Virus record (IMG/VR): IMGVR_UViG_3300044815_000143
Span: 1-56,304 of that record
Length of the DNA stretch: 56,304 nt
From: a virus
Reading direction: 5' to 3' (one strand)
Under the pieces are notes generated by a model that saw only the letters and a list, made by a program, of their open reading frames with translations, ran no database searches and was not told the DNA's origin. Position numbers and translations under genes: made by a program. This document shows, piece by piece, positions 1 to 56,304 of the stretch. Every line of letters starts with the position of its first letter. Position 1 is the first letter of the stretch.

Positions 1-1336
1 TGACGCGAGACAGGTTGACCTTTTCCTGATCCCAGACGCTATCGTCGTGAGGATAGATGTCGTAATGATCGACGATGTCGGCCTGCTCTTTTTCGCTCAG
101 CATGGCTTGAACATCTTCGAGACGGCGTGAACCGTAGTTGTACAGTTCGATGTTGGGCAAGAACTCGATGATCGGACGCTGAGCCTTGCGGGCGCTCAGG
201 TCCATGCCGGTCCATTCCAGCGAGGATTTGTGGACCCACAGGTTGCGGAGAGCCCACGGGCTCTGCTCTTGCGACCGGCGGTCGATGACGATGTAATGCG
301 CGACCGCACCGCCGGGATCACGGCTGAAATCCGGGGACAGGACCGCACTCGTGCCGATGCCGTCGAAGACGTAGAATTCGTCACCTGTGGCATCGACGAT
401 CTCGACGCGCATGCTGCTGGTAACGCTCACCGCGTCTGCCGCCTTCGTCCAGTACGCCTCGTTGAACGGTGCGCCGTTGACCACGGTGTGGGCCGAGATA
501 CAGCGATAGGCATCGCCGTTTCCAAGATCATCGCCGTAATAGACCAGATCACCGATATTATAGGTGTGGGGGCCGTTGGCCACGTCAGCCGTCGTCAGGG
601 ACGAAGTCCACTTGATGAACGGCCACAGAGCGATGCTCTCCTTACTGGTGAACAGCGTCTTCAGGTCGCCATACCGGAAAGTCTGGATGATGTCTCCGAA
701 GGCCGGAGAGGTGATAGTCGCCGCGCCTTGGTCGTCGAACGTCGCAGACACCTTTACGCCATTGACCGTGACCATCGGGGTCTCGTCTGTCTGGCTGAAC
801 TGAATCAGGGCAGGCGGCAAAGGATAGGTCGCAACCGCATTGCCATCGTAGACGTAGGTCGTGGAGAGCGCGCGCATGACGACAGTCAGGCGAGCCAATT
901 CCTCATCGGTCAGGGCTCCCATCCAGAAATATTGCAGATAGTTGTTCAGTTTGTCGAGATCGACTGGAGGCGCCCACGAGTAATAATCGCCTTCGAACAT
1001 GCGGCTATGGTTCGAAGTGATCGAACCCTGTGACTGCATGTAGTTGATCAGATCGTCATAGCAGAGCGTGTTGGAGAAGGTTCCGTTGTTGGACACGGAA
1101 ACCATTGCAGGTTCAAGCTGGTATGCTTGACGCACGGCAGTAGGCTCAGCAAGATAGAAGTCTTTCGCCGGATCGTAATAGGTCGGTTTCTGACCGATGT
1201 AACCGCTGATAGACACAGATGTGCCCGGTTGAAACAGGTTATCAACCGTAGCAGCGAAGAAATTCTTGATAACATCGGTTTGAAGAACAGCAGGAAGCTG
1301 GTTGATCAAGCGACGCTTGAAATCGTTTTGAGCCAT
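1..1336 (-). CDS. Virion structural protein, probable baseplate/tail component (C-terminus outside window)
   Basis: The frame is open from an ATG at 1336 to the window edge, so about 445 residues of the N-terminal part are visible. It starts MAQNDFKRRLINQLP and contains a mid-region rich in aromatic and beta-type residues. It lies downstream of the gp25 and gp6 genes on the same strand, where T4-like phages carry further wedge genes such as gp7, so a baseplate or tail role is inferred from position only. A TAAATA late-promoter-like element sits five bases before the ATG with no convincing Shine-Dalgarno, so it may be translated from a leaderless mRNA. No catalytic motif was recognised. Confidence 0.8.
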   Translation of the reverse strand, partial: MAQNDFKRRLINQLPAVLQTDVIKNFFAATVDNLFQPGTSVSISGYIGQKPTYYDPAKDFYLAEPTAVRQAYQLEPAMVSVSNNGTFSNTLCYDDLINYMQSQGSITSNHSRMFEGDYYSWAPPVDLDKLNNYLQYFWMGALTDEELARLTVVMRALSTTYVYDGNAVATYPLPPALIQFSQTDETPMVTVNGVKVSATFDDQGAATITSPAFGDIIQTFRYGDLKTLFTSKESIALWPFIKWTSSLTTADVANGPHTYNIGDLVYYGDDLGNGDAYRCISAHTVVNGAPFNEAYWTKAADAVSVTSSMRVEIVDATGDEFYVFDGIGTSAVLSPDFSRDPGGAVAHYIVIDRRSQEQSPWALRNLWVHKSSLEWTGMDLSARKAQRPIIEFLPNIELYNYGSRRLEDVQAMLSEKEQADIVDHYDIYPHDDSVWDQEKVNLSRV

Positions 1337-1341
1337 GTCCG

Positions 1342-1347
1342 TATTTA
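1342..1347 (-). promoter_or_regulatory. Late-type promoter element TAAATA, 5 bases before ATG
   Basis: The minus strand reads GGTAAATACGGAC then ATG. No TTGACA-like -35 is found 16-19 bases upstream. The same TAAATA-N5-ATG arrangement occurs at 6012, 10973 and 11726, in front of virion-module genes. The T4 late promoter is TATAAATA, so this is read as a late promoter; the transcript would start at or near the ATG. Confidence 0.55.
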
Positions 1348-1375
1348 CCACCCCATTAACGTGGTATATTTAGGC

Positions 1376-1403
1376 TTGCGGAAATGGGAAACCATGCTAG
1401 GGT
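1376..1403 (+). promoter_or_regulatory. Weak sigma70-like promoter candidate
   Basis: TTGCGG (1376-1381), a 16-base spacer and TAGGGT (1398-1403) precede the three small plus-strand genes. The -10 is poor, so this is a positional suggestion only. Confidence 0.25.
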
Positions 1404-1424
1404 GTGGCTCTACGGAGAGCCACA

Positions 1425-1730
1425 ATGACCATCGGTACGGTTTGCGACACCAAGATTGACCTGAGTCTGGTCTACAAGATCGGCGCGATCACGACGGCTC
1501 CCCTCATCGGGTACCAAACCATCGACACGTTCCAAGTCGGCTTCGTGGGCGCGAGCGGTCTGCACTTTCAGGGCGATCTTCCCTACCTGACCGAGCAGCG
1601 CGATTCGCTGATCGCGCAATGGGAAGCCTACAAGAACAACCAAATGTTCGAGCGGCTGTATCCGACCCAAGCTCGGGCGCAAGCCACCATGGCCAAACTC
1701 AAAGGGGAGCCCGTAGACTATGGCGCGTGA
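1425..1730 (+). CDS. Small protein of unknown function
   Basis: The 101-residue product begins MTIGTVCDTK. The ATG at 1425 is preferred because GGAGAG (1414-1419) is a good Shine-Dalgarno; a GTG 21 bases upstream is in frame but lacks one. It overlaps the next gene by 11 bases, forming a three-gene plus-strand unit inserted between minus-strand virion genes. The N-terminal half looks like small beta strands and the C-terminal half like one helix. No family recognised. Confidence 0.7.
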   Translation: MTIGTVCDTKIDLSLVYKIGAITTAPLIGYQTIDTFQVGFVGASGLHFQGDLPYLTEQRDSLIAQWEAYKNNQMFERLYPTQARAQATMAKLKGEPVDYGA

Positions 1731-2031
1731 ACCGAGAGAGATGTCCATCGACGACTTCCGGGCGGCTTGTAAACGCTACGGCGTTCACTGCCCCAAGGCG
1801 TTCAAGTCCAAGCTGGTGATGACCGCGACGGTCGCCTGCCTGCACTTTACGCTCCTGAAGCGCGATCTCCCCTCGGTGGTCGAGATGCGCAAGGCGTTGA
1901 AGTCGGAGTACGAGGACAAGATCGCACACGCTGGCGCGACCATGGTTCGGAACCTCTGGCACATGGCCAACCCGTGCCTCGCCGAACTGAAGGCGGCACT
2001 GGAAGAACTCGGCTGCGAGGTCGGTGCCTGA
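1720..2031 (+). CDS. Small basic protein of unknown function
   Basis: The 103-residue product starts MAREPREMSIDDF; an in-frame ATG at 1741 is a possible alternative start. It is lysine/arginine-rich and predicted mostly helical, with no signal peptide. It overlaps the upstream gene by 11 bases and the downstream ATG by one base (TGATG), implying translational coupling. No recognised domain. Confidence 0.7.
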   Translation: MAREPREMSIDDFRAACKRYGVHCPKAFKSKLVMTATVACLHFTLLKRDLPSVVEMRKALKSEYEDKIAHAGATMVRNLWHMANPCLAELKAALEELGCEVGA

Positions 2032-2300
2032 TGGCTCAAGCAGTCCTCGACGAGATCACCGGTGACTACGTCATCGTCCTGCACGATGGTGAACATGTAA
2101 CCCAGACCATTCGCTCGATGATCAACCTACTGTCAATCCAGCACACCCAATGGTTAGGCACAGGCGAGATCATGCTGGTTCCAAATCTTGTTGGCTATGG
2201 CGCGTTAGGTGACGCGACCTGCTACAAGGACAAGGAATTGGCCGACAATCTCGCACAGCAGATCACGAGGATCGGCGAGAAAGTCGGCCTGACCTTTTAG
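2031..2300 (+). CDS. Small protein of unknown function
   Basis: The 89-residue product starts MAQAVLDEITGDY at an ATG sharing one base with the preceding stop codon. Longer in-frame upstream starts would overlap the preceding gene and are rejected. It ends convergently with the gp6-like gene, overlapping its last 4 bases. No recognised domain. Confidence 0.7.
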   Translation: MAQAVLDEITGDYVIVLHDGEHVTQTIRSMINLLSIQHTQWLGTGEIMLVPNLVGYGALGDATCYKDKELADNLAQQITRIGEKVGLTF

Positions 2301-5300
2301 CGAATACGAAGGTTCGCCGGAGTGTTAGACGAGATGATGACCACGTCGCTGACTTGAGCCGTGGACAGGAAAATTTCATCTGGGCGGCAACGCACTTCGA
2401 AACCATCACCGAAATAGCTCTGGTCGCTGACCGGAACCAGAACGATGCTAGAAATGACATTGGCGAGGTTCTGGTGGATGTACGCGGCCAGTTCGGTGTA
2501 GTAGAATGTCTCGCCGAAATCCCACATGTTGACCGAGAAATAGTTGTTGATCGCCCGGATGATCTGCGACGAGATTTCACCATCGCTCAGCGTCGCATTC
2601 GGCAATTTCACGACCTTGAATTGCGTGCGCAATTCGTCAGCCGAACCCTTGCCAAACAAGAACTTGTACTTGGCCGGGCGCCAGACCAGACCATCCGAGA
2701 ACATGCGATAGGCTTCGAATTGCTGGAACGCCAAGCGCAGATCAAGTTCCGTGGGCGGTGCAGGCATATCGGCCGGGTCCGACCCATTGCTGATCCACAG
2801 ACGAGTCAAATAATCGTACTCCGAGGTCAGCACGAACATGTCGTGATTGTTGGTCGGAGAAGGATCGATGCGGTGGTCGCTGTCGGCGTAATGCTTCCAC
2901 TGAAAAATGACCGATTCGGGAATTTCCCAGCCGCTAGAGCCCGGAACCTGCATGGACCCCGAGGCATACCATTTGGCGGCGATGTTCGTTCCACGACCGA
3001 TAGCGCTGGTGAACTCTCCCGGAACCTTGGCCGTCCAGCCGGTGTCGGTGCGAACGAAGAATAAGCCCGTGGCGCGGTCAAACGCTAGGGTGGCGGTCGG
3101 AACCGAGGCTTGGTAGGCGATGCGATCCGTCGCTGCCGGGAACACCCAGACACCGTAGATCGGCGCGGCGCCATACTGCGTGTCATATTGCCAGAACAGA
3201 TACTGGTTGCGGATATCGTTGTCGATCACGCGGGAGAACAAATCAGGATCATCCGGGTAACCGTTCAGGTTCTCGTCGGCCAGTCGAACGCTCGTGCGAC
3301 GTGGGTTCGCCGATCCATCACGGTTGACGTAGATGCGGTTGATGTTCAGGTCATAGTCGCGGCCCAGACCCATACCGGTATCTGCGCTCACGTCCTCGTT
3401 GACGCGCATGATGCGAACGATATCCGACTGGGCAAGACCCGTTTCGGAATCGACCGTGCGGCGACCGTCATTGTACCATTGGACGTTCTTGATGCTCTCG
3501 AAGACGTAGCGAATGCCATTGGCCATGATCGCCCAAACGCCGTTCGAGCCCATGGCAGAATAATTCACGTCCGACACCTTGAACGTCGTAGCCGGGCTCG
3601 GAAGAACGTTTGTGTCAGAAGTAAGGTCGGTGACGACCCACGGCTCGGAAGCCTCGTTGAAATCATACCACAGCGTGAACGAGCGCTTGGCCACGACCTT
3701 GGCCGTGATGGCGATCACCGCGCCACTATCGAGCGAGGCATTGAAGGGCGGTACGATGCTTTCGAGCACGGCGGCGTTGGCAACGCCCAGCGAGAGCGTT
3801 ACGGGGCCTGCTGAGCCTGCTGGGGCCGCTGTGTAGGCATCCTCGACTGTTCCGACCATGTTGGCGATGGTCGCCCACGATTCCTTGCCGCCGGTGTTGA
3901 ATTTCAGCGTGGCTCCGGGGACGATATGAGCATTGACGGGGCCGCCGAACCAACCGGTGCTGGAGAACGTCGTGTCATCGGCACGGACCCATGTCGTGGA
4001 GGTGACGACATTGGCATTGGCCAACAGGAACTGACGTGAGTAATCGGCGACTTCCTGCCGCTCCAGCATCGGCTGGATGTAAGTGGCGATCAGGTCGGAG
4101 GCCTCTACGACGAAATTCTGCACTTCGTCGTAGATATTGTAGGTTTCCTTGAAGAACATGCCGTCGTCTGAGAAAACGTTCACATCTTGATAGTTTCCGG
4201 TCGGATCGTTCAGGTCGATGAAACGGCTGTGACCGGAATAGATGCGGTTGACGGCCTTGAGCTTCAGAGCAAGATTGCTCTGGAGAGGGAACGTGTTGTA
4301 ATCCTCTCCCGAAACCATGCGGTTCTGGGTTGCGTAAACGGACGGAGCACGGCTCTTGATCTGATCGTCGGTCTCGCGCGGGGTCGAGTTCGAGATTGCG
4401 TCTTGCAGCGAAAACGTTACGGTCAGGTTCTTGGCTACGCCGCGACGGTTGACGTAGGGGATCGTCATCTTGATCCGGGTCATGTCGGACGGCTTAATCT
4501 GATATTGCAGACCGTTGGAGACCCGGTAGGTGGAACGGATGTTCCCCACCGGGACCGTGCCGAAACGTCCGTCGCTGAAGCGCAAGCTGATCGAGTCGTT
4601 GTCGCGAGTGATCACCGAGAAAATGTCGCGCACAGCGGGGGTATAATTGTTGTAGGTGATGTTCTCGCTGAAAATCGCCGGGACCTTGACCCATTGCGTC
4701 TGCACGGCGCCAGCATCCGACACGGTCTGAACCCAAACGTCGGTGTCGTTGATGCCGGTGGCGACCAAGTCGATGACGCGGTTCTCAGTCGGAACCGAAA
4801 TGTTCACGGTTTGGCGGGCAGTTGTGCCCTGCTTGAACATGAAGAAGAAACCGGTCTGCCCGCTGGAATTACCGTTGCCGTCGTTTCGATAGATCAGATT
4901 GAAAGCGTTGGCATCGTTGGGCTCACGCTCGAAGAACCCGCCACCATCCTCGAAATCGACGTTGACGACTTCAAAGTCCATGGTCCGGCCGCTGGCCTTG
5001 GCCGAGAAACCCGGTTTCATCGTGGCCATCGCGTTGTTCAGGCGATAACTCTGGGTACGAACATCGGCGACCGTGCCGGTCTTCATCGGCACGCCGAATT
5101 GGTTGGTCGAGATAAAAGCGCTGTTCAGCACGAGGATAAAGCGTTCGAACCAATCGGAATCGTCCGGATTGTCCCACTTGACCGTCACGCCGTTCAGATT
5201 CACTCCAAAACCGTCGTACACATCGTCATCGGTCGAGACTTCGACCAGCTTGACGATGCCCTGTGCGGTTTGGTTGCGGCGCGGATTGTAGGAGATAAAG

Positions 5301-5605
5301 CGGGCCAGACGCAGGATCGACTCTCGGGTCTCGGCCGTTTCGAGGAACGATTCGCGAGCGTTGATGTCCGTCTTGAACGCCAGTGTACCAGCCAGCCACG
5401 ACAACAGGTCGATCAGAGCTACGAACTCAGACGATTCAGTCCAGTCGTTCATGTTCTCCGGGTAGTTCTTGGAGATGTAATCGCGCAGGGCCGCATTGAT
5501 CGTCGGCGGATCAGACGCGTTGAAATTGATCGTCGTGAAGGCGCGATAAAGTACTTGCCAGTCTTCACCAGCAAACAACTCAGATTGGCGGACGCTAGCA
5601 GACAT
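2297..5605 (-). CDS. 6: Baseplate wedge protein, T4 gp6-like (Baseplate J family)
   Basis: A 1102-residue virion protein that would join the baseplate wedge of a contractile tail. The N-terminal region (about residues 1-130) has the gp6/J-type pattern: a tail-assembly start with INFNASDPP, a DLLSWLAG segment, then NARESFLETAETRESIL and SYNPRRNQTAQG. It is longer than T4 gp6 (660 residues), as in several large T4-like phages with inserted beta domains. It lies 8 bases downstream of the gp25-like gene on the same strand, the conserved gp25-gp6 order. GAGGT before the ATG is the likely Shine-Dalgarno. The function of the inserted middle region is not evident. Confidence 0.85.
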   Translation of the reverse strand: MSASVRQSELFAGEDWQVLYRAFTTINFNASDPPTINAALRDYISKNYPENMNDWTESSEFVALIDLLSWLAGTLAFKTDINARESFLETAETRESILRLARFISYNPRRNQTAQGIVKLVEVSTDDDVYDGFGVNLNGVTVKWDNPDDSDWFERFILVLNSAFISTNQFGVPMKTGTVADVRTQSYRLNNAMATMKPGFSAKASGRTMDFEVVNVDFEDGGGFFEREPNDANAFNLIYRNDGNGNSSGQTGFFFMFKQGTTARQTVNISVPTENRVIDLVATGINDTDVWVQTVSDAGAVQTQWVKVPAIFSENITYNNYTPAVRDIFSVITRDNDSISLRFSDGRFGTVPVGNIRSTYRVSNGLQYQIKPSDMTRIKMTIPYVNRRGVAKNLTVTFSLQDAISNSTPRETDDQIKSRAPSVYATQNRMVSGEDYNTFPLQSNLALKLKAVNRIYSGHSRFIDLNDPTGNYQDVNVFSDDGMFFKETYNIYDEVQNFVVEASDLIATYIQPMLERQEVADYSRQFLLANANVVTSTTWVRADDTTFSSTGWFGGPVNAHIVPGATLKFNTGGKESWATIANMVGTVEDAYTAAPAGSAGPVTLSLGVANAAVLESIVPPFNASLDSGAVIAITAKVVAKRSFTLWYDFNEASEPWVVTDLTSDTNVLPSPATTFKVSDVNYSAMGSNGVWAIMANGIRYVFESIKNVQWYNDGRRTVDSETGLAQSDIVRIMRVNEDVSADTGMGLGRDYDLNINRIYVNRDGSANPRRTSVRLADENLNGYPDDPDLFSRVIDNDIRNQYLFWQYDTQYGAAPIYGVWVFPAATDRIAYQASVPTATLAFDRATGLFFVRTDTGWTAKVPGEFTSAIGRGTNIAAKWYASGSMQVPGSSGWEIPESVIFQWKHYADSDHRIDPSPTNNHDMFVLTSEYDYLTRLWISNGSDPADMPAPPTELDLRLAFQQFEAYRMFSDGLVWRPAKYKFLFGKGSADELRTQFKVVKLPNATLSDGEISSQIIRAINNYFSVNMWDFGETFYYTELAAYIHQNLANVISSIVLVPVSDQSYFGDGFEVRCRPDEIFLSTAQVSDVVIISSNTPANLRIR

Positions 5606-5613
5606 ATATTACC

Positions 5614-6006
5614 TCAGTAACCGTTCACTTGACGGTTTTCAAAATCGACGTAGAAAGTATCGGCGACGTTCAACGGCTCATAGAATAGAGTCATGTCAAC
5701 GCGAACACCGGCATCCAACCGATAAACATTGACGCTCTTGACCACGACGCGCGGATCGCTCTGGCAAATACGAATAGCTTCTGTTGAAATTAGGTCCACC
5801 ATACCTGAGGTAAGTGGTTCCATCATGTAGTCCCAAATGAGACAGCCGTAATCCGGACGCATTCTGCGCTCACAAACGCGGGTGTTGAAATGATTCAACA
5901 GATCGCGTTTGATAAGCTCCACGTCATAGTACGTCCAGTTCTTGGACAAAGCTGTCCCAATAGTACTGAACCCTGTGAAGAGATTTCGAACGTCGTTAAT
6001 GGCCAT
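5614..6006 (-). CDS. 25: Baseplate wedge subunit, T4 gp25-like (GPW/gp25 family)
   Basis: A 130-residue protein of the usual size for gp25, a wedge component near the sheath-initiating end of the baseplate. Visible features are an N-terminal helix region with ELIKRDLLNHFNT, the RMRPDYGCLIWDYMMEPL block that corresponds to the family's conserved Gly/aromatic motif, and a C-terminal strand region. It is followed 8 bases later by gp6. It is preceded by TAAATA five bases before the ATG and has no clear Shine-Dalgarno. Confidence 0.88.
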   Translation of the reverse strand: MAINDVRNLFTGFSTIGTALSKNWTYYDVELIKRDLLNHFNTRVCERRMRPDYGCLIWDYMMEPLTSGMVDLISTEAIRICQSDPRVVVKSVNVYRLDAGVRVDMTLFYEPLNVADTFYVDFENRQVNGY

Positions 6007-6011
6007 ACGAC

Positions 6012-6017
6012 TATTTA
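6012..6017 (-). promoter_or_regulatory. Late-type promoter element TAAATA for gp25-gp6
   Basis: The minus strand reads AATAAATAGTCGT then ATG. There is no -35 hexamer at the right distance. It heads the gp25-gp6 transcription unit. Confidence 0.6.
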
Positions 6018-6045
6018 TTAGCCGGTAATAGACGTACTTAAATGA

Positions 6046-6459
6046 TCAGTGGTCGAAATCCAGATTGTATTCTTTGGGATCAACGTCCTTGGATTTGATG
6101 ATTTGGACATTTTTGATCTGTTTCGGGTTGATGATCACGACCACTGTTTCGCCACTGCCGCCATAATTCTTGACGAGGGCGTAATCAGCCCCATGGTCGA
6201 TGAGGAACTGACGAAGATCACCGGTCAGGCCCGGACGGATGGCTTTGTAATTGATCCCGAGGTTCATCAGCATCTCAATGCGGATCGTGCCGTCCTTGGA
6301 ACGAGCGAACCCACGTTCCAGAACATCTTGCGCGACATCCTTGCGCTTGGATGTGCTGATGAAAGTCTTGATGAACGTCTTGGCCGTATTCTCGTCAACA
6401 CGAACCTCGGAGAGGTTGTTGCCGAGTTCTACGGTCACCTTGTAGACGTTTTTTTCCAC
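6046..6459 (-). CDS. C-terminal part of frameshifted ADP-ribosyltransferase-like gene
   Basis: This frame begins with GTG inside the A7 run at about 6451-6457 and encodes 137 residues. It is best read as the continuation of the 6395-6637 frame: the upstream part ends with a Tyr-Ala-Lys-Gly-Gly strand and this part resumes with NVYKVTVEL, the pairing expected in the beta core of the ADP-ribosyltransferase fold. A GSGETVVVIIN segment near the C-terminus would supply the glutamate of an H-Y-E triad. Removing one A from the run joins the frames into one protein of about 190 residues. Whether this is a real frameshift, slippage or an assembly error cannot be decided here. Confidence 0.6.
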   Translation of the reverse strand: MEKNVYKVTVELGNNLSEVRVDENTAKTFIKTFISTSKRKDVAQDVLERGFARSKDGTIRIEMLMNLGINYKAIRPGLTGDLRQFLIDHGADYALVKNYGGSGETVVVIINPKQIKNVQIIKSKDVDPKEYNLDFDH

Positions 6460-6637
6460 CCTTGGCGTACTGTGCGGCCCGCGAATAGCTCGTAGTCAGG
6501 TACACGCCGGGGCCATGTTCCCACGCTCCGGATTCATGCGACTTGACCTCATTGTAGCCACTTTCAAGGCCCTTGCCGCCATGCCACAGAGTGATCTGTT
6601 TGTTGACAGATTCGACGAGAGTAATGATGTCACGCAT
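6395..6637 (-). CDS. N-terminal part of frameshifted ADP-ribosyltransferase-like gene
   Basis: Eighty residues starting MRDIITLVESVN. The ATG overlaps the TAA of the upstream tail-fibre gene, so translation is probably coupled. Visible motifs are TLWHGG, which fits the first conserved His of diphtheria-toxin/PARP-type transferases, and HGPGVYLTTSYSRAAQYAKGG, which fits the Gly-x-Tyr plus helix segment. After the A7 run this frame degenerates into an Arg/Gln-rich tail and stops. The function, NAD+-dependent ADP-ribosylation, is inferred from motif pattern only. Being inside the virion operon suggests late expression. Confidence 0.6.
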   Translation of the reverse strand: MRDIITLVESVNKQITLWHGGKGLESGYNEVKSHESGAWEHGPGVYLTTSYSRAAQYAKGGKKRLQGDRRTRQQPLRGSC

Positions 6638-8868
6638 TAGATTCCGAGGTGAGTTTTGATGACGTTGACATCTCGACGAAGTTCCTTGATTGCTTCTACA
6701 AGCAAGGCGCTCATGTTACCATAGGCCAGTGCAAGTTTTCCGTTCGGGAGAGCCGTGACCACTTGTGGAACCACCGGGCGAACTTCTTGTGCGAGGAAAC
6801 CGATTTGTTCCGGATTGCCGGGAAGGTCGTTACGGGTGAACATAACACCACGCAGAGCATCGACCTTATCCAGAGCGTTGCTGATCGTGGTGACGTTTTC
6901 CTTAAGCGATGCGTCCGACAGTCCAGAGATATCACCGACCGCGACGATGTTACCCTTGGTGTTGATGTCGCCGGTGTCGCGGCGAATGGTAACCGAATTC
7001 GACGTGGCGTTACCGACGATGACCATGGCGTTTGCTGGGCTGGAGACGCGTGTTCCGCTACCATAACCGGCGCCGGACCAGCCGGGGTTCAGGAACAGGT
7101 GGGCGGACGGCTCCAGCGCCATGCTGTCGTCGTTGACTCCATTGGCATTGTCGTTGGTCGTGCCGATGCGCAGTACGGAGAATTCGTACATGGCGTTGGT
7201 GTTGGCGATACCATTCGCGATGATCGAGTTGGCGATGGCGTTGGCCACGGCCGGTGTCGGAAGAGCATAGTCAAAGTTGTTCTGATCAAACGTGACGAAA
7301 CCGCCATCACCAGCGCCCGTGGAGTTGGGGATTTTCTGAATCAGTAGAGCGTGACCCGCGTCGATGATGACGTTCGACCCCGGCAGTTCGAACGTGCTGT
7401 TCAAAAGGGTCAGGGTCGAGTTGGAGATGGCGACGTTGTCGGTGAACTCGGTCGGGCCAGCGACCGTGCCCCCGTTGGCCGTGCTCAGGTAACCGTCGAG
7501 GATCACGATTTCCCACGTGGCGCCGGTGATGTTTGGCGGCAAGTTGCCGTCATAGGCGACCGTATAGACCTTCAGAGCGTTTCCGAAATCCGGGTTGATC
7601 CAGAAATCACCATCTGTGGCGCGGGTGTCATCGTACCAGAAATCACTGTTGGCCGGATCGTTCGGGTCGAGGTTGGTCGAAACGTCTACCGCTCGGAAGG
7701 CGCGCCCGTTCTTGTAGACGTAATCGTCGATGGCGTAGGTCGTCGCCGAGTTCCATGCCCCGAGACCCGTAGGTTCGTCAGAGACTTGCTCAATGATCGG
7801 GTCAACGTTGGTGTGGAAATTGTGCGCCAGACCGTTGCCCAGACCATCAATCTGGCTCTGGAGCAGGGCATCATTGGCGATGCGTTCAGCGCGCTCAGTG
7901 ACGATCAGAGAGGCGTTGTTGGCGATGGCGTTGGCGTTCGTCAGATCGCCCGCAATACGGGCCAACGTTTCTGCTTGCAAAGCGCTGTTGACCAGCGCGA
8001 CGTTGCTGACGACGTTGGCGATGGACTGGGCGAGCAAAGCATCATTGGCGATGCGCTCGACCTTCTCTTGGTTGGCTTCGACAGCCAGATCGTTGATCTG
8101 GTCCGCCAGTGCATCGACCGCCAAGTTGGTGTTGGCGAGGTTGTTGGTCAGGATGAAAACGGCCGCGTTCGTCGAGTTGCCGAGCGCGAGGATTGCATTG
8201 GCGTTCTGCTGAACCGACAGTTTCAGGTTCGTAATGTCAGTCGTGTTGTTCGAGATGTTCGACGTGTTCTGATTGACCGTCAACGTGACGTTGGAGATGG
8301 CGTTGGAAAGCGCGTTGTCGTTGGCCAGACGCAGAGCAGCTTCCGCCGCGATGGCGTTGGACGTGGCGGACGAGTTGGCGTTGATACCGGCGAGGGCCGC
8401 TGCAAGGTTGGTCTGGAAATACGAGACGGTGATCGCGTCTGTGGCGTTGCTGGGCGTGTAGTTCAGCGTCAGGCGTGTGTTGACGGTCGCGTTGGCCAAC
8501 GTGACGTTGGTGCTGTTCTCATCGGTCTGGACAGCCGAGCGCCAGCCCGTGCCCGTGTACACGTCAATGGTCTTGTTCGTGGTGCTGTAACGAACCGACC
8601 CGGCGATGGTCGATCCAGAATCCAGTGGCAGAACGAGGGTGTTGTTACGATAAGCGGCCTCCAGCGACATCTGGCCGGTGGTCAGGTTCTGGACCATGCG
8701 GACGGCGATGACGTTGGTGGTGCTGATGCTGTTGGCGATTTGAAGGTTTTCAATCGCGAGCTTGACCACATAATTGTTGTCGCGGAACTGCTGCGACGAC
8801 TGGTTGATACCGGAAATCGGGTAATCTTGTTCGAAATGCAGCCCAGTACCAGTATCGATTCCGCTCAT
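6637..8868 (-). CDS. Tail fibre/spike with C-terminal S74 autoprocessing chaperone domain
   Basis: A 743-residue, Asn/Thr/Ala-rich protein. Residues about 150-350 are repetitive and heptad-like (many ANA, NIS and LAN units), as in trimeric fibre shafts. About residues 375-430 contain AWNSATTYAIDDYVYKNG and a downstream FWYDD, resembling carbohydrate-binding type 5/12 modules. The last about 110 residues are a Peptidase_S74 intramolecular chaperone: SDASLKENV (Ser-Lys dyad), IGFLAQEV and LLVEAIKEL. In this family the domain trimerises the fibre and then cleaves itself off just before the Ser. It starts 4 bases inside the preceding gene (ATGA overlap). Confidence 0.85.
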   Translation of the reverse strand: MSGIDTGTGLHFEQDYPISGINQSSQQFRDNNYVVKLAIENLQIANSISTTNVIAVRMVQNLTTGQMSLEAAYRNNTLVLPLDSGSTIAGSVRYSTTNKTIDVYTGTGWRSAVQTDENSTNVTLANATVNTRLTLNYTPSNATDAITVSYFQTNLAAALAGINANSSATSNAIAAEAALRLANDNALSNAISNVTLTVNQNTSNISNNTTDITNLKLSVQQNANAILALGNSTNAAVFILTNNLANTNLAVDALADQINDLAVEANQEKVERIANDALLAQSIANVVSNVALVNSALQAETLARIAGDLTNANAIANNASLIVTERAERIANDALLQSQIDGLGNGLAHNFHTNVDPIIEQVSDEPTGLGAWNSATTYAIDDYVYKNGRAFRAVDVSTNLDPNDPANSDFWYDDTRATDGDFWINPDFGNALKVYTVAYDGNLPPNITGATWEIVILDGYLSTANGGTVAGPTEFTDNVAISNSTLTLLNSTFELPGSNVIIDAGHALLIQKIPNSTGAGDGGFVTFDQNNFDYALPTPAVANAIANSIIANGIANTNAMYEFSVLRIGTTNDNANGVNDDSMALEPSAHLFLNPGWSGAGYGSGTRVSSPANAMVIVGNATSNSVTIRRDTGDINTKGNIVAVGDISGLSDASLKENVTTISNALDKVDALRGVMFTRNDLPGNPEQIGFLAQEVRPVVPQVVTALPNGKLALAYGNMSALLVEAIKELRRDVNVIKTHLGI

Positions 8869-10967
8869 GTGAGATTTCCCGCCGTTTTAGTATTGATTCT
8901 GTAGTATTTACCATCAATAAAGGTGAAAATATCGAAGGTCGTTGCGCCATCATCGAACGTAGTAGTATTGTCATCGAAGATAGTTTGGGCAGAAATTGCC
9001 ATGAAAGTGACGTAATACTGATCGAAGTCTACTTGGAAACCTCGGTTCATCGGATCAGGGGTTGCCATAGGATATGCGGCCGGGGTCTGACGAACCGAAA
9101 TGCGGTTCATGACCGTCTCTCCGGCCCCCGGTTTCAGGTAGGCTACAACCGTCGCGGTTTGGAAAGTGGGCATCCAATCCGGTGTGTTCTCGGTCGTTCC
9201 CGTGGCCGTGTGATCGCGCGTGCCGTCCACCGAGGCAAAACCAACTTTATCGATGAATTCATATCGAATGTTAAGGACGCTGGTCGGATGGAGGTACTTG
9301 ATGGGCGCGGTAGATTCAGGCCAAACGAGAGGGTCAGGAACCGGAACACCCGCATTGCTCAGCTTGTAACCGCCAGCGCGCGTCATGGGATCGATCACAT
9401 CGCGATAAAGCACCTCGTACACCACCTTGCCGCCGATTTTGACGGTGGCGAGTTTGTGTTCTCCGAGACGCAACGAAATTGGTCCACCAACGTTTGAAGC
9501 CCTGACCACGTCGCGGATCGCGGTGTAATCGCCCTTCAGACCGCCGACGACGTAGATATTAAGCGTGTTATCAGACCCAACGACCCCAAAGTTGCCATCA
9601 TTTGGACGGAAATATTCGTCCTCATGAACCACATCGGAATAATAAGCCATCATCGGCTTGGTATCCTTGAAGCGCAGCTTGAAAGACACGTTGGTCGTTT
9701 CGCCCGTGCGATACCTCACCAGAACTTTGATCGAAAAAGTTCGGTCCAGTGTCGTGTCGCCTACTTTCGCCCGCACAACAAAAGTGTAGGTGTGATCAGA
9801 ACTGACGTGGCCGAGGACTCCTTCGATGTCGCCAGTAACAGAATTCAACGTGAGGCCCGGCGGAAGAATACCATTCCCATACAGAGAGTACGTGACTGCT
9901 TCACCCGTGGAACAGGTGGCGCGAACACCGAGCGGGAAGACGTTGGCCTCGTACACAGTTCCAATCAAACCGGCATCCGTAGTCCACTTGATAAAGCGCA
10001 GAGGCGCCAAGGCATCTTTCGGGGGCGCGGCTTCAATCATGAAGATGCGCGGGATGGCGCCACTACCAACCGTGATCGGCGCGCCATGATGGTCGCGCAT
10101 GATCACGCGGAAGAAATACAGACCCATCGGCGTTGCCGTGGAGATTTCACCCGTGATCAGGCCGAAGTCGTCCAACGTCAGGCCCGGCGGCAGGCTGTTG
10201 AACGGCTCGACGATCTCTGTTTCGCCTACCAGAGGCTCCAAGGTCAGTTGCGGCGGGAAACCACCCGGCATGTTGATATTGATCTGGTAGGTGTACGGAG
10301 AGCCGCGTGTGTGGCTTCCCGTGGCGATGAAACCACTTCCATCGTCAAGTGCGAACGTCTCGCCCCTGAAATCGGCGCTGTAGCTGAACGGCGGGGACGG
10401 ACCCCACGAGGGTGGCGAGACCGTGCTGTTGGACGCGGTGGCGTGGATCGTGAACTGGCGGTCGCGAGCATATGTGCCGTCGAAGGCGCGAACAGCGAAC
10501 GGGAAGTCCATGGACGTATTGGCGGTCGGCAGAATGCCAACCTTGCCACTGATCTCGCCACTGTTGCTCAGGGACATCCCCGGCGGCAGGAAATCGTGGA
10601 GCAGCGTGTAGGTGATCGTCGCGTTCGAAATCAGCGTGACGATGTCCGTGGCGTTGGCCACGATGGGCACGGCGATGAAATTGTCGATCTCGTAAAACGA
10701 AATCGAGTTCCCGTTAGCCGAGAATTCCACCGAATGGGTGTTGATATAGGCGTTCGAGACGGTCGGAGCGCTGTTGTCCGTCAGGAAGACGTGGTCGGTT
10801 CCTTCGCCCATGAACGTCGCGGTTCGAACCGCTGCGAGCGTGATCGAATTGGCGAACAGGGTGGAGCCATTAGCCGTGGCGTTGGCGGTCGTCGAGTACG
10901 TTACGCTCTCGGCGACATTAGCCAAATCGCCGACTGGCGTAGACCAAACGGGGAAGAAGGTGACCAT
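8865..10967 (-). CDS. Virion protein with He_PIG-type Ig-like repeats
   Basis: A 700-residue protein with several copies of the putative-Ig (He_PIG) pattern, for example LPPGMSLSNSGEISG, LPPGLTLDDFGLITG and LPPGLTLNSVTGDIEG, each followed by a YTFxVRA-type strand. The C-terminal about 250 residues are a different beta-rich region. These folds are usual in tail fibres, spikes and decoration proteins. It is related in style to the giant repeat protein at 51546. It sits between the fibre gene and the nucleotidyltransferase-fold gene in the late operon. The start has TAAATA-N5-ATG. Confidence 0.75.
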   Translation of the reverse strand: MVTFFPVWSTPVGDLANVAESVTYSTTANATANGSTLFANSITLAAVRTATFMGEGTDHVFLTDNSAPTVSNAYINTHSVEFSANGNSISFYEIDNFIAVPIVANATDIVTLISNATITYTLLHDFLPPGMSLSNSGEISGKVGILPTANTSMDFPFAVRAFDGTYARDRQFTIHATASNSTVSPPSWGPSPPFSYSADFRGETFALDDGSGFIATGSHTRGSPYTYQININMPGGFPPQLTLEPLVGETEIVEPFNSLPPGLTLDDFGLITGEISTATPMGLYFFRVIMRDHHGAPITVGSGAIPRIFMIEAAPPKDALAPLRFIKWTTDAGLIGTVYEANVFPLGVRATCSTGEAVTYSLYGNGILPPGLTLNSVTGDIEGVLGHVSSDHTYTFVVRAKVGDTTLDRTFSIKVLVRYRTGETTNVSFKLRFKDTKPMMAYYSDVVHEDEYFRPNDGNFGVVGSDNTLNIYVVGGLKGDYTAIRDVVRASNVGGPISLRLGEHKLATVKIGGKVVYEVLYRDVIDPMTRAGGYKLSNAGVPVPDPLVWPESTAPIKYLHPTSVLNIRYEFIDKVGFASVDGTRDHTATGTTENTPDWMPTFQTATVVAYLKPGAGETVMNRISVRQTPAAYPMATPDPMNRGFQVDFDQYYVTFMAISAQTIFDDNTTTFDDGATTFDIFTFIDGKYYRINTKTAGNLT
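8905..8910 (-). promoter_or_regulatory. Late-type promoter element TAAATA upstream of the S74 fibre gene
   Basis: The minus strand reads GGTAAATACTACAG, lying inside the 3' end of the preceding gene, 36 bases before the fibre ATG. GCGGGAAAT between them can serve as ribosome binding site. No -35 is visible. Confidence 0.45.
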
Positions 10968-10972
10968 CCCCT

Positions 10973-10978
10973 TATTTA
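10973..10978 (-). promoter_or_regulatory. Late-type promoter element TAAATA, 5 bases before ATG
   Basis: The minus strand reads GATAAATAAGGGG then ATG. The AGGGG abuts the ATG, too close for a normal Shine-Dalgarno, which favours a leaderless reading. Confidence 0.55.
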
Positions 10979-10985
10979 TCGGTCG

Positions 10986-11720
10986 TTACCGGATGGACAT
11001 TCCGTCGTCGTCGAGTTGGTTGCGGGCTTTGAACAGACGTTCCATGTAGCCCAAATTCCGGAGCGATTTGAACGCAAGATTTTCGGTGGCGAACTCGCCT
11101 CCAGCAGCCAATCCGCTCCGGCGCATTACTCTGATACGGGCGAGCATATCATCGATTTGTTCGATGGTCGGATTTCCATCCAAAACGGCATCAATTTCGT
11201 TCGCCAAAGCGTTGGTTTTGGTCACGACGGCGATGTCATCCCACGACGGTTTCTCGGCCTTGGGTTTCACCACCCAGTGGTTTTGCAGGATAGAAAAAAC
11301 ACCGTTCGAATCAACAAGAACCTCCGTGTCCTGCACATACATCTCCACGTCCTGCCCACGCACGGTGACGTTGTGGAGTGTGTTCCAGAGCGTCTTCTTG
11401 GTAGTAAAGAAATTTTCGATCAAGCTTGGGCATGGGGCGCGTTTGTAATCGACGATCAAGTGTACGTCAAGATCGCTCAAATCAGTATAGTTGTAGCTCG
11501 CGTTCGAGCCACAAACAATGATATCTTCCACGTGAAGGTTCGGGAGGTCCATAAACTTGTAGAACGCGACCGAAGCTTTCAACAACTGTTTACGAACCAA
11601 TGGATGGATCGTGTTCTCGTCCTGCCAGAACTTCGGGTTTAGTTCGTCGCGGAAAACGACATACTTGCGGACATCCTCCGGATTTACGTCCTCGGCTTGG
11701 AAAATTTCGGTCGGTTTCAT
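10986..11720 (-). CDS. Nucleotidyltransferase-fold protein
   Basis: A 244-residue protein. Residues about 67-90 carry IIVCGSNASYNYTDLSDLDV, the GS-x(n)-DxD signature of the polymerase-beta/minimal nucleotidyltransferase superfamily, and a third acidic strand follows at VEMYVQD. The C-terminal third is helical. Members transfer nucleotides to RNA, small molecules or proteins; the substrate here cannot be read from sequence. It is first in the minus-strand late cluster, with TAAATA five bases before the ATG. Confidence 0.75.
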   Translation of the reverse strand: MKPTEIFQAEDVNPEDVRKYVVFRDELNPKFWQDENTIHPLVRKQLLKASVAFYKFMDLPNLHVEDIIVCGSNASYNYTDLSDLDVHLIVDYKRAPCPSLIENFFTTKKTLWNTLHNVTVRGQDVEMYVQDTEVLVDSNGVFSILQNHWVVKPKAEKPSWDDIAVVTKTNALANEIDAVLDGNPTIEQIDDMLARIRVMRRSGLAAGGEFATENLAFKSLRNLGYMERLFKARNQLDDDGMSIR

Positions 11721-11725
11721 GCGCT

Positions 11726-11731
11726 TATTTA
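11726..11731 (-). promoter_or_regulatory. Late-type promoter element TAAATA, 5 bases before ATG
   Basis: The minus strand reads CATAAATAAGCGC then ATG. No -35 and no Shine-Dalgarno are seen. Confidence 0.55.
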
Positions 11732-11855
11732 TGAGAAACGGGCCTGTGGATAAAATATGGAAAACTCACTTGATTAATTTCGCAAATCAGCTTATTTTTG
11801 GTTTCGTACACCATATGCAATCGAAAAATGTGGTGAACGAAATTACCCGTTATAA

Positions 11856-11884
11856 TTGGGTGACTCGTTGCCATATTTTATAGA
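11856..11884 (+). promoter_or_regulatory. Sigma70-like promoter for the 11955 gene
   Basis: TTGGGT (11856-11861), 17 bases, TATAGA (11879-11884). The 11732-11954 interval between divergent genes is AT-rich and otherwise holds no gene that I can support. Confidence 0.4.
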
Positions 11885-11954
11885 TCGCACATTTCGAAGT
11901 CATTTTTGATGAGAACCGCTCCCATGGTGGGGGTGGAAACAAAAGGAAATCGGG

Positions 11955-12758
11955 ATGTCCTCGACCTTTAAATTGACGTTCAACAAGCCTGCCGTCAGGC
12001 AGTTCATCAGCAAGAAAGAGCACGAGACCCGTGGGACGATGGCCAAAGGGCTAGACATCCATCAGGTCGGCGGCATCGCAATGTTCAGGCAAGGCGATCC
12101 GGACGATTGCTCGGTCGTGATGCTCCCGAGGACTCGCGGCGGCTACGAAGCGATCATCGAAGGCACGCAGAGCGCCACGCTGCTCGCCGCGCTCGAAAAC
12201 GGCGATGGGCCGTTCTTCACGCTGGAGCGTGATCCCGACAATAAGGACTGGGTCGCCGCCAAGCCGTGGCCATCCACTGAAGCACCTCCGAAATTCGAGC
12301 CGCACGTTCGGCTCTGGGTCCATGACGGAAGCCACACCTACGTGTCGCCGCTGCGATCCAAGAAGACCAAGCCGAAGGCTCCGAAGGCCAAGGTGAAGGC
12401 CGCTCCGACCATCCCCTACATCGATCAGGTCCGTATGGCCTATCGCAAGCTCAACGAGCCGCGCGGCCCCGGTCGGCCGGGCAATGATCACAAGCAAGCC
12501 AAGGCCGTCGTCGCCAAGTTCGAAACCGAGGCGCGCAAAGCCGCCATCGACAACAAGCTGAACGTCGCTGAGATGTTCGAACTCTACACGATCCTCGGGT
12601 CGCTGTTCGAGACTATCGACCCGACCGGCAAGAAGCGCGTGGCCGTCGAAGGCGTGGCCGAGGCTGTCGCCAAGATCGAAACCCACGTCAATGTCATCGG
12701 CAAGGGCGTTCGTCGCAAAGAGCGACGCGTTCCAACCGAAGAGATGCACGCGGCCTGA
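11955..12758 (+). CDS. Protein of unknown function with Lys/Pro-rich linker
   Basis: A 267-residue protein with AAAGGAAA as a probable Shine-Dalgarno. Residues about 1-125 form a beta-rich domain; about 130-150 are a Lys/Pro/Ala linker; the rest is helical and basic. It is a single-gene unit with its own promoter and a strong terminator. No homologous family was recognised; the basic linker would fit nucleic-acid binding, but that is only a guess. Confidence 0.75.
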   Translation: MSSTFKLTFNKPAVRQFISKKEHETRGTMAKGLDIHQVGGIAMFRQGDPDDCSVVMLPRTRGGYEAIIEGTQSATLLAALENGDGPFFTLERDPDNKDWVAAKPWPSTEAPPKFEPHVRLWVHDGSHTYVSPLRSKKTKPKAPKAKVKAAPTIPYIDQVRMAYRKLNEPRGPGRPGNDHKQAKAVVAKFETEARKAAIDNKLNVAEMFELYTILGSLFETIDPTGKKRVAVEGVAEAVAKIETHVNVIGKGVRRKERRVPTEEMHAA

Positions 12759-12766
12759 ATACCCAA

Positions 12767-12790
12767 CCCCCGGCTCCGGCCGGGGGCTTT
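12767..12790 (+). terminator. Rho-independent terminator
   Basis: CCCCCGG (12767-12773) pairs with CCGGGGG (12780-12786), followed by CTTT. It closes the 11955 gene. Confidence 0.7.
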
Positions 12791-12794
12791 ACCC

Positions 12795-12823
12795 TTGCGG
12801 ACAATTGCGATTTGGATTACGAT
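12795..12823 (+). promoter_or_regulatory. Sigma70-like promoter of the envelope-protein operon
   Basis: TTGCGG (12795-12800), 17 bases, TACGAT (12818-12823). A GATAAT three bases further on is an alternative -10. Confidence 0.4.
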
Positions 12824-12837
12824 AATCTCAGACAATC

Positions 12838-13419
12838 ATGTCGGGGATGAAAATGACCAAATTGCTGGGCGCAGTCGCCCTCGTCGCGCTCGGCCTCGCC
12901 GCCTGCTCGCCGCAAGAAGTCGCGATGCAGCAAGCCGCTGCCAACGCTGCCAATCGCAGCGCGTACATCGCCAAGAACAGCCTCGACTTCAACAATTACG
13001 ACCGGCGCCAGCGCCTGAGCGACAACCCGTCCACCATCGTCTGGTGTACGGCGGTCTTCTCGCAACCGGGCGCGCCGATGATCACCGTTCCCATCGTCGG
13101 AAAGCTGACCTCCGGCGGTAAGCGACCCTTCGCGGCCTCGGATGGAACGGCTGGACCCGATGGAATGTATGGCCCGTCTGGAGACTATCGCTACGGTTTC
13201 ACGCCGGGCGGCAACATGGTCGAGTTCACCGGCATCGCCACTTTCTGCACCACCGAGCCGACCGTGTGGCAGAAAGAAAAGACGACCTTGGTCATCGAGA
13301 CCGATCAAACCCTCAAAGCGGCTGCTGACCAAGCGAGCGAGCATCTGAGCCGCGCCACGGCCGCCGGGCGCGCCAACGCGGACAAGGCCCTGAGCGCCGC
13401 CGTTGGAGTTCCCCAATGA
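12838..13419 (+). CDS. Predicted lipoprotein
   Basis: About 190 residues. A basic N-terminus (MKMTKL) is followed by a hydrophobic stretch and the lipobox LAAC at about residues 20-23, so the mature protein should be lipid-anchored at Cys. ATGs at 12838, 12847 and 12853 are in frame; GGGGA at 12843 best fits the last one. The mature part has Tyr/Gly-rich segments and a helical Ala-rich C-terminus. The ATGA overlap with the next gene shows an operon. Role unknown; envelope modification or superinfection exclusion would fit. Confidence 0.75.
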   Translation: MSGMKMTKLLGAVALVALGLAACSPQEVAMQQAAANAANRSAYIAKNSLDFNNYDRRQRLSDNPSTIVWCTAVFSQPGAPMITVPIVGKLTSGGKRPFAASDGTAGPDGMYGPSGDYRYGFTPGGNMVEFTGIATFCTTEPTVWQKEKTTLVIETDQTLKAAADQASEHLSRATAAGRANADKALSAAVGVPQ

Positions 13420-13799
13420 AGACCGTCTCTATCATCGTTCTGTTCTTCGTCGGCATCATCCTGCTGGGCTTCGCCTTCGGCTGGATCGGAACGGGGGCGG
13501 ACATCGTCTCCCCGGCGAACGTCAAGAAACAATGGGCGGAAGCCTATCGCAACGACACCGCCCTGAAGGCTTCGGCCCTGAACGTCTGCGGAGCCGAAAA
13601 GCTCGTGGCAGGCGCGACCTCGGATGCCGAGCGTATCGCCCGCCAGTCGCAACTGAGCGCCTACGAGCAGAACTATGCTCGCATCGCCTCGGACTATGAC
13701 GCGGCCGTCAGCAATGCGTTCGAGGCGAAGTTCGTCAAGCCGGGTGATCTGCCGATCCAAGCGCCGACGTTGGCCCATGCCAAAGCGGCCTGCGAATGA
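13416..13799 (+). CDS. Membrane-anchored periplasmic protein
   Basis: A 127-residue protein with one N-terminal transmembrane or uncleaved signal segment (residues about 4-24, IIVLFFVGIILLGFAFG) and a soluble Ala-rich helical domain with two Cys (residues about 58 and 126), probably periplasmic. It overlaps its neighbours by 4 bases on both sides. The size and topology resemble an i-spanin, but no typical coiled coil or Pro-rich tail is visible, so spanin is not assigned. Confidence 0.72.
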   Translation: MKTVSIIVLFFVGIILLGFAFGWIGTGADIVSPANVKKQWAEAYRNDTALKASALNVCGAEKLVAGATSDAERIARQSQLSAYEQNYARIASDYDAAVSNAFEAKFVKPGDLPIQAPTLAHAKAACE

Positions 13800-14074
13800 A
13801 ACCCATCGCCATCGGGGCGGTTCTGTGTGTTCTGGGCACAGGGGGTTTAATCGCCTCCTGCGCGCCACAAGTCACACAGGCCCAGCGTGAGCAATGGGCT
13901 CTGCAAGATGCGGTGGCGCGCTCGAACGTCATCCGATCCTGTAAGAACGGCGTTCTGCTGGGTCAGGACCCTCAGTCCGACCGCTATACGATGATCCAGT
14001 TGACGCGCAATGGGATCATCCGTAGCTGGGTTCCGGACGAGGTTGGAAAGAACCCCACGTCGTTCTGTGAATAA
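13796..14074 (+). CDS. Small predicted lipoprotein
   Basis: A 92-residue product with a hydrophobic N-terminus ending in LIASC, an acceptable lipobox with Cys at about residue 22. The short mature domain contains two further Cys. It is last in a three-gene ATGA-overlapped operon with the 12838 lipoprotein and the 13416 membrane protein, which suggests a shared envelope complex. Confidence 0.7.
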   Translation: MKPIAIGAVLCVLGTGGLIASCAPQVTQAQREQWALQDAVARSNVIRSCKNGVLLGQDPQSDRYTMIQLTRNGIIRSWVPDEVGKNPTSFCE

Positions 14075-14079
14075 GCTAG

Positions 14080-14109
14080 TTGACGAAACATAACTGGTGT
14101 GAGTAAATA
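14080..14109 (+). promoter_or_regulatory. Sigma70-like promoter of the Arg-leader/tRNA island
   Basis: TTGACG (14080-14085), 18 bases, TAAATA (14104-14109). The predicted start is at 14115-14117, on the ATG of the leader peptide. Confidence 0.6.
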
Positions 14110-14114
14110 GGACT

Positions 14115-14147
14115 ATGACCTACACCATTTCGAGACGCAGGCGTTAA
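14115..14147 (+). CDS. Putative leader peptide ending in four Arg codons
   Basis: Ten codons, MTYTISRRRR, then TAA. The Arg codons are AGA CGC AGG CGT. The ATG lies five bases after the -10, so translation would be leaderless. A 10-bp hairpin follows 10 bases after the stop, and then a tRNA-Arg(UCU)-like RNA and a tRNA-Arg(CCU). The order of regulatory peptide, hairpin and genes acting on the same amino acid is that of an amino-acid attenuator. Its being translated is an inference. Confidence 0.5.
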   Translation: MTYTISRRRR

Positions 14148-14157
14148 TCGCCCCTTC

Positions 14158-14180
14158 AGCCCAAGCCACAGGTTTGGGCT
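14158..14180 (+). terminator. Attenuator-like hairpin
   Basis: AGCCCAAGCC (14158-14167) pairs with GGTTTGGGCT (14171-14180) around an ACA loop: 10 bp including one G-U. The following bases CGTCTTCGTT are only moderately U-rich, so it could be a weak terminator or a processing or antitermination structure. Confidence 0.5.
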
Positions 14181-14213
14181 CGTCTTCGTTCAGGTCTATT
14201 CCCGCATACTTAC

Positions 14214-14301
14214 GACCCGTGTCCCGGCAACTGCCTTCTAAGCAGTTGACATTAAAGCGCTGGAAGGAAGTCGAGAGGTTCGATCCCTCCACGGGTCTCC
14301 A
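14214..14301 (+). tRNA. Non-canonical tRNA-Arg(UCU)-like RNA lacking a D-arm
   Basis: An 88-base element. Acceptor GACCCGT (14214-14220) pairs with ACGGGTC (14291-14297), followed by T and encoded CCA. The T-arm is AGAGG-TTCGATC-CCTCC (14274-14290, one mismatch). The anticodon arm is AACTGC-CTTCTAA-GCAGTT (14229-14247), anticodon UCU at 14237-14239, with the usual tRNA-Arg loop. Only 8 bases separate the acceptor from the anticodon arm, leaving no room for a D-arm, while 26 bases separate it from the T-arm. CCGGC (14224-14228) can pair with GCTGG (14259-14263), enclosing the anticodon arm. It could be a remodelled or decoy tRNA, or a degenerate gene. Confidence 0.55.
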
Positions 14302-14317
14302 GTATTAGGAATCCGAC

Positions 14318-14470
14318 ATGAACGTCACCGAACAAGAGTTCAGAGAAGCCGTGGATGAAGCCTACGGTCTCGTTGAACCATATATCGTCGGGGCCAAGAA
14401 AGTTCCGATCCGTGTCGTCACCCTCCGGCGAATTGTCGAGGGCCTGAAACTTGGCTACAAGCTCCCATAG
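14318..14470 (+). CDS. 50-residue protein encoded between the two tRNA genes
   Basis: ATG at 14318 with AGGAATCC as ribosome binding site; 50 codons giving MNVTEQEFREAVDEAYG and ending GYKLP, stop TAG at 14468-14470. The codon content is natural and the protein acidic to neutral and helical. The last ten bases are also the first ten bases of the tRNA-Arg(CCU) gene, so the same transcript must either be translated or be processed to tRNA. Confidence 0.65.
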   Translation: MNVTEQEFREAVDEAYGLVEPYIVGAKKVPIRVVTLRRIVEGLKLGYKLP

Positions 14471-14537
14471 CTCAGACGGATAGAGCGTTCGTTTCCTAAA
14501 CGAGAGGTCGCAGGTTCGAGTCCTGCTGGGGGCGCCA
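14461..14537 (+). tRNA. tRNA-Arg(CCU)
   Basis: A canonical 77-base cloverleaf with encoded CCA. Acceptor GCTCCCA pairs with TGGGGGC, D-arm GCTC...GAGC, anticodon loop TTCCTAA with anticodon CCT at 14495-14497, and T-arm GCAGG-TTCGAGT-CCTGC. It reads AGG, which is uncommon in GC-rich genomes that favour CGN, so it probably supplements host supply. Confidence 0.93.
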
Positions 14538-14654
14538 AAATATTTATTTTGCATCTACAGTGACTTAACATCAATGACACAATTTGAACACTATTGTGAC
14601 ACAAAAGTTTAACGATATTAAGTACTTAAAACAATAAAAAGCATAGCTCACGAC

Positions 14655-14660
14655 TAAATA
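14655..14660 (+). promoter_or_regulatory. TAAATA promoter element inside an inverted repeat
   Basis: TAAATA overlaps a 9-bp perfect inverted repeat: AAATACAGA (14656-14664) and TCTGTATTT (14677-14685). The transcription start would fall between the arms, so a protein-binding operator is more likely than an RNA hairpin. The rest of 14538-14697 is AT-rich, with two TGACACAA direct repeats and no gene. Confidence 0.45.
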
Positions 14661-14697
14661 CAGACATCGTTCAGTATCTGTATTTGGGGTGGCGACC

Positions 14698-15798
14698 ATG
14701 CTTTCTAAGAAATCGAAAATTCTATTTGTATTGAAGTTCCGTGAAACACCGGGCGGCGATTATTCCTATTCTGCTGGATGGGGTGATGGCAAAGGAAAGT
14801 TCCTGCATAGCGGGCTCTACAACAGCGCCAACATGGTCCACACCATGCTCAAGGAGCAGGGTTACGACACCAAACTGGTCCACGTCATCGACAACAACGC
14901 GATCCACAAAGAGATCGTCAAGTTCGGCGCCACGCACGTCGTGATCGAAGCGTTCTGGGTTGTCCCGTCCAAGTTCGACGAACTGTTCCGGGTCTGCCCA
15001 AATGTCAAGTTCATCATCCGTAACCATTCTGAGTCACCATTCCTCGCCAACGAGGGCATGGCGTTTGAATGGACCATGAAGTACGTCGATAAGCCCAACG
15101 TCATCATGTCCTGCAACGCGCCGCGCATGGTCGAAGAAACCCGCTTCCTCGTCCAGACCAAGTACCCCCATTGGTCCCGCAAAGAGGTGGAGCATAAGGT
15201 TCCGCACCTACCGAACTATTATCCGGTCTCCAAGGATCACAAAAATCCCGGATTTTGGATTCGCGGGGACAACACTGTCCACATCGGCTGTTTCGGAGCG
15301 ATCCGCCCGCTGAAGGCGCACATCACCCAAGCCATCGGCGCTCTAAAATTCGCCGAAGACAAGGGCATGAAACTGAAATTCCACATCAACGGCGGCCGGA
15401 TTGAAATGAACGGAGCCCCAATCCTGAAGAACCTGAGGGCGATTTTCGACGAGTATGCGGGTAAGCACGAGCTTGTCGAGCACGCTTGGATGGCCCACGA
15501 TCAATTCAAGGCGTTGGTGGGCCGTATGGACTTGGTGACGCAGGTATCCTTCTCCGAGACCTTCAACATCGTAGCGGCCGACGCAATCACCCAAGGCGTG
15601 CCCACGATCACCTCCAAGGAAATTTCATGGTCATCGTGCCTGTTCAGGGCTGATCCGACCGAAAGCAATGACATCGCCAATAAGATGGGGCGGGCCTATT
15701 GGGCGCACCGCAATTTCACGTGGTTCAATCCGAGCCGCAAGGGCCTGATCCGTTATAACGCCAATAGCGTCAAGAAATGGACTTCTTATTTCGACTAG
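14698..15798 (+). CDS. GT-B-fold glycosyltransferase
   Basis: A 366-residue protein starting MLSKKSKILFVLK; the ATG has GGGGTGG as Shine-Dalgarno. The N-terminal Rossmann-like half contains GLYNSANMVHTML; the C-terminal half has HIGCFGAIRPLK, the typical strand-turn of GT4-like enzymes, and SFSETFNIVAADAITQGVP, the nucleotide-sugar-binding E-x(n)-E type region (SETFN with AA-E missing). It probably transfers a sugar from a nucleotide-sugar donor; the acceptor could be modified phage DNA, a virion protein or host surface glycan. It is a lone plus-strand gene with a late-type promoter. Confidence 0.8.
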   Translation: MLSKKSKILFVLKFRETPGGDYSYSAGWGDGKGKFLHSGLYNSANMVHTMLKEQGYDTKLVHVIDNNAIHKEIVKFGATHVVIEAFWVVPSKFDELFRVCPNVKFIIRNHSESPFLANEGMAFEWTMKYVDKPNVIMSCNAPRMVEETRFLVQTKYPHWSRKEVEHKVPHLPNYYPVSKDHKNPGFWIRGDNTVHIGCFGAIRPLKAHITQAIGALKFAEDKGMKLKFHINGGRIEMNGAPILKNLRAIFDEYAGKHELVEHAWMAHDQFKALVGRMDLVTQVSFSETFNIVAADAITQGVPTITSKEISWSSCLFRADPTESNDIANKMGRAYWAHRNFTWFNPSRKGLIRYNANSVKKWTSYFD

Positions 15799-15803
15799 AC
15801 CGA

Positions 15804-16109
15804 TCAGAATTCGAGCTTCGTCCCGTGCGGGAAGAATAGCTTGATCAGATCGCCCGTGTCGCACGGGTGGCGATACTTCACCACCATCAGATCACCATCG
15901 TCGATGGCTTCCTGAATGACTTCCAAGATCGCATAGGACAGGTCCATCCCGATGCTGTCCAGCGAACCAGTCCCGGCGCTATGGGCGTGATCCAAGACCA
16001 GCCCGAACATCTGGTGTTCGGTGATGAAAGCCTTGCCGTGGACGGCGGAAACGAATTCCCGCGTGATGACTGCCCGGAGCTTGGCCCGATCCTCAAGTGA
16101 TCCGATCAC
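15804..16109 (-). CDS. Small protein of unknown function
   Basis: A 101-residue product beginning MIGSLEDRAKLRAV, with a central helix and a C-terminal strand region (VVKYRHPCD). It overlaps the end of the HD-hydrolase gene by 4 bases (ATGA), so the two are co-translated, and it ends 5 bases from the convergent glycosyltransferase. No family recognised. Confidence 0.7.
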   Translation of the reverse strand: MIGSLEDRAKLRAVITREFVSAVHGKAFITEHQMFGLVLDHAHSAGTGSLDSIGMDLSYAILEVIQEAIDDGDLMVVKYRHPCDTGDLIKLFFPHGTKLEF

Positions 16110-16762
16110 TCGGTCTTCTCCCAGTGCTCGTGCATGGCCTTGATGATGTCGATCTGGCCGGTGAGGACATGCTTGATGTTCTCGTAGGCCATGGCCTGTT
16201 GCGGAAAGTTCCGCTTGGCTTTCTTCAGCATCGGCAGGAACAGCCGCTCGCCTTCACCGATATAGTCTTTCTGTTTGACCAGCTTGAACACACGGATCAT
16301 CGATTGGAAATTGTGGTTCCGGTCGCAGAGCTTGGCGATGGAGGCCACTGGGTCTTCGCTCATCGCGTCGAACAGGATGTCTTCGTCCTTCTTCACGCCG
16401 CGCCATTCCTTGGTCATGTTCTCGACGGCCCGCGAGACTCGGTCGGTGAACAGGCCCGGATTGAACAGCGAACGGATTTCCGCATCCGTGATTCCGTAGT
16501 CCTCGCGAACATCATGACACATGATGGTGGCGATGATTTCTTCGCGGTGCAACAAGCCCGGCAGGGTCAGCGCATAGAGCGCGATGCTGATCGGATGATC
16601 GAACTCCGGCGTGTAGCCGTCTTTCCGCGTCCCGATGTGATGCTTGGCGGCGAACTCCAGCGCAATCTGCGCATTGAAGTAGCCCGCACCCGCGAGATAT
16701 TGGCGAAGGGTCAGAACCTTCTTCTTGAATTCCTTGACGGCTTTGATTTTGACATCTTCCAT
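16106..16762 (-). CDS. HD-domain (p)ppGpp hydrolase-like protein (SpoT/MESH1 type)
   Basis: A 218-residue protein. The SpoT/MESH1 HD pattern is visible: an early His in PEFDHPISIAL, the CHDVREDYG motif (HD plus ED) at about residue 87, MTKEW about 35 residues later, and KLCDRNHNF with the distal metal-binding Asp. No synthetase or TGS domain is present; the length fits a stand-alone small alarmone hydrolase. The expected reaction is removal of the 3'-pyrophosphate of (p)ppGpp with Mn2+. During infection this could block the stringent response. It is co-transcribed with the 15804 gene. Confidence 0.75.
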   Translation of the reverse strand: MEDVKIKAVKEFKKKVLTLRQYLAGAGYFNAQIALEFAAKHHIGTRKDGYTPEFDHPISIALYALTLPGLLHREEIIATIMCHDVREDYGITDAEIRSLFNPGLFTDRVSRAVENMTKEWRGVKKDEDILFDAMSEDPVASIAKLCDRNHNFQSMIRVFKLVKQKDYIGEGERLFLPMLKKAKRNFPQQAMAYENIKHVLTGQIDIIKAMHEHWEKTE

Positions 16763-16867
16763 ACTCTTAGCTTAGGTGACTACAGCACAGTTTGCAAGTC
16801 TGTTATTTCTCTGGAACCTGTTCGCCACAGATTTCTGCATAATATCTGAAAAAGAGGTATAGATGGG

Positions 16868-16895
16868 TTGACATTCATCTATACTGTGATACTGT
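16868..16895 (+). promoter_or_regulatory. Sigma70-like promoter with tandem 8-mer
   Basis: TTGACA (16868-16873), 16 bases, TACTGT (16890-16895). ATACTGTG occurs twice in tandem (16881-16896) and could be an operator. Confidence 0.6.
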
Positions 16896-16921
16896 GTCCT
16901 TCTCGAACAACGGAGATGGCC

Positions 16922-17335
16922 ATGCACTTCGAAGGTTACCACAGCGAAACGGCTCTGCCCTTCAAGCGTGGCCAAAAGGTCGTGATCCCGGCCGGTGTGC
17001 TCGTTCGCACGATGCACCCGTCGCGTGACGAATACACCACCAAGCGCGCCCAAACCGTGACCATCGACCACATCCTGTGCGGCCAATCGGTCAGCAACTA
17101 CATCGCCTACGGCGACAAGGACTACTACCGGCCGCTGGTCGAAAAGGGCTTCGATTTCAGCGAGATCGAGCGCTTGCGCGCCGAGAACGCGCCGGAATAC
17201 TACAACGGCAAGGTCGCCATCGAAAATCCTAAGGTCTCGTGGGCTGGGGCGGGCGGTTACTGGTGTCGCGTGGACATCAACGCCATCCTGCAAGCCAACG
17301 GCATCATCGTCTGCACGTGCGAACCCGCCGAATGA
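16922..17335 (+). CDS. Protein of unknown function
   Basis: A 137-residue product. The ATG at 16922 is chosen because GGAG (16912-16915) is 6 bases upstream; earlier in-frame starts lie in or next to that site. It starts MHFEGYHSETALPF and contains a likely beta-barrel segment (RGQKVVIPAGVLVRTM) and a Cys pair near the C-terminus (VCTC). It heads an operon and overlaps the next gene by 4 bases. No family recognised. Confidence 0.72.
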   Translation: MHFEGYHSETALPFKRGQKVVIPAGVLVRTMHPSRDEYTTKRAQTVTIDHILCGQSVSNYIAYGDKDYYRPLVEKGFDFSEIERLRAENAPEYYNGKVAIENPKVSWAGAGGYWCRVDINAILQANGIIVCTCEPAE

Positions 17336-17637
17336 TCATTTACCATTACGCGAAGCTCTACCTCATGCGGTTTTTCTTCCGCGCCAAGTATCACTCGGCT
17401 CGGAAGAAATTGACCGTCATCGTCACAAAGCTCGATGATGGTTTGGCGACGACGGCTAGCTGCATCAAGGACATGCGCGATCTTCTGGAAGAGGCCGAAA
17501 CCGAGCTTACTGCCGGAGAACGTGTGGAAATCTGCAATAGCATCGCGCGCATGATTATCCAGCGCAACGAAATCGTGATCTCGCGCGACGAAATCGCCAA
17601 GCATCGCGAAAAACTCGAATTCAACGTTCGGAGATAG
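17332..17637 (+). CDS. Small helical, possibly membrane-associated protein
   Basis: A 101-residue product starting MIIYHYAKLYLMRFFFRAK at an ATG that overlaps the preceding stop. The first 20 residues are aromatic, hydrophobic and basic, and could form an amphipathic membrane anchor; the rest is a long charged helix suited to a coiled coil. No family recognised. Confidence 0.7.
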   Translation: MIIYHYAKLYLMRFFFRAKYHSARKKLTVIVTKLDDGLATTASCIKDMRDLLEEAETELTAGERVEICNSIARMIIQRNEIVISRDEIAKHREKLEFNVRR

Positions 17638-17641
17638 AGAA

Positions 17642-18145
17642 ATGAATTTTCACGGCATCGGATCGCGCCTGTCGCGGCCCGCCAACTGGGAGGGCGCTCG
17701 TAACGTCAAGCAAACTGCCGACCGCGCGGAAACCCTGCTGTACCTCCTGAACACGTCCGGTCAGGTCGAGACCCTGACCCGCGCTCTGGACGAGTCCGAG
17801 GCAAACGACATTCCGCTCTGGCTAGTTCTGGCCCGTAATCCGAAGGAACGGATGATCGGCTCGATCTCCAGCAACACCATCGACCTGATCAATCGCGGCC
17901 TGCGCGCCGCGCCCGCCGACATTCTCGATGGCGTGATCGCGAACGAAGCCGTAGATGCGCTCGACGGCGTGATCGCGAACCTGTTCGCCAGCGTCGTCGC
18001 CCATCGTCACGATGAACTGACGAACGGCATCGCGTTCATGAGCCGCGTGGTCGAGCACGCCAAGAAAACCCACAACACCGGAACGTTCGTCTACGAACGC
18101 GCTCTGGCCAAAATGGGGCGCGATCTTCGCCTGTCCCGCCCATGA
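17642..18145 (+). CDS. Helical protein of unknown function
   Basis: A 167-residue product beginning MNFHGIGSRLSRP, almost entirely helical by composition. A partly repeated segment ILDGVIANEAVDALDGVIANL (about residues 98-118) contains DGVIAN twice. It is 4 bases downstream of the previous gene, in the same operon. No catalytic signature. Confidence 0.7.
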   Translation: MNFHGIGSRLSRPANWEGARNVKQTADRAETLLYLLNTSGQVETLTRALDESEANDIPLWLVLARNPKERMIGSISSNTIDLINRGLRAAPADILDGVIANEAVDALDGVIANLFASVVAHRHDELTNGIAFMSRVVEHAKKTHNTGTFVYERALAKMGRDLRLSRP

Positions 18146-18205
18146 CCAGCGCGAACTGGCCGTGCTGCAAGGCAACGCCATGGTCGCCCAACTATCGGAG
18201 GCGCA

Positions 18206-18394
18206 ATGACCGAAGAACCCAAATGGCGCAAAGGCCTCACGCCTGAGCAGGCGTTGGCCAAGGCCACCGAAATCCTCTCGATGATGCCGACCGATCAGGT
18301 TGACCGCATCATCTTCCTGCTCGACCAGAACCGTGATGAGCCTCGCTTTAATGGCCACCCCGGCTACGAAGGAGACCCCGGCCTTGAAGGATAA
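18206..18394 (+). CDS. Small protein of unknown function
   Basis: A 62-residue protein with a strong Shine-Dalgarno (CGGAGG) before the ATG. The N-terminal half is helical (LTPEQALAKATEIL), the tail Gly/Pro/Asp-rich. It overlaps the next frame at its end. Confidence 0.6.
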   Translation: MTEEPKWRKGLTPEQALAKATEILSMMPTDQVDRIIFLLDQNRDEPRFNGHPGYEGDPGLEG

Positions 18395-18563
18395 CAGCGA
18401 AGCTCGCACGGTCATCCGGGACGATGTCCCGGTGCGGACCTTCATGCGGGAAGAAACCTTTCACGCCGCCAATGCCGCATGGCTGGCGGTCAACATGAAG
18501 GATGACGAGAGCGCGACCCACTGGTATGCTCGGGCGTGCAGGAGTGGGATCACGTTCGCCTAG
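18384..18563 (+). CDS. Small protein of unknown function
   Basis: About 59 residues in the frame that ends CRSGITFA. The start is uncertain: TTG at 18384 has AAGGAG (18369-18374) nine bases upstream and overlaps the previous stop; ATG at 18351 is in frame but has no ribosome binding site. It contains RTFMREETFHAANAAWLA. No family recognised. Confidence 0.5.
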   Translation: MKDNSEARTVIRDDVPVRTFMREETFHAANAAWLAVNMKDDESATHWYARACRSGITFA

Positions 18564-18622
18564 TTGCAAAACGAGGCGAATCATCCCATACCAAAAGTAG
18601 TTCTTCTGTTCGGGGTCAAGAC

Positions 18623-19519
18623 ATGCTTCTGGAAATGGCTATCGGTGACGCTTTCGGCGCCGCATTTGAATTCGTCACGCCTCAGGCCCAAAAAGAGGCG
18701 GGTCTGATAAACGATGGGCGGACGTTCCAGAACAATCCGCAAATCCCCATCGGTGGCGGGCGCTACACCGATGACACTCAGATGGCTCTGGCGATGGCCG
18801 AACAAATGGTCCATGGCGTTCCGCTGACGCGGGAGCTTTTCTTCGAGAAAGTTTTCAACACCTTCCACCGCGACCCCCGTGAGGGTTATGGGACGAAAAC
18901 GGGCAACATCCTGCGGATCAGCAAAGACCCGGATGACTTCCAGTTCCGGATGTCGGGTGAAGAGGTTTCGAGTCGGTCTGGAGCCGCCATGCGGTCTGGT
19001 CCGTTCGGACTTTATTCGAGCACCACCGAAGTCATCGAACTGTCCACCCGCCAAGCCTCGTTCACGCACGACACCGAGGAAGGCCGTGAGGGCGCCAAGG
19101 CTGTCGCGCTGATGACGCACTACTTCGCCTACGACCTCGGCCCCAAGGCCCGTCTGGGAGCGTTCCTAGAGGACTTGACCGATGTCTATGCGTGGAACTC
19201 GCCGTGGGAATCGTGGGTGTCGTACTACGCTCACCCGGTGGTTTCGGCGGCGATCACGGCGGTGACCAACTCGCGGAGCATGACGGAGGTGTTCAAGAAC
19301 AGCGTGGCCTTCGGCGGTGACGTGGACACTGTTGCGGCCATTGCCAGTTTCGCGGCCAGCCTGTCACCAGAGATCGAGAACGACATCGACCTCAATCTTT
19401 ACGACATGCTGGAAGATGGACCGTTCGGATCGAGATATCTGACTACTATCGACGAACAACTCGCCGAGTTCGCGCGGACGCAGGGCGCCAAGGTCTTCAC
19501 TCGGATTCGGGCTTCCTAA
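18623..19519 (+). CDS. ADP-ribosylglycohydrolase (DraG/ARH family)
   Basis: A 298-residue protein of family-typical length. It starts MLLEMAIGDAFGAAFEF, the conserved N-terminal GDAxGxxxE block; GGRYTDDTQM at about residue 52 supplies the first Asp pair of the binuclear metal site; AFGGDVDTVAAI at about residue 230 supplies the second (G-G-D-x-D-T). ARH enzymes remove ADP-ribose from proteins, nucleic acids or small molecules with Mg2+/Mn2+. Here it would reverse the action of the phage's own or host transferases. GGGGT before the ATG supports this start over the upstream in-frame ones. The 3' end overlaps the convergent zinc-ribbon gene. Confidence 0.9.
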   Translation: MLLEMAIGDAFGAAFEFVTPQAQKEAGLINDGRTFQNNPQIPIGGGRYTDDTQMALAMAEQMVHGVPLTRELFFEKVFNTFHRDPREGYGTKTGNILRISKDPDDFQFRMSGEEVSSRSGAAMRSGPFGLYSSTTEVIELSTRQASFTHDTEEGREGAKAVALMTHYFAYDLGPKARLGAFLEDLTDVYAWNSPWESWVSYYAHPVVSAAITAVTNSRSMTEVFKNSVAFGGDVDTVAAIASFAASLSPEIENDIDLNLYDMLEDGPFGSRYLTTIDEQLAEFARTQGAKVFTRIRAS

Positions 19520-19688
19520 GGGCCGCCATCTGCGGAGCCGATAGACGGCCTCCTTTGGCTAGTTTGGCCGTCGCGGTGCAGGGAATGCACCGGACGCGCC
19601 AAGTCTTCTGGAAACGTTCGAAATAGCCAGCATCGGCTTCGACATAGGTGTTGCACTCCCGGCAATGGCCGGGGAACTTGTTTCTCAT
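19497..19688 (-). CDS. Small zinc-ribbon protein
   Basis: A 63-residue product from the ATG at 19688, which overlaps the preceding stop (ATGA). Two pairs, HCRECN and RCIPCT, about 24 residues apart, form a probable four-Cys zinc ribbon; the rest is basic and suits nucleic-acid binding. It is the last gene of the minus-strand cluster and overlaps the 3' end of the glycohydrolase gene. Confidence 0.7.
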   Translation of the reverse strand: MRNKFPGHCRECNTYVEADAGYFERFQKTWRVRCIPCTATAKLAKGGRLSAPQMAALRKPESE

Positions 19689-20068
19689 GACGATCTGAAA
19701 TACTTCGGGGTCAGCACCAGAGGAACACGCAGGGGCAAAGGCTCCCATTGCGAGTTGCGAATGGCTTCATTGGACATAGCCGGGCGGGCGCCCGCTTCAC
19801 GGTCGATGGACCACGTCAGATGGTAAGTCTGACCATCGGGGCGGATCAGGCTATTGCCGATCTCGACCACGAAACACTCCACACCCATCGCCGGGTCTTT
19901 GACGTACCCGTACAGGTAACCCTTGGTCTCAACCGGAAGAGGGTAGGTTTCCCGGACACCGAACACTTGCGTGATGTGGTGGGCGATCACGTCAGGAAAT
20001 TGCGGGCGGAAGATTTTCAAAATCTCCGCAATTTCCTCCTGATCAACTTCCCAACCTACGTAACCCAC
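19685..20068 (-). CDS. Candidate 2H-phosphoesterase-like protein
   Basis: A 127-residue product. GTG at 20068 is preferred because GGAGGG lies 6 bases upstream; longer in-frame readings enter AT-rich non-coding sequence. Two His-x-Thr motifs are visible, AHHIT and YHLTW, 52 residues apart and each on a predicted strand, the signature of the 2H superfamily that includes LigT, cyclic phosphodiesterases and the anti-CBASS enzyme Acb1. Possible substrates are 2',3'-cyclic phosphates, cyclic dinucleotides or ADP-ribose 1'',2''-cyclic phosphate; the nearby macro domain makes the last attractive. This is a motif call, not homology. Confidence 0.5.
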   Translation of the reverse strand: MGYVGWEVDQEEIAEILKIFRPQFPDVIAHHITQVFGVRETYPLPVETKGYLYGYVKDPAMGVECFVVEIGNSLIRPDGQTYHLTWSIDREAGARPAMSNEAIRNSQWEPLPLRVPLVLTPKYFRSS

Positions 20069-20156
20069 AAAGTGCCCTCCAGTGAAAGTGAAGGTCTCAA
20101 TATATACTGAGATACCACTGTTGTCCACAAGAAAATAATTAACAAAGAGTAAACAA

Positions 20157-20687
20157 TTACTTGGCGAGATGTCGCAGGAGAGGCGTTGGGTCTTGCAACC
20201 ATTGCGGTTGAGGCTGGCCCGGCTCCCAAGTGGCGCACTCTTGCACACCATCTTCATAGAATTCTAGGTGAAGCATTGACATCGGCCGCCCCTTGTTTTT
20301 CTTCAGGACGGTCTCGACATGGCCGATCATCTGGCCAGCCTTGATTCGCTCATGCAGAGCGAAATGCAACGGGATGATCTCGCCGTAAACGACCACGCCG
20401 GACGCTCCCCGGACCATCAAAGCCTTTGTGTCGTTCCACCATGGGCTGTCAGCCGCCGGGCCTGTGAACGGGAAAGAACTGAGCTTGTAGCAGTCCTCGA
20501 CCGCATAAACGGGCGTTCCCTGCGGCGCATAGAGGTCTACGCCCTCATGGGTGTGGTTTCGGCGCTCGTAGCCGAAGCTCCCGACGTGAGGATGCAACGG
20601 TAGGCCGGTGAAGCCCTCCGGCATGGCCTCGAACGATTGGGAGTCGGCGGTGGCGATCAGGTCAAACGGTACAGGATTGACCCACAT
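20157..20687 (-). CDS. M23-like (lysostaphin-type) peptidase with altered HxH motif
   Basis: A 176-residue protein. NHTHEGVDLYAPQGTPVYA matches the M23 HxxxD zinc block followed by the G-TPV-A turn; GVVVYGEI, GQMIGHV and SMLHLEFY follow in the family order. The final motif is usually HxH; here it is Met-Leu-His, so the zinc-binding His remains but the His that assists catalysis is replaced. It may be a cell-wall endopeptidase acting on peptidoglycan cross-links, or an inactive wall-binding relative. There is no signal peptide. It directly follows the macro-domain gene (adjacent stop and start). Confidence 0.75.
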   Translation of the reverse strand: MWVNPVPFDLIATADSQSFEAMPEGFTGLPLHPHVGSFGYERRNHTHEGVDLYAPQGTPVYAVEDCYKLSSFPFTGPAADSPWWNDTKALMVRGASGVVVYGEIIPLHFALHERIKAGQMIGHVETVLKKNKGRPMSMLHLEFYEDGVQECATWEPGQPQPQWLQDPTPLLRHLAK

Positions 20688-21218
20688 TTACGCTAGCGCC
20701 GCATCCAGATCAGCTTGCGTCTGGACGTAGACCACCGGCTTGAAAGCTGTGGCGTGCGTCTCGATGATCGAGGCGATGATCGGCCAGCGGCCTTGGGCCA
20801 GTCCGGCGCCGATCAGGGGGAGCGACACGCGCGGCTTGCCGATGGGGCGTTGCATCCCCGCAAGAATTCCAGCGTAGGAGAAGATTTGGTAATTGATATC
20901 GGCCATGGCCACGGCCATGCCGTCGTAGGTCACGTAGCGAGTGTCCGGCGCGCGGCCGTAGAATTCCTGCGTGATCGCGTTGAACAGGATCAGTTCCTGT
21001 TCTGGGGCCGCCGGGTGTGGAGTAATGACCGTCACCACTTGACCGGTCAACAGACCTTCGGTCTCGTACACCTTGCGGTAGCTTTTGAAGATGTTCTCGT
21101 CGTGGTCGCGCCAGAGCTTGGCAACGCCTGAGCCCATGGCCCCTTGGGCGTTGCAGCCTTGGATGGAGAACTCTTCCGGCGCCTTCATCAGGTCGCCGAT
21201 GATATACTCAATGTTCAC
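20688..21218 (-). CDS. Macro-domain protein (ADP-ribose binding/processing)
   Basis: A 176-residue stand-alone macro domain with a GTG start and GGAG ribosome binding site. EYIIGDLMKAP supplies the adenine-contacting Asp, GCNAQGAMGSGVAKLW is the Gly-rich catalytic loop close to that of Poa1p-type ADP-ribose 1''-phosphatases, and LPLIGAGLAQGRWP is the second phosphate-binding loop. Members bind ADP-ribose and hydrolyse ADP-ribosyl esters, ADP-ribose 1''-phosphate or ADP-ribosylated bases. It lies between the RING/TerD-like gene and the M23-like gene, about 1.2 kb from the glycohydrolase. Confidence 0.88.
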   Translation of the reverse strand: MNIEYIIGDLMKAPEEFSIQGCNAQGAMGSGVAKLWRDHDENIFKSYRKVYETEGLLTGQVVTVITPHPAAPEQELILFNAITQEFYGRAPDTRYVTYDGMAVAMADINYQIFSYAGILAGMQRPIGKPRVSLPLIGAGLAQGRWPIIASIIETHATAFKPVVYVQTQADLDAALA

Positions 21219-21220
21219 GC

Positions 21221-23446
21221 TTATTTCTCCAGCAACTTCAGGACGGAGTCCAGCGGGGTGCTGGCGCGCGAGAAATCGACGGTCGGACCATCGGGGTTGT
21301 AATTGGCTTTCGCGAACAGGGTGATCACGTCATGCGCGGTCACCTTACGGTCGGGCAGGCGGACCATGGCCTTGGTCAGGGTCATGAATTTGTTCGTCTG
21401 ATCGGCGACCGCGCCATAGCGGCTGTTGGCTCCGGCGATGTCGATGTAGATCATCTCGCAGGTTTCCAGATCGAACAGCAGCGGGATGTTCGAGGTCGTC
21501 GGCGTGGTCACGGTCATCTTTACCGCGACGGATTCCGGTTCGAACAGTTCGCCAGATCGCAGCGCGTCGCGTTCCATATAACCCGCGAAGCACTTGAAAT
21601 TGTTGAACGGGATACCCGTGTACGAGATCACCGACATGGCGACGTAGCGGATGCCACGCTTCTTGAACCGAGCGATGTCGAAATCGATGTACTCGGACGC
21701 ACCATCGGGGGCGCTTTGGATGTCGCCCGAGTGGACGGCGCCGGTGGCGGCCAGATTGTGGTACGAGATTTGTTCAATCTGGTTGAAATTCTCGTCATAG
21801 GCGAGCAGAGACAGGTCCACGTCGGAAGAGTTCTTCCAGTAGATGAACATGCGGATCGTCGAGGCATCGACGACCGGATAGCGCGAACCTCGGGTCAACG
21901 CCACGTTCGTCGAAGAAGCCGAGCGGGCGCCGAACGGAATCATCACACCCTTCAGGTCGTCGTTGACCACTCCGTTGAACAGGGTGGTGGACGAAAACCG
22001 ATTGATGATCTCGCTTTCGAACGCGGTGACGAGTTCGGACGTGACTTCCGGCGCGATTTTCTTGCGCTTGTCCGGGACGATCTGGACCTTGGACACCGAC
22101 CCCTTCGGGAAGAACATGCGATCTTCATGGGTGTTCGCCGACCGGTGAATGAAATACTTGCGCATTTCGAACAGCGTCGTGGTCTTCAGGTTGGGAAGGA
22201 TGACATTGACGGCGTTCAGCACTTCGCGCGTCGTCGGGACAGATTCGTCGGCGAGATCGGCGTTGTGCAGCGCGGCGAAGATCGCGTCTCGCGCCACGGC
22301 CGATTTCTTCTTGGTCGTGGCGGCGATGCGCAGAAGATTGTCCAGACGACGCATGAACTCGCCCGGACGCGTGGACAGCGTGGCCAGCAGCACGGGGTCG
22401 ATGGTCTTGGATCGAATGCCCTTCTCGACGATCTTGCCGAACGTCTGGATCGATTTCGGATCGGCGCGCAGGGTGTCGAACGCAGCCGACATCTTCGGGT
22501 ACTTGCGCTTATTTTCCTGCGACATTGTGGCCAGAAGTTCGGCCACGCGCAGCCAGCGCTCGCGGTGACGCATCAGGTCTTCGAGGAAGTTGTCGTTGGA
22601 GGCCGACGCTTCGAGCAAACGCAGAACCTGCTTCTTCTGCGAGGTGGTCAGCTTGAATTTGACCTTGTCCTTCAGGGACAGGTCGCCATCTTCCTGCGAC
22701 AGGAAGGTCGCGATGCGCAGAACGTCGGTAGCGCCCGACAGCATCGAAGCCGTATAGGACGTGTCGTTGAAGTAGACGTGAACGAAGGGCAGGTTCTCGC
22801 GATACACAGCCTTGGGCCGTTCAACCGGGAGACGCAAGTACTTGAAAGCGTTCAGGAATACTTTCTCGTCGGGTTTCAGCGACGACTGGCGAGCCAGCAT
22901 ACCGCTGATCTGGCCGGTAACGGTCTCGGCCGTCGCCAGATTCAGAATCTTCAGAGGCGTGATGCTGGCGAAATCGTGCAGGGGCGGCGAGGTCACGCCT
23001 TGCAGTTCGGGAACCTGACGCTGGCAGATTGGGCAGGCGCCGAACTCGGTCAGGTCGAACTGGTTGTGGTCGATGACATGGCCGCACGACAGAACGGCAT
23101 AGTTGTTCGGCTTCAGGCCGAACGCATTGTTCATGTGGCCGGTGACGCGGTTCATCAGATAGGTGTGCTGATCCGGCGTGCTGTACGGGAATTTCTTGAA
23201 CAGAACGTTGTTCGTGTTCGCGTCGGCGCCGCTGACATCGGCCAGCGTTTCGCTCAGGCGGGTGGCGATCACCGAGAACGTGGCTTGAGGCGTGATCGCG
23301 AGCGCGCGAATCAGATCGCCGGACAGCGTGTAGCCGAGCGTCGAGATGTAAAGGTTGAGGGCGACGACGCGTGCGTCGTTACGGTCGCCGACATGGTCAG
23401 GAGCGGGAACGTACACTTCCGAGAAGAGTTGGATTTGCTCGCGCAT
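21221..23446 (-). CDS. RING-type zinc finger plus TerD-like domain protein
   Basis: A 741-residue protein. Residues about 118-145 carry LSCGHVIDHN and ACPICQRQVP, a RING/zinc-ribbon Cys-His set. A long helical repeat region follows (about 230-450). The C-terminal about 220 residues resemble TerD: SSDVDLSLLAYDEN, a Y-H-N and HSGDI segment, and SEYIDFDIARF, fitting the D-x-D and GDN calcium-binding pattern. Its arrangement recalls the bacterial MXAN_6230/SCO0854 RING-domain family. TerD proteins belong to stress and phage-resistance networks; the phage copy may interfere with them. CGGGG precedes the ATG; its leader contains a structured RNA element. Confidence 0.7.
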   Translation of the reverse strand: MREQIQLFSEVYVPAPDHVGDRNDARVVALNLYISTLGYTLSGDLIRALAITPQATFSVIATRLSETLADVSGADANTNNVLFKKFPYSTPDQHTYLMNRVTGHMNNAFGLKPNNYAVLSCGHVIDHNQFDLTEFGACPICQRQVPELQGVTSPPLHDFASITPLKILNLATAETVTGQISGMLARQSSLKPDEKVFLNAFKYLRLPVERPKAVYRENLPFVHVYFNDTSYTASMLSGATDVLRIATFLSQEDGDLSLKDKVKFKLTTSQKKQVLRLLEASASNDNFLEDLMRHRERWLRVAELLATMSQENKRKYPKMSAAFDTLRADPKSIQTFGKIVEKGIRSKTIDPVLLATLSTRPGEFMRRLDNLLRIAATTKKKSAVARDAIFAALHNADLADESVPTTREVLNAVNVILPNLKTTTLFEMRKYFIHRSANTHEDRMFFPKGSVSKVQIVPDKRKKIAPEVTSELVTAFESEIINRFSSTTLFNGVVNDDLKGVMIPFGARSASSTNVALTRGSRYPVVDASTIRMFIYWKNSSDVDLSLLAYDENFNQIEQISYHNLAATGAVHSGDIQSAPDGASEYIDFDIARFKKRGIRYVAMSVISYTGIPFNNFKCFAGYMERDALRSGELFEPESVAVKMTVTTPTTSNIPLLFDLETCEMIYIDIAGANSRYGAVADQTNKFMTLTKAMVRLPDRKVTAHDVITLFAKANYNPDGPTVDFSRASTPLDSVLKLLEK

Positions 23447-23470
23447 GGTGTCCCCGAAGAATATGAGAAT

Positions 23471-23550
23471 GTGAGGCGGGGGACTAATCCGGCAGCTATT
23501 TTTGCCAAATCAAATTTTTAGAAGGAAGCACACCGATGCGTCCCCCGCTT
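23471..23550 (-). ncRNA. Structured RNA element, copy 1
   Basis: Minus-strand RNA expected from 23550 to about 23471. Its ends pair: GCGGGGGAC with GTCCCCCGC, 9 bp. Inside are GGCA...TGCC and GCA...TGC hairpins and the segments GCTTCCTTCTAA and AAAATAGCTGC that are shared with copy 2 about 185 bp away. A promoter places the start at the first stem base. It could be a small RNA, or the first part of the 5' leader of the RING/TerD-like gene at 23446. Confidence 0.55.
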
Positions 23551-23556
23551 AATTTC

Positions 23557-23586
23557 ACATTAGCACCTTACTGATAAACGGTGCAA
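23557..23586 (-). promoter_or_regulatory. Sigma70-like promoter for RNA element copy 1
   Basis: Minus strand TTGCAC (23586-23581), 18 bases, TAATGT (23562-23557), then GAAATT and the predicted start at 23550. The spacer is bounded by GCACC/GGTGC inverted arms. Confidence 0.55.
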
Positions 23587-23655
23587 CTCTTCTTTTTCGT
23601 AATCCAAATTTCGTTTGGATCGGACCTCATCGTCGGGACGGAGGGCCTTAAATTT

Positions 23656-23736
23656 GTGAGGCAGGGAACAAATCACGCAGCTATTTTCAAGGTTGCAGAT
23701 TGATTAGAAGGAAGCGCACGTATGCGTCCCCTGCTT
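23656..23736 (-). ncRNA. Structured RNA element, copy 2
   Basis: Minus-strand RNA expected from 23736 to about 23656. Closing stem GCAGGGGAC pairs with GTTCCCTGC (9 bp, one G-U). Compared with copy 1, a G-C pair is replaced by A-U and another G-C by G-U, so pairing is kept on the minus-strand RNA. GCTTCCTTCTAA and AAAATAGCTGC are conserved. No factor-independent terminator was seen after it. Confidence 0.55.
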
Positions 23737-23742
23737 AAATTC

Positions 23743-23772
23743 ATATAACCACACGAGGTGACCTCGTGTCAA
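23743..23772 (-). promoter_or_regulatory. Strong sigma70-like promoter with palindromic operator in spacer
   Basis: Minus strand TTGACA (23772-23767), 18 bases, TTATAT (23748-23743). The spacer holds a palindrome with 9-base arms around one central base (23751-23769, ACACGAGGT/ACCTCGTGT). A repressor dimer bound there would block RNA polymerase. Confidence 0.65.
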
Positions 23773-23782
23773 CATATTTAGT

Positions 23783-24085
23783 TTACCAATATGTCATTTC
23801 CCGCATGCGCCGGACAATGGTCCACTCGACCCCCGTCCGGCGGGCTGCGAAGAACCCGAAACGATCATCGCCGAGCATTTCAAGAACTTCGGGCGCGGCG
23901 GTCTGATACTTCAAGCCTTGGCGGCGTTCCAGACACACCATGATCTCGTCGCCTTCGCCGGTCCGTTGAACCCGCACGACCATCAAGGACTTTTCGTAAG
24001 CGGAACGCTCAGCTTCGCGGGCCTTGAATTCGGGCGACTGTTTCCACTCGACCTTCCCGGCTCTCTTCACACTAGCTGTAGCCAT
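23783..24085 (-). CDS. Small basic protein of unknown function
   Basis: A 100-residue product MATASVKRAGKVEWKQ..., with a charged helix (EFKAREAERSAYEKS) followed by a beta-rich half. It is a single gene with its own promoter (24121-24149), ending just before the operator of the RNA elements. No family recognised. Confidence 0.7.
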   Translation of the reverse strand: MATASVKRAGKVEWKQSPEFKAREAERSAYEKSLMVVRVQRTGEGDEIMVCLERRQGLKYQTAAPEVLEMLGDDRFGFFAARRTGVEWTIVRRMREMTYW

Positions 24086-24120
24086 TGTCGCCCACCCGGA
24101 TTACAGAACCTTAATCGTCG

Positions 24121-24149
24121 AAGGTAACCGCTACCGTAGCAAAGGTCAA
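24121..24149 (-). promoter_or_regulatory. Sigma70-like promoter with palindrome in spacer
   Basis: Minus strand TTGACC (24149-24144), 17 bases, TACCTT (24126-24121). An 11-base palindrome GCTAC-C-GTAGC (24130-24140) lies in the spacer, again between -35 and -10. Confidence 0.5.
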
Positions 24150-24418
24150 TCTTCCTTGTCGCCCAAGCTCTGGAAAACATTGAACAGATTGGTATGCGCT
24201 TGATGTACGAGCCTGAAGGCTTCGGGATCAAGAACAAGCGTGGGGTCATCAAGCAGGGCGCGCTCGACCGTCTCCATGGTCAGATAAGCGACATGTGAGG
24301 TCGTGCCGTACTGACTTGGAGTTTGATGCCGGGCCGGACTGAAATCTGGAGCCTCTGCAAAACGCGCCAAACGTTCGAGACGGTCGGTTTCGATGTCTTC
24401 ATTCGTGTACTCGATCAC
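24146..24418 (-). CDS. Small protein of unknown function
   Basis: A 90-residue product. GTG at 24418 overlaps the stop of the NADAR-like gene (GTGA), implying coupling; a longer reading would run deep into that gene. It starts VIEYTNEDIETDRL and is mostly helical. No family recognised. Confidence 0.65.
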   Translation of the reverse strand: MIEYTNEDIETDRLERLARFAEAPDFSPARHQTPSQYGTTSHVAYLTMETVERALLDDPTLVLDPEAFRLVHQAHTNLFNVFQSLGDKED

Positions 24419-24897
24419 AGTAGGCCAAGCTCCAGTAATTGCGCGAGGGCGCGTAGACGATACATCTGATGGATATACTCCCACTCCGTCAAGGTCGTAT
24501 CGGTCGGATCATGCTTGCCCATGACATGGGTCAGGACCATAACGCCAGAATCGATGAGTGCGGTTCGGAAGGCTTCATTCTCGGCGAAGCACTGGTCGTA
24601 GGCTCTCTCAAGCAAATGGTGGTACTGTTTGGAGAATCGAGGGTAGGCGACACCACACCACCATAGGGTTTGTGTTTCCTTCCATCCATTTCCTAGTTGT
24701 CCGATCTTGAAGGCTTCGTAGCCATGAAGACCGGCGACCAGTTCCTGTTCTTCGGAACCCTCGTGTTTGATTGATTGAAGGAACCCTTCGATTGACCCAC
24801 ACTGGACGTTGTCGAGCGTGAAAGCGTAGGGCATGAGGTTGGAAAGTGCCTTTCCAAGCCCACCATTGCGAAATCCGAGATCGAGAAATGCTGACAT
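24415..24897 (-). CDS. NADAR (YbiA-like) domain protein
   Basis: A 160-residue protein from the ATG at 24897. The YbiA/NADAR hallmark is visible: GGLGKALSNLMPYAF (LSN motif), then QCGSIEGFLQSIKHEG, matching the family's S-x-E-x-x-x-Q-x-x-K helix, and LHGYEAFKIG. NADAR enzymes cleave N-glycosidic bonds of ADP-ribose-like compounds, including removal of ADP-ribose from guanine, or of riboflavin intermediates. It fits the ADP-ribose theme of the region. The promoter -10 lies six bases before the ATG, so the message is probably leaderless. Confidence 0.75.
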   Translation of the reverse strand: MSAFLDLGFRNGGLGKALSNLMPYAFTLDNVQCGSIEGFLQSIKHEGSEEQELVAGLHGYEAFKIGQLGNGWKETQTLWWCGVAYPRFSKQYHHLLERAYDQCFAENEAFRTALIDSGVMVLTHVMGKHDPTDTTLTEWEYIHQMYRLRALAQLLELGLL

Positions 24898-24903
24898 TTT
24901 CTT

Positions 24904-24933
24904 AGTATGCCACAAAAGCCGAATTACCTGCAA
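24904..24933 (-). promoter_or_regulatory. Sigma70-like promoter giving a leaderless NADAR mRNA
   Basis: Minus strand TTGCAG (24933-24928), 18 bases, CATACT (24909-24904), six bases, then ATG at 24897. Confidence 0.5.
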
Positions 24934-25024
24934 TATAAGCGATTTGAGAGGCGTTTGGATGGTTGGAAAGTGGATGTTTCCCTAGGTCGTCATCAGTGTT
25001 TCGAAGATTTTTATTGAATAGTCG

Positions 25025-25053
25025 TTGACACAAAGAAAAGAGACAGGTATTTC
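25025..25053 (+). promoter_or_regulatory. Sigma70-like promoter of mucR homologue
   Basis: TTGACA (25025-25030), 17 bases, TATTTC (25048-25053). Confidence 0.6.
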
Positions 25054-25095
25054 TAGCGGCATCCTGAAGCTGCCACCCCAACGGAGACCCACACC

Positions 25096-25740
25096 ATGCA
25101 GCAAGAACAAGCGAATGTCGGCGCACACAACGAAGCGGTGACCGAAGTCCTCAACATCCTCGTGAAGCACAACCTCGTCACCGGTGGCGCCGTCGCCGCT
25201 GTCGGCCGCATCAGCGACGCTCTGGCCAGCGAATTCGGCCTGACCCCGTCCGTTCCCGCCACGGCCGCCGAAACCGGCCCGTCGCGCGAGCCGGTCATCT
25301 CGCCGCGCAAGTCGATCCATCCCGAGTACCTGATCTGCCTGTTCGACGGCCAGCAACTGAAGATGCTGAAGCGCTACCTGCGCACCCACTACAACATGAC
25401 CCCGGACCAGTACCGCGCGCACTTCAACCTGCCGAAGGACTACCCGATGGTCGCCCCGGCCTACTCGGAACGTCGTTCGCAACTGGCCATCGCCACCGGC
25501 CTCGGCGTGAAGCCCGGCTCGCGCGGCGTTCGCGGCAAGGCCACCGGCGCCCCGGCCATCCAAGCTCCGGCCCCGGCTCCCACGGCCGCCGCCAAGCCGA
25601 AGGTGACCCACGCCCACAAGGCTCCGGCCAAGCCGAAGTCGGCGCCGAAGGCCCCGCCCGTCGCCGCCAAGGACGCGGTGCAGTCGGAAGCGGCCCAAGC
25701 CGCCACCGATCTGGCCAAGTCGCCGGAACCCGTCGCCTAA
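25096..25740 (+). CDS. MucR/Ros-family transcriptional regulator with Ala/Pro/Lys tail
   Basis: A 214-residue protein. Residues about 75-145 match MucR closely: SIHPEYLICLFDGQQLK, LKRYLRTHYNMTPDQYR, LPKDYPMVAPAYSERRS and GLG. MucR/Ros proteins bind AT-rich DNA and act as H-NS-like silencers in alphaproteobacteria. The zinc-finger ligands are incomplete: the second Cys is Asp and the first His of RHL is Tyr, as in zinc-independent relatives. The C-terminal about 70 residues are a low-complexity Ala/Pro/Lys tail not usual for host MucR. Possible roles are displacing host silencers or controlling phage genes. It has its own promoter and terminator. Confidence 0.88.
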   Translation: MQQEQANVGAHNEAVTEVLNILVKHNLVTGGAVAAVGRISDALASEFGLTPSVPATAAETGPSREPVISPRKSIHPEYLICLFDGQQLKMLKRYLRTHYNMTPDQYRAHFNLPKDYPMVAPAYSERRSQLAIATGLGVKPGSRGVRGKATGAPAIQAPAPAPTAAAKPKVTHAHKAPAKPKSAPKAPPVAAKDAVQSEAAQAATDLAKSPEPVA

Positions 25741-25773
25741 ACCCAGAGCCCAACAATCTGGGTTTGAACGAGA

Positions 25774-25802
25774 GCCACTGGGGAAACCCAGTGGCTTTTT
25801 TT
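25774..25802 (+). terminator. Rho-independent terminator
   Basis: GCCACTGGG (25774-25782), GAAA loop, CCCAGTGGC (25787-25795), then seven T. A weaker hairpin ACCCAGA/TCTGGGT lies just upstream. Confidence 0.92.
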
Positions 25803-25823
25803 CGTGTACGAAATTGGTATTTC

Positions 25824-25853
25824 TTGACTTCGGGCTCGACTTAAGGCTAAATA
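25824..25853 (+). promoter_or_regulatory. Promoter of the NAD+ biosynthesis operon
   Basis: TTGACT (25824-25829), 18 bases, TAAATA (25848-25853). A small AGAGG/CCTCT hairpin follows at about 25865-25880, in the leader before the first gene. Confidence 0.6.
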
Positions 25854-25907
25854 GAATTATACGCAGAGGGCTGATCCTCTCGTAACATTACATGGCGGAA
25901 ACTCACC

Positions 25908-27125
25908 ATGGTCGAACGACCCCCGAAGGGGCGGCTCACTGCGCCGCTCATCAATCCCGAACCGGAGGTCATGTTTGACCTAGCCGTATTCATCGGCCGC
26001 TTCCAGCCCTTCCACTTCGGACACCTCCACGTCATCCTGATCGCCCTGTTGCGCGCGAAATTCGTGCTGATCAACGTCGGCTCTCTCGATCTGGCCCGTC
26101 GCCCGGACCACAATCCCCTAACCGCCAGCGAACGCGAATCCATGATCCGGGCCTGTCTGACCCCGGAACAGAACGCCCGCGTCGTCTTCCGTTACTGCCG
26201 CGACTACGGCAACATGCCGTTGTGGACGGCCGCTATCCGCCGCAACGTCAAGGAAGTCGTCGAGGCCAAGGGCTTCGATGATCCCAACGTCACCCTGATC
26301 GGTCACTCCAAGGATCGCAGCAGCTTCTACCTTCGGGCGTTCCCCGAGTGGGACAGCATCGACGTTGAGCCGATGCCCATCGACGGCTGCGGCAACCACA
26401 CCCTGTCGGCCACGCCGATGCGCCGGGCCTATTTCGCCGAAGATGGCGTTTTGGTCGATCACTGGCTGAACCACGAATTCCCGAAATTCATGCCGCAAGG
26501 CGCCATCGACTGGCTGAAGGAATTCAAGACCACCGACGACTATAAGGACATGGTCGAAGAATGGGCCTTCCATCGCAAGTACGACACGCTGTACGACAGC
26601 GAAGCGCGGCGGCGTGGATGGTGGCAGTTCTTCGTGACCGTGGACAACATCGTCGTCTGTAACGGTCACGTCCTGCTGATTCAGCGCAAGAACCGGCCCG
26701 GCCGTAATCTCTGGGCGTTCCCCGGCGGTTTCCTCGAACTCGACGAGTATATCGAACAAGGGAGCCTGCGGGAGCTTCACGAGGAAACCCGCATCCGCGT
26801 TCCGGAAAGCGTTCTCAAGGGCTCCATCGTCACCACCAAGGTGTTCGACAACCCGCACCGTTCGATGCGCGGCCGGACGATCACCCACGCAACTCTGTAC
26901 CACATCGTCCCGAAGGCTCCGAAGCGCCATCCCAAGGAAAGCGCGGCCGACTACAAAGTGCGCCTGAACGAGGCCCTGAAGCGCCCGGAAGTCCGGGCCG
27001 CCGACGATGCCAAGCAAGCCATCTGGATTCCCATCGACGAATTCCTGCAAATGCAGGCCGTCATGTTCGAAGACCATTTCTCCATGGGCGAAGCAATGCT
27101 GGCCCTCCTACCGAAGGAAGACTGA
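25908..27125 (+). CDS. nadM: Bifunctional NMN adenylyltransferase/Nudix hydrolase (NadM-Nudix)
   Basis: A 405-residue two-domain enzyme. Residues about 22-190 are a NadM adenylyltransferase: FIGRFQPFHFGHLHVI contains the HxGH nucleotide-binding motif and LSATPMRRAYF is the ISxTxxR motif. It joins ATP to (nicotinate or nicotinamide) mononucleotide. Residues about 240-400 are Nudix, with the box GGFLELDEYIEQGSLRELHEE; in this architecture it usually cleaves ADP-ribose. The in-frame ATG at 25971 (MFDLAVFIGRF) is an alternative start preceded by GGAGG, but only two bases away. It opens the NAD+ operon. Confidence 0.92.
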   Translation: MVERPPKGRLTAPLINPEPEVMFDLAVFIGRFQPFHFGHLHVILIALLRAKFVLINVGSLDLARRPDHNPLTASERESMIRACLTPEQNARVVFRYCRDYGNMPLWTAAIRRNVKEVVEAKGFDDPNVTLIGHSKDRSSFYLRAFPEWDSIDVEPMPIDGCGNHTLSATPMRRAYFAEDGVLVDHWLNHEFPKFMPQGAIDWLKEFKTTDDYKDMVEEWAFHRKYDTLYDSEARRRGWWQFFVTVDNIVVCNGHVLLIQRKNRPGRNLWAFPGGFLELDEYIEQGSLRELHEETRIRVPESVLKGSIVTTKVFDNPHRSMRGRTITHATLYHIVPKAPKRHPKESAADYKVRLNEALKRPEVRAADDAKQAIWIPIDEFLQMQAVMFEDHFSMGEAMLALLPKED

Positions 27126-27128
27126 TCC

Positions 27129-28487
27129 ATGGATTTCGCCAAGCGCGCTCATGACCACAACTTCCGCATGGACCCCATCGTGCGGAACCTGACCGACACC
27201 GACTTCTATAAGCCTCTGATGCAGCAGTTCCTGTGGCGGCGGTTTCCGGGCGTGAACTCCGTCTGGAAACAGAAGAACCGCACCACCGACGTTCCGCTGG
27301 CCGAGCAGGTCACCATCGAAGAACTGCGCGAGCAATTCGACCATGCCCGGACGCTCAAGCACACCAAGTCGGAACTGATCAACTACGCCGGTCAGACGTT
27401 CTCCGGCGTGACGGGCATCTTTCGGTCGGGTTACATCGACTTCCTTCGCACCTATCAACTACCAGAGTACAGCATCGAGCACGAACGGGCCTACAACGGC
27501 TCGGTCGGCTACAACACCGGGCAGTACGACATCCAGTATGCGGGCAAGCTGTGTGAAAGCACGGGCTGGGAAATTCCGAGCCTGACAATCACCAATGAAT
27601 TGCGCAACCGCCATCTCCTGCGCCAGCACACCAAGTCCGAACTCGACATCATGTACGCTCGGGCCAAGGTGAAGCTGTACGACAAGCTTCTGGCCCTGAC
27701 GGCGCCGGAACTCGAAGGCATCAGCGTCACCGAGTTCGGCACGCGTCGGCGGCACTCGTTCCTCTGGCAGGAATGGGTCGTCCAGACCATGGCCGAAGTG
27801 CTCGGAGTACGGTTCGGCGGCACGTCCAACGTCTATCTCGCCATGCAACATGGTCTGGAAGCGCGGGGCACGAACGCCCACGAACTGCCGATGGCCTACG
27901 CCGCGATGGCCGATGGTGACGAGGCCCTGAAGAACTCGCCGTACATGCTCGCCCGAGACTGGCAGGCCGATCATCCGGAAGCCCTGCGCATCATGCTGCC
28001 GGACACCTACGGGTCCACGAGCTACTTCGAAAACTCGCCTAGCTGGCTGTCGGACTGGGCGGGTTTCCGTCCTGACTCCAAGAAACCGATTCCGGCTATC
28101 GAGGAAGGCATTGCCTACTGGAAGCTTCACTCGCAGCCCGTGGCGGAAAAGCTGGTCATTCCCAATGACGGCCTCGACGTTCACTTGCCGCACCAAAAGG
28201 CGCACGGCGAGGACATCCCCACGATCTACCTGAAATTCAAGGGGCAAGTCCGACAATCGTTCGGCTGGGGAACGCTGGCCACCAACGACTTCCACGGCTG
28301 CTCGCCGAAGGGATACGACTTCATGAAGCCGATCAGCATCGTCTGCAAGCTGCAATCGGTCGATGGCAAGCCGTGCGTCAAGCTGTCGGACAACTACGAC
28401 AAGGCCATCGGCCCGCCGGAAGAGATCGCGCGCTACCACCGCGTGTTCGGAACCAAGGGCATGGTCGGCGCACCGGTGTTCGTCTGA
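27129..28487 (+). CDS. pncB: Nicotinate phosphoribosyltransferase (PncB)
   Basis: A 452-residue protein. It matches PncB throughout: LTDTDFYKPLMQQFL near the N-terminus, FGTRRRHSFLWQEW, FGGTSNVYLAM, the GTNAHELPMAY segment whose His is the phosphorylated residue in the family, and QSFGWGTLATNDF followed by KPISIVCKLQSVDGKP. It converts nicotinate plus PRPP to nicotinate mononucleotide, using ATP. It is somewhat longer than E. coli PncB (400 residues). It starts 3 bases after nadM, whose enzyme uses the product; an in-frame ATG at 27168 is a possible alternative. Confidence 0.9.
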   Translation: MDFAKRAHDHNFRMDPIVRNLTDTDFYKPLMQQFLWRRFPGVNSVWKQKNRTTDVPLAEQVTIEELREQFDHARTLKHTKSELINYAGQTFSGVTGIFRSGYIDFLRTYQLPEYSIEHERAYNGSVGYNTGQYDIQYAGKLCESTGWEIPSLTITNELRNRHLLRQHTKSELDIMYARAKVKLYDKLLALTAPELEGISVTEFGTRRRHSFLWQEWVVQTMAEVLGVRFGGTSNVYLAMQHGLEARGTNAHELPMAYAAMADGDEALKNSPYMLARDWQADHPEALRIMLPDTYGSTSYFENSPSWLSDWAGFRPDSKKPIPAIEEGIAYWKLHSQPVAEKLVIPNDGLDVHLPHQKAHGEDIPTIYLKFKGQVRQSFGWGTLATNDFHGCSPKGYDFMKPISIVCKLQSVDGKPCVKLSDNYDKAIGPPEEIARYHRVFGTKGMVGAPVFV

Positions 28488-28690
28488 TGCCCGCCAAACC
28501 CTCCATGCGGTTCGATTATGACCAGTCCGCATTGGTCGAACTGGTGATCGCCGATCTGAGGGCCAAGGGTTACGACCCCGAGCCCAATGAAATCAAGGTC
28601 AAGATTACCGACAGCAAGCAATACTACAGCCCGCTCGACGCGGGTGAGTCCGCTCGGATCGAGATCAGTTTCTCGACTCGTACCAGCTAA
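28487..28690 (+). CDS. Small protein of unknown function
   Basis: A 67-residue product, ATG sharing one base with the pncB stop (TGATG). It starts MPAKPSMRFDYDQSALVEL and has a helix then two strands (IKVKITD, ARIEISFS). No family recognised; it may be an accessory of the operon. Confidence 0.68.
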   Translation: MPAKPSMRFDYDQSALVELVIADLRAKGYDPEPNEIKVKITDSKQYYSPLDAGESARIEISFSTRTS

Positions 28691-28695
28691 TTTCG

Positions 28696-28723
28696 TTGAC
28701 CAGAATTTAAACACAACTATCCT
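28696..28723 (+). promoter_or_regulatory. Sigma70-like promoter before pncA
   Basis: TTGACC (28696-28701), 16 bases, TATCCT (28718-28723). Confidence 0.5.
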
Positions 28724-28740
28724 GCGAATAGGAGCCGACT

Positions 28741-29388
28741 ATGATCCAAATCCATAAAAAATCCGCGTTGATCGTTGTTGATCCGCAAATCGATTTCTGC
28801 CCCGATGGCGCGCTCGCCGTCGCCGGTGGTGACGAAATCATGCAGACCGTGAACGAACTGTCGTTTCATTTTCGCGGTGAGGGTGGCGTGATCGTCACCA
28901 CGCAGGACTGGCACCCGGCCGGACACAAATCGTTCGCCAGCGCACACGGCGTGGCGCCGTTCAGCATCGTTCAACTGTCATACGGTGATCAGGTTGCATG
29001 GCCGGACCACTGCCTGCAAGGCACGGAAGGCGCAGAATTCCACCCGGACGTGGAAGTCACCGTCCTGCGATCCCACGCGATTATCCGCAAGGGCATGAAC
29101 CGCGAACTCGACAGTTACTCGGCCCACTACGAGAACGATCAGATCACCCCGACCGGCCTGACCGGATACCTGCGCTCGCGTGGGGTCGAGGACGTGTACT
29201 ATTGTGGTCTGGCCCGCGATTTCTGCGTCGGGTTCTCGGCCCTCGACGGCGTGAAGGATGGCTTCAACACCCTTCTGATCGACGACGCGACGCGCTTCAT
29301 CGCTGACAAGTCCAATAACGATATGACCGAGAAACTGATCGCCGCTGGCGTGAAGTTCGTCGCCGCCACCGACATCACCAGCCTCTAA
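28741..29388 (+). CDS. pncA: Nicotinamidase (PncA, isochorismatase-like fold)
   Basis: A 215-residue enzyme hydrolysing nicotinamide to nicotinate and ammonia, the first step of the Preiss-Handler route. The catalytic triad is visible: Asp in IVVDPQIDF (about residue 14), Lys in IIRKGMN (about 118) and Cys in LARDFCVGF (about 160). QDWHPAGHKSF supplies the metal-binding Asp/His/His. TAGGAGCC is a strong ribosome binding site. It has its own promoter within the operon. Confidence 0.95.
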   Translation: MIQIHKKSALIVVDPQIDFCPDGALAVAGGDEIMQTVNELSFHFRGEGGVIVTTQDWHPAGHKSFASAHGVAPFSIVQLSYGDQVAWPDHCLQGTEGAEFHPDVEVTVLRSHAIIRKGMNRELDSYSAHYENDQITPTGLTGYLRSRGVEDVYYCGLARDFCVGFSALDGVKDGFNTLLIDDATRFIADKSNNDMTEKLIAAGVKFVAATDITSL

Positions 29389-29403
29389 ACCGGAACGCGC
29401 TCA

Positions 29404-30498
29404 GTGTTTTATCCCAACGCTCTCTTCATCGACGGCAAGGTCGCCCCCATCGAAAAGGCCTTTGGCCGAACTGATGAGCAACCGAACGTGGTTTTTCTCA
29501 AGACCAACACCGTCGATGAAGAACGCCGTAACAGCATCGCCGCGTGGTTGACCAACAACCAAGACAGTGGGGATTGCGTCTGGATCGCCGGATCGCGTTG
29601 GGGAGAGAGGGGAACCCCGCCATTCCTCGTCATGAACGACGGCGCGGCCTGCTGGAGCCAATATGCCTTCGATAATGTCGAACTGGCGGAAGCGTTCTCA
29701 GTGGACTTCAGCGACATTCTCGTCACGACGCGTGACTATGACTACACGCGTTTCGATGAACCGAGCACCGACGTTTTTCTGGGAGGCTCGCTCTGGGAAC
29801 GCACGGACAAGAAAGGCGTAAAATCCCAGTACTATCGTGCTGAAGGCGATATGTGGTTCTCGGACAGCCCCTATTCGATCATCAAGGACCGCCTCGGTCT
29901 TGACATCGAGCCGGGTAAAGTTCGGAACCTGCTGTCGTGGGCGGGCGGACGGTCGCTTGGTATCTTTTACTACCTGAGCACGGTCGCGGATGGTCAAGGG
30001 GCGGAAATCACTAACGAGATCGCCAACTTCATCCTCGGCCCGCTGGCAGGAAGCATGAAAGAACGCGATATCGGATACGTCAAGCGCAGCACAGTGCTCC
30101 ATGAAACGGCTCTGATCGAATTGGGGCGGGCCATGGCTCTGAACCTCGTCCCGTCCTCGGCGCGCAAGGAACTCTATCCGCTCCTGATCAAGCGTTACAA
30201 CACCGAGTTCTTCGAGCTTTTGGCCGTGACCATGGGCACGGTCGAAGAGGCGGCGCGCCTCGCGTTCTACAACATCCTCGCCGAAGTTCTGGAGCCTATT
30301 TTCTCACAGGCCGGGGGAGACGAGATCAACGCCATGATCAAGGCGGTTCTCGACGCGAATCCGACACAGGCCGCGCTCGTCGCTGCCAAGGACCAGAAGG
30401 TCATCGGTTGGGCCATGGGCCAAGTCATGAACGCGGCCAAGCCCACCAAACTCGATCCTGCGACCGTCCGCGCGGCGATCCTCAAGTACCAAGGTTAA
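29404..30498 (+). CDS. Protein with C-terminal GatB/YqeY-like tail domain
   Basis: A 364-residue protein from a GTG start, between pncA and nadE. The N-terminal about 200 residues are not recognised (a WIAGSRWGERGTPPF segment and mixed alpha/beta). The C-terminal part ends QKVIGWAMGQVMNAAKPTK, which matches the GatB/YqeY tail consensus G-x-x-x-GQVM-K-A-x-G. That domain binds tRNA in the amidotransferase GatCAB; here it may bind tRNA or serve as a helical adaptor. Its presence in a NAD+ operon is unexplained. Confidence 0.6.
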   Translation: MFYPNALFIDGKVAPIEKAFGRTDEQPNVVFLKTNTVDEERRNSIAAWLTNNQDSGDCVWIAGSRWGERGTPPFLVMNDGAACWSQYAFDNVELAEAFSVDFSDILVTTRDYDYTRFDEPSTDVFLGGSLWERTDKKGVKSQYYRAEGDMWFSDSPYSIIKDRLGLDIEPGKVRNLLSWAGGRSLGIFYYLSTVADGQGAEITNEIANFILGPLAGSMKERDIGYVKRSTVLHETALIELGRAMALNLVPSSARKELYPLLIKRYNTEFFELLAVTMGTVEEAARLAFYNILAEVLEPIFSQAGGDEINAMIKAVLDANPTQAALVAAKDQKVIGWAMGQVMNAAKPTKLDPATVRAAILKYQG

Positions 30499-30502
30499 GA
30501 GT

Positions 30503-32212
30503 ATGAAGATCAAGATCGCCGTTGTGCAAATGAACCCGGTTGTCGGCGATTTGGCCGGGAACCTCAAAAAGATCATGGCCGAGTACGTCAAGGCGGCGGG
30601 AGCGGGCGCGAACATCGTCATCACGCCTGAAATGTCCCTGACCGGCTACCCGCTGGAAGACTTGGTCTTGCGTCACAGCTTCATGGACGCTGTCAGCCAA
30701 TTCACCAGTGAACTGATCACCCGCGTGATGCAGTCGGGGGAAGAAGCCACTCTGATCTTCGGGGCGCCCGCCAAGAGCCTCGACGGCGTGGGAGTGACCA
30801 ACACCGCCTACCTGTTCGATCCTCTGGATTCCAAGTCCGTGCGCTGGGTCATGAAGACCGAACTGCCCAACTACGGCGTGTTCGATGAGAAACGCATCTT
30901 CAAGCCGTCCGCCTACGAGAACAGCGCCTTCATGTGGCGGGGCTACCGTCTGGGCCTGATGGTCTGCGAGGATGCGTGGTTCCCGAAGGTCACCCAGCAA
31001 CTGGTGGAGACCGGGGCGACCTTTCTGATCGCCATCAACGGCTCGCCGTTCGAGGTCGGCAAGAACGTCGTCCGTCGTCAAATCATCGCCAACCGGATCA
31101 AGGAATCCGGCCTGCCGTTCCTCTACGCCAACCTCGTTGGTGGGCAGGACGAACTGGTGTTCGACGGAGGATCGTTCTTCTACGACGGTAAGACGATGCA
31201 GGAGGCGCCACACTTCGTTGAGGGAACTTTCTTCTTCGATGCCGAACTCGGCCCGAACACCAAGAAAATCACCCTCGACAACTATCCGACCGTTCAGCCG
31301 ACTGGTATCGGAGAAATCTATCAGGCCTGCACGCTGGGCCTGAAGGATTACCTGCGTAAGCAACGGTTCGGGAGCGTGGCGCTGGGCTACAGCGGCGGCG
31401 TGGACTCCGGTATCGTGGCGGCCATGGCCTGTGACGCGCTGGGCGCTGATCTGGTTCACCTCGTGCGCCTTCCGTCCAAGTTCTCGTCGGACGGTTCGCT
31501 GACCGACGCGGCCGAAGGCGCCAAGCGGCTGGGCGCGCCGATGCGGACCATCGCCATCGAGCCCATCGTGGATGCCCTGCGTCTGGCCTACCGTGATGCC
31601 GAATACAGCTATCGGGAAAACGAATGCGAACACCTGACCGGTGTCGCCGACGAAAACATCCAAGCCCGCGCTCGCGGCAACATCCTGATGGCCATCTCGA
31701 ACCAAGAGGGCCACATGATCCTGACCACCGGCAATAAATCGGAAGTCAGTGTCGGCTACAGCACCCTCTATGGCGACATGAGCGGTGGTTTCAACCCGAT
31801 CAAGGACTGCTACAAGACCACGGTCTGGGAACTCTGCCGCTGGCGCAATGGTCTTACACCGGATCAGGTGAAAGACCACGGCTTCCTTGGCCATGGGGGC
31901 TACGACGTGGTCCCGGAAGAGATCATCGTCAAGCCGCCGAGCGCCGAGCTTCGGGCGGATCAGAAAGACAGCGACAGCCTGCCGGAATATCCGGTGCTGG
32001 ACGCGATCCTGAAGGCGATGATCGAAGACGAGATGAGCGTTCATACCATCGTCGAGGAACTGAAACTCCGGTTGGACATCGTGCAGAAAATCCGTCGCTT
32101 GGTGGACAATGCGGAGTATAAGCGTCGGCAAGCGGCGCCGGGCGTGAAGATCACCAGCAAGATTCACGGCAAGGATCGTCGCTACCCCATCGTCAACCAC
32201 TGGAGGGGATGA
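30503..32212 (+). CDS. nadE: Glutamine-dependent NAD+ synthetase (NadE)
   Basis: A 569-residue two-domain enzyme, the usual bacterial length. Residues about 1-270 are a nitrilase-type glutaminase: Glu in TPEMSLTGYP, Lys in KTELPNYGVFDE and Cys in LMVCEDAWF. Residues about 290-569 are the synthetase domain with the ATP PP-loop LGYSGGVDSGIVAAM, and TTGNKSEVSVGYSTLYGD. It amidates nicotinate adenine dinucleotide to NAD+, the last step after PncA, PncB and NadM encoded just upstream. Confidence 0.95.
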   Translation: MKIKIAVVQMNPVVGDLAGNLKKIMAEYVKAAGAGANIVITPEMSLTGYPLEDLVLRHSFMDAVSQFTSELITRVMQSGEEATLIFGAPAKSLDGVGVTNTAYLFDPLDSKSVRWVMKTELPNYGVFDEKRIFKPSAYENSAFMWRGYRLGLMVCEDAWFPKVTQQLVETGATFLIAINGSPFEVGKNVVRRQIIANRIKESGLPFLYANLVGGQDELVFDGGSFFYDGKTMQEAPHFVEGTFFFDAELGPNTKKITLDNYPTVQPTGIGEIYQACTLGLKDYLRKQRFGSVALGYSGGVDSGIVAAMACDALGADLVHLVRLPSKFSSDGSLTDAAEGAKRLGAPMRTIAIEPIVDALRLAYRDAEYSYRENECEHLTGVADENIQARARGNILMAISNQEGHMILTTGNKSEVSVGYSTLYGDMSGGFNPIKDCYKTTVWELCRWRNGLTPDQVKDHGFLGHGGYDVVPEEIIVKPPSAELRADQKDSDSLPEYPVLDAILKAMIEDEMSVHTIVEELKLRLDIVQKIRRLVDNAEYKRRQAAPGVKITSKIHGKDRRYPIVNHWRG

Positions 32213-32739
32213 CAGCGATGCTATTCACCAACGACCCTTCCAAAATCCCCGACACGCTCGGGGCCTTCAACAAGGAAACCGACATGATCCGGGATCGTCT
32301 GAACAGAGCCGCCGAAGCCGTCAGTGGCGTGGCCAACCGTGCAGCCGCCAAGGTCGGCGAGATCGCCACCTCGGCCGCTGAAGTCGCCGGTGACTTCTCC
32401 GAGGCGGCTCACAAGGAGGTCAAAGCCCTGAAAGACTTGGCCAAGTCGGATGACACCATCTGGCTGGTTCTCGACGGTTTCGGCAAGCCGATGGCCGCAT
32501 CGTCTTCGGCGAGCAAGGCCGAAGTTCTGGTCGGTAGGGCCAACACCGTTCTCCAGAAATTCTTCGACCTTCCGAAAGAAGAAAAGTCGGCGGCTCTCGA
32601 CACCGTCGCCACCGATTTGCTGGCGATTTTCCCACATGTGAAAGATGGTACGGCGCTGGTGAACAACACGCTGAAATCCTTCATCATCAGCGATGGCGAG
32701 CCGCCGTTCACGACCGAAAAACTCGAAATAGACGTGTAA
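32209..32739 (+). CDS. Helical protein of unknown function
   Basis: A 176-residue product whose ATG overlaps the nadE stop by 4 bases. Residues about 25-80 are an Ala-rich amphipathic helix (AAEAVSGVANRAAAKVGEIA), suitable for coiled coil or membrane association; the C-terminal half is a mixed domain (IWLVLDGFGKPM). No family recognised. Confidence 0.7.
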   Translation: MTAMLFTNDPSKIPDTLGAFNKETDMIRDRLNRAAEAVSGVANRAAAKVGEIATSAAEVAGDFSEAAHKEVKALKDLAKSDDTIWLVLDGFGKPMAASSSASKAEVLVGRANTVLQKFFDLPKEEKSAALDTVATDLLAIFPHVKDGTALVNNTLKSFIISDGEPPFTTEKLEIDV

Positions 32740-32745
32740 TTCTGG

Positions 32746-32774
32746 TTGACCAAATTCCGGATAAGGGTGATGGT
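32746..32774 (+). promoter_or_regulatory. Weak promoter candidate
   Basis: TTGACC (32746-32751), 17 bases, GATGGT (32769-32774). The -35 context TGGTTGACC recurs at 33486 and, on the minus strand, at 40678. Confidence 0.35.
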
Positions 32775-32804
32775 GAACTTATTAACCATGCTTCCGGGGA
32801 CATT

Positions 32805-33476
32805 ATGTTCGGCATCACCCTTCTGGAATTTGGCACGCTCTGGTTCTGGAGCGCCGCATTCCTCCCATTTTTCATCCTGATCGCGCTCGTCGAGAACGAG
32901 AAATCGGGCTGGGCGGCGTTCACCACGGCCGCGACCATCGCGGCTCTCATTTCCTTCGGCAACATGGGCTGGTTGTCGTGGATCGCCAAGCACCCTCTGC
33001 TGCTGGTTGCCTACATCATCGGCTACCTCGTTGTGGGTATCGGCTGGGGTGTCGCCAAGTGGGGCTTCTACGCCGCCCACATGCTGGCCGACTATGAAGC
33101 ATTCCGTCGCAAGTGGATCGAGAAAAACGGTCTGATCCGTGACGAGGCCCTGCCGAAAGAGCAACTGCAATACGGCAAGGGTACCCAAGACACGCACGGT
33201 TCCAAGACGTGGCGAGACCGTTTCATCTCCGAAGCCAGTCAAGCCCGAGTCGGCGCGCCGAACCTCGCCGCCAACAGCACCCGGATCATCTTCTGGATGT
33301 CGTACTGGCCCGCCTCGGCCGTCTGGACCCTGTTGCACGATCCGATCACGCACCTCTATCGCTTGATCTACGCTCGCATGATCAACGTCTTCAACGGCAT
33401 CACCACGATGATGTTCGGCAAGTACAACAGCGATTTCGTCGCTGCCGAAGTCAAGGCTCCCGAAACCGGCGCGTAA
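32805..33476 (+). CDS. Inner-membrane protein
   Basis: A 223-residue protein with three predicted transmembrane segments near the N-terminus (about residues 8-28, 35-55 and 65-90; for example LWFWSAAFLPFFILIAL and LLLVAYIIGYLVVGIGWG) and a probable fourth hydrophobic segment at about 163-182. The remainder is a charged cytoplasmic region. No family recognised. Confidence 0.75.
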   Translation: MFGITLLEFGTLWFWSAAFLPFFILIALVENEKSGWAAFTTAATIAALISFGNMGWLSWIAKHPLLLVAYIIGYLVVGIGWGVAKWGFYAAHMLADYEAFRRKWIEKNGLIRDEALPKEQLQYGKGTQDTHGSKTWRDRFISEASQARVGAPNLAANSTRIIFWMSYWPASAVWTLLHDPITHLYRLIYARMINVFNGITTMMFGKYNSDFVAAEVKAPETGA

Positions 33477-33488
33477 GTTTCGATCTGG

Positions 33489-33517
33489 TTGACCAATTTA
33501 AGAGGCCGGGCTAATGT
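33489..33517 (+). promoter_or_regulatory. Sigma70-like promoter of metG, nested in a terminator hairpin
   Basis: TTGACC (33489-33494), 17 bases, TAATGT (33512-33517). The -10 lies in the loop of the hairpin described in the next entry. Confidence 0.5.
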
Positions 33518-33526
33518 CCGGCCTCT
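33501..33526 (+). terminator. Terminator-like hairpin overlapping the metG promoter
   Basis: AGAGGCCGG (33501-33509) pairs with CCGGCCTCT (33518-33526), 9 bp, followed by TTCG. It would end transcripts from the membrane-protein gene. Confidence 0.55.
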
Positions 33527-33544
33527 TTCGTATGTGGAGTCACC

Positions 33545-35176
<1,632 letters not shown>

Positions 35177-35181
35177 AAATC

Positions 35182-35211
35182 GAGCCCTCGGTGCAAACCG
35201 GGGGCTCTTTT
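35182..35211 (+). terminator. Rho-independent terminator of metG
   Basis: GAGCCCTCGG (35182-35191) pairs with CCGGGGGCTC (35198-35207), one mismatch or wobble, then TTTT. Confidence 0.9.
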
Positions 35212-35261
35212 GTATCTAAGATATTGTTTTTGTGAAGTAAAAACTATACCTCTTTCTATGC

Positions 35262-35292
35262 TTGACATCTACCTGAATTCTGTCAGTATGTC
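35262..35292 (+). promoter_or_regulatory. Sigma70-like promoter
   Basis: TTGACA (35262-35267) with TATGTC at 35287-35292 (19-base spacing) or CAGTAT at 35284-35289 (16 bases). It drives the 35324 and 35460 genes. Confidence 0.5.
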
Positions 35293-35323
35293 GTTCTAGT
35301 TCAACATTCTCTGGGAGATTTTC

Positions 35324-35449
35324 ATGTTCACCGTGACCCGTGGCAACCGCACCCTCGGCAAGATTCTCGGCTACGCCAGCGACATGGCCCGCACCAAGGC
35401 CGCCGCCGTCGCCAAGTTCGGCGCCGGTGTCGCCGTTCGCCGGGGCTAA
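35324..35449 (+). CDS. 41-residue basic protein
   Basis: ATG with GGGAG eight bases upstream; MFTVTRGNRTLGKILGYASD, then an Ala/Lys-rich helix ending VRRG. It is very basic, lacks acidic character apart from one Asp, and could be an amphipathic or nucleic-acid-binding peptide made early in infection. No family recognised. Confidence 0.65.
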   Translation: MFTVTRGNRTLGKILGYASDMARTKAAAVAKFGAGVAVRRG

Positions 35450-35459
35450 AGAGCCCCAG

Positions 35460-35783
35460 ATGCGGACCAACCGCTCTCGTTTCCGTCACGACTCCAATCC
35501 GGCCATCTTCATGTCGGAAGGGAACATCGGGGCGCACGCCGTGCTCATGGAGATCATGGGCAACGATCCGGGCATGGGCTTCATGACCGTCCTGAACCTC
35601 GACGACATGAACATGCGTGGCGAGCAAATCTGGGAGGCGCGAAAGCTCTTCGAGACCCCGGAGGCCTTCGTGGAGGCCGTCAAAAAGCGAGACCCGGCCA
35701 TGGTGGAGCATGTCAACAAGACCTGCACCGACATCGGCGGGGAACTCGCGGTCACCAGCGGCGCTTCCTACAAGCACCGCTAA
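35460..35783 (+). CDS. Small protein of unknown function
   Basis: A 107-residue product beginning MRTNRSRFRHDSNPAIFMSEGNIG; Met-rich (GMGFMTVLNLDDMNM). It starts 10 bases after the 41-residue gene. Its ribosome binding site is weak (GAGCC). No family recognised. Confidence 0.7.
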   Translation: MRTNRSRFRHDSNPAIFMSEGNIGAHAVLMEIMGNDPGMGFMTVLNLDDMNMRGEQIWEARKLFETPEAFVEAVKKRDPAMVEHVNKTCTDIGGELAVTSGASYKHR

Positions 35784-35805
35784 ACATCAACCCAGTTAGG
35801 GAGAA

Positions 35806-35831
35806 GGCCCGGTTAGTAGCCGGGCCTTTTT
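35806..35831. terminator. Bidirectional terminator between convergent genes
   Basis: GGCCCGG (35806-35812) pairs with CCGGGCC (35820-35826), then five T on the plus strand. The minus-strand methyltransferase ends inside it, also followed by a short T run on that strand. Confidence 0.85.
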
Positions 35832-36826
35832 GCGTCCCATTCCCGCTTCACGCGGATGATCTGCTCGCCGATCCACCGAACGTCGAGCACGTTCAGGGAA
35901 TTTCCGATGACCTTGTAGCGCGCGGTGTCGGAAGCCGGACGGCCTTCGAACTCCACCAAAGTGTGATTATCAGTAATTCCCATAAGCCGTTCCGCTTCGA
36001 TAGGGGTCAGGCGACGAATGATCGGGAACACTCCGTCATCGACCAGCGCATGAGGCTTGTCGGAGCCACCAGTGGCCGCCAGAAGGCAGTTGGCTACTTG
36101 GTTGCCGACTTCGACCCTTTCGCCTTTTTCCCGGCCCCTGAACGCGACACTGAACGCGCGTTCTCCAGCGCTTGTTTCAAGAGCGGCTGCAAGGTCGCTC
36201 CTTGTTCCTCCGCTTGCCGGAGGAACTTGGCTGCGCGTGTAGGACTCAAATAGTACGTCTCTAGGGTCTGGTCCGTCTGAAGGACAGGCCACAAGGAAGA
36301 GCCTTTCCCGCTGTTGCGGAACGCCTGAGTATTCGGCGTTGAAGAGTCGCCATGCGATGTTGCGCTTTGGTCCAAGCACATAACCAGCGTGCGTCCACTT
36401 TTTCCCTGAAGGGACAAGCGGCTCATCTTCTCCGGCCAGCGCTGCGAGTAGGTGTCCGAAGGCGTTGTATTTGTCACTGAGGGCTCCCTTGACGTTTTCC
36501 CAGCATACGAATTGAGGATCGATTTCATCGGCGAGATCGACGAACGATAGCATCAGGGCGCCGCGCGGGTCCTTGAGGCCACGGCGCAGACCAGCCAGCG
36601 ATACCGACTGACATGGCGTTGAACCCCACAGGATATCGAGTTCACCTCTCCACGGCCGACCATCGATTTGCGTCAGGTCGCCGAGATTGGGAACATGCGC
36701 CCATCGTGTCGCGAGAATAGTGTTCGCGAACAAATCGACCTCAGAGAAGAACTTTGGAGTCATGCCAATAGGTTCCCACGCGAGTGAGACCGCATCAACA
36801 CCTGAGCAAGTGGTTCCGTATTTCAT
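35813..36826 (-). CDS. DNA (cytosine-5-)-methyltransferase
   Basis: A 337-residue C5 methyltransferase from the ATG at 36826 (MKYGTTCSGVDAVSL). Motif I is TCSGVDA, motif IV is WGSTPCQSVSLAG with the catalytic Cys, motif VI is CWENVKGA, motif VIII is QQRERLFLVA, and motifs IX-X are RLTPIEAERLMGI and VIGNSLNV. All core residues are present. No restriction endonuclease is adjacent, so it is solitary and may protect phage DNA or alter host methylation. The promoter sits five bases before the ATG, giving a probably leaderless transcript. Confidence 0.93.
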   Translation of the reverse strand: MKYGTTCSGVDAVSLAWEPIGMTPKFFSEVDLFANTILATRWAHVPNLGDLTQIDGRPWRGELDILWGSTPCQSVSLAGLRRGLKDPRGALMLSFVDLADEIDPQFVCWENVKGALSDKYNAFGHLLAALAGEDEPLVPSGKKWTHAGYVLGPKRNIAWRLFNAEYSGVPQQRERLFLVACPSDGPDPRDVLFESYTRSQVPPASGGTRSDLAAALETSAGERAFSVAFRGREKGERVEVGNQVANCLLAATGGSDKPHALVDDGVFPIIRRLTPIEAERLMGITDNHTLVEFEGRPASDTARYKVIGNSLNVLDVRWIGEQIIRVKREWDAKRPGY

Positions 36827-36831
36827 TCCCC

Positions 36832-36861
36832 ATAATACCAAATACGGAAATTCGAACGCAA
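36832..36861 (-). promoter_or_regulatory. Sigma70-like promoter giving a leaderless methyltransferase mRNA
   Basis: Minus strand TTGCGT (36861-36856), 18 bases, TATTAT (36837-36832), GGGGA, ATG at 36826. Confidence 0.6.
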
Positions 36862-36881
36862 TAAACGCCTACCTTAAAAGC

Positions 36882-36887
36882 TAAATA
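36882..36887 (+). promoter_or_regulatory. TAAATA promoter element
   Basis: GCTAAATACAGG lies 24 bases before the ATG at 36911, with GGAGG between them; no -35 hexamer found. Confidence 0.45.
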
Positions 36888-36910
36888 CAGGGCATTATGG
36901 AGGTTTGTTC

Positions 36911-37249
36911 ATGACTGATTTGACTGCTGAGATTATGGAAGCTGCGTTGGATTACGAGTTCTACGCGAACGACATCGACGATACGACCACGCTCCGGGAT
37001 TATCTTACCGATCTCTTGATTCAAGTGATTGTTGAGGAAGAGAGTTTCAATGGAAAGCGGCCGTTTGGCAACAGTGGATGGCTGTACAACTTCCCGCTTC
37101 CGCTGGTAGCCACTGGGGCTATCAAGGGGACGATCAACGAGATCGGTGATGGAGATGACATCGAGTACGACGTGACTGATTATAACGATGATGATATGCT
37201 GATGGCCCTTGGACAGATCATCGCTTACGCTTTTTCGAAGCCTGAATGA
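36911..37249 (+). CDS. Small acidic protein of unknown function
   Basis: A 112-residue product from the ATG at 36911, GGAGG seven bases upstream. It is strongly acidic (ANDIDDTTTLRD, DGDDIEYDV, YNDDDML), with a FGNSGW segment in the middle. The charge resembles DNA-mimic inhibitors, but that is only a possibility. It is a single-gene unit ended by a perfect hairpin. Confidence 0.72.
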   Translation: MTDLTAEIMEAALDYEFYANDIDDTTTLRDYLTDLLIQVIVEEESFNGKRPFGNSGWLYNFPLPLVATGAIKGTINEIGDGDDIEYDVTDYNDDDMLMALGQIIAYAFSKPE

Positions 37250-37253
37250 GTCT

Positions 37254-37284
37254 AAGAAATACTGCGCTGCGCGCAGTATTTCTT
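37254..37284 (+). terminator. Strong hairpin terminator
   Basis: AAGAAATACTGCGC (37254-37267) and GCGCAGTATTTCTT (37271-37284) form a perfect 14-bp stem with a 3-base loop. Confidence 0.85.
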
Positions 37285-37305
37285 CTAAATGACCTCATTT
37301 TGTGG

Positions 37306-37333
37306 TTGACTTGGGCAGCGAACTCGCTATTAT
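37306..37333 (+). promoter_or_regulatory. Sigma70-like promoter
   Basis: TTGACT (37306-37311), 16 bases, TATTAT (37328-37333). Confidence 0.65.
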
Positions 37334-37373
37334 GTTCGTCATCGCACAGCAATCACGGAAGGCCAGTTCAGCT

Positions 37374-38747
37374 ATGACCGACGCGACTTGGGAACTCGAC
37401 ACCGCCACTACCGTCTTCAACATCCCGGCTCCGAACATGAAGAAGTTCAATGCCCAGATCGAGAAACTGTCGCGCAAGGTCGAGAAGCTGACCGGCGAGA
37501 AGATCGCCCCGGTCCCGTTCAGCTACGAGACCCGCAAGCTCGCTGACGGCGAGATGTACAAGGTCTATCAAGTCCTGCTGACCGCCCCTGTCGCCAAGCT
37601 GGAAGGCTGGAGCTTCTTGGCTCGCCTCGACCACTCGCAGGAAACCGGCACGATCATCCGTATGGTCCCGAACACCGGCGCCGAACTCTCGCAGTTCCGC
37701 GACGCTTCGGCCCGTACCTGCGACCATTGCGGCATCAACCGCTATCGCCGCGACACCTTCATCGTTCGCCACGAAATCTCGGGCGAGATCAAGCAAGTCG
37801 GCTCGACCTGCCTGAAGGATTTCTTCGGCCACGACCCGGCCAAGATCGCCAAGCTGGCCGAACTGCTGGGCTACGCCGCCGAACTGAGCCGTGCGTCGGA
37901 AGACTTCGAGCCGGGTCAAGCTCACTTCAACGACTACCGCTACTACGACGTGGTCGATTTCTGCGCCCGCTCGGCCGCCGCCGTTCGTCGTTTCGGATGG
38001 GTCTCGGCCAAGGTCGCCAAGGAAGACGACACCAAGACCGCCACCAAGTCGATGGCGTGGTCCATGATCGGCGACGATGTCACCGAAGACGACCACGCCA
38101 TGGCCGAAGAAGCTCTGGAGTGGGCGCGCGGCCTGCGCGCCAAGGGCGACAACATGAGCGACTACGAGCACAGCATCAGCGTGATCGCCGAAGCCGTCGT
38201 CATGGAAGGCCGCCACGCCGGTCTGGCCGCCAGCATCGTCGGTGTTCACCACATGAACAAGCTGCGCGCCGCGCCGCAAGTCCAGTCGGCCGACATCGGC
38301 GATTTCTCGGGCGTGATCAACCTGTTCGCCGTGGCCGCTCAGAATCTGAAGTACCCGAAGATTCGTCTGGTGACCCCGGAAGGCCAACATCTGGTTCTCT
38401 CGGTCGCTGGCCCGCAAGCCTCGCAACCCGGCACGGTCAACGTGACGGATGGCGGCAAGCATTTCGACACCCGCAAGTGGTTCGGCCGCGTGAGCCCGGC
38501 CGGGCGCTGGGAGCCGTCCAAGAAGTTCGGCGCCGAAACCGCCGCTTCGGTTGGCGCCATGATGGCCGCGCTGGCTCTGGACCCCGACAAGGTGGCCTCG
38601 GACTACGGGCGCCTGACCGGCCAGTGCTGCTACTGCTCGAAGGGTCTGGACGACTCGCGTTCGGTGGAAGTCGGCTACGGCCCGGTCTGCGCCAAGAACT
38701 TTGGTCGGCCTTGGGGCAAGGCGAAGAAGGTGGCCACGGTCGCCTAA
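37374..38747 (+). CDS. Zinc-binding protein, DUF6011-like C-terminus
   Basis: A 457-residue protein. The ATG at 37374 is used; earlier in-frame starts would lie within the promoter. Residues about 114-150 hold CDHCGINRYRRDT and a later STCLKDFFGHD, a split Cys4 zinc site. The C-terminus has CCYCSKGLDDSRSVEVGYGPVCAKNFG, a Cys4 motif like DUF6011 in phage proteins. The middle region is helical, the region at about 330-400 beta-rich. Function is unknown; the paired zinc sites suggest nucleic-acid binding. Codon use is strongly biased to C/G in third position, which suggests high expression. Confidence 0.78.
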   Translation: MTDATWELDTATTVFNIPAPNMKKFNAQIEKLSRKVEKLTGEKIAPVPFSYETRKLADGEMYKVYQVLLTAPVAKLEGWSFLARLDHSQETGTIIRMVPNTGAELSQFRDASARTCDHCGINRYRRDTFIVRHEISGEIKQVGSTCLKDFFGHDPAKIAKLAELLGYAAELSRASEDFEPGQAHFNDYRYYDVVDFCARSAAAVRRFGWVSAKVAKEDDTKTATKSMAWSMIGDDVTEDDHAMAEEALEWARGLRAKGDNMSDYEHSISVIAEAVVMEGRHAGLAASIVGVHHMNKLRAAPQVQSADIGDFSGVINLFAVAAQNLKYPKIRLVTPEGQHLVLSVAGPQASQPGTVNVTDGGKHFDTRKWFGRVSPAGRWEPSKKFGAETAASVGAMMAALALDPDKVASDYGRLTGQCCYCSKGLDDSRSVEVGYGPVCAKNFGRPWGKAKKVATVA

Positions 38748-38760
38748 AGCATGTAATGTG

Positions 38761-38787
38761 GAGCCCGGCCCCCGGCCGGGCTCTTTT
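38761..38787 (+). terminator. Rho-independent terminator
   Basis: GAGCCCGGCC (38761-38770), CCC loop, GGCCGGGCTC (38774-38783), then TTTT. Confidence 0.9.
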
Positions 38788-38803
38788 CGCTCAGGGAAGC
38801 TCT

Positions 38804-39172
38804 GTGAAGCCTTTTTCCTTCCAAACGCTCTACGACCTATGCCAGTGGGTTTGGGTGCAGTCAGGCCTGCCCCAGACCGGCGCTATGGAGGCTTCCATGG
38901 CAGGCGTGCCCCTGAGGGTCAACGTGACCGACACCGAGGTCATCATGTCCGGTACGGACTGGGCCATGCACCTGAACGTCTCGGATGACATGGCGAACAT
39001 CAGCCGCCACTACCAAGCCGCCAACGACGACAGCATCACCGCTACCGTGTGTGGCCGGATGGTGAACATCGATCATCGGATGCAATTCCACGGATCGCTC
39101 GATGCTTACGAATGCGACCTCGTGATGTTCATGCTGCACGAACATGAATGGCGCGGACGCTGGTCAGCCTGA
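38804..39172 (+). CDS. Small protein of unknown function
   Basis: A 122-residue product from GTG at 38804, with AGGGAAG upstream. It starts VKPFSFQTLYDLCQWVWV and has alternating strands and His-rich segments (FMLHEHEWRGRW). It has no promoter of its own after the terminator, so readthrough or an unseen promoter is needed. It overlaps the convergent gene at 39164. Confidence 0.62.
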   Translation: MKPFSFQTLYDLCQWVWVQSGLPQTGAMEASMAGVPLRVNVTDTEVIMSGTDWAMHLNVSDDMANISRHYQAANDDSITATVCGRMVNIDHRMQFHGSLDAYECDLVMFMLHEHEWRGRWSA

Positions 39173-39544
39173 GGCCATCACCTGAAAGGACTCGCGAAAG
39201 GGTTCTTCCCACTCGCTGTGCATGACCTTAAGCAGGACCATGTCCCGCACGAAATCCGTCTGATTCTCGACCCCACGTTCCGAGATGACGTGCGGAGCCC
39301 CCATGAACATATGGGTCTTGACGTTGTCATCGTCCGGGATCGAGGCGTTGAACCCCGCCTGCCAGCTTGGGCCGATGAGCATGTAACGGTCGTGCCCGGA
39401 GTTGTGAAGCAAGACCAATTTCAGCGATACCATGTCACCAAGGACGATTGGCTCGCCCTTGGTAGATCGCGCCCAAATGGCCTCGCACACCCGGAATACG
39501 AACGACCCCGGTATTCCGCTGAATGAAGCTGTACCGTCCGCCAT
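39164..39544 (-). CDS. Small protein, similar in style to the 46.5-47.7 kb group
   Basis: A 126-residue product MADGTASFSGIPGSFVF... The C-terminal ENQTDFVRDMVLLKVMHSEW resembles the closing helices of the proteins at 46561, 47106 and 47387 (for example YVTAMVLTKMVLHE, DVIQFERDFATV), suggesting a family of small alpha/beta proteins in this phage. Function unknown. Confidence 0.65.
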   Translation of the reverse strand: MADGTASFSGIPGSFVFRVCEAIWARSTKGEPIVLGDMVSLKLVLLHNSGHDRYMLIGPSWQAGFNASIPDDDNVKTHMFMGAPHVISERGVENQTDFVRDMVLLKVMHSEWEEPFRESFQVMASG

Positions 39545-39578
39545 GACGTAAACCCTGCACCTTAATGGCGATTGAACG

Positions 39579-39821
39579 TCAGTTTCCGGTGATCGTTCCC
39601 AACTCAGGGTACTTTTCTACAAGTTCAGAAAGTTCCGCAATGAATTTATCACGATTCGCAGCGATTGCATCCAAATAATCTATGCGAGCAGGATCGTCTT
39701 CGCCGAAAGGTTCGAAGGTTTCGGGGTTGAACATAGTTCTCGAAGGGTCGCTCAACGCGAGTTCAAGAGCATCGATTCTAGCTCGCAAACGATTGGCCGT
39801 AATGAACGCTTGTTCGATCAC
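39579..39821 (-). CDS. Small helical protein
   Basis: An 80-residue product from a GTG start; helical throughout (ANRLRARIDALELALSD, AANRDKFIAELSELVEKY), probably a short coiled-coil hairpin. It follows the 39828 gene by 6 bases. Confidence 0.65.
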   Translation of the reverse strand: MIEQAFITANRLRARIDALELALSDPSRTMFNPETFEPFGEDDPARIDYLDAIAANRDKFIAELSELVEKYPELGTITGN

Positions 39822-39827
39822 GGATGG

Positions 39828-40094
39828 TTATGCGCCGAAAACTGCCAGACCCACAATGCGAAGCTGGGTACCATTATCCTCTGCCGTGTTCATCATCATG
39901 TATGCGGCTCTATCCGTTGCCATGAACCCATCGATACCGGCAACCGTATAGGTCTCGCCGTTGCTTTCAATCTTCGAACCGATCTCGGGAACGTTCACGA
40001 ACGGGAACGCCAGCTTGAATTCATCCGGCGTATAATTGCCGTTGATGTTCATCAGATTCGGTTGAAGCAAGGCGGGATCATAATATTTCTTCAC
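39828..40094 (-). CDS. Small protein of unknown function
   Basis: An 88-residue product from GTG at 40094, with TGGAGAG as ribosome binding site. It starts MKKYYDPALLQPNLMNING; mostly beta by composition. No family recognised. Confidence 0.65.
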   Translation of the reverse strand: MKKYYDPALLQPNLMNINGNYTPDEFKLAFPFVNVPEIGSKIESNGETYTVAGIDGFMATDRAAYMMMNTAEDNGTQLRIVGLAVFGA

Positions 40095-40126
40095 GGAAAC
40101 TCTCCATTAACTACCACCTTAGTTAT

Positions 40127-40627
40127 CTATGGACAGATGCCAACGTCCCATTCGTATTCCTTTTCGCCGTCTTCATCGACGGTCTCGTAGCTCTCGACCC
40201 AGCTTTCATACTTGTCGGACATCAGGATGCGAACGGCCTGATCGATACACCACGCCTTGTGGTGGGCGCCGTCGATCTGGGAATAACGGAAGAGCAGGTT
40301 GGTCGCGTCGAGGATGCGCTGTTTGGGCGTGAACGGCTTGCCGCCCGCTTCCAGATTGATCAACTCCCGGCGAAGGTCGCGGAGGTCGTCAGGGGACATG
40401 CAGTGCCGGATTCCCATGTCCGCATCTTTGGTGATCTGCTTGGTATAATACTGGTGAAAGCTGTTGCCTTCGTAGGTCTGGAGACGGCGGTCCTGTTGGA
40501 CGTAGTGGTCCAGACCGCGATAGATCACCAACGCGGTGTAGATCGGCACGTCATGGCCGCCACCGCGTAGAACGCCATTGTCGAGGATATCGTCGATGGC
40601 AGTGATGACATTGGCGGCGACAGACAT
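40127..40627 (-). CDS. Conserved-looking phage protein of unknown function
   Basis: A 166-residue product MSVAANVITAIDDILDNG..., with a GGHDVPIYTALVIYRGL segment and two helical regions containing several His and Cys (HCMSPDD, HHKAWCIDQAV). Small proteins with this type of internal DATNLLFRYSQIDGAHH region are usual in large T4-like phages, but I cannot name the family. Its leader holds a 8-bp hairpin. Confidence 0.68.
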   Translation of the reverse strand: MSVAANVITAIDDILDNGVLRGGGHDVPIYTALVIYRGLDHYVQQDRRLQTYEGNSFHQYYTKQITKDADMGIRHCMSPDDLRDLRRELINLEAGGKPFTPKQRILDATNLLFRYSQIDGAHHKAWCIDQAVRILMSDKYESWVESYETVDEDGEKEYEWDVGICP

Positions 40628-40632
40628 GAAAA

Positions 40633-40657
40633 ATGCTCCGTATGGTTAACGGAGCAT
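40633..40657 (-). promoter_or_regulatory. Hairpin in 5' leader
   Basis: ATGCTCCG (40633-40640) pairs with CGGAGCAT (40650-40657), 9-base loop, just upstream of the 40627 start codon. It may modulate ribosome access or be an operator next to the -10. Confidence 0.45.
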
Positions 40658-40683
40658 TATCAGGAATAGTTAATTTTGGTCAA
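40656..40683 (-). promoter_or_regulatory. Sigma70-like promoter
   Basis: Minus strand TTGACC (40683-40678), 16 bases, GATAAT (40661-40656), driving the 40127 gene. Confidence 0.65.
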
Positions 40684-40949
40684 CCAGATTTAGCGGCCCG
40701 GATCGCATCGAGCGCACTTTCCATCGAGTAGAAAGTTCCGCTGCATCGGGGCGTGTGAAGCTGTACGACGACGGCCCGCTCTCCAAACATGCGGATGATG
40801 CCGTGTCCTTCGAAACGACCGTTGCCAGCCGTCCGGTTGTTCCAACGCGTCGCGCGCGTGTAAGGGAACGGTTTGTACGTGTACTTCGCGCCAAGCAACT
40901 CGGCACACGTTTGGTAGAACCCTTGCTCCACCTCTTGATCTCTTTTCAT
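40680..40949 (-). CDS. Small protein of unknown function
   Basis: An 89-residue product MKRDQEVEQGFYQTCAELLG..., with a basic central region (YTRATRWNNRTAGNGRF). Its start codon lies inside a 15-bp inverted repeat that also spans its promoter, suggesting tight, perhaps autogenous, control. No family recognised. Confidence 0.65.
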   Translation of the reverse strand: MKRDQEVEQGFYQTCAELLGAKYTYKPFPYTRATRWNNRTAGNGRFEGHGIIRMFGERAVVVQLHTPRCSGTFYSMESALDAIRAAKSG

Positions 40950-40980
40950 TCTGACCGGTATTTAATCAGAATGAAAAGAG
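40940..40980 (-). repeat. 15-bp perfect inverted repeat across promoter and start codon
   Basis: CTCTTTTCATTCTGA (40940-40954) and its exact complement (40966-40980), separated by 11 bases. On the minus strand one arm is in the promoter spacer and the other covers ATGAAAAGAG, the start of the gene. Confidence 0.85.
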
Positions 40981-40988
40981 GATGTCAA
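40959..40988 (-). promoter_or_regulatory. Sigma70-like promoter with inverted-repeat operator
   Basis: Minus strand TTGACA (40988-40983), 18 bases, TAAATA (40964-40959); predicted start about 3 bases before the ATG at 40949. Confidence 0.65.
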
Positions 40989-41338
40989 TCAAGTTGCATA
41001 TGCTCGACGATCAGGTCGATCTCGCGTTGTGAAAATCCACCCGCCGAGTTCACGTCTTCCTGATCCTTGCCGTACAGCATGTGTTCGATGGTTTGGTCGA
41101 ACAGATCACCGATGATCTCCGGTTTGCTGTTCCAGAGCAACGTGACGAAATTGTTGATGCCGTGGCGACCCCTGATAGCCTTCAGGAGGGCAAGCATGAC
41201 TCCAAGCCATAGCGGAGGCTTCATCAGGCTCTTATGGAGCACCAGACGCACGAATTCGAGCGTCTTGAACTCGTCCAAGTTCTCCAGCATGGTGGCCAGA
41301 TCGTTCACGTCGGTTGCGGAAGAAGCCTTGTAGGTCAT
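40985..41338 (-). CDS. Helical protein of unknown function
   Basis: A 117-residue product from the ATG at 41338, which overlaps the preceding stop (ATGA). It starts MTYKASSATDVNDLATML; entirely helical. It belongs to a minus-strand operon of small, 4-base-overlapped genes that runs from groES. No family recognised. Confidence 0.65.
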   Translation of the reverse strand: MTYKASSATDVNDLATMLENLDEFKTLEFVRLVLHKSLMKPPLWLGVMLALLKAIRGRHGINNFVTLLWNSKPEIIGDLFDQTIEHMLYGKDQEDVNSAGGFSQREIDLIVEHMQLD

Positions 41339-41544
41339 TTTGATTTTCTTAAAAAATCGGCCATGTGGAAATAGAACGACATCCATAGATCGGCGAGGAT
41401 GACACCGAGAAAGATTGGCCCAAGGACTATCTGCTCAGCGATGTGTTCGCGGTCGTCATTGCTGTTCTCGCGCCGAGTTATCGCGACCACCAGCGCGGCC
41501 AGCCAGACGATAACACCGAAGAACAGGATAGCGGCGAAAGTCAT
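41335..41544 (-). CDS. Small membrane protein
   Basis: A 69-residue product with two predicted transmembrane segments (about residues 3-22, AAILFFGVIVWLAALVVAI, and about 39-60, IVLGPIFLGVILADLWMSF) and a short charged loop between them. It could be an inner-membrane accessory such as a holin-like or exclusion protein; nothing decides this. Confidence 0.68.
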   Translation of the reverse strand: MTFAAILFFGVIVWLAALVVAITRRENSNDDREHIAEQIVLGPIFLGVILADLWMSFYFHMADFLRKSK

Positions 41545-41679
41545 TCGTATCCCTCTTCATAGTGGGACTTATACTCGACCAACATTTCGTCATCCAACTC
41601 GAAGCCAAGTTCTTTCAGGTCGGTCATCATCAAGTCGGCGCCTTCGATACCTTCCCGTCATGTTGAGCCAGCCGCCCAT
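41541..41679 (-). pseudogene. Small gene with apparent one-base frameshift
   Basis: From ATG at 41679 the frame reads MGGWLNMT and then loses sense; from the GGG at about 41656 the next frame reads EGIEGADLMMTDLKELGF and continues to HYEEGYE and a stop overlapping the ATG of the next gene. Deleting one G gives a continuous 45-residue acidic protein. It may be a sequencing indel or a real mutation; MMTDLKELGF onward could also be a 29-residue gene on its own. Confidence 0.45.
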
Positions 41680-41688
41680 GGTGTTTTC

Positions 41689-41892
41689 CTACAGCTTTTC
41701 CCGAACCACTTCCCATAGGTACGCAGCGGAGAACGCGGCGACGAATGGAACTTGGATAAAAGTGAACAAGGCCGGAGGATTGAACATGATGACGGTCGCG
41801 ATCATCACACCGAGTGACAACAGCGTTGACAAGGCCGAGATCAGGGTGAAAACCAAGAGCCCTGTCAGGAAATATTTGACCTGATGGCTCAT
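41689..41892 (-). CDS. Small membrane protein
   Basis: A 67-residue product MSHQVKYFLTGLLVFTLISA..., ATG overlapping the groES stop (ATGA). Two transmembrane segments (about residues 8-34 and 38-58) cover most of it. Function unknown. Confidence 0.65.
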   Translation of the reverse strand: MSHQVKYFLTGLLVFTLISALSTLLSLGVMIATVIMFNPPALFTFIQVPFVAAFSAAYLWEVVREKL

Positions 41893-42173
41893 TCGACCAC
41901 GCAATAGATGTCAGATTCCTTGATCACCACGAGGGCCTTGCCGTCGATGGTGATGTCGGTTGCGGAGGTGGCCGGGAAAATGACTTTCTCGCCGACCTTC
42001 AGGGTCATCGGGATGAGAGCGCCATCCTTCGTGCGAGCGCCGGGACCTACCGCGACGACTGTGGCTTCGTTGGGCTTTTCGGCGAAAGTGGCGGCGATCA
42101 GGATCGAGCCGACTTTCTTAGCCTCTTCCGCGCGTTCCAGAAGGACACGGTCGGCCATGGGTTGGTATGACAT
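41889..42173 (-). CDS. groES: Co-chaperonin GroES-like protein (Cpn10, T4 gp31 functional analogue)
   Basis: A 94-residue protein, typical Cpn10 size. ATG at 42173 is preferred over a GTG five codons upstream. It reads MSYQPMADRVLLERAEEAKKVG, then a mobile-loop region SILIAATFAEKP, ATVVAVGPGAR, KVGEKVIFPATSATDITIDGKA and ends with the Cpn10 IKESDIYCVVE signature. Phage co-chaperonins (T4 gp31) replace GroES to help GroEL fold the major capsid protein. It heads an operon of small overlapped genes. Confidence 0.93.
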   Translation of the reverse strand: MSYQPMADRVLLERAEEAKKVGSILIAATFAEKPNEATVVAVGPGARTKDGALIPMTLKVGEKVIFPATSATDITIDGKALVVIKESDIYCVVE

Positions 42174-42195
42174 TTGAAAATGACTCACGGTAAAA

Positions 42196-42810
42196 ATGCG
42201 ATATCTTCACTCTACCGTAAGCGAAATATTAACGCAAGTGGTTAACGATAAATATGAGATGCACCCGGTTCTCCAACAATATCTGCACGACGATGTCCCT
42301 CACGTCCTTGACGAAGAGTATTACAAGGACATCATGCAGGCCGTTGATCCGAACTGGCTCCCCCACAATGATTATTCGAAACTAATCCCATACGTTCGAT
42401 ATGTGGGTACCAAGAAAAACACCATGAAGTACTTCGTCCCGAACAAGTACAATGGGTGGAATACCTACATCCAGTTCCCGGAGTGGGACGATCAGATGCT
42501 CGATCCGAGCCTGACAGTCAATGATGCTGCCAAACTTCTTCTGTGGGCTGGTAATGTCCGTGTCCATTGTCCTTGCCCAGCGTTCAAGTACTGGGGTATG
42601 CAGTACATCATGACACAGAAAGATGCGGCCATCGTTCCCGAAGACCGTTATCCACACATCCGCAACCCCAACCTCAAGGGCGTGGTCTGTAAGCACCTGA
42701 ACAGAACCCTGAAGGTTCTGCCCTTCCACCTTGGTGACATGGCCTCGGCGATGAAAGAACAACGGGCTGAGTATGCTGCTGAGCATGGCGAACATGATCA
42801 CCACGACTAA
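42196..42810 (+). CDS. Protein with SWIM-like CxC...CxH zinc motif
   Basis: A 204-residue protein. VHCPCPAF (about residue 117) and VVCKHLNRT (about 155) give a CxC-x(n)-CxH set, the SWIM zinc-finger arrangement. Similar CPAF...CKHL proteins occur in large T4-like phages but their role is not known to me. ATG at 42196 is taken as start; the in-frame ATG at 42259 is preceded by TAAATA four bases upstream and may be the real leaderless start. It is divergent from groES. Confidence 0.72.
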   Translation: MRYLHSTVSEILTQVVNDKYEMHPVLQQYLHDDVPHVLDEEYYKDIMQAVDPNWLPHNDYSKLIPYVRYVGTKKNTMKYFVPNKYNGWNTYIQFPEWDDQMLDPSLTVNDAAKLLLWAGNVRVHCPCPAFKYWGMQYIMTQKDAAIVPEDRYPHIRNPNLKGVVCKHLNRTLKVLPFHLGDMASAMKEQRAEYAAEHGEHDHHD

Positions 42811-42813
42811 TCG

Positions 42814-43449
42814 TTATGAGGAAGTCCTTGATCGTAAGAGATTTTCATGAACTATTTCGATCCTAGACCGAAACACATCCGGAACCTCATTCATTACTCG
42901 ATTACACGGACCACAGGCTCCACAGGGATCGAATTTATGATCCACGCCCTCGCACCATGTAATCAACGAAGTGAGAGGCCCCAATGATTCATAAATCTGT
43001 GCCTTACCGGTCTTAGATAGTGGGAAAACAAGCTCAGGAAGATTACCAGAGGTCGTCAACGACTTATAAGACGACCATATGGCCTTAAAGTCCTCTAGGT
43101 AACTGACAGCATCGTCCTTTAGGACATATGCCATTGCTACATAATCGAACGTATCTACATCAGCAGCCCACAATGCACTCGTAAGAAATAATGCAGGCTG
43201 AGTTAATGACAGGTGGCGGTTCCCGTGCTCTAAGCTAATACTAGCTATCTCGCCCCAGTCAATGTAGGTAGAATACAAAGAGAAATATCGCTCCTTGATT
43301 AGTTCGCGAGCGGCCTTCTCACGTTGAGATTTCTCTTCATTATTCCCAATGGAGACGTAACCAGTAGTAACTGTGTGTCCATTGGTTAGGAGTGATCTTA
43401 CCAACTCCGTGCTATCGGCGCCGCCAGACCATAAAACTAGATATCTCAT
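42814..43449 (-). CDS. QueC-like 7-cyano-7-deazaguanine synthase family protein
   Basis: A 211-residue protein. YLVLWSGGADSTELV is the PP-loop ATP-binding motif and PCGACGPCNRVM is the four-Cys zinc site (with the upstream Cys) of QueC. QueC makes preQ0 from 7-carboxy-7-deazaguanine with ATP and ammonia; in phages it feeds deazaguanine DNA or tRNA modification. FDYVAMAYVLKDD and a diverged central region distinguish it from host QueC, so another PP-loop amidase activity is possible. The gene is clearly AT-richer than its neighbours, which suggests recent acquisition. No other deazaguanine gene is in the window. Confidence 0.75.
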   Translation of the reverse strand: MRYLVLWSGGADSTELVRSLLTNGHTVTTGYVSIGNNEEKSQREKAARELIKERYFSLYSTYIDWGEIASISLEHGNRHLSLTQPALFLTSALWAADVDTFDYVAMAYVLKDDAVSYLEDFKAIWSSYKSLTTSGNLPELVFPLSKTGKAQIYESLGPLTSLITWCEGVDHKFDPCGACGPCNRVMNEVPDVFRSRIEIVHENLLRSRTSS

Positions 43450-43457
43450 TTACTGAC

Positions 43458-46400
43458 CTAACGCTTAAGCGGTCCTTCGAGGATCGTAAAGGCCAAGCTG
43501 CCAAACTTCCCATCGAACGTCTTGAAGCGTCCACCCGTGACATCGTCCGTGAACAGGACGATCTCCGGCTCAGAGACGCGTGGCGAGGTCGCCCAGTAAT
43601 ACCCACCGTCCGTGTACCGTGCCGACAAGGGCGGCTCACGCTTCCCGGTGGCGACCTCCCATGCCTTTACGGCCCTCGCGTCGCGCAGCGACAAGGTAGG
43701 GAAATCCGGATCGGCGCCAACATCCGTGAAATACCGGCGGGACCGTTCACACCGCTGACCATCGGCCGGGTGGATCGTGATCACCGGGTAACCGTTCTGC
43801 AAATCCATCAACATGGTCACTTGGCTGACGCGCAGGATTTCGGCAGCGTCCAGTTCCACGCCGGAGAAAGCGTTGTACAGCGGGATTGGCAGGATCAGAG
43901 CGACCTTGGTGTCGTAACCGGTCTTGATAGTCTTGGCCGCGCGTGCCTCTTCCAGTTGCTGGTTGACCAACGACGCGACCTTGCGGATGGCTCTCCAACG
44001 GCGAAACACACCTTCCCGATCAGGAAGGTACTGATTGTCCTTTGGCAATTGATCGCACAGTTCGTCGAGTTCCCGCATCGTCGGATCGGACTGCGGTTCA
44101 TAATGCCGATGAATATTATGATCCTTCGGCATGATCAAGATGCCGACATCGGCTCGCATCTGGACCATCACCTCATGCACCATGAACGGCATGATCGGCT
44201 GCAACCATGCCGTCAAAGCGGTGAAGATGGAATTCAGCACCGTGCGATAGGCCCGGCGGCCCACGGACTTCGGATCGTCGCAGTACAGAACGTCTTTGCG
44301 GATGTCGAAGAAGAATGCCGACAGATCGTTGATGCAAAACTCGTTCAGGATACGCACGATATCGCCGAACTCATAGCTCTGGTAAAGTTCGGTGATTTGG
44401 CCGGACAATTGGCCAAGCCGTTCGTGGATGAAACCCTCCAACTCCGGATACAGGGATGGCGAGACGCTTTCAACCGGCGTGAACCCGTCGAGGGCGCCCA
44501 TTAGATAGCGGAGCGTCAGGCGGAATTTCTTGTACACGTCCATGGTCGTGTCGAGCATCTTCGGGCCGCACCTGACATCGACCGTGTAATCACTCATGGC
44601 GACCCAGAGGCGCAGGACATCGGTCCCATGCTTCTCGACGATTTCCTGTGGGCTGATGACGTTGCCCACCGACTTGGACATCTTGCGGCCCTTGTCGTCG
44701 AGTGTGAAACCGTGCGTCAGAACGTTCTTGAACGGCATCCGGCCGGTGGCGGCGACCGTGCGCAGGATCGACGTGCCGAACCACCCGCGATGCTGGTCGG
44801 AGCCTTCGAGGTAGAGATCGACGTGAGCCTTGTCGATCAATTCCAGCGAGCATGACGAATCGAACCAAACATCCAGAACGTCGGTCACCTTCTGATATTG
44901 GCTCGGATCGACAGGTTCGTCTTCCAGCCAGTATTCCGTGGAATACTGCCACCACGCGTCGCCACCTTCCACCGACAGCACATCGAAGATGCGCTTCTGC
45001 AATGCGGGAGACATGTAGGTGCGGCCGGTGGGCTCATGGACGAACAACGCCAGCGGCGTTCCCCATACACGTTGACGGCTGATCAGCCAGTCGGGACGTG
45101 TTGCAAGGGCCGTTTCCAGACGGTTGCGGCTGCGCTCCGGCGCCATGGCGACATAGGTAAGGCCATTCGCCATATTTTCCTTCATGTCGCTGTCCACTCG
45201 CACGAACCACTGGGTGGTGTTGCGGAAGATCAGCGGCGCCTTGGACCGCCACGAGTGCGGGTAGGAATGGACCATGGTGTTGAACCCGGCCAGAGCGCCA
45301 GCCGCGTTCAGAGCGTCCATGACCTTCTTATTGGTCGGTTCGAATGTGTAAAGGTCAACGCCCTTGTTGTTGAACTTCGTCAGGACGTTCAGACTGCCGA
45401 ACAGGCCGACTTCGGGGAGGTAGGAACCCGCCGCGTCCACGACTTCGGGAACGTCGCCCATGTTGTGGGTCTGCCAGAGCGCATAGTCCTCGGGACCATG
45501 GCCGGGCGCGGTGTGAACGAAGCCCGTCCCGGTCTCGTCACGAACGTGCGAACCCTCCAACAACGGGATCGGCATGCTGTAGTAATCGTTCTGGGGCCAG
45601 AGCGGATGGATGAGGACCGCACCCGTGATGTGATTATTGTACGGCCCAAGGTCGATCATCGCGACGGGTGAACCCTTGGCGGCTTCGGCATTGATACGGT
45701 CGGCATAGGTCTTCGAGACCACGACGTAGTCGCCGGTGAAACCCTCTTGGTAAAGGTGATAATTGATGTCCGGGCTGAAAGCCACGGCGCGCGAGGCGGG
45801 GATCGTCCACGGGGTCGTGGTCCAGATCATCAAATGAACCGGTTCATCCTTAAGGAACAGGTTCTTGAACTTGTACTTGACCCAGATTTCCGTGGTCTTC
45901 ATGTCGAGATGATCGACCTCGGCATCGGCCAGAGCCGTCTGTTCGACCGTGCTCCACAGAAACGGCTTCGTGCCCCGATAGACGAGGCCCTTGTCATGCA
46001 GTTTGTGGAGTTCGCGCGCGATCTTCGCCTCGGACAGGAAATCCATGGTCGCATAGCGGCGGTCATAATCGGCCAGAACGCCGAGCGCCTTGAAGCCTTC
46101 CATCTGGCCAGCGAGTTGTTGCGTGGCGTACTCGCGGCACATGGCGCGGAACGACAGCAATGGCATGTCGGATTTGTTCACCCCGGCTTGCAGCAGATGC
46201 TTCTCGACTTGCTGTTCGATGGGAAGGCCATGGCAGTCCCAGCCCGGCCGGTAGTTGACTTCCTTGCCCATGCCGAGTTGCGAACGGACGACGAAATCCT
46301 TCAGGACTTTGTTCATCGCGTGGCCGATGTGGATATCGCCGTTTGCGTAGGGCGGGCCATCGTGCAGAACGAAGGCGTTTCCATTGTCCGAAGCCGTCAG

Positions 46401-46508
46401 GGAATACAGGCCCTTCCACGATTCCACGATACCGGCCTCGTCGAGCGGGCGCTGCATCGAAAAATCGGTTCGCGGGAGGAACACCGTATCCTTGAAATCG
46501 GTCGTCAT
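43458..46508 (-). CDS. ileS: Isoleucyl-tRNA synthetase
   Basis: A 1016-residue class I synthetase charging tRNA-Ile. NGDIHIGHAMNKVL is the HIGH motif at about residue 60; GWDCHGLPIE follows; about 200-400 is the CP1 editing domain (TTTPWTIPASRA, HTAPGHGPEDY); EGSDQHRGWF and GRKMSKSVGN (about 640) are the second active-site motif. The anticodon-binding helical domain follows. The C-terminal zinc region keeps one Cys (QRCERSRRYFTDVG) where bacterial enzymes have CxxC pairs, so zinc binding there is probably lost. It has a strong promoter at 46534. Confidence 0.95.
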   Translation of the reverse strand: MTTDFKDTVFLPRTDFSMQRPLDEAGIVESWKGLYSLTASDNGNAFVLHDGPPYANGDIHIGHAMNKVLKDFVVRSQLGMGKEVNYRPGWDCHGLPIEQQVEKHLLQAGVNKSDMPLLSFRAMCREYATQQLAGQMEGFKALGVLADYDRRYATMDFLSEAKIARELHKLHDKGLVYRGTKPFLWSTVEQTALADAEVDHLDMKTTEIWVKYKFKNLFLKDEPVHLMIWTTTPWTIPASRAVAFSPDINYHLYQEGFTGDYVVVSKTYADRINAEAAKGSPVAMIDLGPYNNHITGAVLIHPLWPQNDYYSMPIPLLEGSHVRDETGTGFVHTAPGHGPEDYALWQTHNMGDVPEVVDAAGSYLPEVGLFGSLNVLTKFNNKGVDLYTFEPTNKKVMDALNAAGALAGFNTMVHSYPHSWRSKAPLIFRNTTQWFVRVDSDMKENMANGLTYVAMAPERSRNRLETALATRPDWLISRQRVWGTPLALFVHEPTGRTYMSPALQKRIFDVLSVEGGDAWWQYSTEYWLEDEPVDPSQYQKVTDVLDVWFDSSCSLELIDKAHVDLYLEGSDQHRGWFGTSILRTVAATGRMPFKNVLTHGFTLDDKGRKMSKSVGNVISPQEIVEKHGTDVLRLWVAMSDYTVDVRCGPKMLDTTMDVYKKFRLTLRYLMGALDGFTPVESVSPSLYPELEGFIHERLGQLSGQITELYQSYEFGDIVRILNEFCINDLSAFFFDIRKDVLYCDDPKSVGRRAYRTVLNSIFTALTAWLQPIMPFMVHEVMVQMRADVGILIMPKDHNIHRHYEPQSDPTMRELDELCDQLPKDNQYLPDREGVFRRWRAIRKVASLVNQQLEEARAAKTIKTGYDTKVALILPIPLYNAFSGVELDAAEILRVSQVTMLMDLQNGYPVITIHPADGQRCERSRRYFTDVGADPDFPTLSLRDARAVKAWEVATGKREPPLSARYTDGGYYWATSPRVSEPEIVLFTDDVTGGRFKTFDGKFGSLAFTILEGPLKR

Positions 46509-46533
46509 CGGAAGCCTTTTGGATTACCAGATG

Positions 46534-46564
46534 CGTATAGAACGAAAACGAGTCGAAATGTCAA
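46534..46564 (-). promoter_or_regulatory. Sigma70-like promoter of ileS
   Basis: Minus strand TTGACA (46564-46559) with TCTATA at 46541-46536 (17-base spacing) or TATACG at 46539-46534 (19 bases). Confidence 0.55.
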
Positions 46565-47109
46565 GCCGTTTTGTCTTCGTCGTACTGCTCATGGAGGACC
46601 ATTTTGGTCAGAACCATGGCGGTGACGTATTCCTCGTAACTACCTAGAATCACTGGGTTTTTATTTTCCGGAATACCGAACCTGAGCAACCAAAACGCCA
46701 GCACGGTTGGGCATGCTTGGTTCTTGAAAATGTTCCCATCGCCACGATTGGCCCGGAACGTGACCATCTCGGTGTGGTATAGAGGAAGACTTAGTGAAGA
46801 AAAACTGCTCGGGTCTTCATGAGGGCGGCCGTAATGATCCGTCACTATCCTCTTTTTGGCGAGTTCATCTGGGGCTTTCAGAACAATTGTGGTGTTCCAC
46901 AGCTTTCCCTCGGAAAGCCGAAACGTGACGGATTTCTCCGTGGTCTTGAACATGGAGATCGTTATGCGCTTTCCAGCGATAGTATTGTGGAATGTTTTCC
47001 CATTTTTCTCACCAAAACACATCAACAAACGAACGTTCTCTCGGAAAACGTGGAATTCGTTGTCAGAAAGAAGGGCCATATGCAATTCGTTGTCGGAGAG
47101 AAGGGTCAT
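46561..47109 (-). CDS. Protein of unknown function with N-terminal tandem repeat
   Basis: A 182-residue product from the ATG at 47109, overlapping the upstream stop (ATGA). The first 20 residues are two copies of M-x-LLSDNE-x-H, a 30-base tandem duplication. The rest is beta-rich (RITISMFKTTEKSVTFRL) with a helical end (YVTAMVLTKMVLHEQY). It is the last of three overlapped, probably paralogous genes. Confidence 0.7.
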   Translation of the reverse strand: MTLLSDNELHMALLSDNEFHVFRENVRLLMCFGEKNGKTFHNTIAGKRITISMFKTTEKSVTFRLSEGKLWNTTIVLKAPDELAKKRIVTDHYGRPHEDPSSFSSLSLPLYHTEMVTFRANRGDGNIFKNQACPTVLAFWLLRFGIPENKNPVILGSYEEYVTAMVLTKMVLHEQYDEDKTA

Positions 47110-47390
47110 ACGAGCAACCTCGCGAAAACCATCTGCACAGGGTCTTCGAACATGAACATGATGTCGTTGCCACCCTTGCCATAAAGGATATACGTCCACT
47201 CGCTGGTGATCGAATCACTCATGGCGATAGTAGCGATGGCGTGCCATTTTTCCATGATGTCGGCACGACGCACGACGAAATGCTCGCTGAAACGCTTTCG
47301 CGCCTCGGCGTTGGTCATCTTGAACCCGACGAAACTCGGGTTGGACAACAAGGCATCTCTGGCTGCTTGGCGGGCTTTGTCTTCGGTCAT
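47106..47390 (-). CDS. Small protein of unknown function
   Basis: A 94-residue product from the ATG at 47390, overlapping the preceding stop by 4 bases. It starts MTEDKARQAARDALLS, with a beta region TSEWTYILYGKGGNDIMFMF. It belongs to the same overlapped trio. Confidence 0.68.
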   Translation of the reverse strand: MTEDKARQAARDALLSNPSFVGFKMTNAEARKRFSEHFVVRRADIMEKWHAIATIAMSDSITSEWTYILYGKGGNDIMFMFEDPVQMVFARLLV

Positions 47391-47719
47391 ACCAGCATGG
47401 ACGGGGTCAGGCCCACCGTCGCGAAATCCCGTTCGAATTGGATTACGTCGGAGAAACGCTCGAACAGGACGAACGAATCGTTCGGGTTCCCCGTATCGAG
47501 CGAGACGGGAGGATGGTCGGCGTAGGGGAAAGAATTTCCCATGTAGAACTTGCCGTTCGTATTGTCGTTCAGCCAGTTGAACAATTCCATCTCGTAGACG
47601 ATGGATTCCAGACCCTTTCCGTTGGCCACGCCAATACGGAAACAATAGACACCCGCCTCAAAGCCCATGTAACGGGCCTTGATGTGATCGGTGTCCAAGT
47701 CGTAAGGGTTCTGAGCCAT
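47387..47719 (-). CDS. Small protein of unknown function
   Basis: A 110-residue product from the ATG at 47719 (MAQNPYDLDTDHIKARYMG). Beta-rich with a closing FERFSDVIQFERDFATV helix. First gene of the trio; its promoter -10 ends six bases before the ATG, so it is probably leaderless. Confidence 0.7.
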   Translation of the reverse strand: MAQNPYDLDTDHIKARYMGFEAGVYCFRIGVANGKGLESIVYEMELFNWLNDNTNGKFYMGNSFPYADHPPVSLDTGNPNDSFVLFERFSDVIQFERDFATVGLTPSMLV

Positions 47720-47725
47720 AATCAA

Positions 47726-47753
47726 ACGATAGCATATGCACAGGAGAAGTCAA
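47726..47753 (-). promoter_or_regulatory. Sigma70-like promoter giving a leaderless mRNA
   Basis: Minus strand TTGACT (47753-47748), 16 bases, TATCGT (47731-47726), six bases, ATG at 47719. A TAAATA on the same strand lies just upstream. Confidence 0.6.
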
Positions 47754-47903
47754 GGTATTTAGAGGTGACACTGACGTGTCACCTCTGCTGATCACGGAAA
47801 CGAACTGCGCATTCGCTTGTCCGTTCCGCAATCAGCAGTCAAATCAATGAGAAACGAAAGCAATAAAAACGAATATGTCATACCCTAGATTATAGTCTCT
47901 TTC

Positions 47904-47996
47904 TCCCCCTCTCAAAATATACAAGTATGCGTAGCATTTTGGACGTAATGAAACGTAACCTTCATGCCACGACACCTGTGTATTTTGAGAGGGGGA
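47904..47996. ncRNA. Structured element closed by a 20-bp stem
   Basis: TCCCCCTCTCAAAATA (47904-47919) is the exact complement of 47981-47996, and four more pairs (one G-U) extend the stem to 20 bp. The 53-base interior has ATGC-GTA-GCAT (47927-47937) and ACGT-AATGAA-ACGT (47943-47956) hairpins. A plus-strand TATAGT (47891-47896) would place a start at the foot of the stem, but no -35 is seen. Strand and function are unknown. Confidence 0.5.
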
Positions 47997-48621
47997 TTGT
48001 CTTACCCTGAGTCAGTAAGCCTTTTCGTAAGTCACTTGCTGCGTTTATAGCAGCGGCAGGCGGTCTCCCGAAGACCTGCTCGTCGCAACCCAATCCCGAC
48101 AGGTTCCACCCAATGGTCAGAGTTTGGGGTTTAGGGCTCAATTCCGCTTGCGCGGATTAAATTGGCCTTCCTTGCCTCTGAGGTGAACGTTTGTAAGTCA
48201 GACGGTTATGATCCCTCCGGAGAAGGATCAAGCTTGCATACTCGGCCCGAAAATGACCGGCATGCACAGAGAACTGTCAAATGATTCAAGACATAGTTCT
48301 CTTCTTGTTCAGTGCCTTTGTCGTAATCCATAAGGATTACAGTGGGAAGCCGTTGACATCCACCGCGCGCTTTTATGCACAGTCCGCGTGGAGCGTCCGT
48401 CCCGTGGTCGTTCTACCGCGTATCCGCCTAAACCCCGTTCGATGGGTAGTAAAGAAAGATTTCAACGCTTTGCGACGAGCATGGCCGCGAGTGATAATGC
48501 TCTGAACGAATATGAGTCCCTGTATAGAATCCTTTTGTAATTTCTGTCAAATAGAGTCATGGGGTAGAAATGATTTATTAATTACCTTAAACGAAAAAGG
48601 CCGACAGAATAGATCAGACCC
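47997..48621. other. Non-coding region rich in hairpins
   Basis: No convincing gene. Hairpins include GCTGC-GTTTATA-GCAGC (near 48040), GGTCT-CCCGA-AGACC flanked by GCAGG/CCTGC (near 48065), CCGC-TTGC-GCGG (near 48150), GATCC...GGATC (near 48210) and GTAATCC-ATA-AGGATTAC (near 48325). A TTGACA at about 48354 has no clear -10. The end is AT-rich. It may encode one or more structured RNAs or be a control region. Confidence 0.45.
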
Positions 48622-48650
48622 TTGTAAAATACCCCAAGTGATGGTATATT
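48622..48650 (+). promoter_or_regulatory. Sigma70-like promoter
   Basis: TTGTAA (48622-48627), 17 bases, TATATT (48645-48650), ahead of the 48683 gene. Confidence 0.6.
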
Positions 48651-48682
48651 GTCATTATATGCAATTTTTGCGGGAGATCATC

Positions 48683-48925
48683 ATGCTCACGGCTAAGATT
48701 ACTTTTATGGTCCACGCCGACTTCATCGGTTTCGCGGCTGGTCATGAGATCGCCGTTGAGGCTGAGTTCACTAACATGGATCAGGTGATTATCTGGGTTG
48801 ACGGCATCAACGCCCAGTTCAAAGAATTGCCGTTCCACGTCGAAGAGGCAAAGATCGACGACCGAAATTTCTACAGCCCTGATCTTGGACCGATCATATC
48901 GGTATTCGGCCTCGTCGGATACTGA
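48683..48925 (+). CDS. Small protein of unknown function
   Basis: An 80-residue product from the ATG at 48683, with GGGAG seven bases upstream. It starts MLTAKITFMVHADFIGF; an alternating beta protein with an acidic middle. No family recognised. Confidence 0.7.
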   Translation: MLTAKITFMVHADFIGFAAGHEIAVEAEFTNMDQVIIWVDGINAQFKELPFHVEEAKIDDRNFYSPDLGPIISVFGLVGY

Positions 48926-48955
48926 TCACGTTGAGTGACACGCGGTGATTTTACC

Positions 48956-48961
48956 TAAATA
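48956..48961 (+). promoter_or_regulatory. TAAATA promoter element within an inverted repeat
   Basis: CCTAAATAATCACC then ATG at 48968. GGTGATT (48944-48950) and AATCACC (48961-48967) form an inverted repeat around the element. TTGAGT at 48931 is a possible -35 at 19 bases. Confidence 0.5.
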
Positions 48962-48967
48962 ATCACC

Positions 48968-49624
48968 ATGTTGCACATCCGTAAATCCATCAACATCGTC
49001 GATTCGTACCAAAACGATATTGGTACACCAGATGCTGTTGAGCTTGAGACGAACATCAATCTCGACTTTGCCGGGTTCGAGAAAGAGAACGCGCAATTGA
49101 CGGCTCAGTACCATCTCTCCAAATGGTCGGCGACCGTGGCTCTGATCAAGCATTACTCGGCCGGTTCGAACATCAACAACGATTTGATCCGTGTTGGTGG
49201 TGATCCCGCCGAGTTGGGATACGTCGAGCAGAGGGAATACAACGCCTTGATCGGCCTTGGTGGTCGGGTTGAGTTGGCCGAGCCGCACCATGTCTACAGC
49301 GGCACGGGGACGTTTGATCCCCGCGACGTGACGGTTGAGGGAATTTTCAAGACCCCGGCCTTCATGAGTACGTCCCTAAGCATCAAGGTGGCTGTCAAGA
49401 CCACCAATTACCGCCGCAAGGAGGATGAGGACCATGTTCTCCATTTCACCCTCCCTGCTGGTTTCTCGGATGGTTTCTACATCGCTCCGTATTCTCATGA
49501 TCCTGAAGAACTCGAATTTCTAATTCTGGCGAACATTTCATTCAAGTATTTGGGAACGAAAATCGTTGATCTGGATGGCGTGACCAGACACTTCCATTCT
49601 TATCGACCATTGACTTCCGGGTAG
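48968..49624 (+). CDS. ADP-ribosyltransferase exoenzyme-like protein
   Basis: A 218-residue protein with an R-S-E-type ADP-ribosyltransferase pattern. HHVYSGTGTF (about residue 108) occupies the position of the R-G motif but has Ser in place of Arg; FKTPAFMSTSLSIKVA is the STS motif (about 130); HDPEELEFLILAN is the E-x-E catalytic loop (about 180). T4 relatives (Alt, ModA, ModB) modify host RNA polymerase and translation factors. Its promoter is of the late type, so it may be a virion-packaged effector like Alt. The missing Arg leaves activity uncertain. Confidence 0.7.
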   Translation: MLHIRKSINIVDSYQNDIGTPDAVELETNINLDFAGFEKENAQLTAQYHLSKWSATVALIKHYSAGSNINNDLIRVGGDPAELGYVEQREYNALIGLGGRVELAEPHHVYSGTGTFDPRDVTVEGIFKTPAFMSTSLSIKVAVKTTNYRRKEDEDHVLHFTLPAGFSDGFYIAPYSHDPEELEFLILANISFKYLGTKIVDLDGVTRHFHSYRPLTSG

Positions 49625-49643
49625 TAATGTGTAGGGTCACTGC

Positions 49644-50600
49644 ATGGACATTGACCCCATTGTTTTCTCTTCAAAGCATGCCTGTGATCGGGTCGCCGAG
49701 CGAACCGTGCGTGAGTTTGGCATGGAGCGGACCAACGTCCTGCACACAATTCTTCTTCAATTCATGCCCGCTTTCAAACAGATCATCACCAAGCACAAGA
49801 TGGTGCGCGGCGATCTGAAGATGCTGACCCGGAAGTATCGGGAGGTGATGGCCGCGAATCCGGCCGTGATCAACATGGAGATCGATACGATCAACGGGCC
49901 ATTGAGCACGAAGGAATCCTACGATGCTCGGGCCATTTTCATGCAAGCCGACGATAATGATCAGTTCCTCGACCTGATGGGATCACAGGCGTTCCTGACG
50001 CGCAAGGACATTGTCATCGACGTTGCGTCAGCCGATTTCAAAGTGCATCGTCACGTCCTGTCCCGGTACATGCAGCGTGAGCGCAAGGGTCCGGATCAAT
50101 TCATGACCGATCTGATGAAAGCGGTCCATGTGTCCTACGTTCTGGTTGCGGCTCTGGCGCGCAGCCGCTCGGATTTCAACATCGCCCTCCCGATCAACGA
50201 TGCCTTGCTGCTCGGCGAGTACAAGCTTCATCGAGGGTATGGAGAGAAGGTTCAGTTGAGTGTCAGCCCGTTTGGCGGCGAGGCTCCGCATGCCGTTCCG
50301 CGTGAGCAACCGAGCCTGATCAAAAATTGCCACGCCCCGGTCCGGATGATGACCTATGTGGACGGTGATTCCATGCTGAGTAGCAGGGAAGAACTACACG
50401 GCATGCTGACCGAGTTCTACCAGAAATACGAGTTCATGCTGCGCAATAGCTTCGATGCCTGTGTCCACAGCATGAAGATCGCAACGCCGGAAATGGTCGA
50501 GGCCTACGTTTCCATCCGGAGTGAGGCAAACGACGCAGCCATGAAATTGGTGAACAGCCGCGTCTGGGATTATTACGCTAGGTCTGTGCAGACCGGCTAA
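49644..50600 (+). CDS. Protein of unknown function
   Basis: A 318-residue protein, mostly helical, beginning MDIDPIVFSSKHACDRVAERT. A region with KDIVIDVASADFKVHRHVLSRYMQRER is reminiscent of phage internal or tail-associated proteins but gives no family match. The position after the transferase gene and before the SprT-like gene suggests late expression. The last 23 bases overlap the convergent gene. Confidence 0.72.
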   Translation: MDIDPIVFSSKHACDRVAERTVREFGMERTNVLHTILLQFMPAFKQIITKHKMVRGDLKMLTRKYREVMAANPAVINMEIDTINGPLSTKESYDARAIFMQADDNDQFLDLMGSQAFLTRKDIVIDVASADFKVHRHVLSRYMQRERKGPDQFMTDLMKAVHVSYVLVAALARSRSDFNIALPINDALLLGEYKLHRGYGEKVQLSVSPFGGEAPHAVPREQPSLIKNCHAPVRMMTYVDGDSMLSSREELHGMLTEFYQKYEFMLRNSFDACVHSMKIATPEMVEAYVSIRSEANDAAMKLVNSRVWDYYARSVQTG

Positions 50601-51324
50601 GAACGATTTTGCCGTTCTTGGCGATGTCGTCGATGCCTTCCTTGTCCATGTAATAGAGTTTCAGCTTAACCGTGCGCTGAGCCGCCATGGTCAGGGATTT
50701 CTTCGTCCAGTACTCTGATTTCACCACGACGATCTCTTGTTTCTCGGCGCCTCCCGCGCGCTCAAGGATCGCCGCGACGTTCTTGGATAGGAACGTGGGG
50801 TTGACGATCCCATAGACGACCTTGCCGCTCTTGAGCGTGAGCATGATGAGGCTGACCGCCCGGTCGGCGATGTTCAGGTCATGATTCTTGAACGCTTCGG
50901 TACGCGGAACTTCGATACCCGAGCATGCAGAGATTTCCTTGCGCTTGGCGTTGAACGCCATGCCGTGGTTTTCGGAGAGGTTTCCGTTGTGGATGAACCA
51001 TACGTGGATCATTTCATGCAGCAAGATCGCATCGATCTCTTCCTCGGAGCGGGAGTAAGTCGAAGAAATCACGATGGACATGGAATTGGGGACGAGGGTC
51101 TTAGTGCCGGGGACCTTCTTGCCATTTCTCACTTGAGAGTGGGCGGCGAATTTGACGAACCCGCCGTACTTTTTCAGGACACCAAATTTGAGCGGGATGG
51201 TCGGAAGCTCGCCACCGAAGCACTTGCGGTTGAAATACGCATATTTTTCCTTCAGATCATATTGAATACCACCTTGGGTTTCCATGATCTGAAGAAGACG
51301 GCGAATGGGGTGACTATCGTCCAT
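50578..51324 (-). CDS. SprT-like zinc metallopeptidase
   Basis: A 248-residue protein from the ATG at 51324. YAYFNRKCFGGELPTIPLKFG matches the SprT-like N-terminal block (YxxxNxxxFxGxLP); ILLHEMIHVWFIHNG is the HExxH zinc site (about residue 103), followed by HGMAFN with the third His. SprT/Spartan proteases digest DNA-protein crosslinks; the phage protein may clear roadblocks during replication or packaging. The C-terminal about 100 residues lack the usual Cys4 zinc ribbon and are basic. GAGAAG is the probable ribosome binding site. Confidence 0.85.
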   Translation of the reverse strand: MDDSHPIRRLLQIMETQGGIQYDLKEKYAYFNRKCFGGELPTIPLKFGVLKKYGGFVKFAAHSQVRNGKKVPGTKTLVPNSMSIVISSTYSRSEEEIDAILLHEMIHVWFIHNGNLSENHGMAFNAKRKEISACSGIEVPRTEAFKNHDLNIADRAVSLIMLTLKSGKVVYGIVNPTFLSKNVAAILERAGGAEKQEIVVVKSEYWTKKSLTMAAQRTVKLKLYYMDKEGIDDIAKNGKIVLSRSAQT

Positions 51325-51477
51325 GGTTACTTCTCGTTGAGCTAGAATATCGTACAATCTCAGGCTAAGTTACGCAAGTAATTATGGCGCTTAAATGCCT
51401 ATATTTGCTATATTTAGTACATAGTTCTGATCAAAATCAAGTTGTTTTTCATAGACTTTTCTATTTTTCGGCCGCGC

Positions 51478-51483
51478 TAAATA
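51478..51483 (+). promoter_or_regulatory. Late-type promoter element TAAATA of the giant adhesin
   Basis: GCTAAATACGATG lies 62 bases before the start codon, with no -35. An in-frame ATG at 51486 would not be in the transcript. Confidence 0.5.
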
Positions 51484-51545
51484 CGATGCGCGCTGTGGAC
51501 CGGAGAATTCACGGCGATATTTTTCGAGACATTTGGGGATACAAT

Positions 51546-54500
51546 ATGGGCATTAGATACGATGGCATGAAGCTTGTTTGGCTAAACCAAGCTGCCACCA
51601 GCCAATCACTGATCGACTGGGTCAGTCCTCCTTCGGGAGATGTTGGCTCGTTTATCGGTAGCAGTGAAGTTTTGGTTCCTGTCAAGGTTCGCGTCATCAA
51701 TGGCCCCGCTCCGACGTTCGTGCTTGATTCCGGCACGCTTCCGCCCGGTCTGGTCATCGACCCGTCCACGGGAACGATGTACGGCACGCTGGGTAATGCC
51801 AACGGAAACTATTCCTATACACTGAAGGCGACGAGCGGCGACGTTTCGGCGACCCGTCAATTCAGCGCCAACGTGTCGGTCAACTCGGCTCCGGTTTGGA
51901 GCACCCCGGCGGGACCGTTGGGCGAAGCGTTCGACAACACTTTGGTCGATATCCAACTGACCGCCGACGACCCTGAAGGTATGCCGGTGACCTATGCGGT
52001 CCTGACCGGTTCTTTGCCGCGTGGTCTGAAGCTCGACGGAATCACGGGCAAGCTGTCCGGCCGTCTGGGTTCGGTGTCGGACAACACTACCTATTTCTTC
52101 ACGATCCGCGCATCGGACGGTGGCCTCAACACCGACCGCGCTTTCTCCTACACCACGGTCTATAACGCGCCTCCGGTCTGGGTGACCCCGGACTACGTCA
52201 ATGGCGGCCCTCTGGGCGGCCCTGTGATCGAAAACAAGCCCTACATGACCACACTGGTCGCCACGGACGCTACGGGCGGTCTGGCGGTCACCTACACGCT
52301 TGTTGGCGGTTCCTTGCCGACTGGTCTCGTGCTGAACAGCGTCTCCGGTGTGATCGACGGAACGGCGCCGGGCGTTTCGCGCGATCTGGATTTCCCGTTC
52401 GAGGTTTCGGCCAGCGACGGTTTCAAGGCTACTGGCCGCACCTTCCGCATCGCCGTCAAGAAGAACGTTCCGCCGGTTTGGCAGTCGAGCGGCAAGATCG
52501 GTCAAGATTTCGGTGGCGTGGATGTCTCGTACACCGTGCTGGCCGTGGACCCGAACGGTGAGGTCGTCACGTACTCGGTCGCCAACGGTAGCCAACTGCC
52601 GGACGAAACTTTCACCCTCAACTCGACCACGGGCGTTCTCGCCGGTACGCTGCCGGACGTTTCCACCCTGACCGACTACAACTTCACGCTGGTAGCCACG
52701 GACGGAATCAACGACGCGTCGCGCGCCCTGAAGATCACGGCCCTGAAGAACGCCCCGCCGGTTTGGATCACGGGCACGGACCTCGGGAACGCTCTGGAGA
52801 GCACCGCGTATTCGCGCACCCTGACCGCCACGGACCAAACCGGTGCGGCTCGCACCGTGACTTACTCGTCTCTGTCTCCCCTGCCGTCTGGTCTGAACCT
52901 GTCGGGTACGGGCGTGCTCTCGGGTACTCTCCCGTCCGTCACGACGGACACCGGCTACACGATGACCATCCAAGCGGCCATCGGCGATCAGACCACCAAC
53001 CGAGACTTCATGCTGACGGTCGAGAACAACATCGATCCAACGTGGGTCACGCCGAGTGGCCTTCTGTTCAGCACGCTGGGCAAGACCAACATTTCCTTCC
53101 AACTGGTCGGCTCCGATCCGAACATGACTCCGGTCTCGTTCTCCCTGATTTCGGGAACTTTGCCGTCCGGCATTTCGCTGTCGGCTGGTGGACTGCTGTC
53201 GGGCGTGCTTCCGGACGTTGGCAACGCCACGACGTACAATTTCACGGTCGCTCTGAGCGACGGCGTGAACATGGTCAACGAAGCGTTCTCCATCGAAGTT
53301 CTCCGCAACCTCCTGCCGGTCTGGGACACGACCGCTGGATCGCTGGGGTCGGCGTTCGAGAGCATGCCGTTCACCGCGACGATTGCGGCGCATGACCCGG
53401 AAGGCCAGCAAGTCACCTACGTCCTCGCGGTCGGCAATGTCCTGCCGTATGGTCTGGCGCTTAACCCGTATTCCGGCACGATCACCGGCACGCTTCCGAG
53501 CGTTCCGAACGACACCACCACGAATTTCACGGTCTTGGCTGACGACGGTTCGTATAACATGACCGGCCGCGCCGGGCGTGCGTTCTCGATCACCACCAAG
53601 TTCAACTCGGCTCCGGTTTGGGCCACCCCGTCCAACCTCGGTACGCCGGTCGAAGGCCGCAATTTCTCCTACCAACTGGCCGCGACGGGCGTTGGTAACG
53701 GCCCGATGGTCTACACCTTGATCAGCGGCGCTCTGCCGACCGGTCTGACGCTGACGAAGGCTGGTATGATTTCTGGAACGCTCCCGGCATCTTCGGGCCT
53801 CGACGAGTATGATTTCACGATCAACGCCTTCAACGGCATCAAGGGCGCTGACCAAGCCTTCACGCTGAGCATTGCTCAGAACGTCGCTCCGGTTTGGAAC
53901 ACGGCCGCTGGTTCGCTGGGGAGTTTCTACTTCAACAACCCTGTCTCGGTTAACCTGAGCGCCACGGACCCGAACGGCACGGCGGTGACTTTCGCCGTTG
54001 TCAGCGGCGCCCTGCCCACGGGTCTGGTTCTGGTCAACGGTACGATCTACGGGACGTTGGCGACCCGCGTTCAGACGGACACCACCGCGTCCTTCACCAT
54101 CCGTGCCAGCGACGGCGTTCTGTCGTCAGATCGTGCATTCTCCATCACCACGTTCGCCGACTCCACACCATCGTGGGTCACGACTGCTGGCGAGATCGGC
54201 GCACCGATCAAGAACAAGCCGTTCTCGTTCACCCTGCACGCCACGGACCCTGAAAACGTTGCTCTGACCTACGTCATCATTTCGGGCAGTCTGCCGTCTG
54301 GTCTAGCTCTGAACTCGAACACGGGTGTGATCTCGGGAACGACTCCGAATGTCACGTCTGCTCAAACGAGCAACTTCACGGTTCGCACGTCTGATGGCGT
54401 TCACACCGCCGACCGCGCATTCTCTATCACAGTCAACACCGACTCCCCGCCGGGCTGGGTAACGCCCGCTGGTTCGCTGGGCTCGATCCTGTCGGGCTAT

Positions 54501-56304
54501 GCCGGTAGCTTCAGCTTCTCGGCGACCGACCCTGAAGGACTGCCGCTCACCTATGCGATGACCGCTGGTACCCTGCCGACGAACATGGCGTTCAACCCAA
54601 GCGGTGGCATTACCACGAATGTTGGTGAAACCACCGTGCTGTCTTACAGCAACAGCACCTATTCGTTCACGGTCGAAGTCTCGGACGGTAACACGTCGGT
54701 TCCGCGCATTTTCTCGATCACCGTTCTGGCCAACCAAGACCCGATCTGGAGCACGCCTGCTGGATCGTTCGGAACGTTCGATGAAGGCACGGTCATCTCC
54801 AACACCGTGGTCGCTACCGACCCCGAAGGCCTGTCGGTCCTGTACAGCATCACTAGCGGCGCCCTGCCGACTGGCCTGTCGTTCAACGGCACGTCGGGCG
54901 CGATCACGGGAACGATTGGCGCGGTCTCGACCGATACCAATTACAATTTCGAAGTTTCCGCCTTCGACGGCAAGCGCACGGTCGCCCGTTCGTTCGCCTA
55001 CACCGTTCGCTTCGCCTCCCCGCCTGCGTTCTCGACGGGAGCGAACCTCGGTTCGCAACTGGAACAGACCGTGTTCACGGCCAACATCGTGGCGACCGCC
55101 AACGGTCACCCGATCACTTACACGGCCAACACCGGTTCGACCCTGCCTCCGGGCCTGTCTCTGAACGCCAACACGGGCGTTCTCTCGGGTACGCTGGGCA
55201 CGGTCACGGGCGACACCGCCTACACCTTCACGCTGCGCGCGACCGACAACGTCACGACGAAGTTCTCGACCCGTCTGTTCTCGCTGACGGTTCTCCAGAA
55301 CCTCGCTCCGGTCTGGGTCACTCCGGCTGGAAGCCTGTTCAACAACCTCGCTGGCACGCCTTACTCGGTCACGGTTTCGGCCACGGACCCGAACGGCACG
55401 CCGGTCACCCTGTCGCTTGTCAGTGGAACCCTGCCGACTGGCGGTTCGTTCGATGCGAATACGGGCGTGATCTCCGGCAATCTTCCGACCGTTTCGAACA
55501 ACACCACCTACAGCTTCACGTTGGGTGCTTCGGATGGCGCGATCCGTACTGATCGCAATTTCTCGATCACCTCGCAGTACGATTCGGTTCCGGTCTGGAC
55601 CACCAATTCGGCTCTGGGTACGTACTCGGAAAGCCTGCCGTGGTCGTACCATTTCGTCGCCGTGGACCCGAACGGTCGTTCGGTGACTTACTCGCTGGCG
55701 AACTCGACGACATTGCCGGGAACGAGCCAACTGCTGTCGAACGGCTATGTCTACGGCACGTTGCCGTCTTCAGTTGGAACGACCACTCCGAGCTTCGATC
55801 TGGCTGCGACGGACGGTACGCAAATCGCTTATCGCACGTTCACGATGACGGTCAACGAGAACCAAGCTCCGGTTTGGGTCACCAACTCGGCTCTGGCCAA
55901 CGCAGTCGAAAATTCACAGTACCTCGTCACGCTGGTTGCTACCGACGCGGACGGCGATGTTCTCACCTATACGATGGTCAACAGCGCGGCGCTGCCGGGC
56001 AACATCACGCTGGCGACCAATGGTCAGGTAAGCGGCACGGCTCCGAACCTGAACGGCGATCTTCCGGTCACCTTTACTTCGCGCGTCACCGATGCTCGTG
56101 GCAAATGGGCTGAGCGTACCTTCACCTTCGTGGTGAAGAACGACACCAGTTACATGGACCCGTCGTCGGACAAGGTCACGTTCCTTGCCCACTTCGACAC
56201 CAACCCGGACCCATACTGGGCGAACGTCGCCGTTCTGTCGAACTTCGACGCGGGCCGTATCAACAACGTGACCGGCGCGACCATGAGCGCGGTTCAGGGA
56301 TCGG
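51546..56304 (+). CDS. Giant He_PIG-repeat adhesin/tail fibre (C-terminus outside window)
   Basis: The frame is open from ATG 51546 (GGGGAT five bases upstream) to the window end: at least 1586 residues. After an N-terminal segment of about 110 residues there are 15 tandem Ig-like repeats of about 93 residues. Each has P-V-W near the start, ATDPEG and VTY, SG-x-LP-TGL, TG-x-ISGTLP and a YxFTVxASDG strand, the He_PIG/cadherin-like type; the DP-EG loops may bind calcium. At about residue 1535 KVTFLAHFDTNPDP begins a domain with the style of LamG/concanavalin-like lectins. It is probably a long fibre or virion adhesin for host glycan binding. Confidence 0.88.
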   Translation, partial: MGIRYDGMKLVWLNQAATSQSLIDWVSPPSGDVGSFIGSSEVLVPVKVRVINGPAPTFVLDSGTLPPGLVIDPSTGTMYGTLGNANGNYSYTLKATSGDVSATRQFSANVSVNSAPVWSTPAGPLGEAFDNTLVDIQLTADDPEGMPVTYAVLTGSLPRGLKLDGITGKLSGRLGSVSDNTTYFFTIRASDGGLNTDRAFSYTTVYNAPPVWVTPDYVNGGPLGGPVIENKPYMTTLVATDATGGLAVTYTLVGGSLPTGLVLNSVSGVIDGTAPGVSRDLDFPFEVSASDGFKATGRTFRIAVKKNVPPVWQSSGKIGQDFGGVDVSYTVLAVDPNGEVVTYSVANGSQLPDETFTLNSTTGVLAGTLPDVSTLTDYNFTLVATDGINDASRALKITALKNAPPVWITGTDLGNALESTAYSRTLTATDQTGAARTVTYSSLSPLPSGLNLSGTGVLSGTLPSVTTDTGYTMTIQAAIGDQTTNRDFMLTVENNIDPTWVTPSGLLFSTLGKTNISFQLVGSDPNMTPVSFSLISGTLPSGISLSAGGLLSGVLPDVGNATTYNFTVALSDGVNMVNEAFSIEVLRNLLPVWDTTAGSLGSAFESMPFTATIAAHDPEGQQVTYVLAVGNVLPYGLALNPYSGTITGTLPSVPNDTTTNFTVLADDGSYNMTGRAGRAFSITTKFNSAPVWATPSNLGTPVEGRNFSYQLAATGVGNGPMVYTLISGALPTGLTLTKAGMISGTLPASSGLDEYDFTINAFNGIKGADQAFTLSIAQNVAPVWNTAAGSLGSFYFNNPVSVNLSATDPNGTAVTFAVVSGALPTGLVLVNGTIYGTLATRVQTDTTASFTIRASDGVLSSDRAFSITTFADSTPSWVTTAGEIGAPIKNKPFSFTLHATDPENVALTYVIISGSLPSGLALNSNTGVISGTTPNVTSAQTSNFTVRTSDGVHTADRAFSITVNTDSPPGWVTPAGSLGSILSGYAGSFSFSATDPEGLPLTYAMTAGTLPTNMAFNPSGGITTNVGETTVLSYSNSTYSFTVEVSDGNTSVPRIFSITVLANQDPIWSTPAGSFGTFDEGTVISNTVVATDPEGLSVLYSITSGALPTGLSFNGTSGAITGTIGAVSTDTNYNFEVSAFDGKRTVARSFAYTVRFASPPAFSTGANLGSQLEQTVFTANIVATANGHPITYTANTGSTLPPGLSLNANTGVLSGTLGTVTGDTAYTFTLRATDNVTTKFSTRLFSLTVLQNLAPVWVTPAGSLFNNLAGTPYSVTVSATDPNGTPVTLSLVSGTLPTGGSFDANTGVISGNLPTVSNNTTYSFTLGASDGAIRTDRNFSITSQYDSVPVWTTNSALGTYSESLPWSYHFVAVDPNGRSVTYSLANSTTLPGTSQLLSNGYVYGTLPSSVGTTTPSFDLAATDGTQIAYRTFTMTVNENQAPVWVTNSALANAVENSQYLVTLVATDADGDVLTYTMVNSAALPGNITLATNGQVSGTAPNLNGDLPVTFTSRVTDARGKWAERTFTFVVKNDTSYMDPSSDKVTFLAHFDTNPDPYWANVAVLSNFDAGRINNVTGATMSAVQGS
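51888..56130 (+). repeat. 15 tandem about 280-bp He_PIG-encoding repeats
   Basis: Repeat starts, seen by the P-V-W or equivalent codons, lie near 51888, 52168, 52469, 52751, 53032, 53311, 53608, 53881, 54163, 54442, 54733, 55015, 55300, 55582 and 55861, spaced 273-301 bp. Copies share protein pattern more than DNA identity, so the array is old rather than freshly duplicated. Confidence 0.85.

What the first reader, a model, noticed from the sequence alone, without database searches (positions are those of the whole stretch)
25824..32212. Complete Preiss-Handler NAD+ pathway in one phage gene block
NadM-Nudix, PncB, PncA and NadE are encoded on one strand within 6.4 kb, with all catalytic motifs visible. 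Together they convert nicotinamide to nicotinate, nicotinate mononucleotide, nicotinate adenine dinucleotide and NAD+. Known phage NAD+ reconstitution pathways (NARP1, NARP2) use two enzymes and counter NAD+-depleting defences such as Thoeris; a four-enzyme route starting from nicotinamide and ending with NadE is a different, more complete solution.
Basis: partly seen in the sequence, partly recalled or inferred. Interest (0 to 1): 0.88.

Follow-up and report, generated by a model that had tools for sequence, protein, structure and literature searches.

The report
Phage operon for remaking NAD+ from nicotinamide
A very large phage related to Agrobacterium and Sinorhizobium jumbo phages carries, in one operon, all four enzymes needed to rebuild the essential cofactor NAD+ from nicotinamide, and the same four-gene set recurs in several different gene orders in other large phages that all lack the phage NAD+ enzyme described before.

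Summary
Confirmed: 25908-32212 (+) encodes NadM-Nudix, PncB, PncA and glutamine-dependent NadE, tightly packed, with catalytic motifs intact. A 67-aa ORF and a GatB/YqeY-tailed protein lie inside the block, and the predicted transcription unit runs on to a MetRS (terminators at 25770-25799 and 35182-35207). The window is a fragment of a jumbo phage akin to Phosso and Atu_ph07. It is not an isolated case. The same order occurs in six other IMG/VR contigs (up to 578 kb). A second order (NadE>PncB>Nudix>NadM>PncA) occurs in cultured phage Phosso and eleven IMG/VR contigs; Atu_ph07 has all four genes, dispersed; distant huge or gut phages have further arrangements with NadD or NadR. NadV, which published surveys say always accompanies phage NadM, was absent from the window, seven relatives, 49 census contigs and two distant phages; four positive-control phages all scored. 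So this is a recurrent deamidating ("PncA-type") phage NAD+ route, distinct in gene content from NARP1 and NARP2. It is not wholly unprecedented: one 2023 huge-phage paper mentions four genes from nicotinamide to NAD+. Counter-defence is the best-supported purpose (nearby ADP-ribosylglycohydrolase and macro domain) but is untested, as is NadM's use of NaMN. New variant of a known kind.

The parts
25908..27125 (+). NadM-Nudix: NMN/NaMN adenylyltransferase fused to a Nudix (ADP-ribose pyrophosphatase-like) domain, 405 aa
   Evidence: PF01467+PF00293; closest solved 2qjo/2qjt; GRFQPFHFGH, SATPMR and Nudix box; longer N-terminus also in the closest relative L002
27129..28487 (+). PncB: nicotinate phosphoribosyltransferase, 452 aa; not NadV
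   Evidence: PF17767+PF04095, 1ybe E 2e-127, H251 of GTNAHE invariant in 10 phage PncBs; phage-only clade
28487..28690 (+). 67-aa ORF overlapping the PncB stop codon, no known family
   Evidence: no homologue in the relatives by phmmer
28741..29388 (+). PncA: nicotinamidase, 215 aa
   Evidence: PF00857, PRK11609 above cut-off, 2wt9 E 2e-57, D14/K117/C162 and D56/H58 invariant in 10 phage PncAs
29404..30498 (+). 364-aa protein of unknown function with C-terminal GatB/YqeY domain; found only in the closest relative
   Evidence: PF02637 E 4e-8; homologue in L002, 55% identical in the alignment; no phage-collection or PHROG hit; fold model unusable, pLDDT 42
30503..32212 (+). NadE: glutamine-dependent NAD+ synthetase, 569 aa
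   Evidence: PF00795+PF02540, PRK13981 629 bits over cut-off; 4f4h E 4e-124, 3fiu (Francisella NMN synthetase, identified from own knowledge) only 1e-10; E43/C155 and the SGGVDS loop conserved
32209..33476 (+). two small ORFs (176 and 223 aa) continuing the operon; the second has homologues in L002 and L003
33545..35176 (+). MetRS (methionyl-tRNA synthetase), last gene before the strong terminator; also in L002
25770..25799 (+). intrinsic-terminator-like hairpin separating MucR from the block
   Evidence: 13 bp stem; the scan as a whole finds no more hairpins than shuffles
35182..35207 (+). intrinsic-terminator-like hairpin after MetRS
   Evidence: 11 bp stem, 8 G-C pairs
25096..25740 (+). ROS/MucR-family regulator directly upstream; conserved upstream of the block in four of the five first-found relatives
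   Evidence: PF05443
24415..24933 (-). T4 gp30.3-family protein, conserved beside the block in L002-L005
   Evidence: PF08010 E 1e-37
20688..21218 (-). macro-domain (ADP-ribose) protein, DarG-like; conserved near the block in L002-L004
   Evidence: NF048014 E 2e-6, below its cut-off; relatives hit PF01661
18536..19519 (+). ADP-ribosylglycohydrolase (DraG/ARH type)
   Evidence: PF03747 E 3e-33; phrog_6572

Best explanation
The block is a phage-encoded deamidating NAD+ resynthesis operon. PncA turns nicotinamide (for example that released when host NADases cut NAD+) into nicotinate; PncB joins nicotinate to PRPP to give NaMN; NadM adenylylates the mononucleotide; NadE amidates with glutamine to give NAD+. 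The Nudix half of NadM can split ADP-ribose, the other product of NADases, into AMP and ribose-5-phosphate, which host PRPP synthetase (or, in the 578-kb relative, a phage-encoded one) can return to PRPP. It would keep NAD+ available during a long jumbo-phage infection, most likely against NAD+-depleting defences, next to ADP-ribose-removing enzymes encoded in the same region. Shown by sequence: four intact enzyme families, co-directional packing, conservation as a set, absence of NadV in relatives. Inferred: enzyme activities, step order (NaMN->NaAD->NAD+ assumed), expression and defence role. Probability that the block can make NAD+ from nicotinamide: about 0.85; that counter-defence is its main selected role: about 0.6.
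For: Intact motifs in all four. Gene gaps 3, -1, 50, 15, 4 and -4 bases and no strong terminator between the two flanking hairpins. The whole set is kept together: type A order in seven contigs including the window, type B order in Phosso plus eleven contigs, type C in L051-L054/L062, other orders in L081, L082, L086, LR756501 and MT835470. 14 of 17 close and 9 of 22 distant PncB contigs have all four Pfam families within 20 kb. Different adenylyltransferases (NadM-Nudix, stand-alone NadM, NadD, NadR) and NadE types (Gln, NH3) fill the same steps, as expected if the pathway is what is selected. NadV absent in 8 + 49 + 2 records while four positive-control phages score. Neighbouring ADP-ribosylglycohydrolase and macro domain. 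PRPP synthetase in the closest large relative. Published: PncA and Nampt routes are alternatives in bacteria (PMC9316036); Acinetobacter pairs a dual NMN/NaMN NadM with conventional NadE (PMC3376133).
Against: No activity, expression or defence data. NadM-family enzymes use NMN well, so the third step with NaMN is uncertain. In the 561-kb relative (L004) the NadM HxGH motif is degraded, so not every member need be complete. The host almost certainly has its own PncA/PncB/NadD/NadE. Jumbo phages carry many metabolic genes without a defence role. The window is a fragment, so NadV could lie outside it.
Confidence: 0.72

Rival explanations
1. General metabolic support: the operon raises the NAD(H) pool for phage replication over a long infection, whatever defences the host has; NADase resistance is a side effect.
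For: The unit continues into MetRS and other housekeeping-like genes; Atu_ph07-like phages carry many metabolic genes; the snow-virus paper reads phage NAD+ genes this way (PMC11097641).
Against: The set starts at nicotinamide, the NADase product, rather than only at host precursors; the host probably already has the same pathway; ADP-ribose-removing enzymes lie nearby.
Confidence: 0.3
2. Francisella-type order: NadE acts on NaMN as an NMN synthetase and NadM then makes NAD+ from NMN.
For: NadM replaces NadD in the window, as in Francisella, where NadE became an NMN synthetase (PMC3376133); NadM-type enzymes use NMN well.
Against: Phage NadE is far closer to glutamine-dependent NAD+ synthetases (4f4h 4e-124, 3n05, 5kha) than to 3fiu (1e-10) and scores over the NAD+ synthase equivalog cut-off; another phage fills the adenylyl step with a NadD-like protein.
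Confidence: 0.2
3. The four genes are host-derived cargo or assembly contamination without function.
For: PncB is of the alphaproteobacterial type (1ybe).
Against: Window has phage structural genes closest to Phosso and Atu_ph07; the set is found in cultured phage Phosso; phage PncBs form their own clades outside the sampled alphaproteobacterial sequences; catalytic residues are kept across divergent copies.
Confidence: 0.03
4. The operon mainly removes nicotinamide and ADP-ribose (signals or inhibitors) rather than making NAD+.
For: PncA and Nudix alone would clear both NADase products (inference from family chemistry).
Against: PncB, NadM and NadE are kept with them in most members.
Confidence: 0.07

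Closest known systems
Phage NadV + NadM-Nudix (NatV) NAD+ salvage (KVP40 type; NARP2 as I understand it from own knowledge)
   Same: Phage-encoded NadM-Nudix; starts from nicotinamide and PRPP; ends at NAD+
   Different: NadV is replaced by PncA + PncB + NadE; four steps through deamidated intermediates, with glutamine and extra ATP. NadV absent, against the published statement that every NadM phage has NadV (PMC9503650, PMC7139368)
NARP1 (Adps + Namat)
   Same: Phage NAD+ reconstitution from NADase products
   Different: No Adps/Namat pair in the block; ADP-ribose is not re-used whole, at most broken by Nudix
Bacterial four-step PncA-PncB-NadD-NadE route (nicotinamidase + Preiss-Handler)
   Same: Same chemistry and enzyme families
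   Different: Phage-borne, in one operon, NadM-Nudix in place of NadD
Acinetobacter NAD network (dual NMN/NaMN NadM + conventional NadE, PMC3376133)
   Same: NadM working with conventional NadE; phage NadE resembles 5kha
   Different: Here phage-borne and linked to PncA/PncB; NadM carries a Nudix domain; specificity untested
Huge phage 5-SewaE (PMC10747093)
   Same: Reported to encode four genes converting nicotinamide to NAD+
   Different: Mentioned in two sentences; genes not named in the held text; different huge-phage clade; no census or NadV test
Sinorhizobium phage Phosso and Agrobacterium phage Atu_ph07
   Same: Cultured relatives with PncA, PncB, NadM-like, Nudix and NadE genes, no NadV
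   Different: Different order; separate NadM and Nudix; NH3-type NadE in Phosso; NadE about 85 kb away in Atu_ph07; the pathway was not described in the Atu_ph07 paper (PMC6102473)

Membership tests
Four-step nicotinamide-to-NAD+ route (PncA + Preiss-Handler) | Nicotinamidase, nicotinate PRTase, (Na)MN adenylyltransferase and NAD+ synthetase all present | tested here: met
Four-step nicotinamide-to-NAD+ route (PncA + Preiss-Handler) | Catalytic residues intact in all four | tested here: met
Four-step nicotinamide-to-NAD+ route (PncA + Preiss-Handler) | Adenylyltransferase accepts NaMN | not testable with these tools
   needs enzyme assay
NadV + NadM phage salvage (NARP2 type) | NadM adenylyltransferase | tested here: met
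NadV + NadM phage salvage (NARP2 type) | NadV/Nampt (PF18127) | tested here: not met
   0 of 8 records incl. window and cultured Phosso, Atu_ph07; 0 of 49; positive controls ring. The window itself is a fragment
NARP1 | Adps kinase and Namat (Nampt-like) pair | tested here: inconclusive
   No gene of the block matches such a pair and the Nampt N-terminal domain is absent from the window and relatives, but no Adps or Namat model was run as such
Francisella-type NMN-synthetase route | NadE specific for NaMN | tested here: inconclusive
   Sequence favours NAD+ synthetase; specificity needs assay
Phage counter-defence system | Restores phage growth against NAD+-depleting defence | not testable with these tools
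   needs infection assay

The most novel reading that the evidence does not exclude
A third phage NAD+ reconstitution route, built through deamidated intermediates from nicotinamide, has been assembled more than once in large phages with interchangeable adenylyltransferases and amidation enzymes, is largely mutually exclusive with NadV in phages as it is with Nampt in bacteria, and serves to defeat NAD+-depleting defences.
Probability: 0.5. Interest if true: 0.85.

Novelty: new variant of a known kind. Interest (0 to 1): 0.68.

Why it matters
Phage NAD+ restoration is a recent counter-defence theme with two described routes. A third route with a different start (nicotinamidase) and end (NAD+ synthetase), recurring in several gene orders and never with NadV in the contigs examined, would widen the set of genes to look for in phages, correct the statement that phage NadM always works with NadV, and give a test case in cultured phages (Phosso, Atu_ph07). 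It also offers a natural comparison of the two-step and four-step NAD+ routes under the same selective pressure.

Tried and rejected
Host contamination: rejected (phage structural genes, cultured relatives). PncB being a NadV: rejected (PF17767/PF04095, no PF18127; PHROG NAMPT family only E 7e-6). A scan of IMG/VR with the single window PncB found nothing usable; the alignment A2 was needed. Close nucleotide relatives in the phage collection: none, only a tRNA match. My guess by eye that 24415-24933 is a NADAR protein: not supported, it is gp30.3 family. Fold of the GatB/YqeY-tailed protein: unusable, pLDDT 42. 'Acinetobacter phage MD-2021a' hits look like bacterial contigs with scattered nad genes and were not counted (judged from the hit lists only). 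Key primary papers (Osterman 2024, KVP40 2017, Francisella NMN synthetase, NadM structure) are not held; NARP2's exact definition therefore rests on my own knowledge. PF01467 is a broad family, so the adenylyltransferase count is an upper estimate; gene-level labels are firmer for close relatives.

Full report
On the + strand the window encodes NadM-Nudix (25908-27125), PncB (27129-28487), PncA (28741-29388) and a two-domain, glutamine-dependent NadE (30503-32212). Comparison with solved structures puts each in its family: NadM 2qjo/2qjt (E about 1e-61), PncB 1ybe (2e-127), PncA 2wt9 (2e-57), NadE 4f4h, 3n05 and 5kha (about 1e-120). Motifs for catalysis are all present, and across ten phage PncAs the D14/K117/C162 triad and two metal ligands never vary; across ten phage PncBs the phospho-histidine never varies.

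The block is more than four genes. Gene gaps are 3, -1, 50, 15, 4 and -4 bases. A 67-aa ORF overlaps the PncB stop, and a 364-aa protein with a GatB/YqeY tail lies between PncA and NadE. Strong hairpin-plus-T sites lie before NadM and after a methionyl-tRNA synthetase ending at 35176, so the transcription unit probably spans 25.9-35.2 kb; this is a consensus match, not a measurement, and the scan as a whole finds no more hairpins than shuffles. A MucR-type regulator lies immediately upstream.

The window is a phage fragment (a virus record; open frames run off both ends). Its baseplate wedge protein is closest to Sinorhizobium phage Phosso (43%) and Agrobacterium phage Atu_ph07 (40%), so it belongs near those 470-490 kb phages; an alphaproteobacterial host is inferred.

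The set is recurrent. Searching IMG/VR with NadE and PncB and reading gene order gives: type A, NadM-Nudix > PncB > PncA > NadE(Gln), in the window and six contigs (578, 561, 279, 149, 82 and 70 kb); type B, NadE > PncB > Nudix > NadM > PncA, in Phosso and eleven contigs, where NadE is either the NH3 or the glutamine form at the same position; type C, PncB > NadE > NadM > PncA, in five contigs that share the same match to PncB; and other orders in distant phages, including the 735-kb LR756501 (PncA, NadR-like, PnuC-like, NadE, PncB) and gut contig MT835470 (PncA, PncB, NadE, NadD-like, Nudix) (MT835470 is an 'unverified' phage record). Atu_ph07 has PncA-like, NadM-like, Nudix and PncB genes within 6 kb and NadE about 85 kb away. 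Of 17 close PncB contigs 14, and of 22 distant ones 9, have all four Pfam families within 20 kb. These contigs were chosen because they encode PncB, so the figures describe what goes with PncB and not how common the set is among phages.

NadV is missing. The Nampt N-terminal domain PF18127 was found in none of the window plus seven relatives, none of 49 further contigs, nor LR756501 and MT835470, while phiM19, X1, RcXuper and nt-1 all scored. Most of the contigs are fragments, but Phosso and Atu_ph07 are complete genomes. This contrasts with two published statements that every NadM (NatV) phage also has NadV (PMC9503650; PMC7139368), and matches the either/or choice between PncA and Nampt routes reported in bacteria (PMC9316036).

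A PncB tree puts the window in a ten-member phage-only clade (SH-aLRT 97), Phosso and Atu_ph07 in a second phage clade, and the LR756501/MT835470 group far away (99). The sampled alphaproteobacterial PncBs form a separate group. At least two changes between phage and bacterium are forced by well-supported branches. Bacterial sampling was limited to the 80 closest loci and several phage branches are long, so the number of origins is not settled.

How it most likely works: nicotinamide is deamidated (PncA), ribosylated with PRPP (PncB), adenylylated (NadM) and reamidated (NadE). The Nudix domain can return ADP-ribose to ribose-5-phosphate; a PRPP synthetase gene is present in the 578-kb closest relative and in LR756501, and in none of the other 19 records searched, the window included. 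The order of the last two steps is open: in Francisella a NadM/NadE pair works through NMN, in Acinetobacter a dual NadM works with conventional NadE (PMC3376133). The phage NadE resembles conventional NAD+ synthetases, which favours the Preiss-Handler order.

Purpose: the start at nicotinamide, the ADP-ribosylglycohydrolase at 18536-19519 and the macro protein at 20688-21218, the latter conserved near the block in three relatives, fit counter-defence against NADases and ADP-ribosylation. General metabolic support remains a fair rival. Nothing here tests either.

Prior art: PMC10747093 states that huge phage 5-SewaE encodes four genes converting nicotinamide to NAD+; PMC13384950 lists pncB, nadM, nadD, nadE and NAMPT in Xanthomonas phage X1, where NadE sits near NadM and NAMPT. 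A search of the held papers for a third named NAD+ reconstitution pathway found none. The finding is therefore a new variant of a known kind, recurrent and testable, rather than categorically new.

Noticed in passing
window 33545-35176 (+): Phage-encoded methionyl-tRNA synthetase at the end of the NAD operon, also present in L002; best matches in the phage collection are only about 30-34% identical.
   Followed up: partly
window 29404-30498 (+): GatB/YqeY-tailed 364-aa protein inside the operon; Sinorhizobium phage phiM19 also has a small GatB-like gene and an Appr-1-p processing gene near NadM.
   Followed up: partly
window 21221-23446 (-): 741-aa protein with a prokaryotic RING-finger match (PF14447), adjacent to the macro-domain gene and conserved in L002.
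   Followed up: no
window 20157-20687 (-): M23-type peptidase domain protein next to the macro gene.
   Followed up: no
window 35813-36841 (-): C-5 cytosine DNA methylase, 65-71% identical copies in L002 and L003.
   Followed up: no
window 42814-43449 (-): QueC-like queuosine biosynthesis family match (phrog_1550).
   Followed up: no
window 14461-14537 (+): tRNA-Arg (CCT), the only tRNA in the window.
   Followed up: no
L004 6574-7665: NadM of the 561-kb relative has lost the GRFQPFHxGH motif (reads VRGQPVTLAH) while its Nudix half stays recognisable, so its adenylyltransferase half may be inactive.
   Followed up: no
L048/L050 versus L043/L044: Same locus, but NadE is the two-domain glutamine form in two contigs and the shorter NH3 form in others: replacement in place within one operon type.
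   Followed up: partly
L135 (Xanthomonas phage X1): NadE, NadM and NAMPT lie within 6 kb: a phage with NadV that also carries NadE.
   Followed up: no
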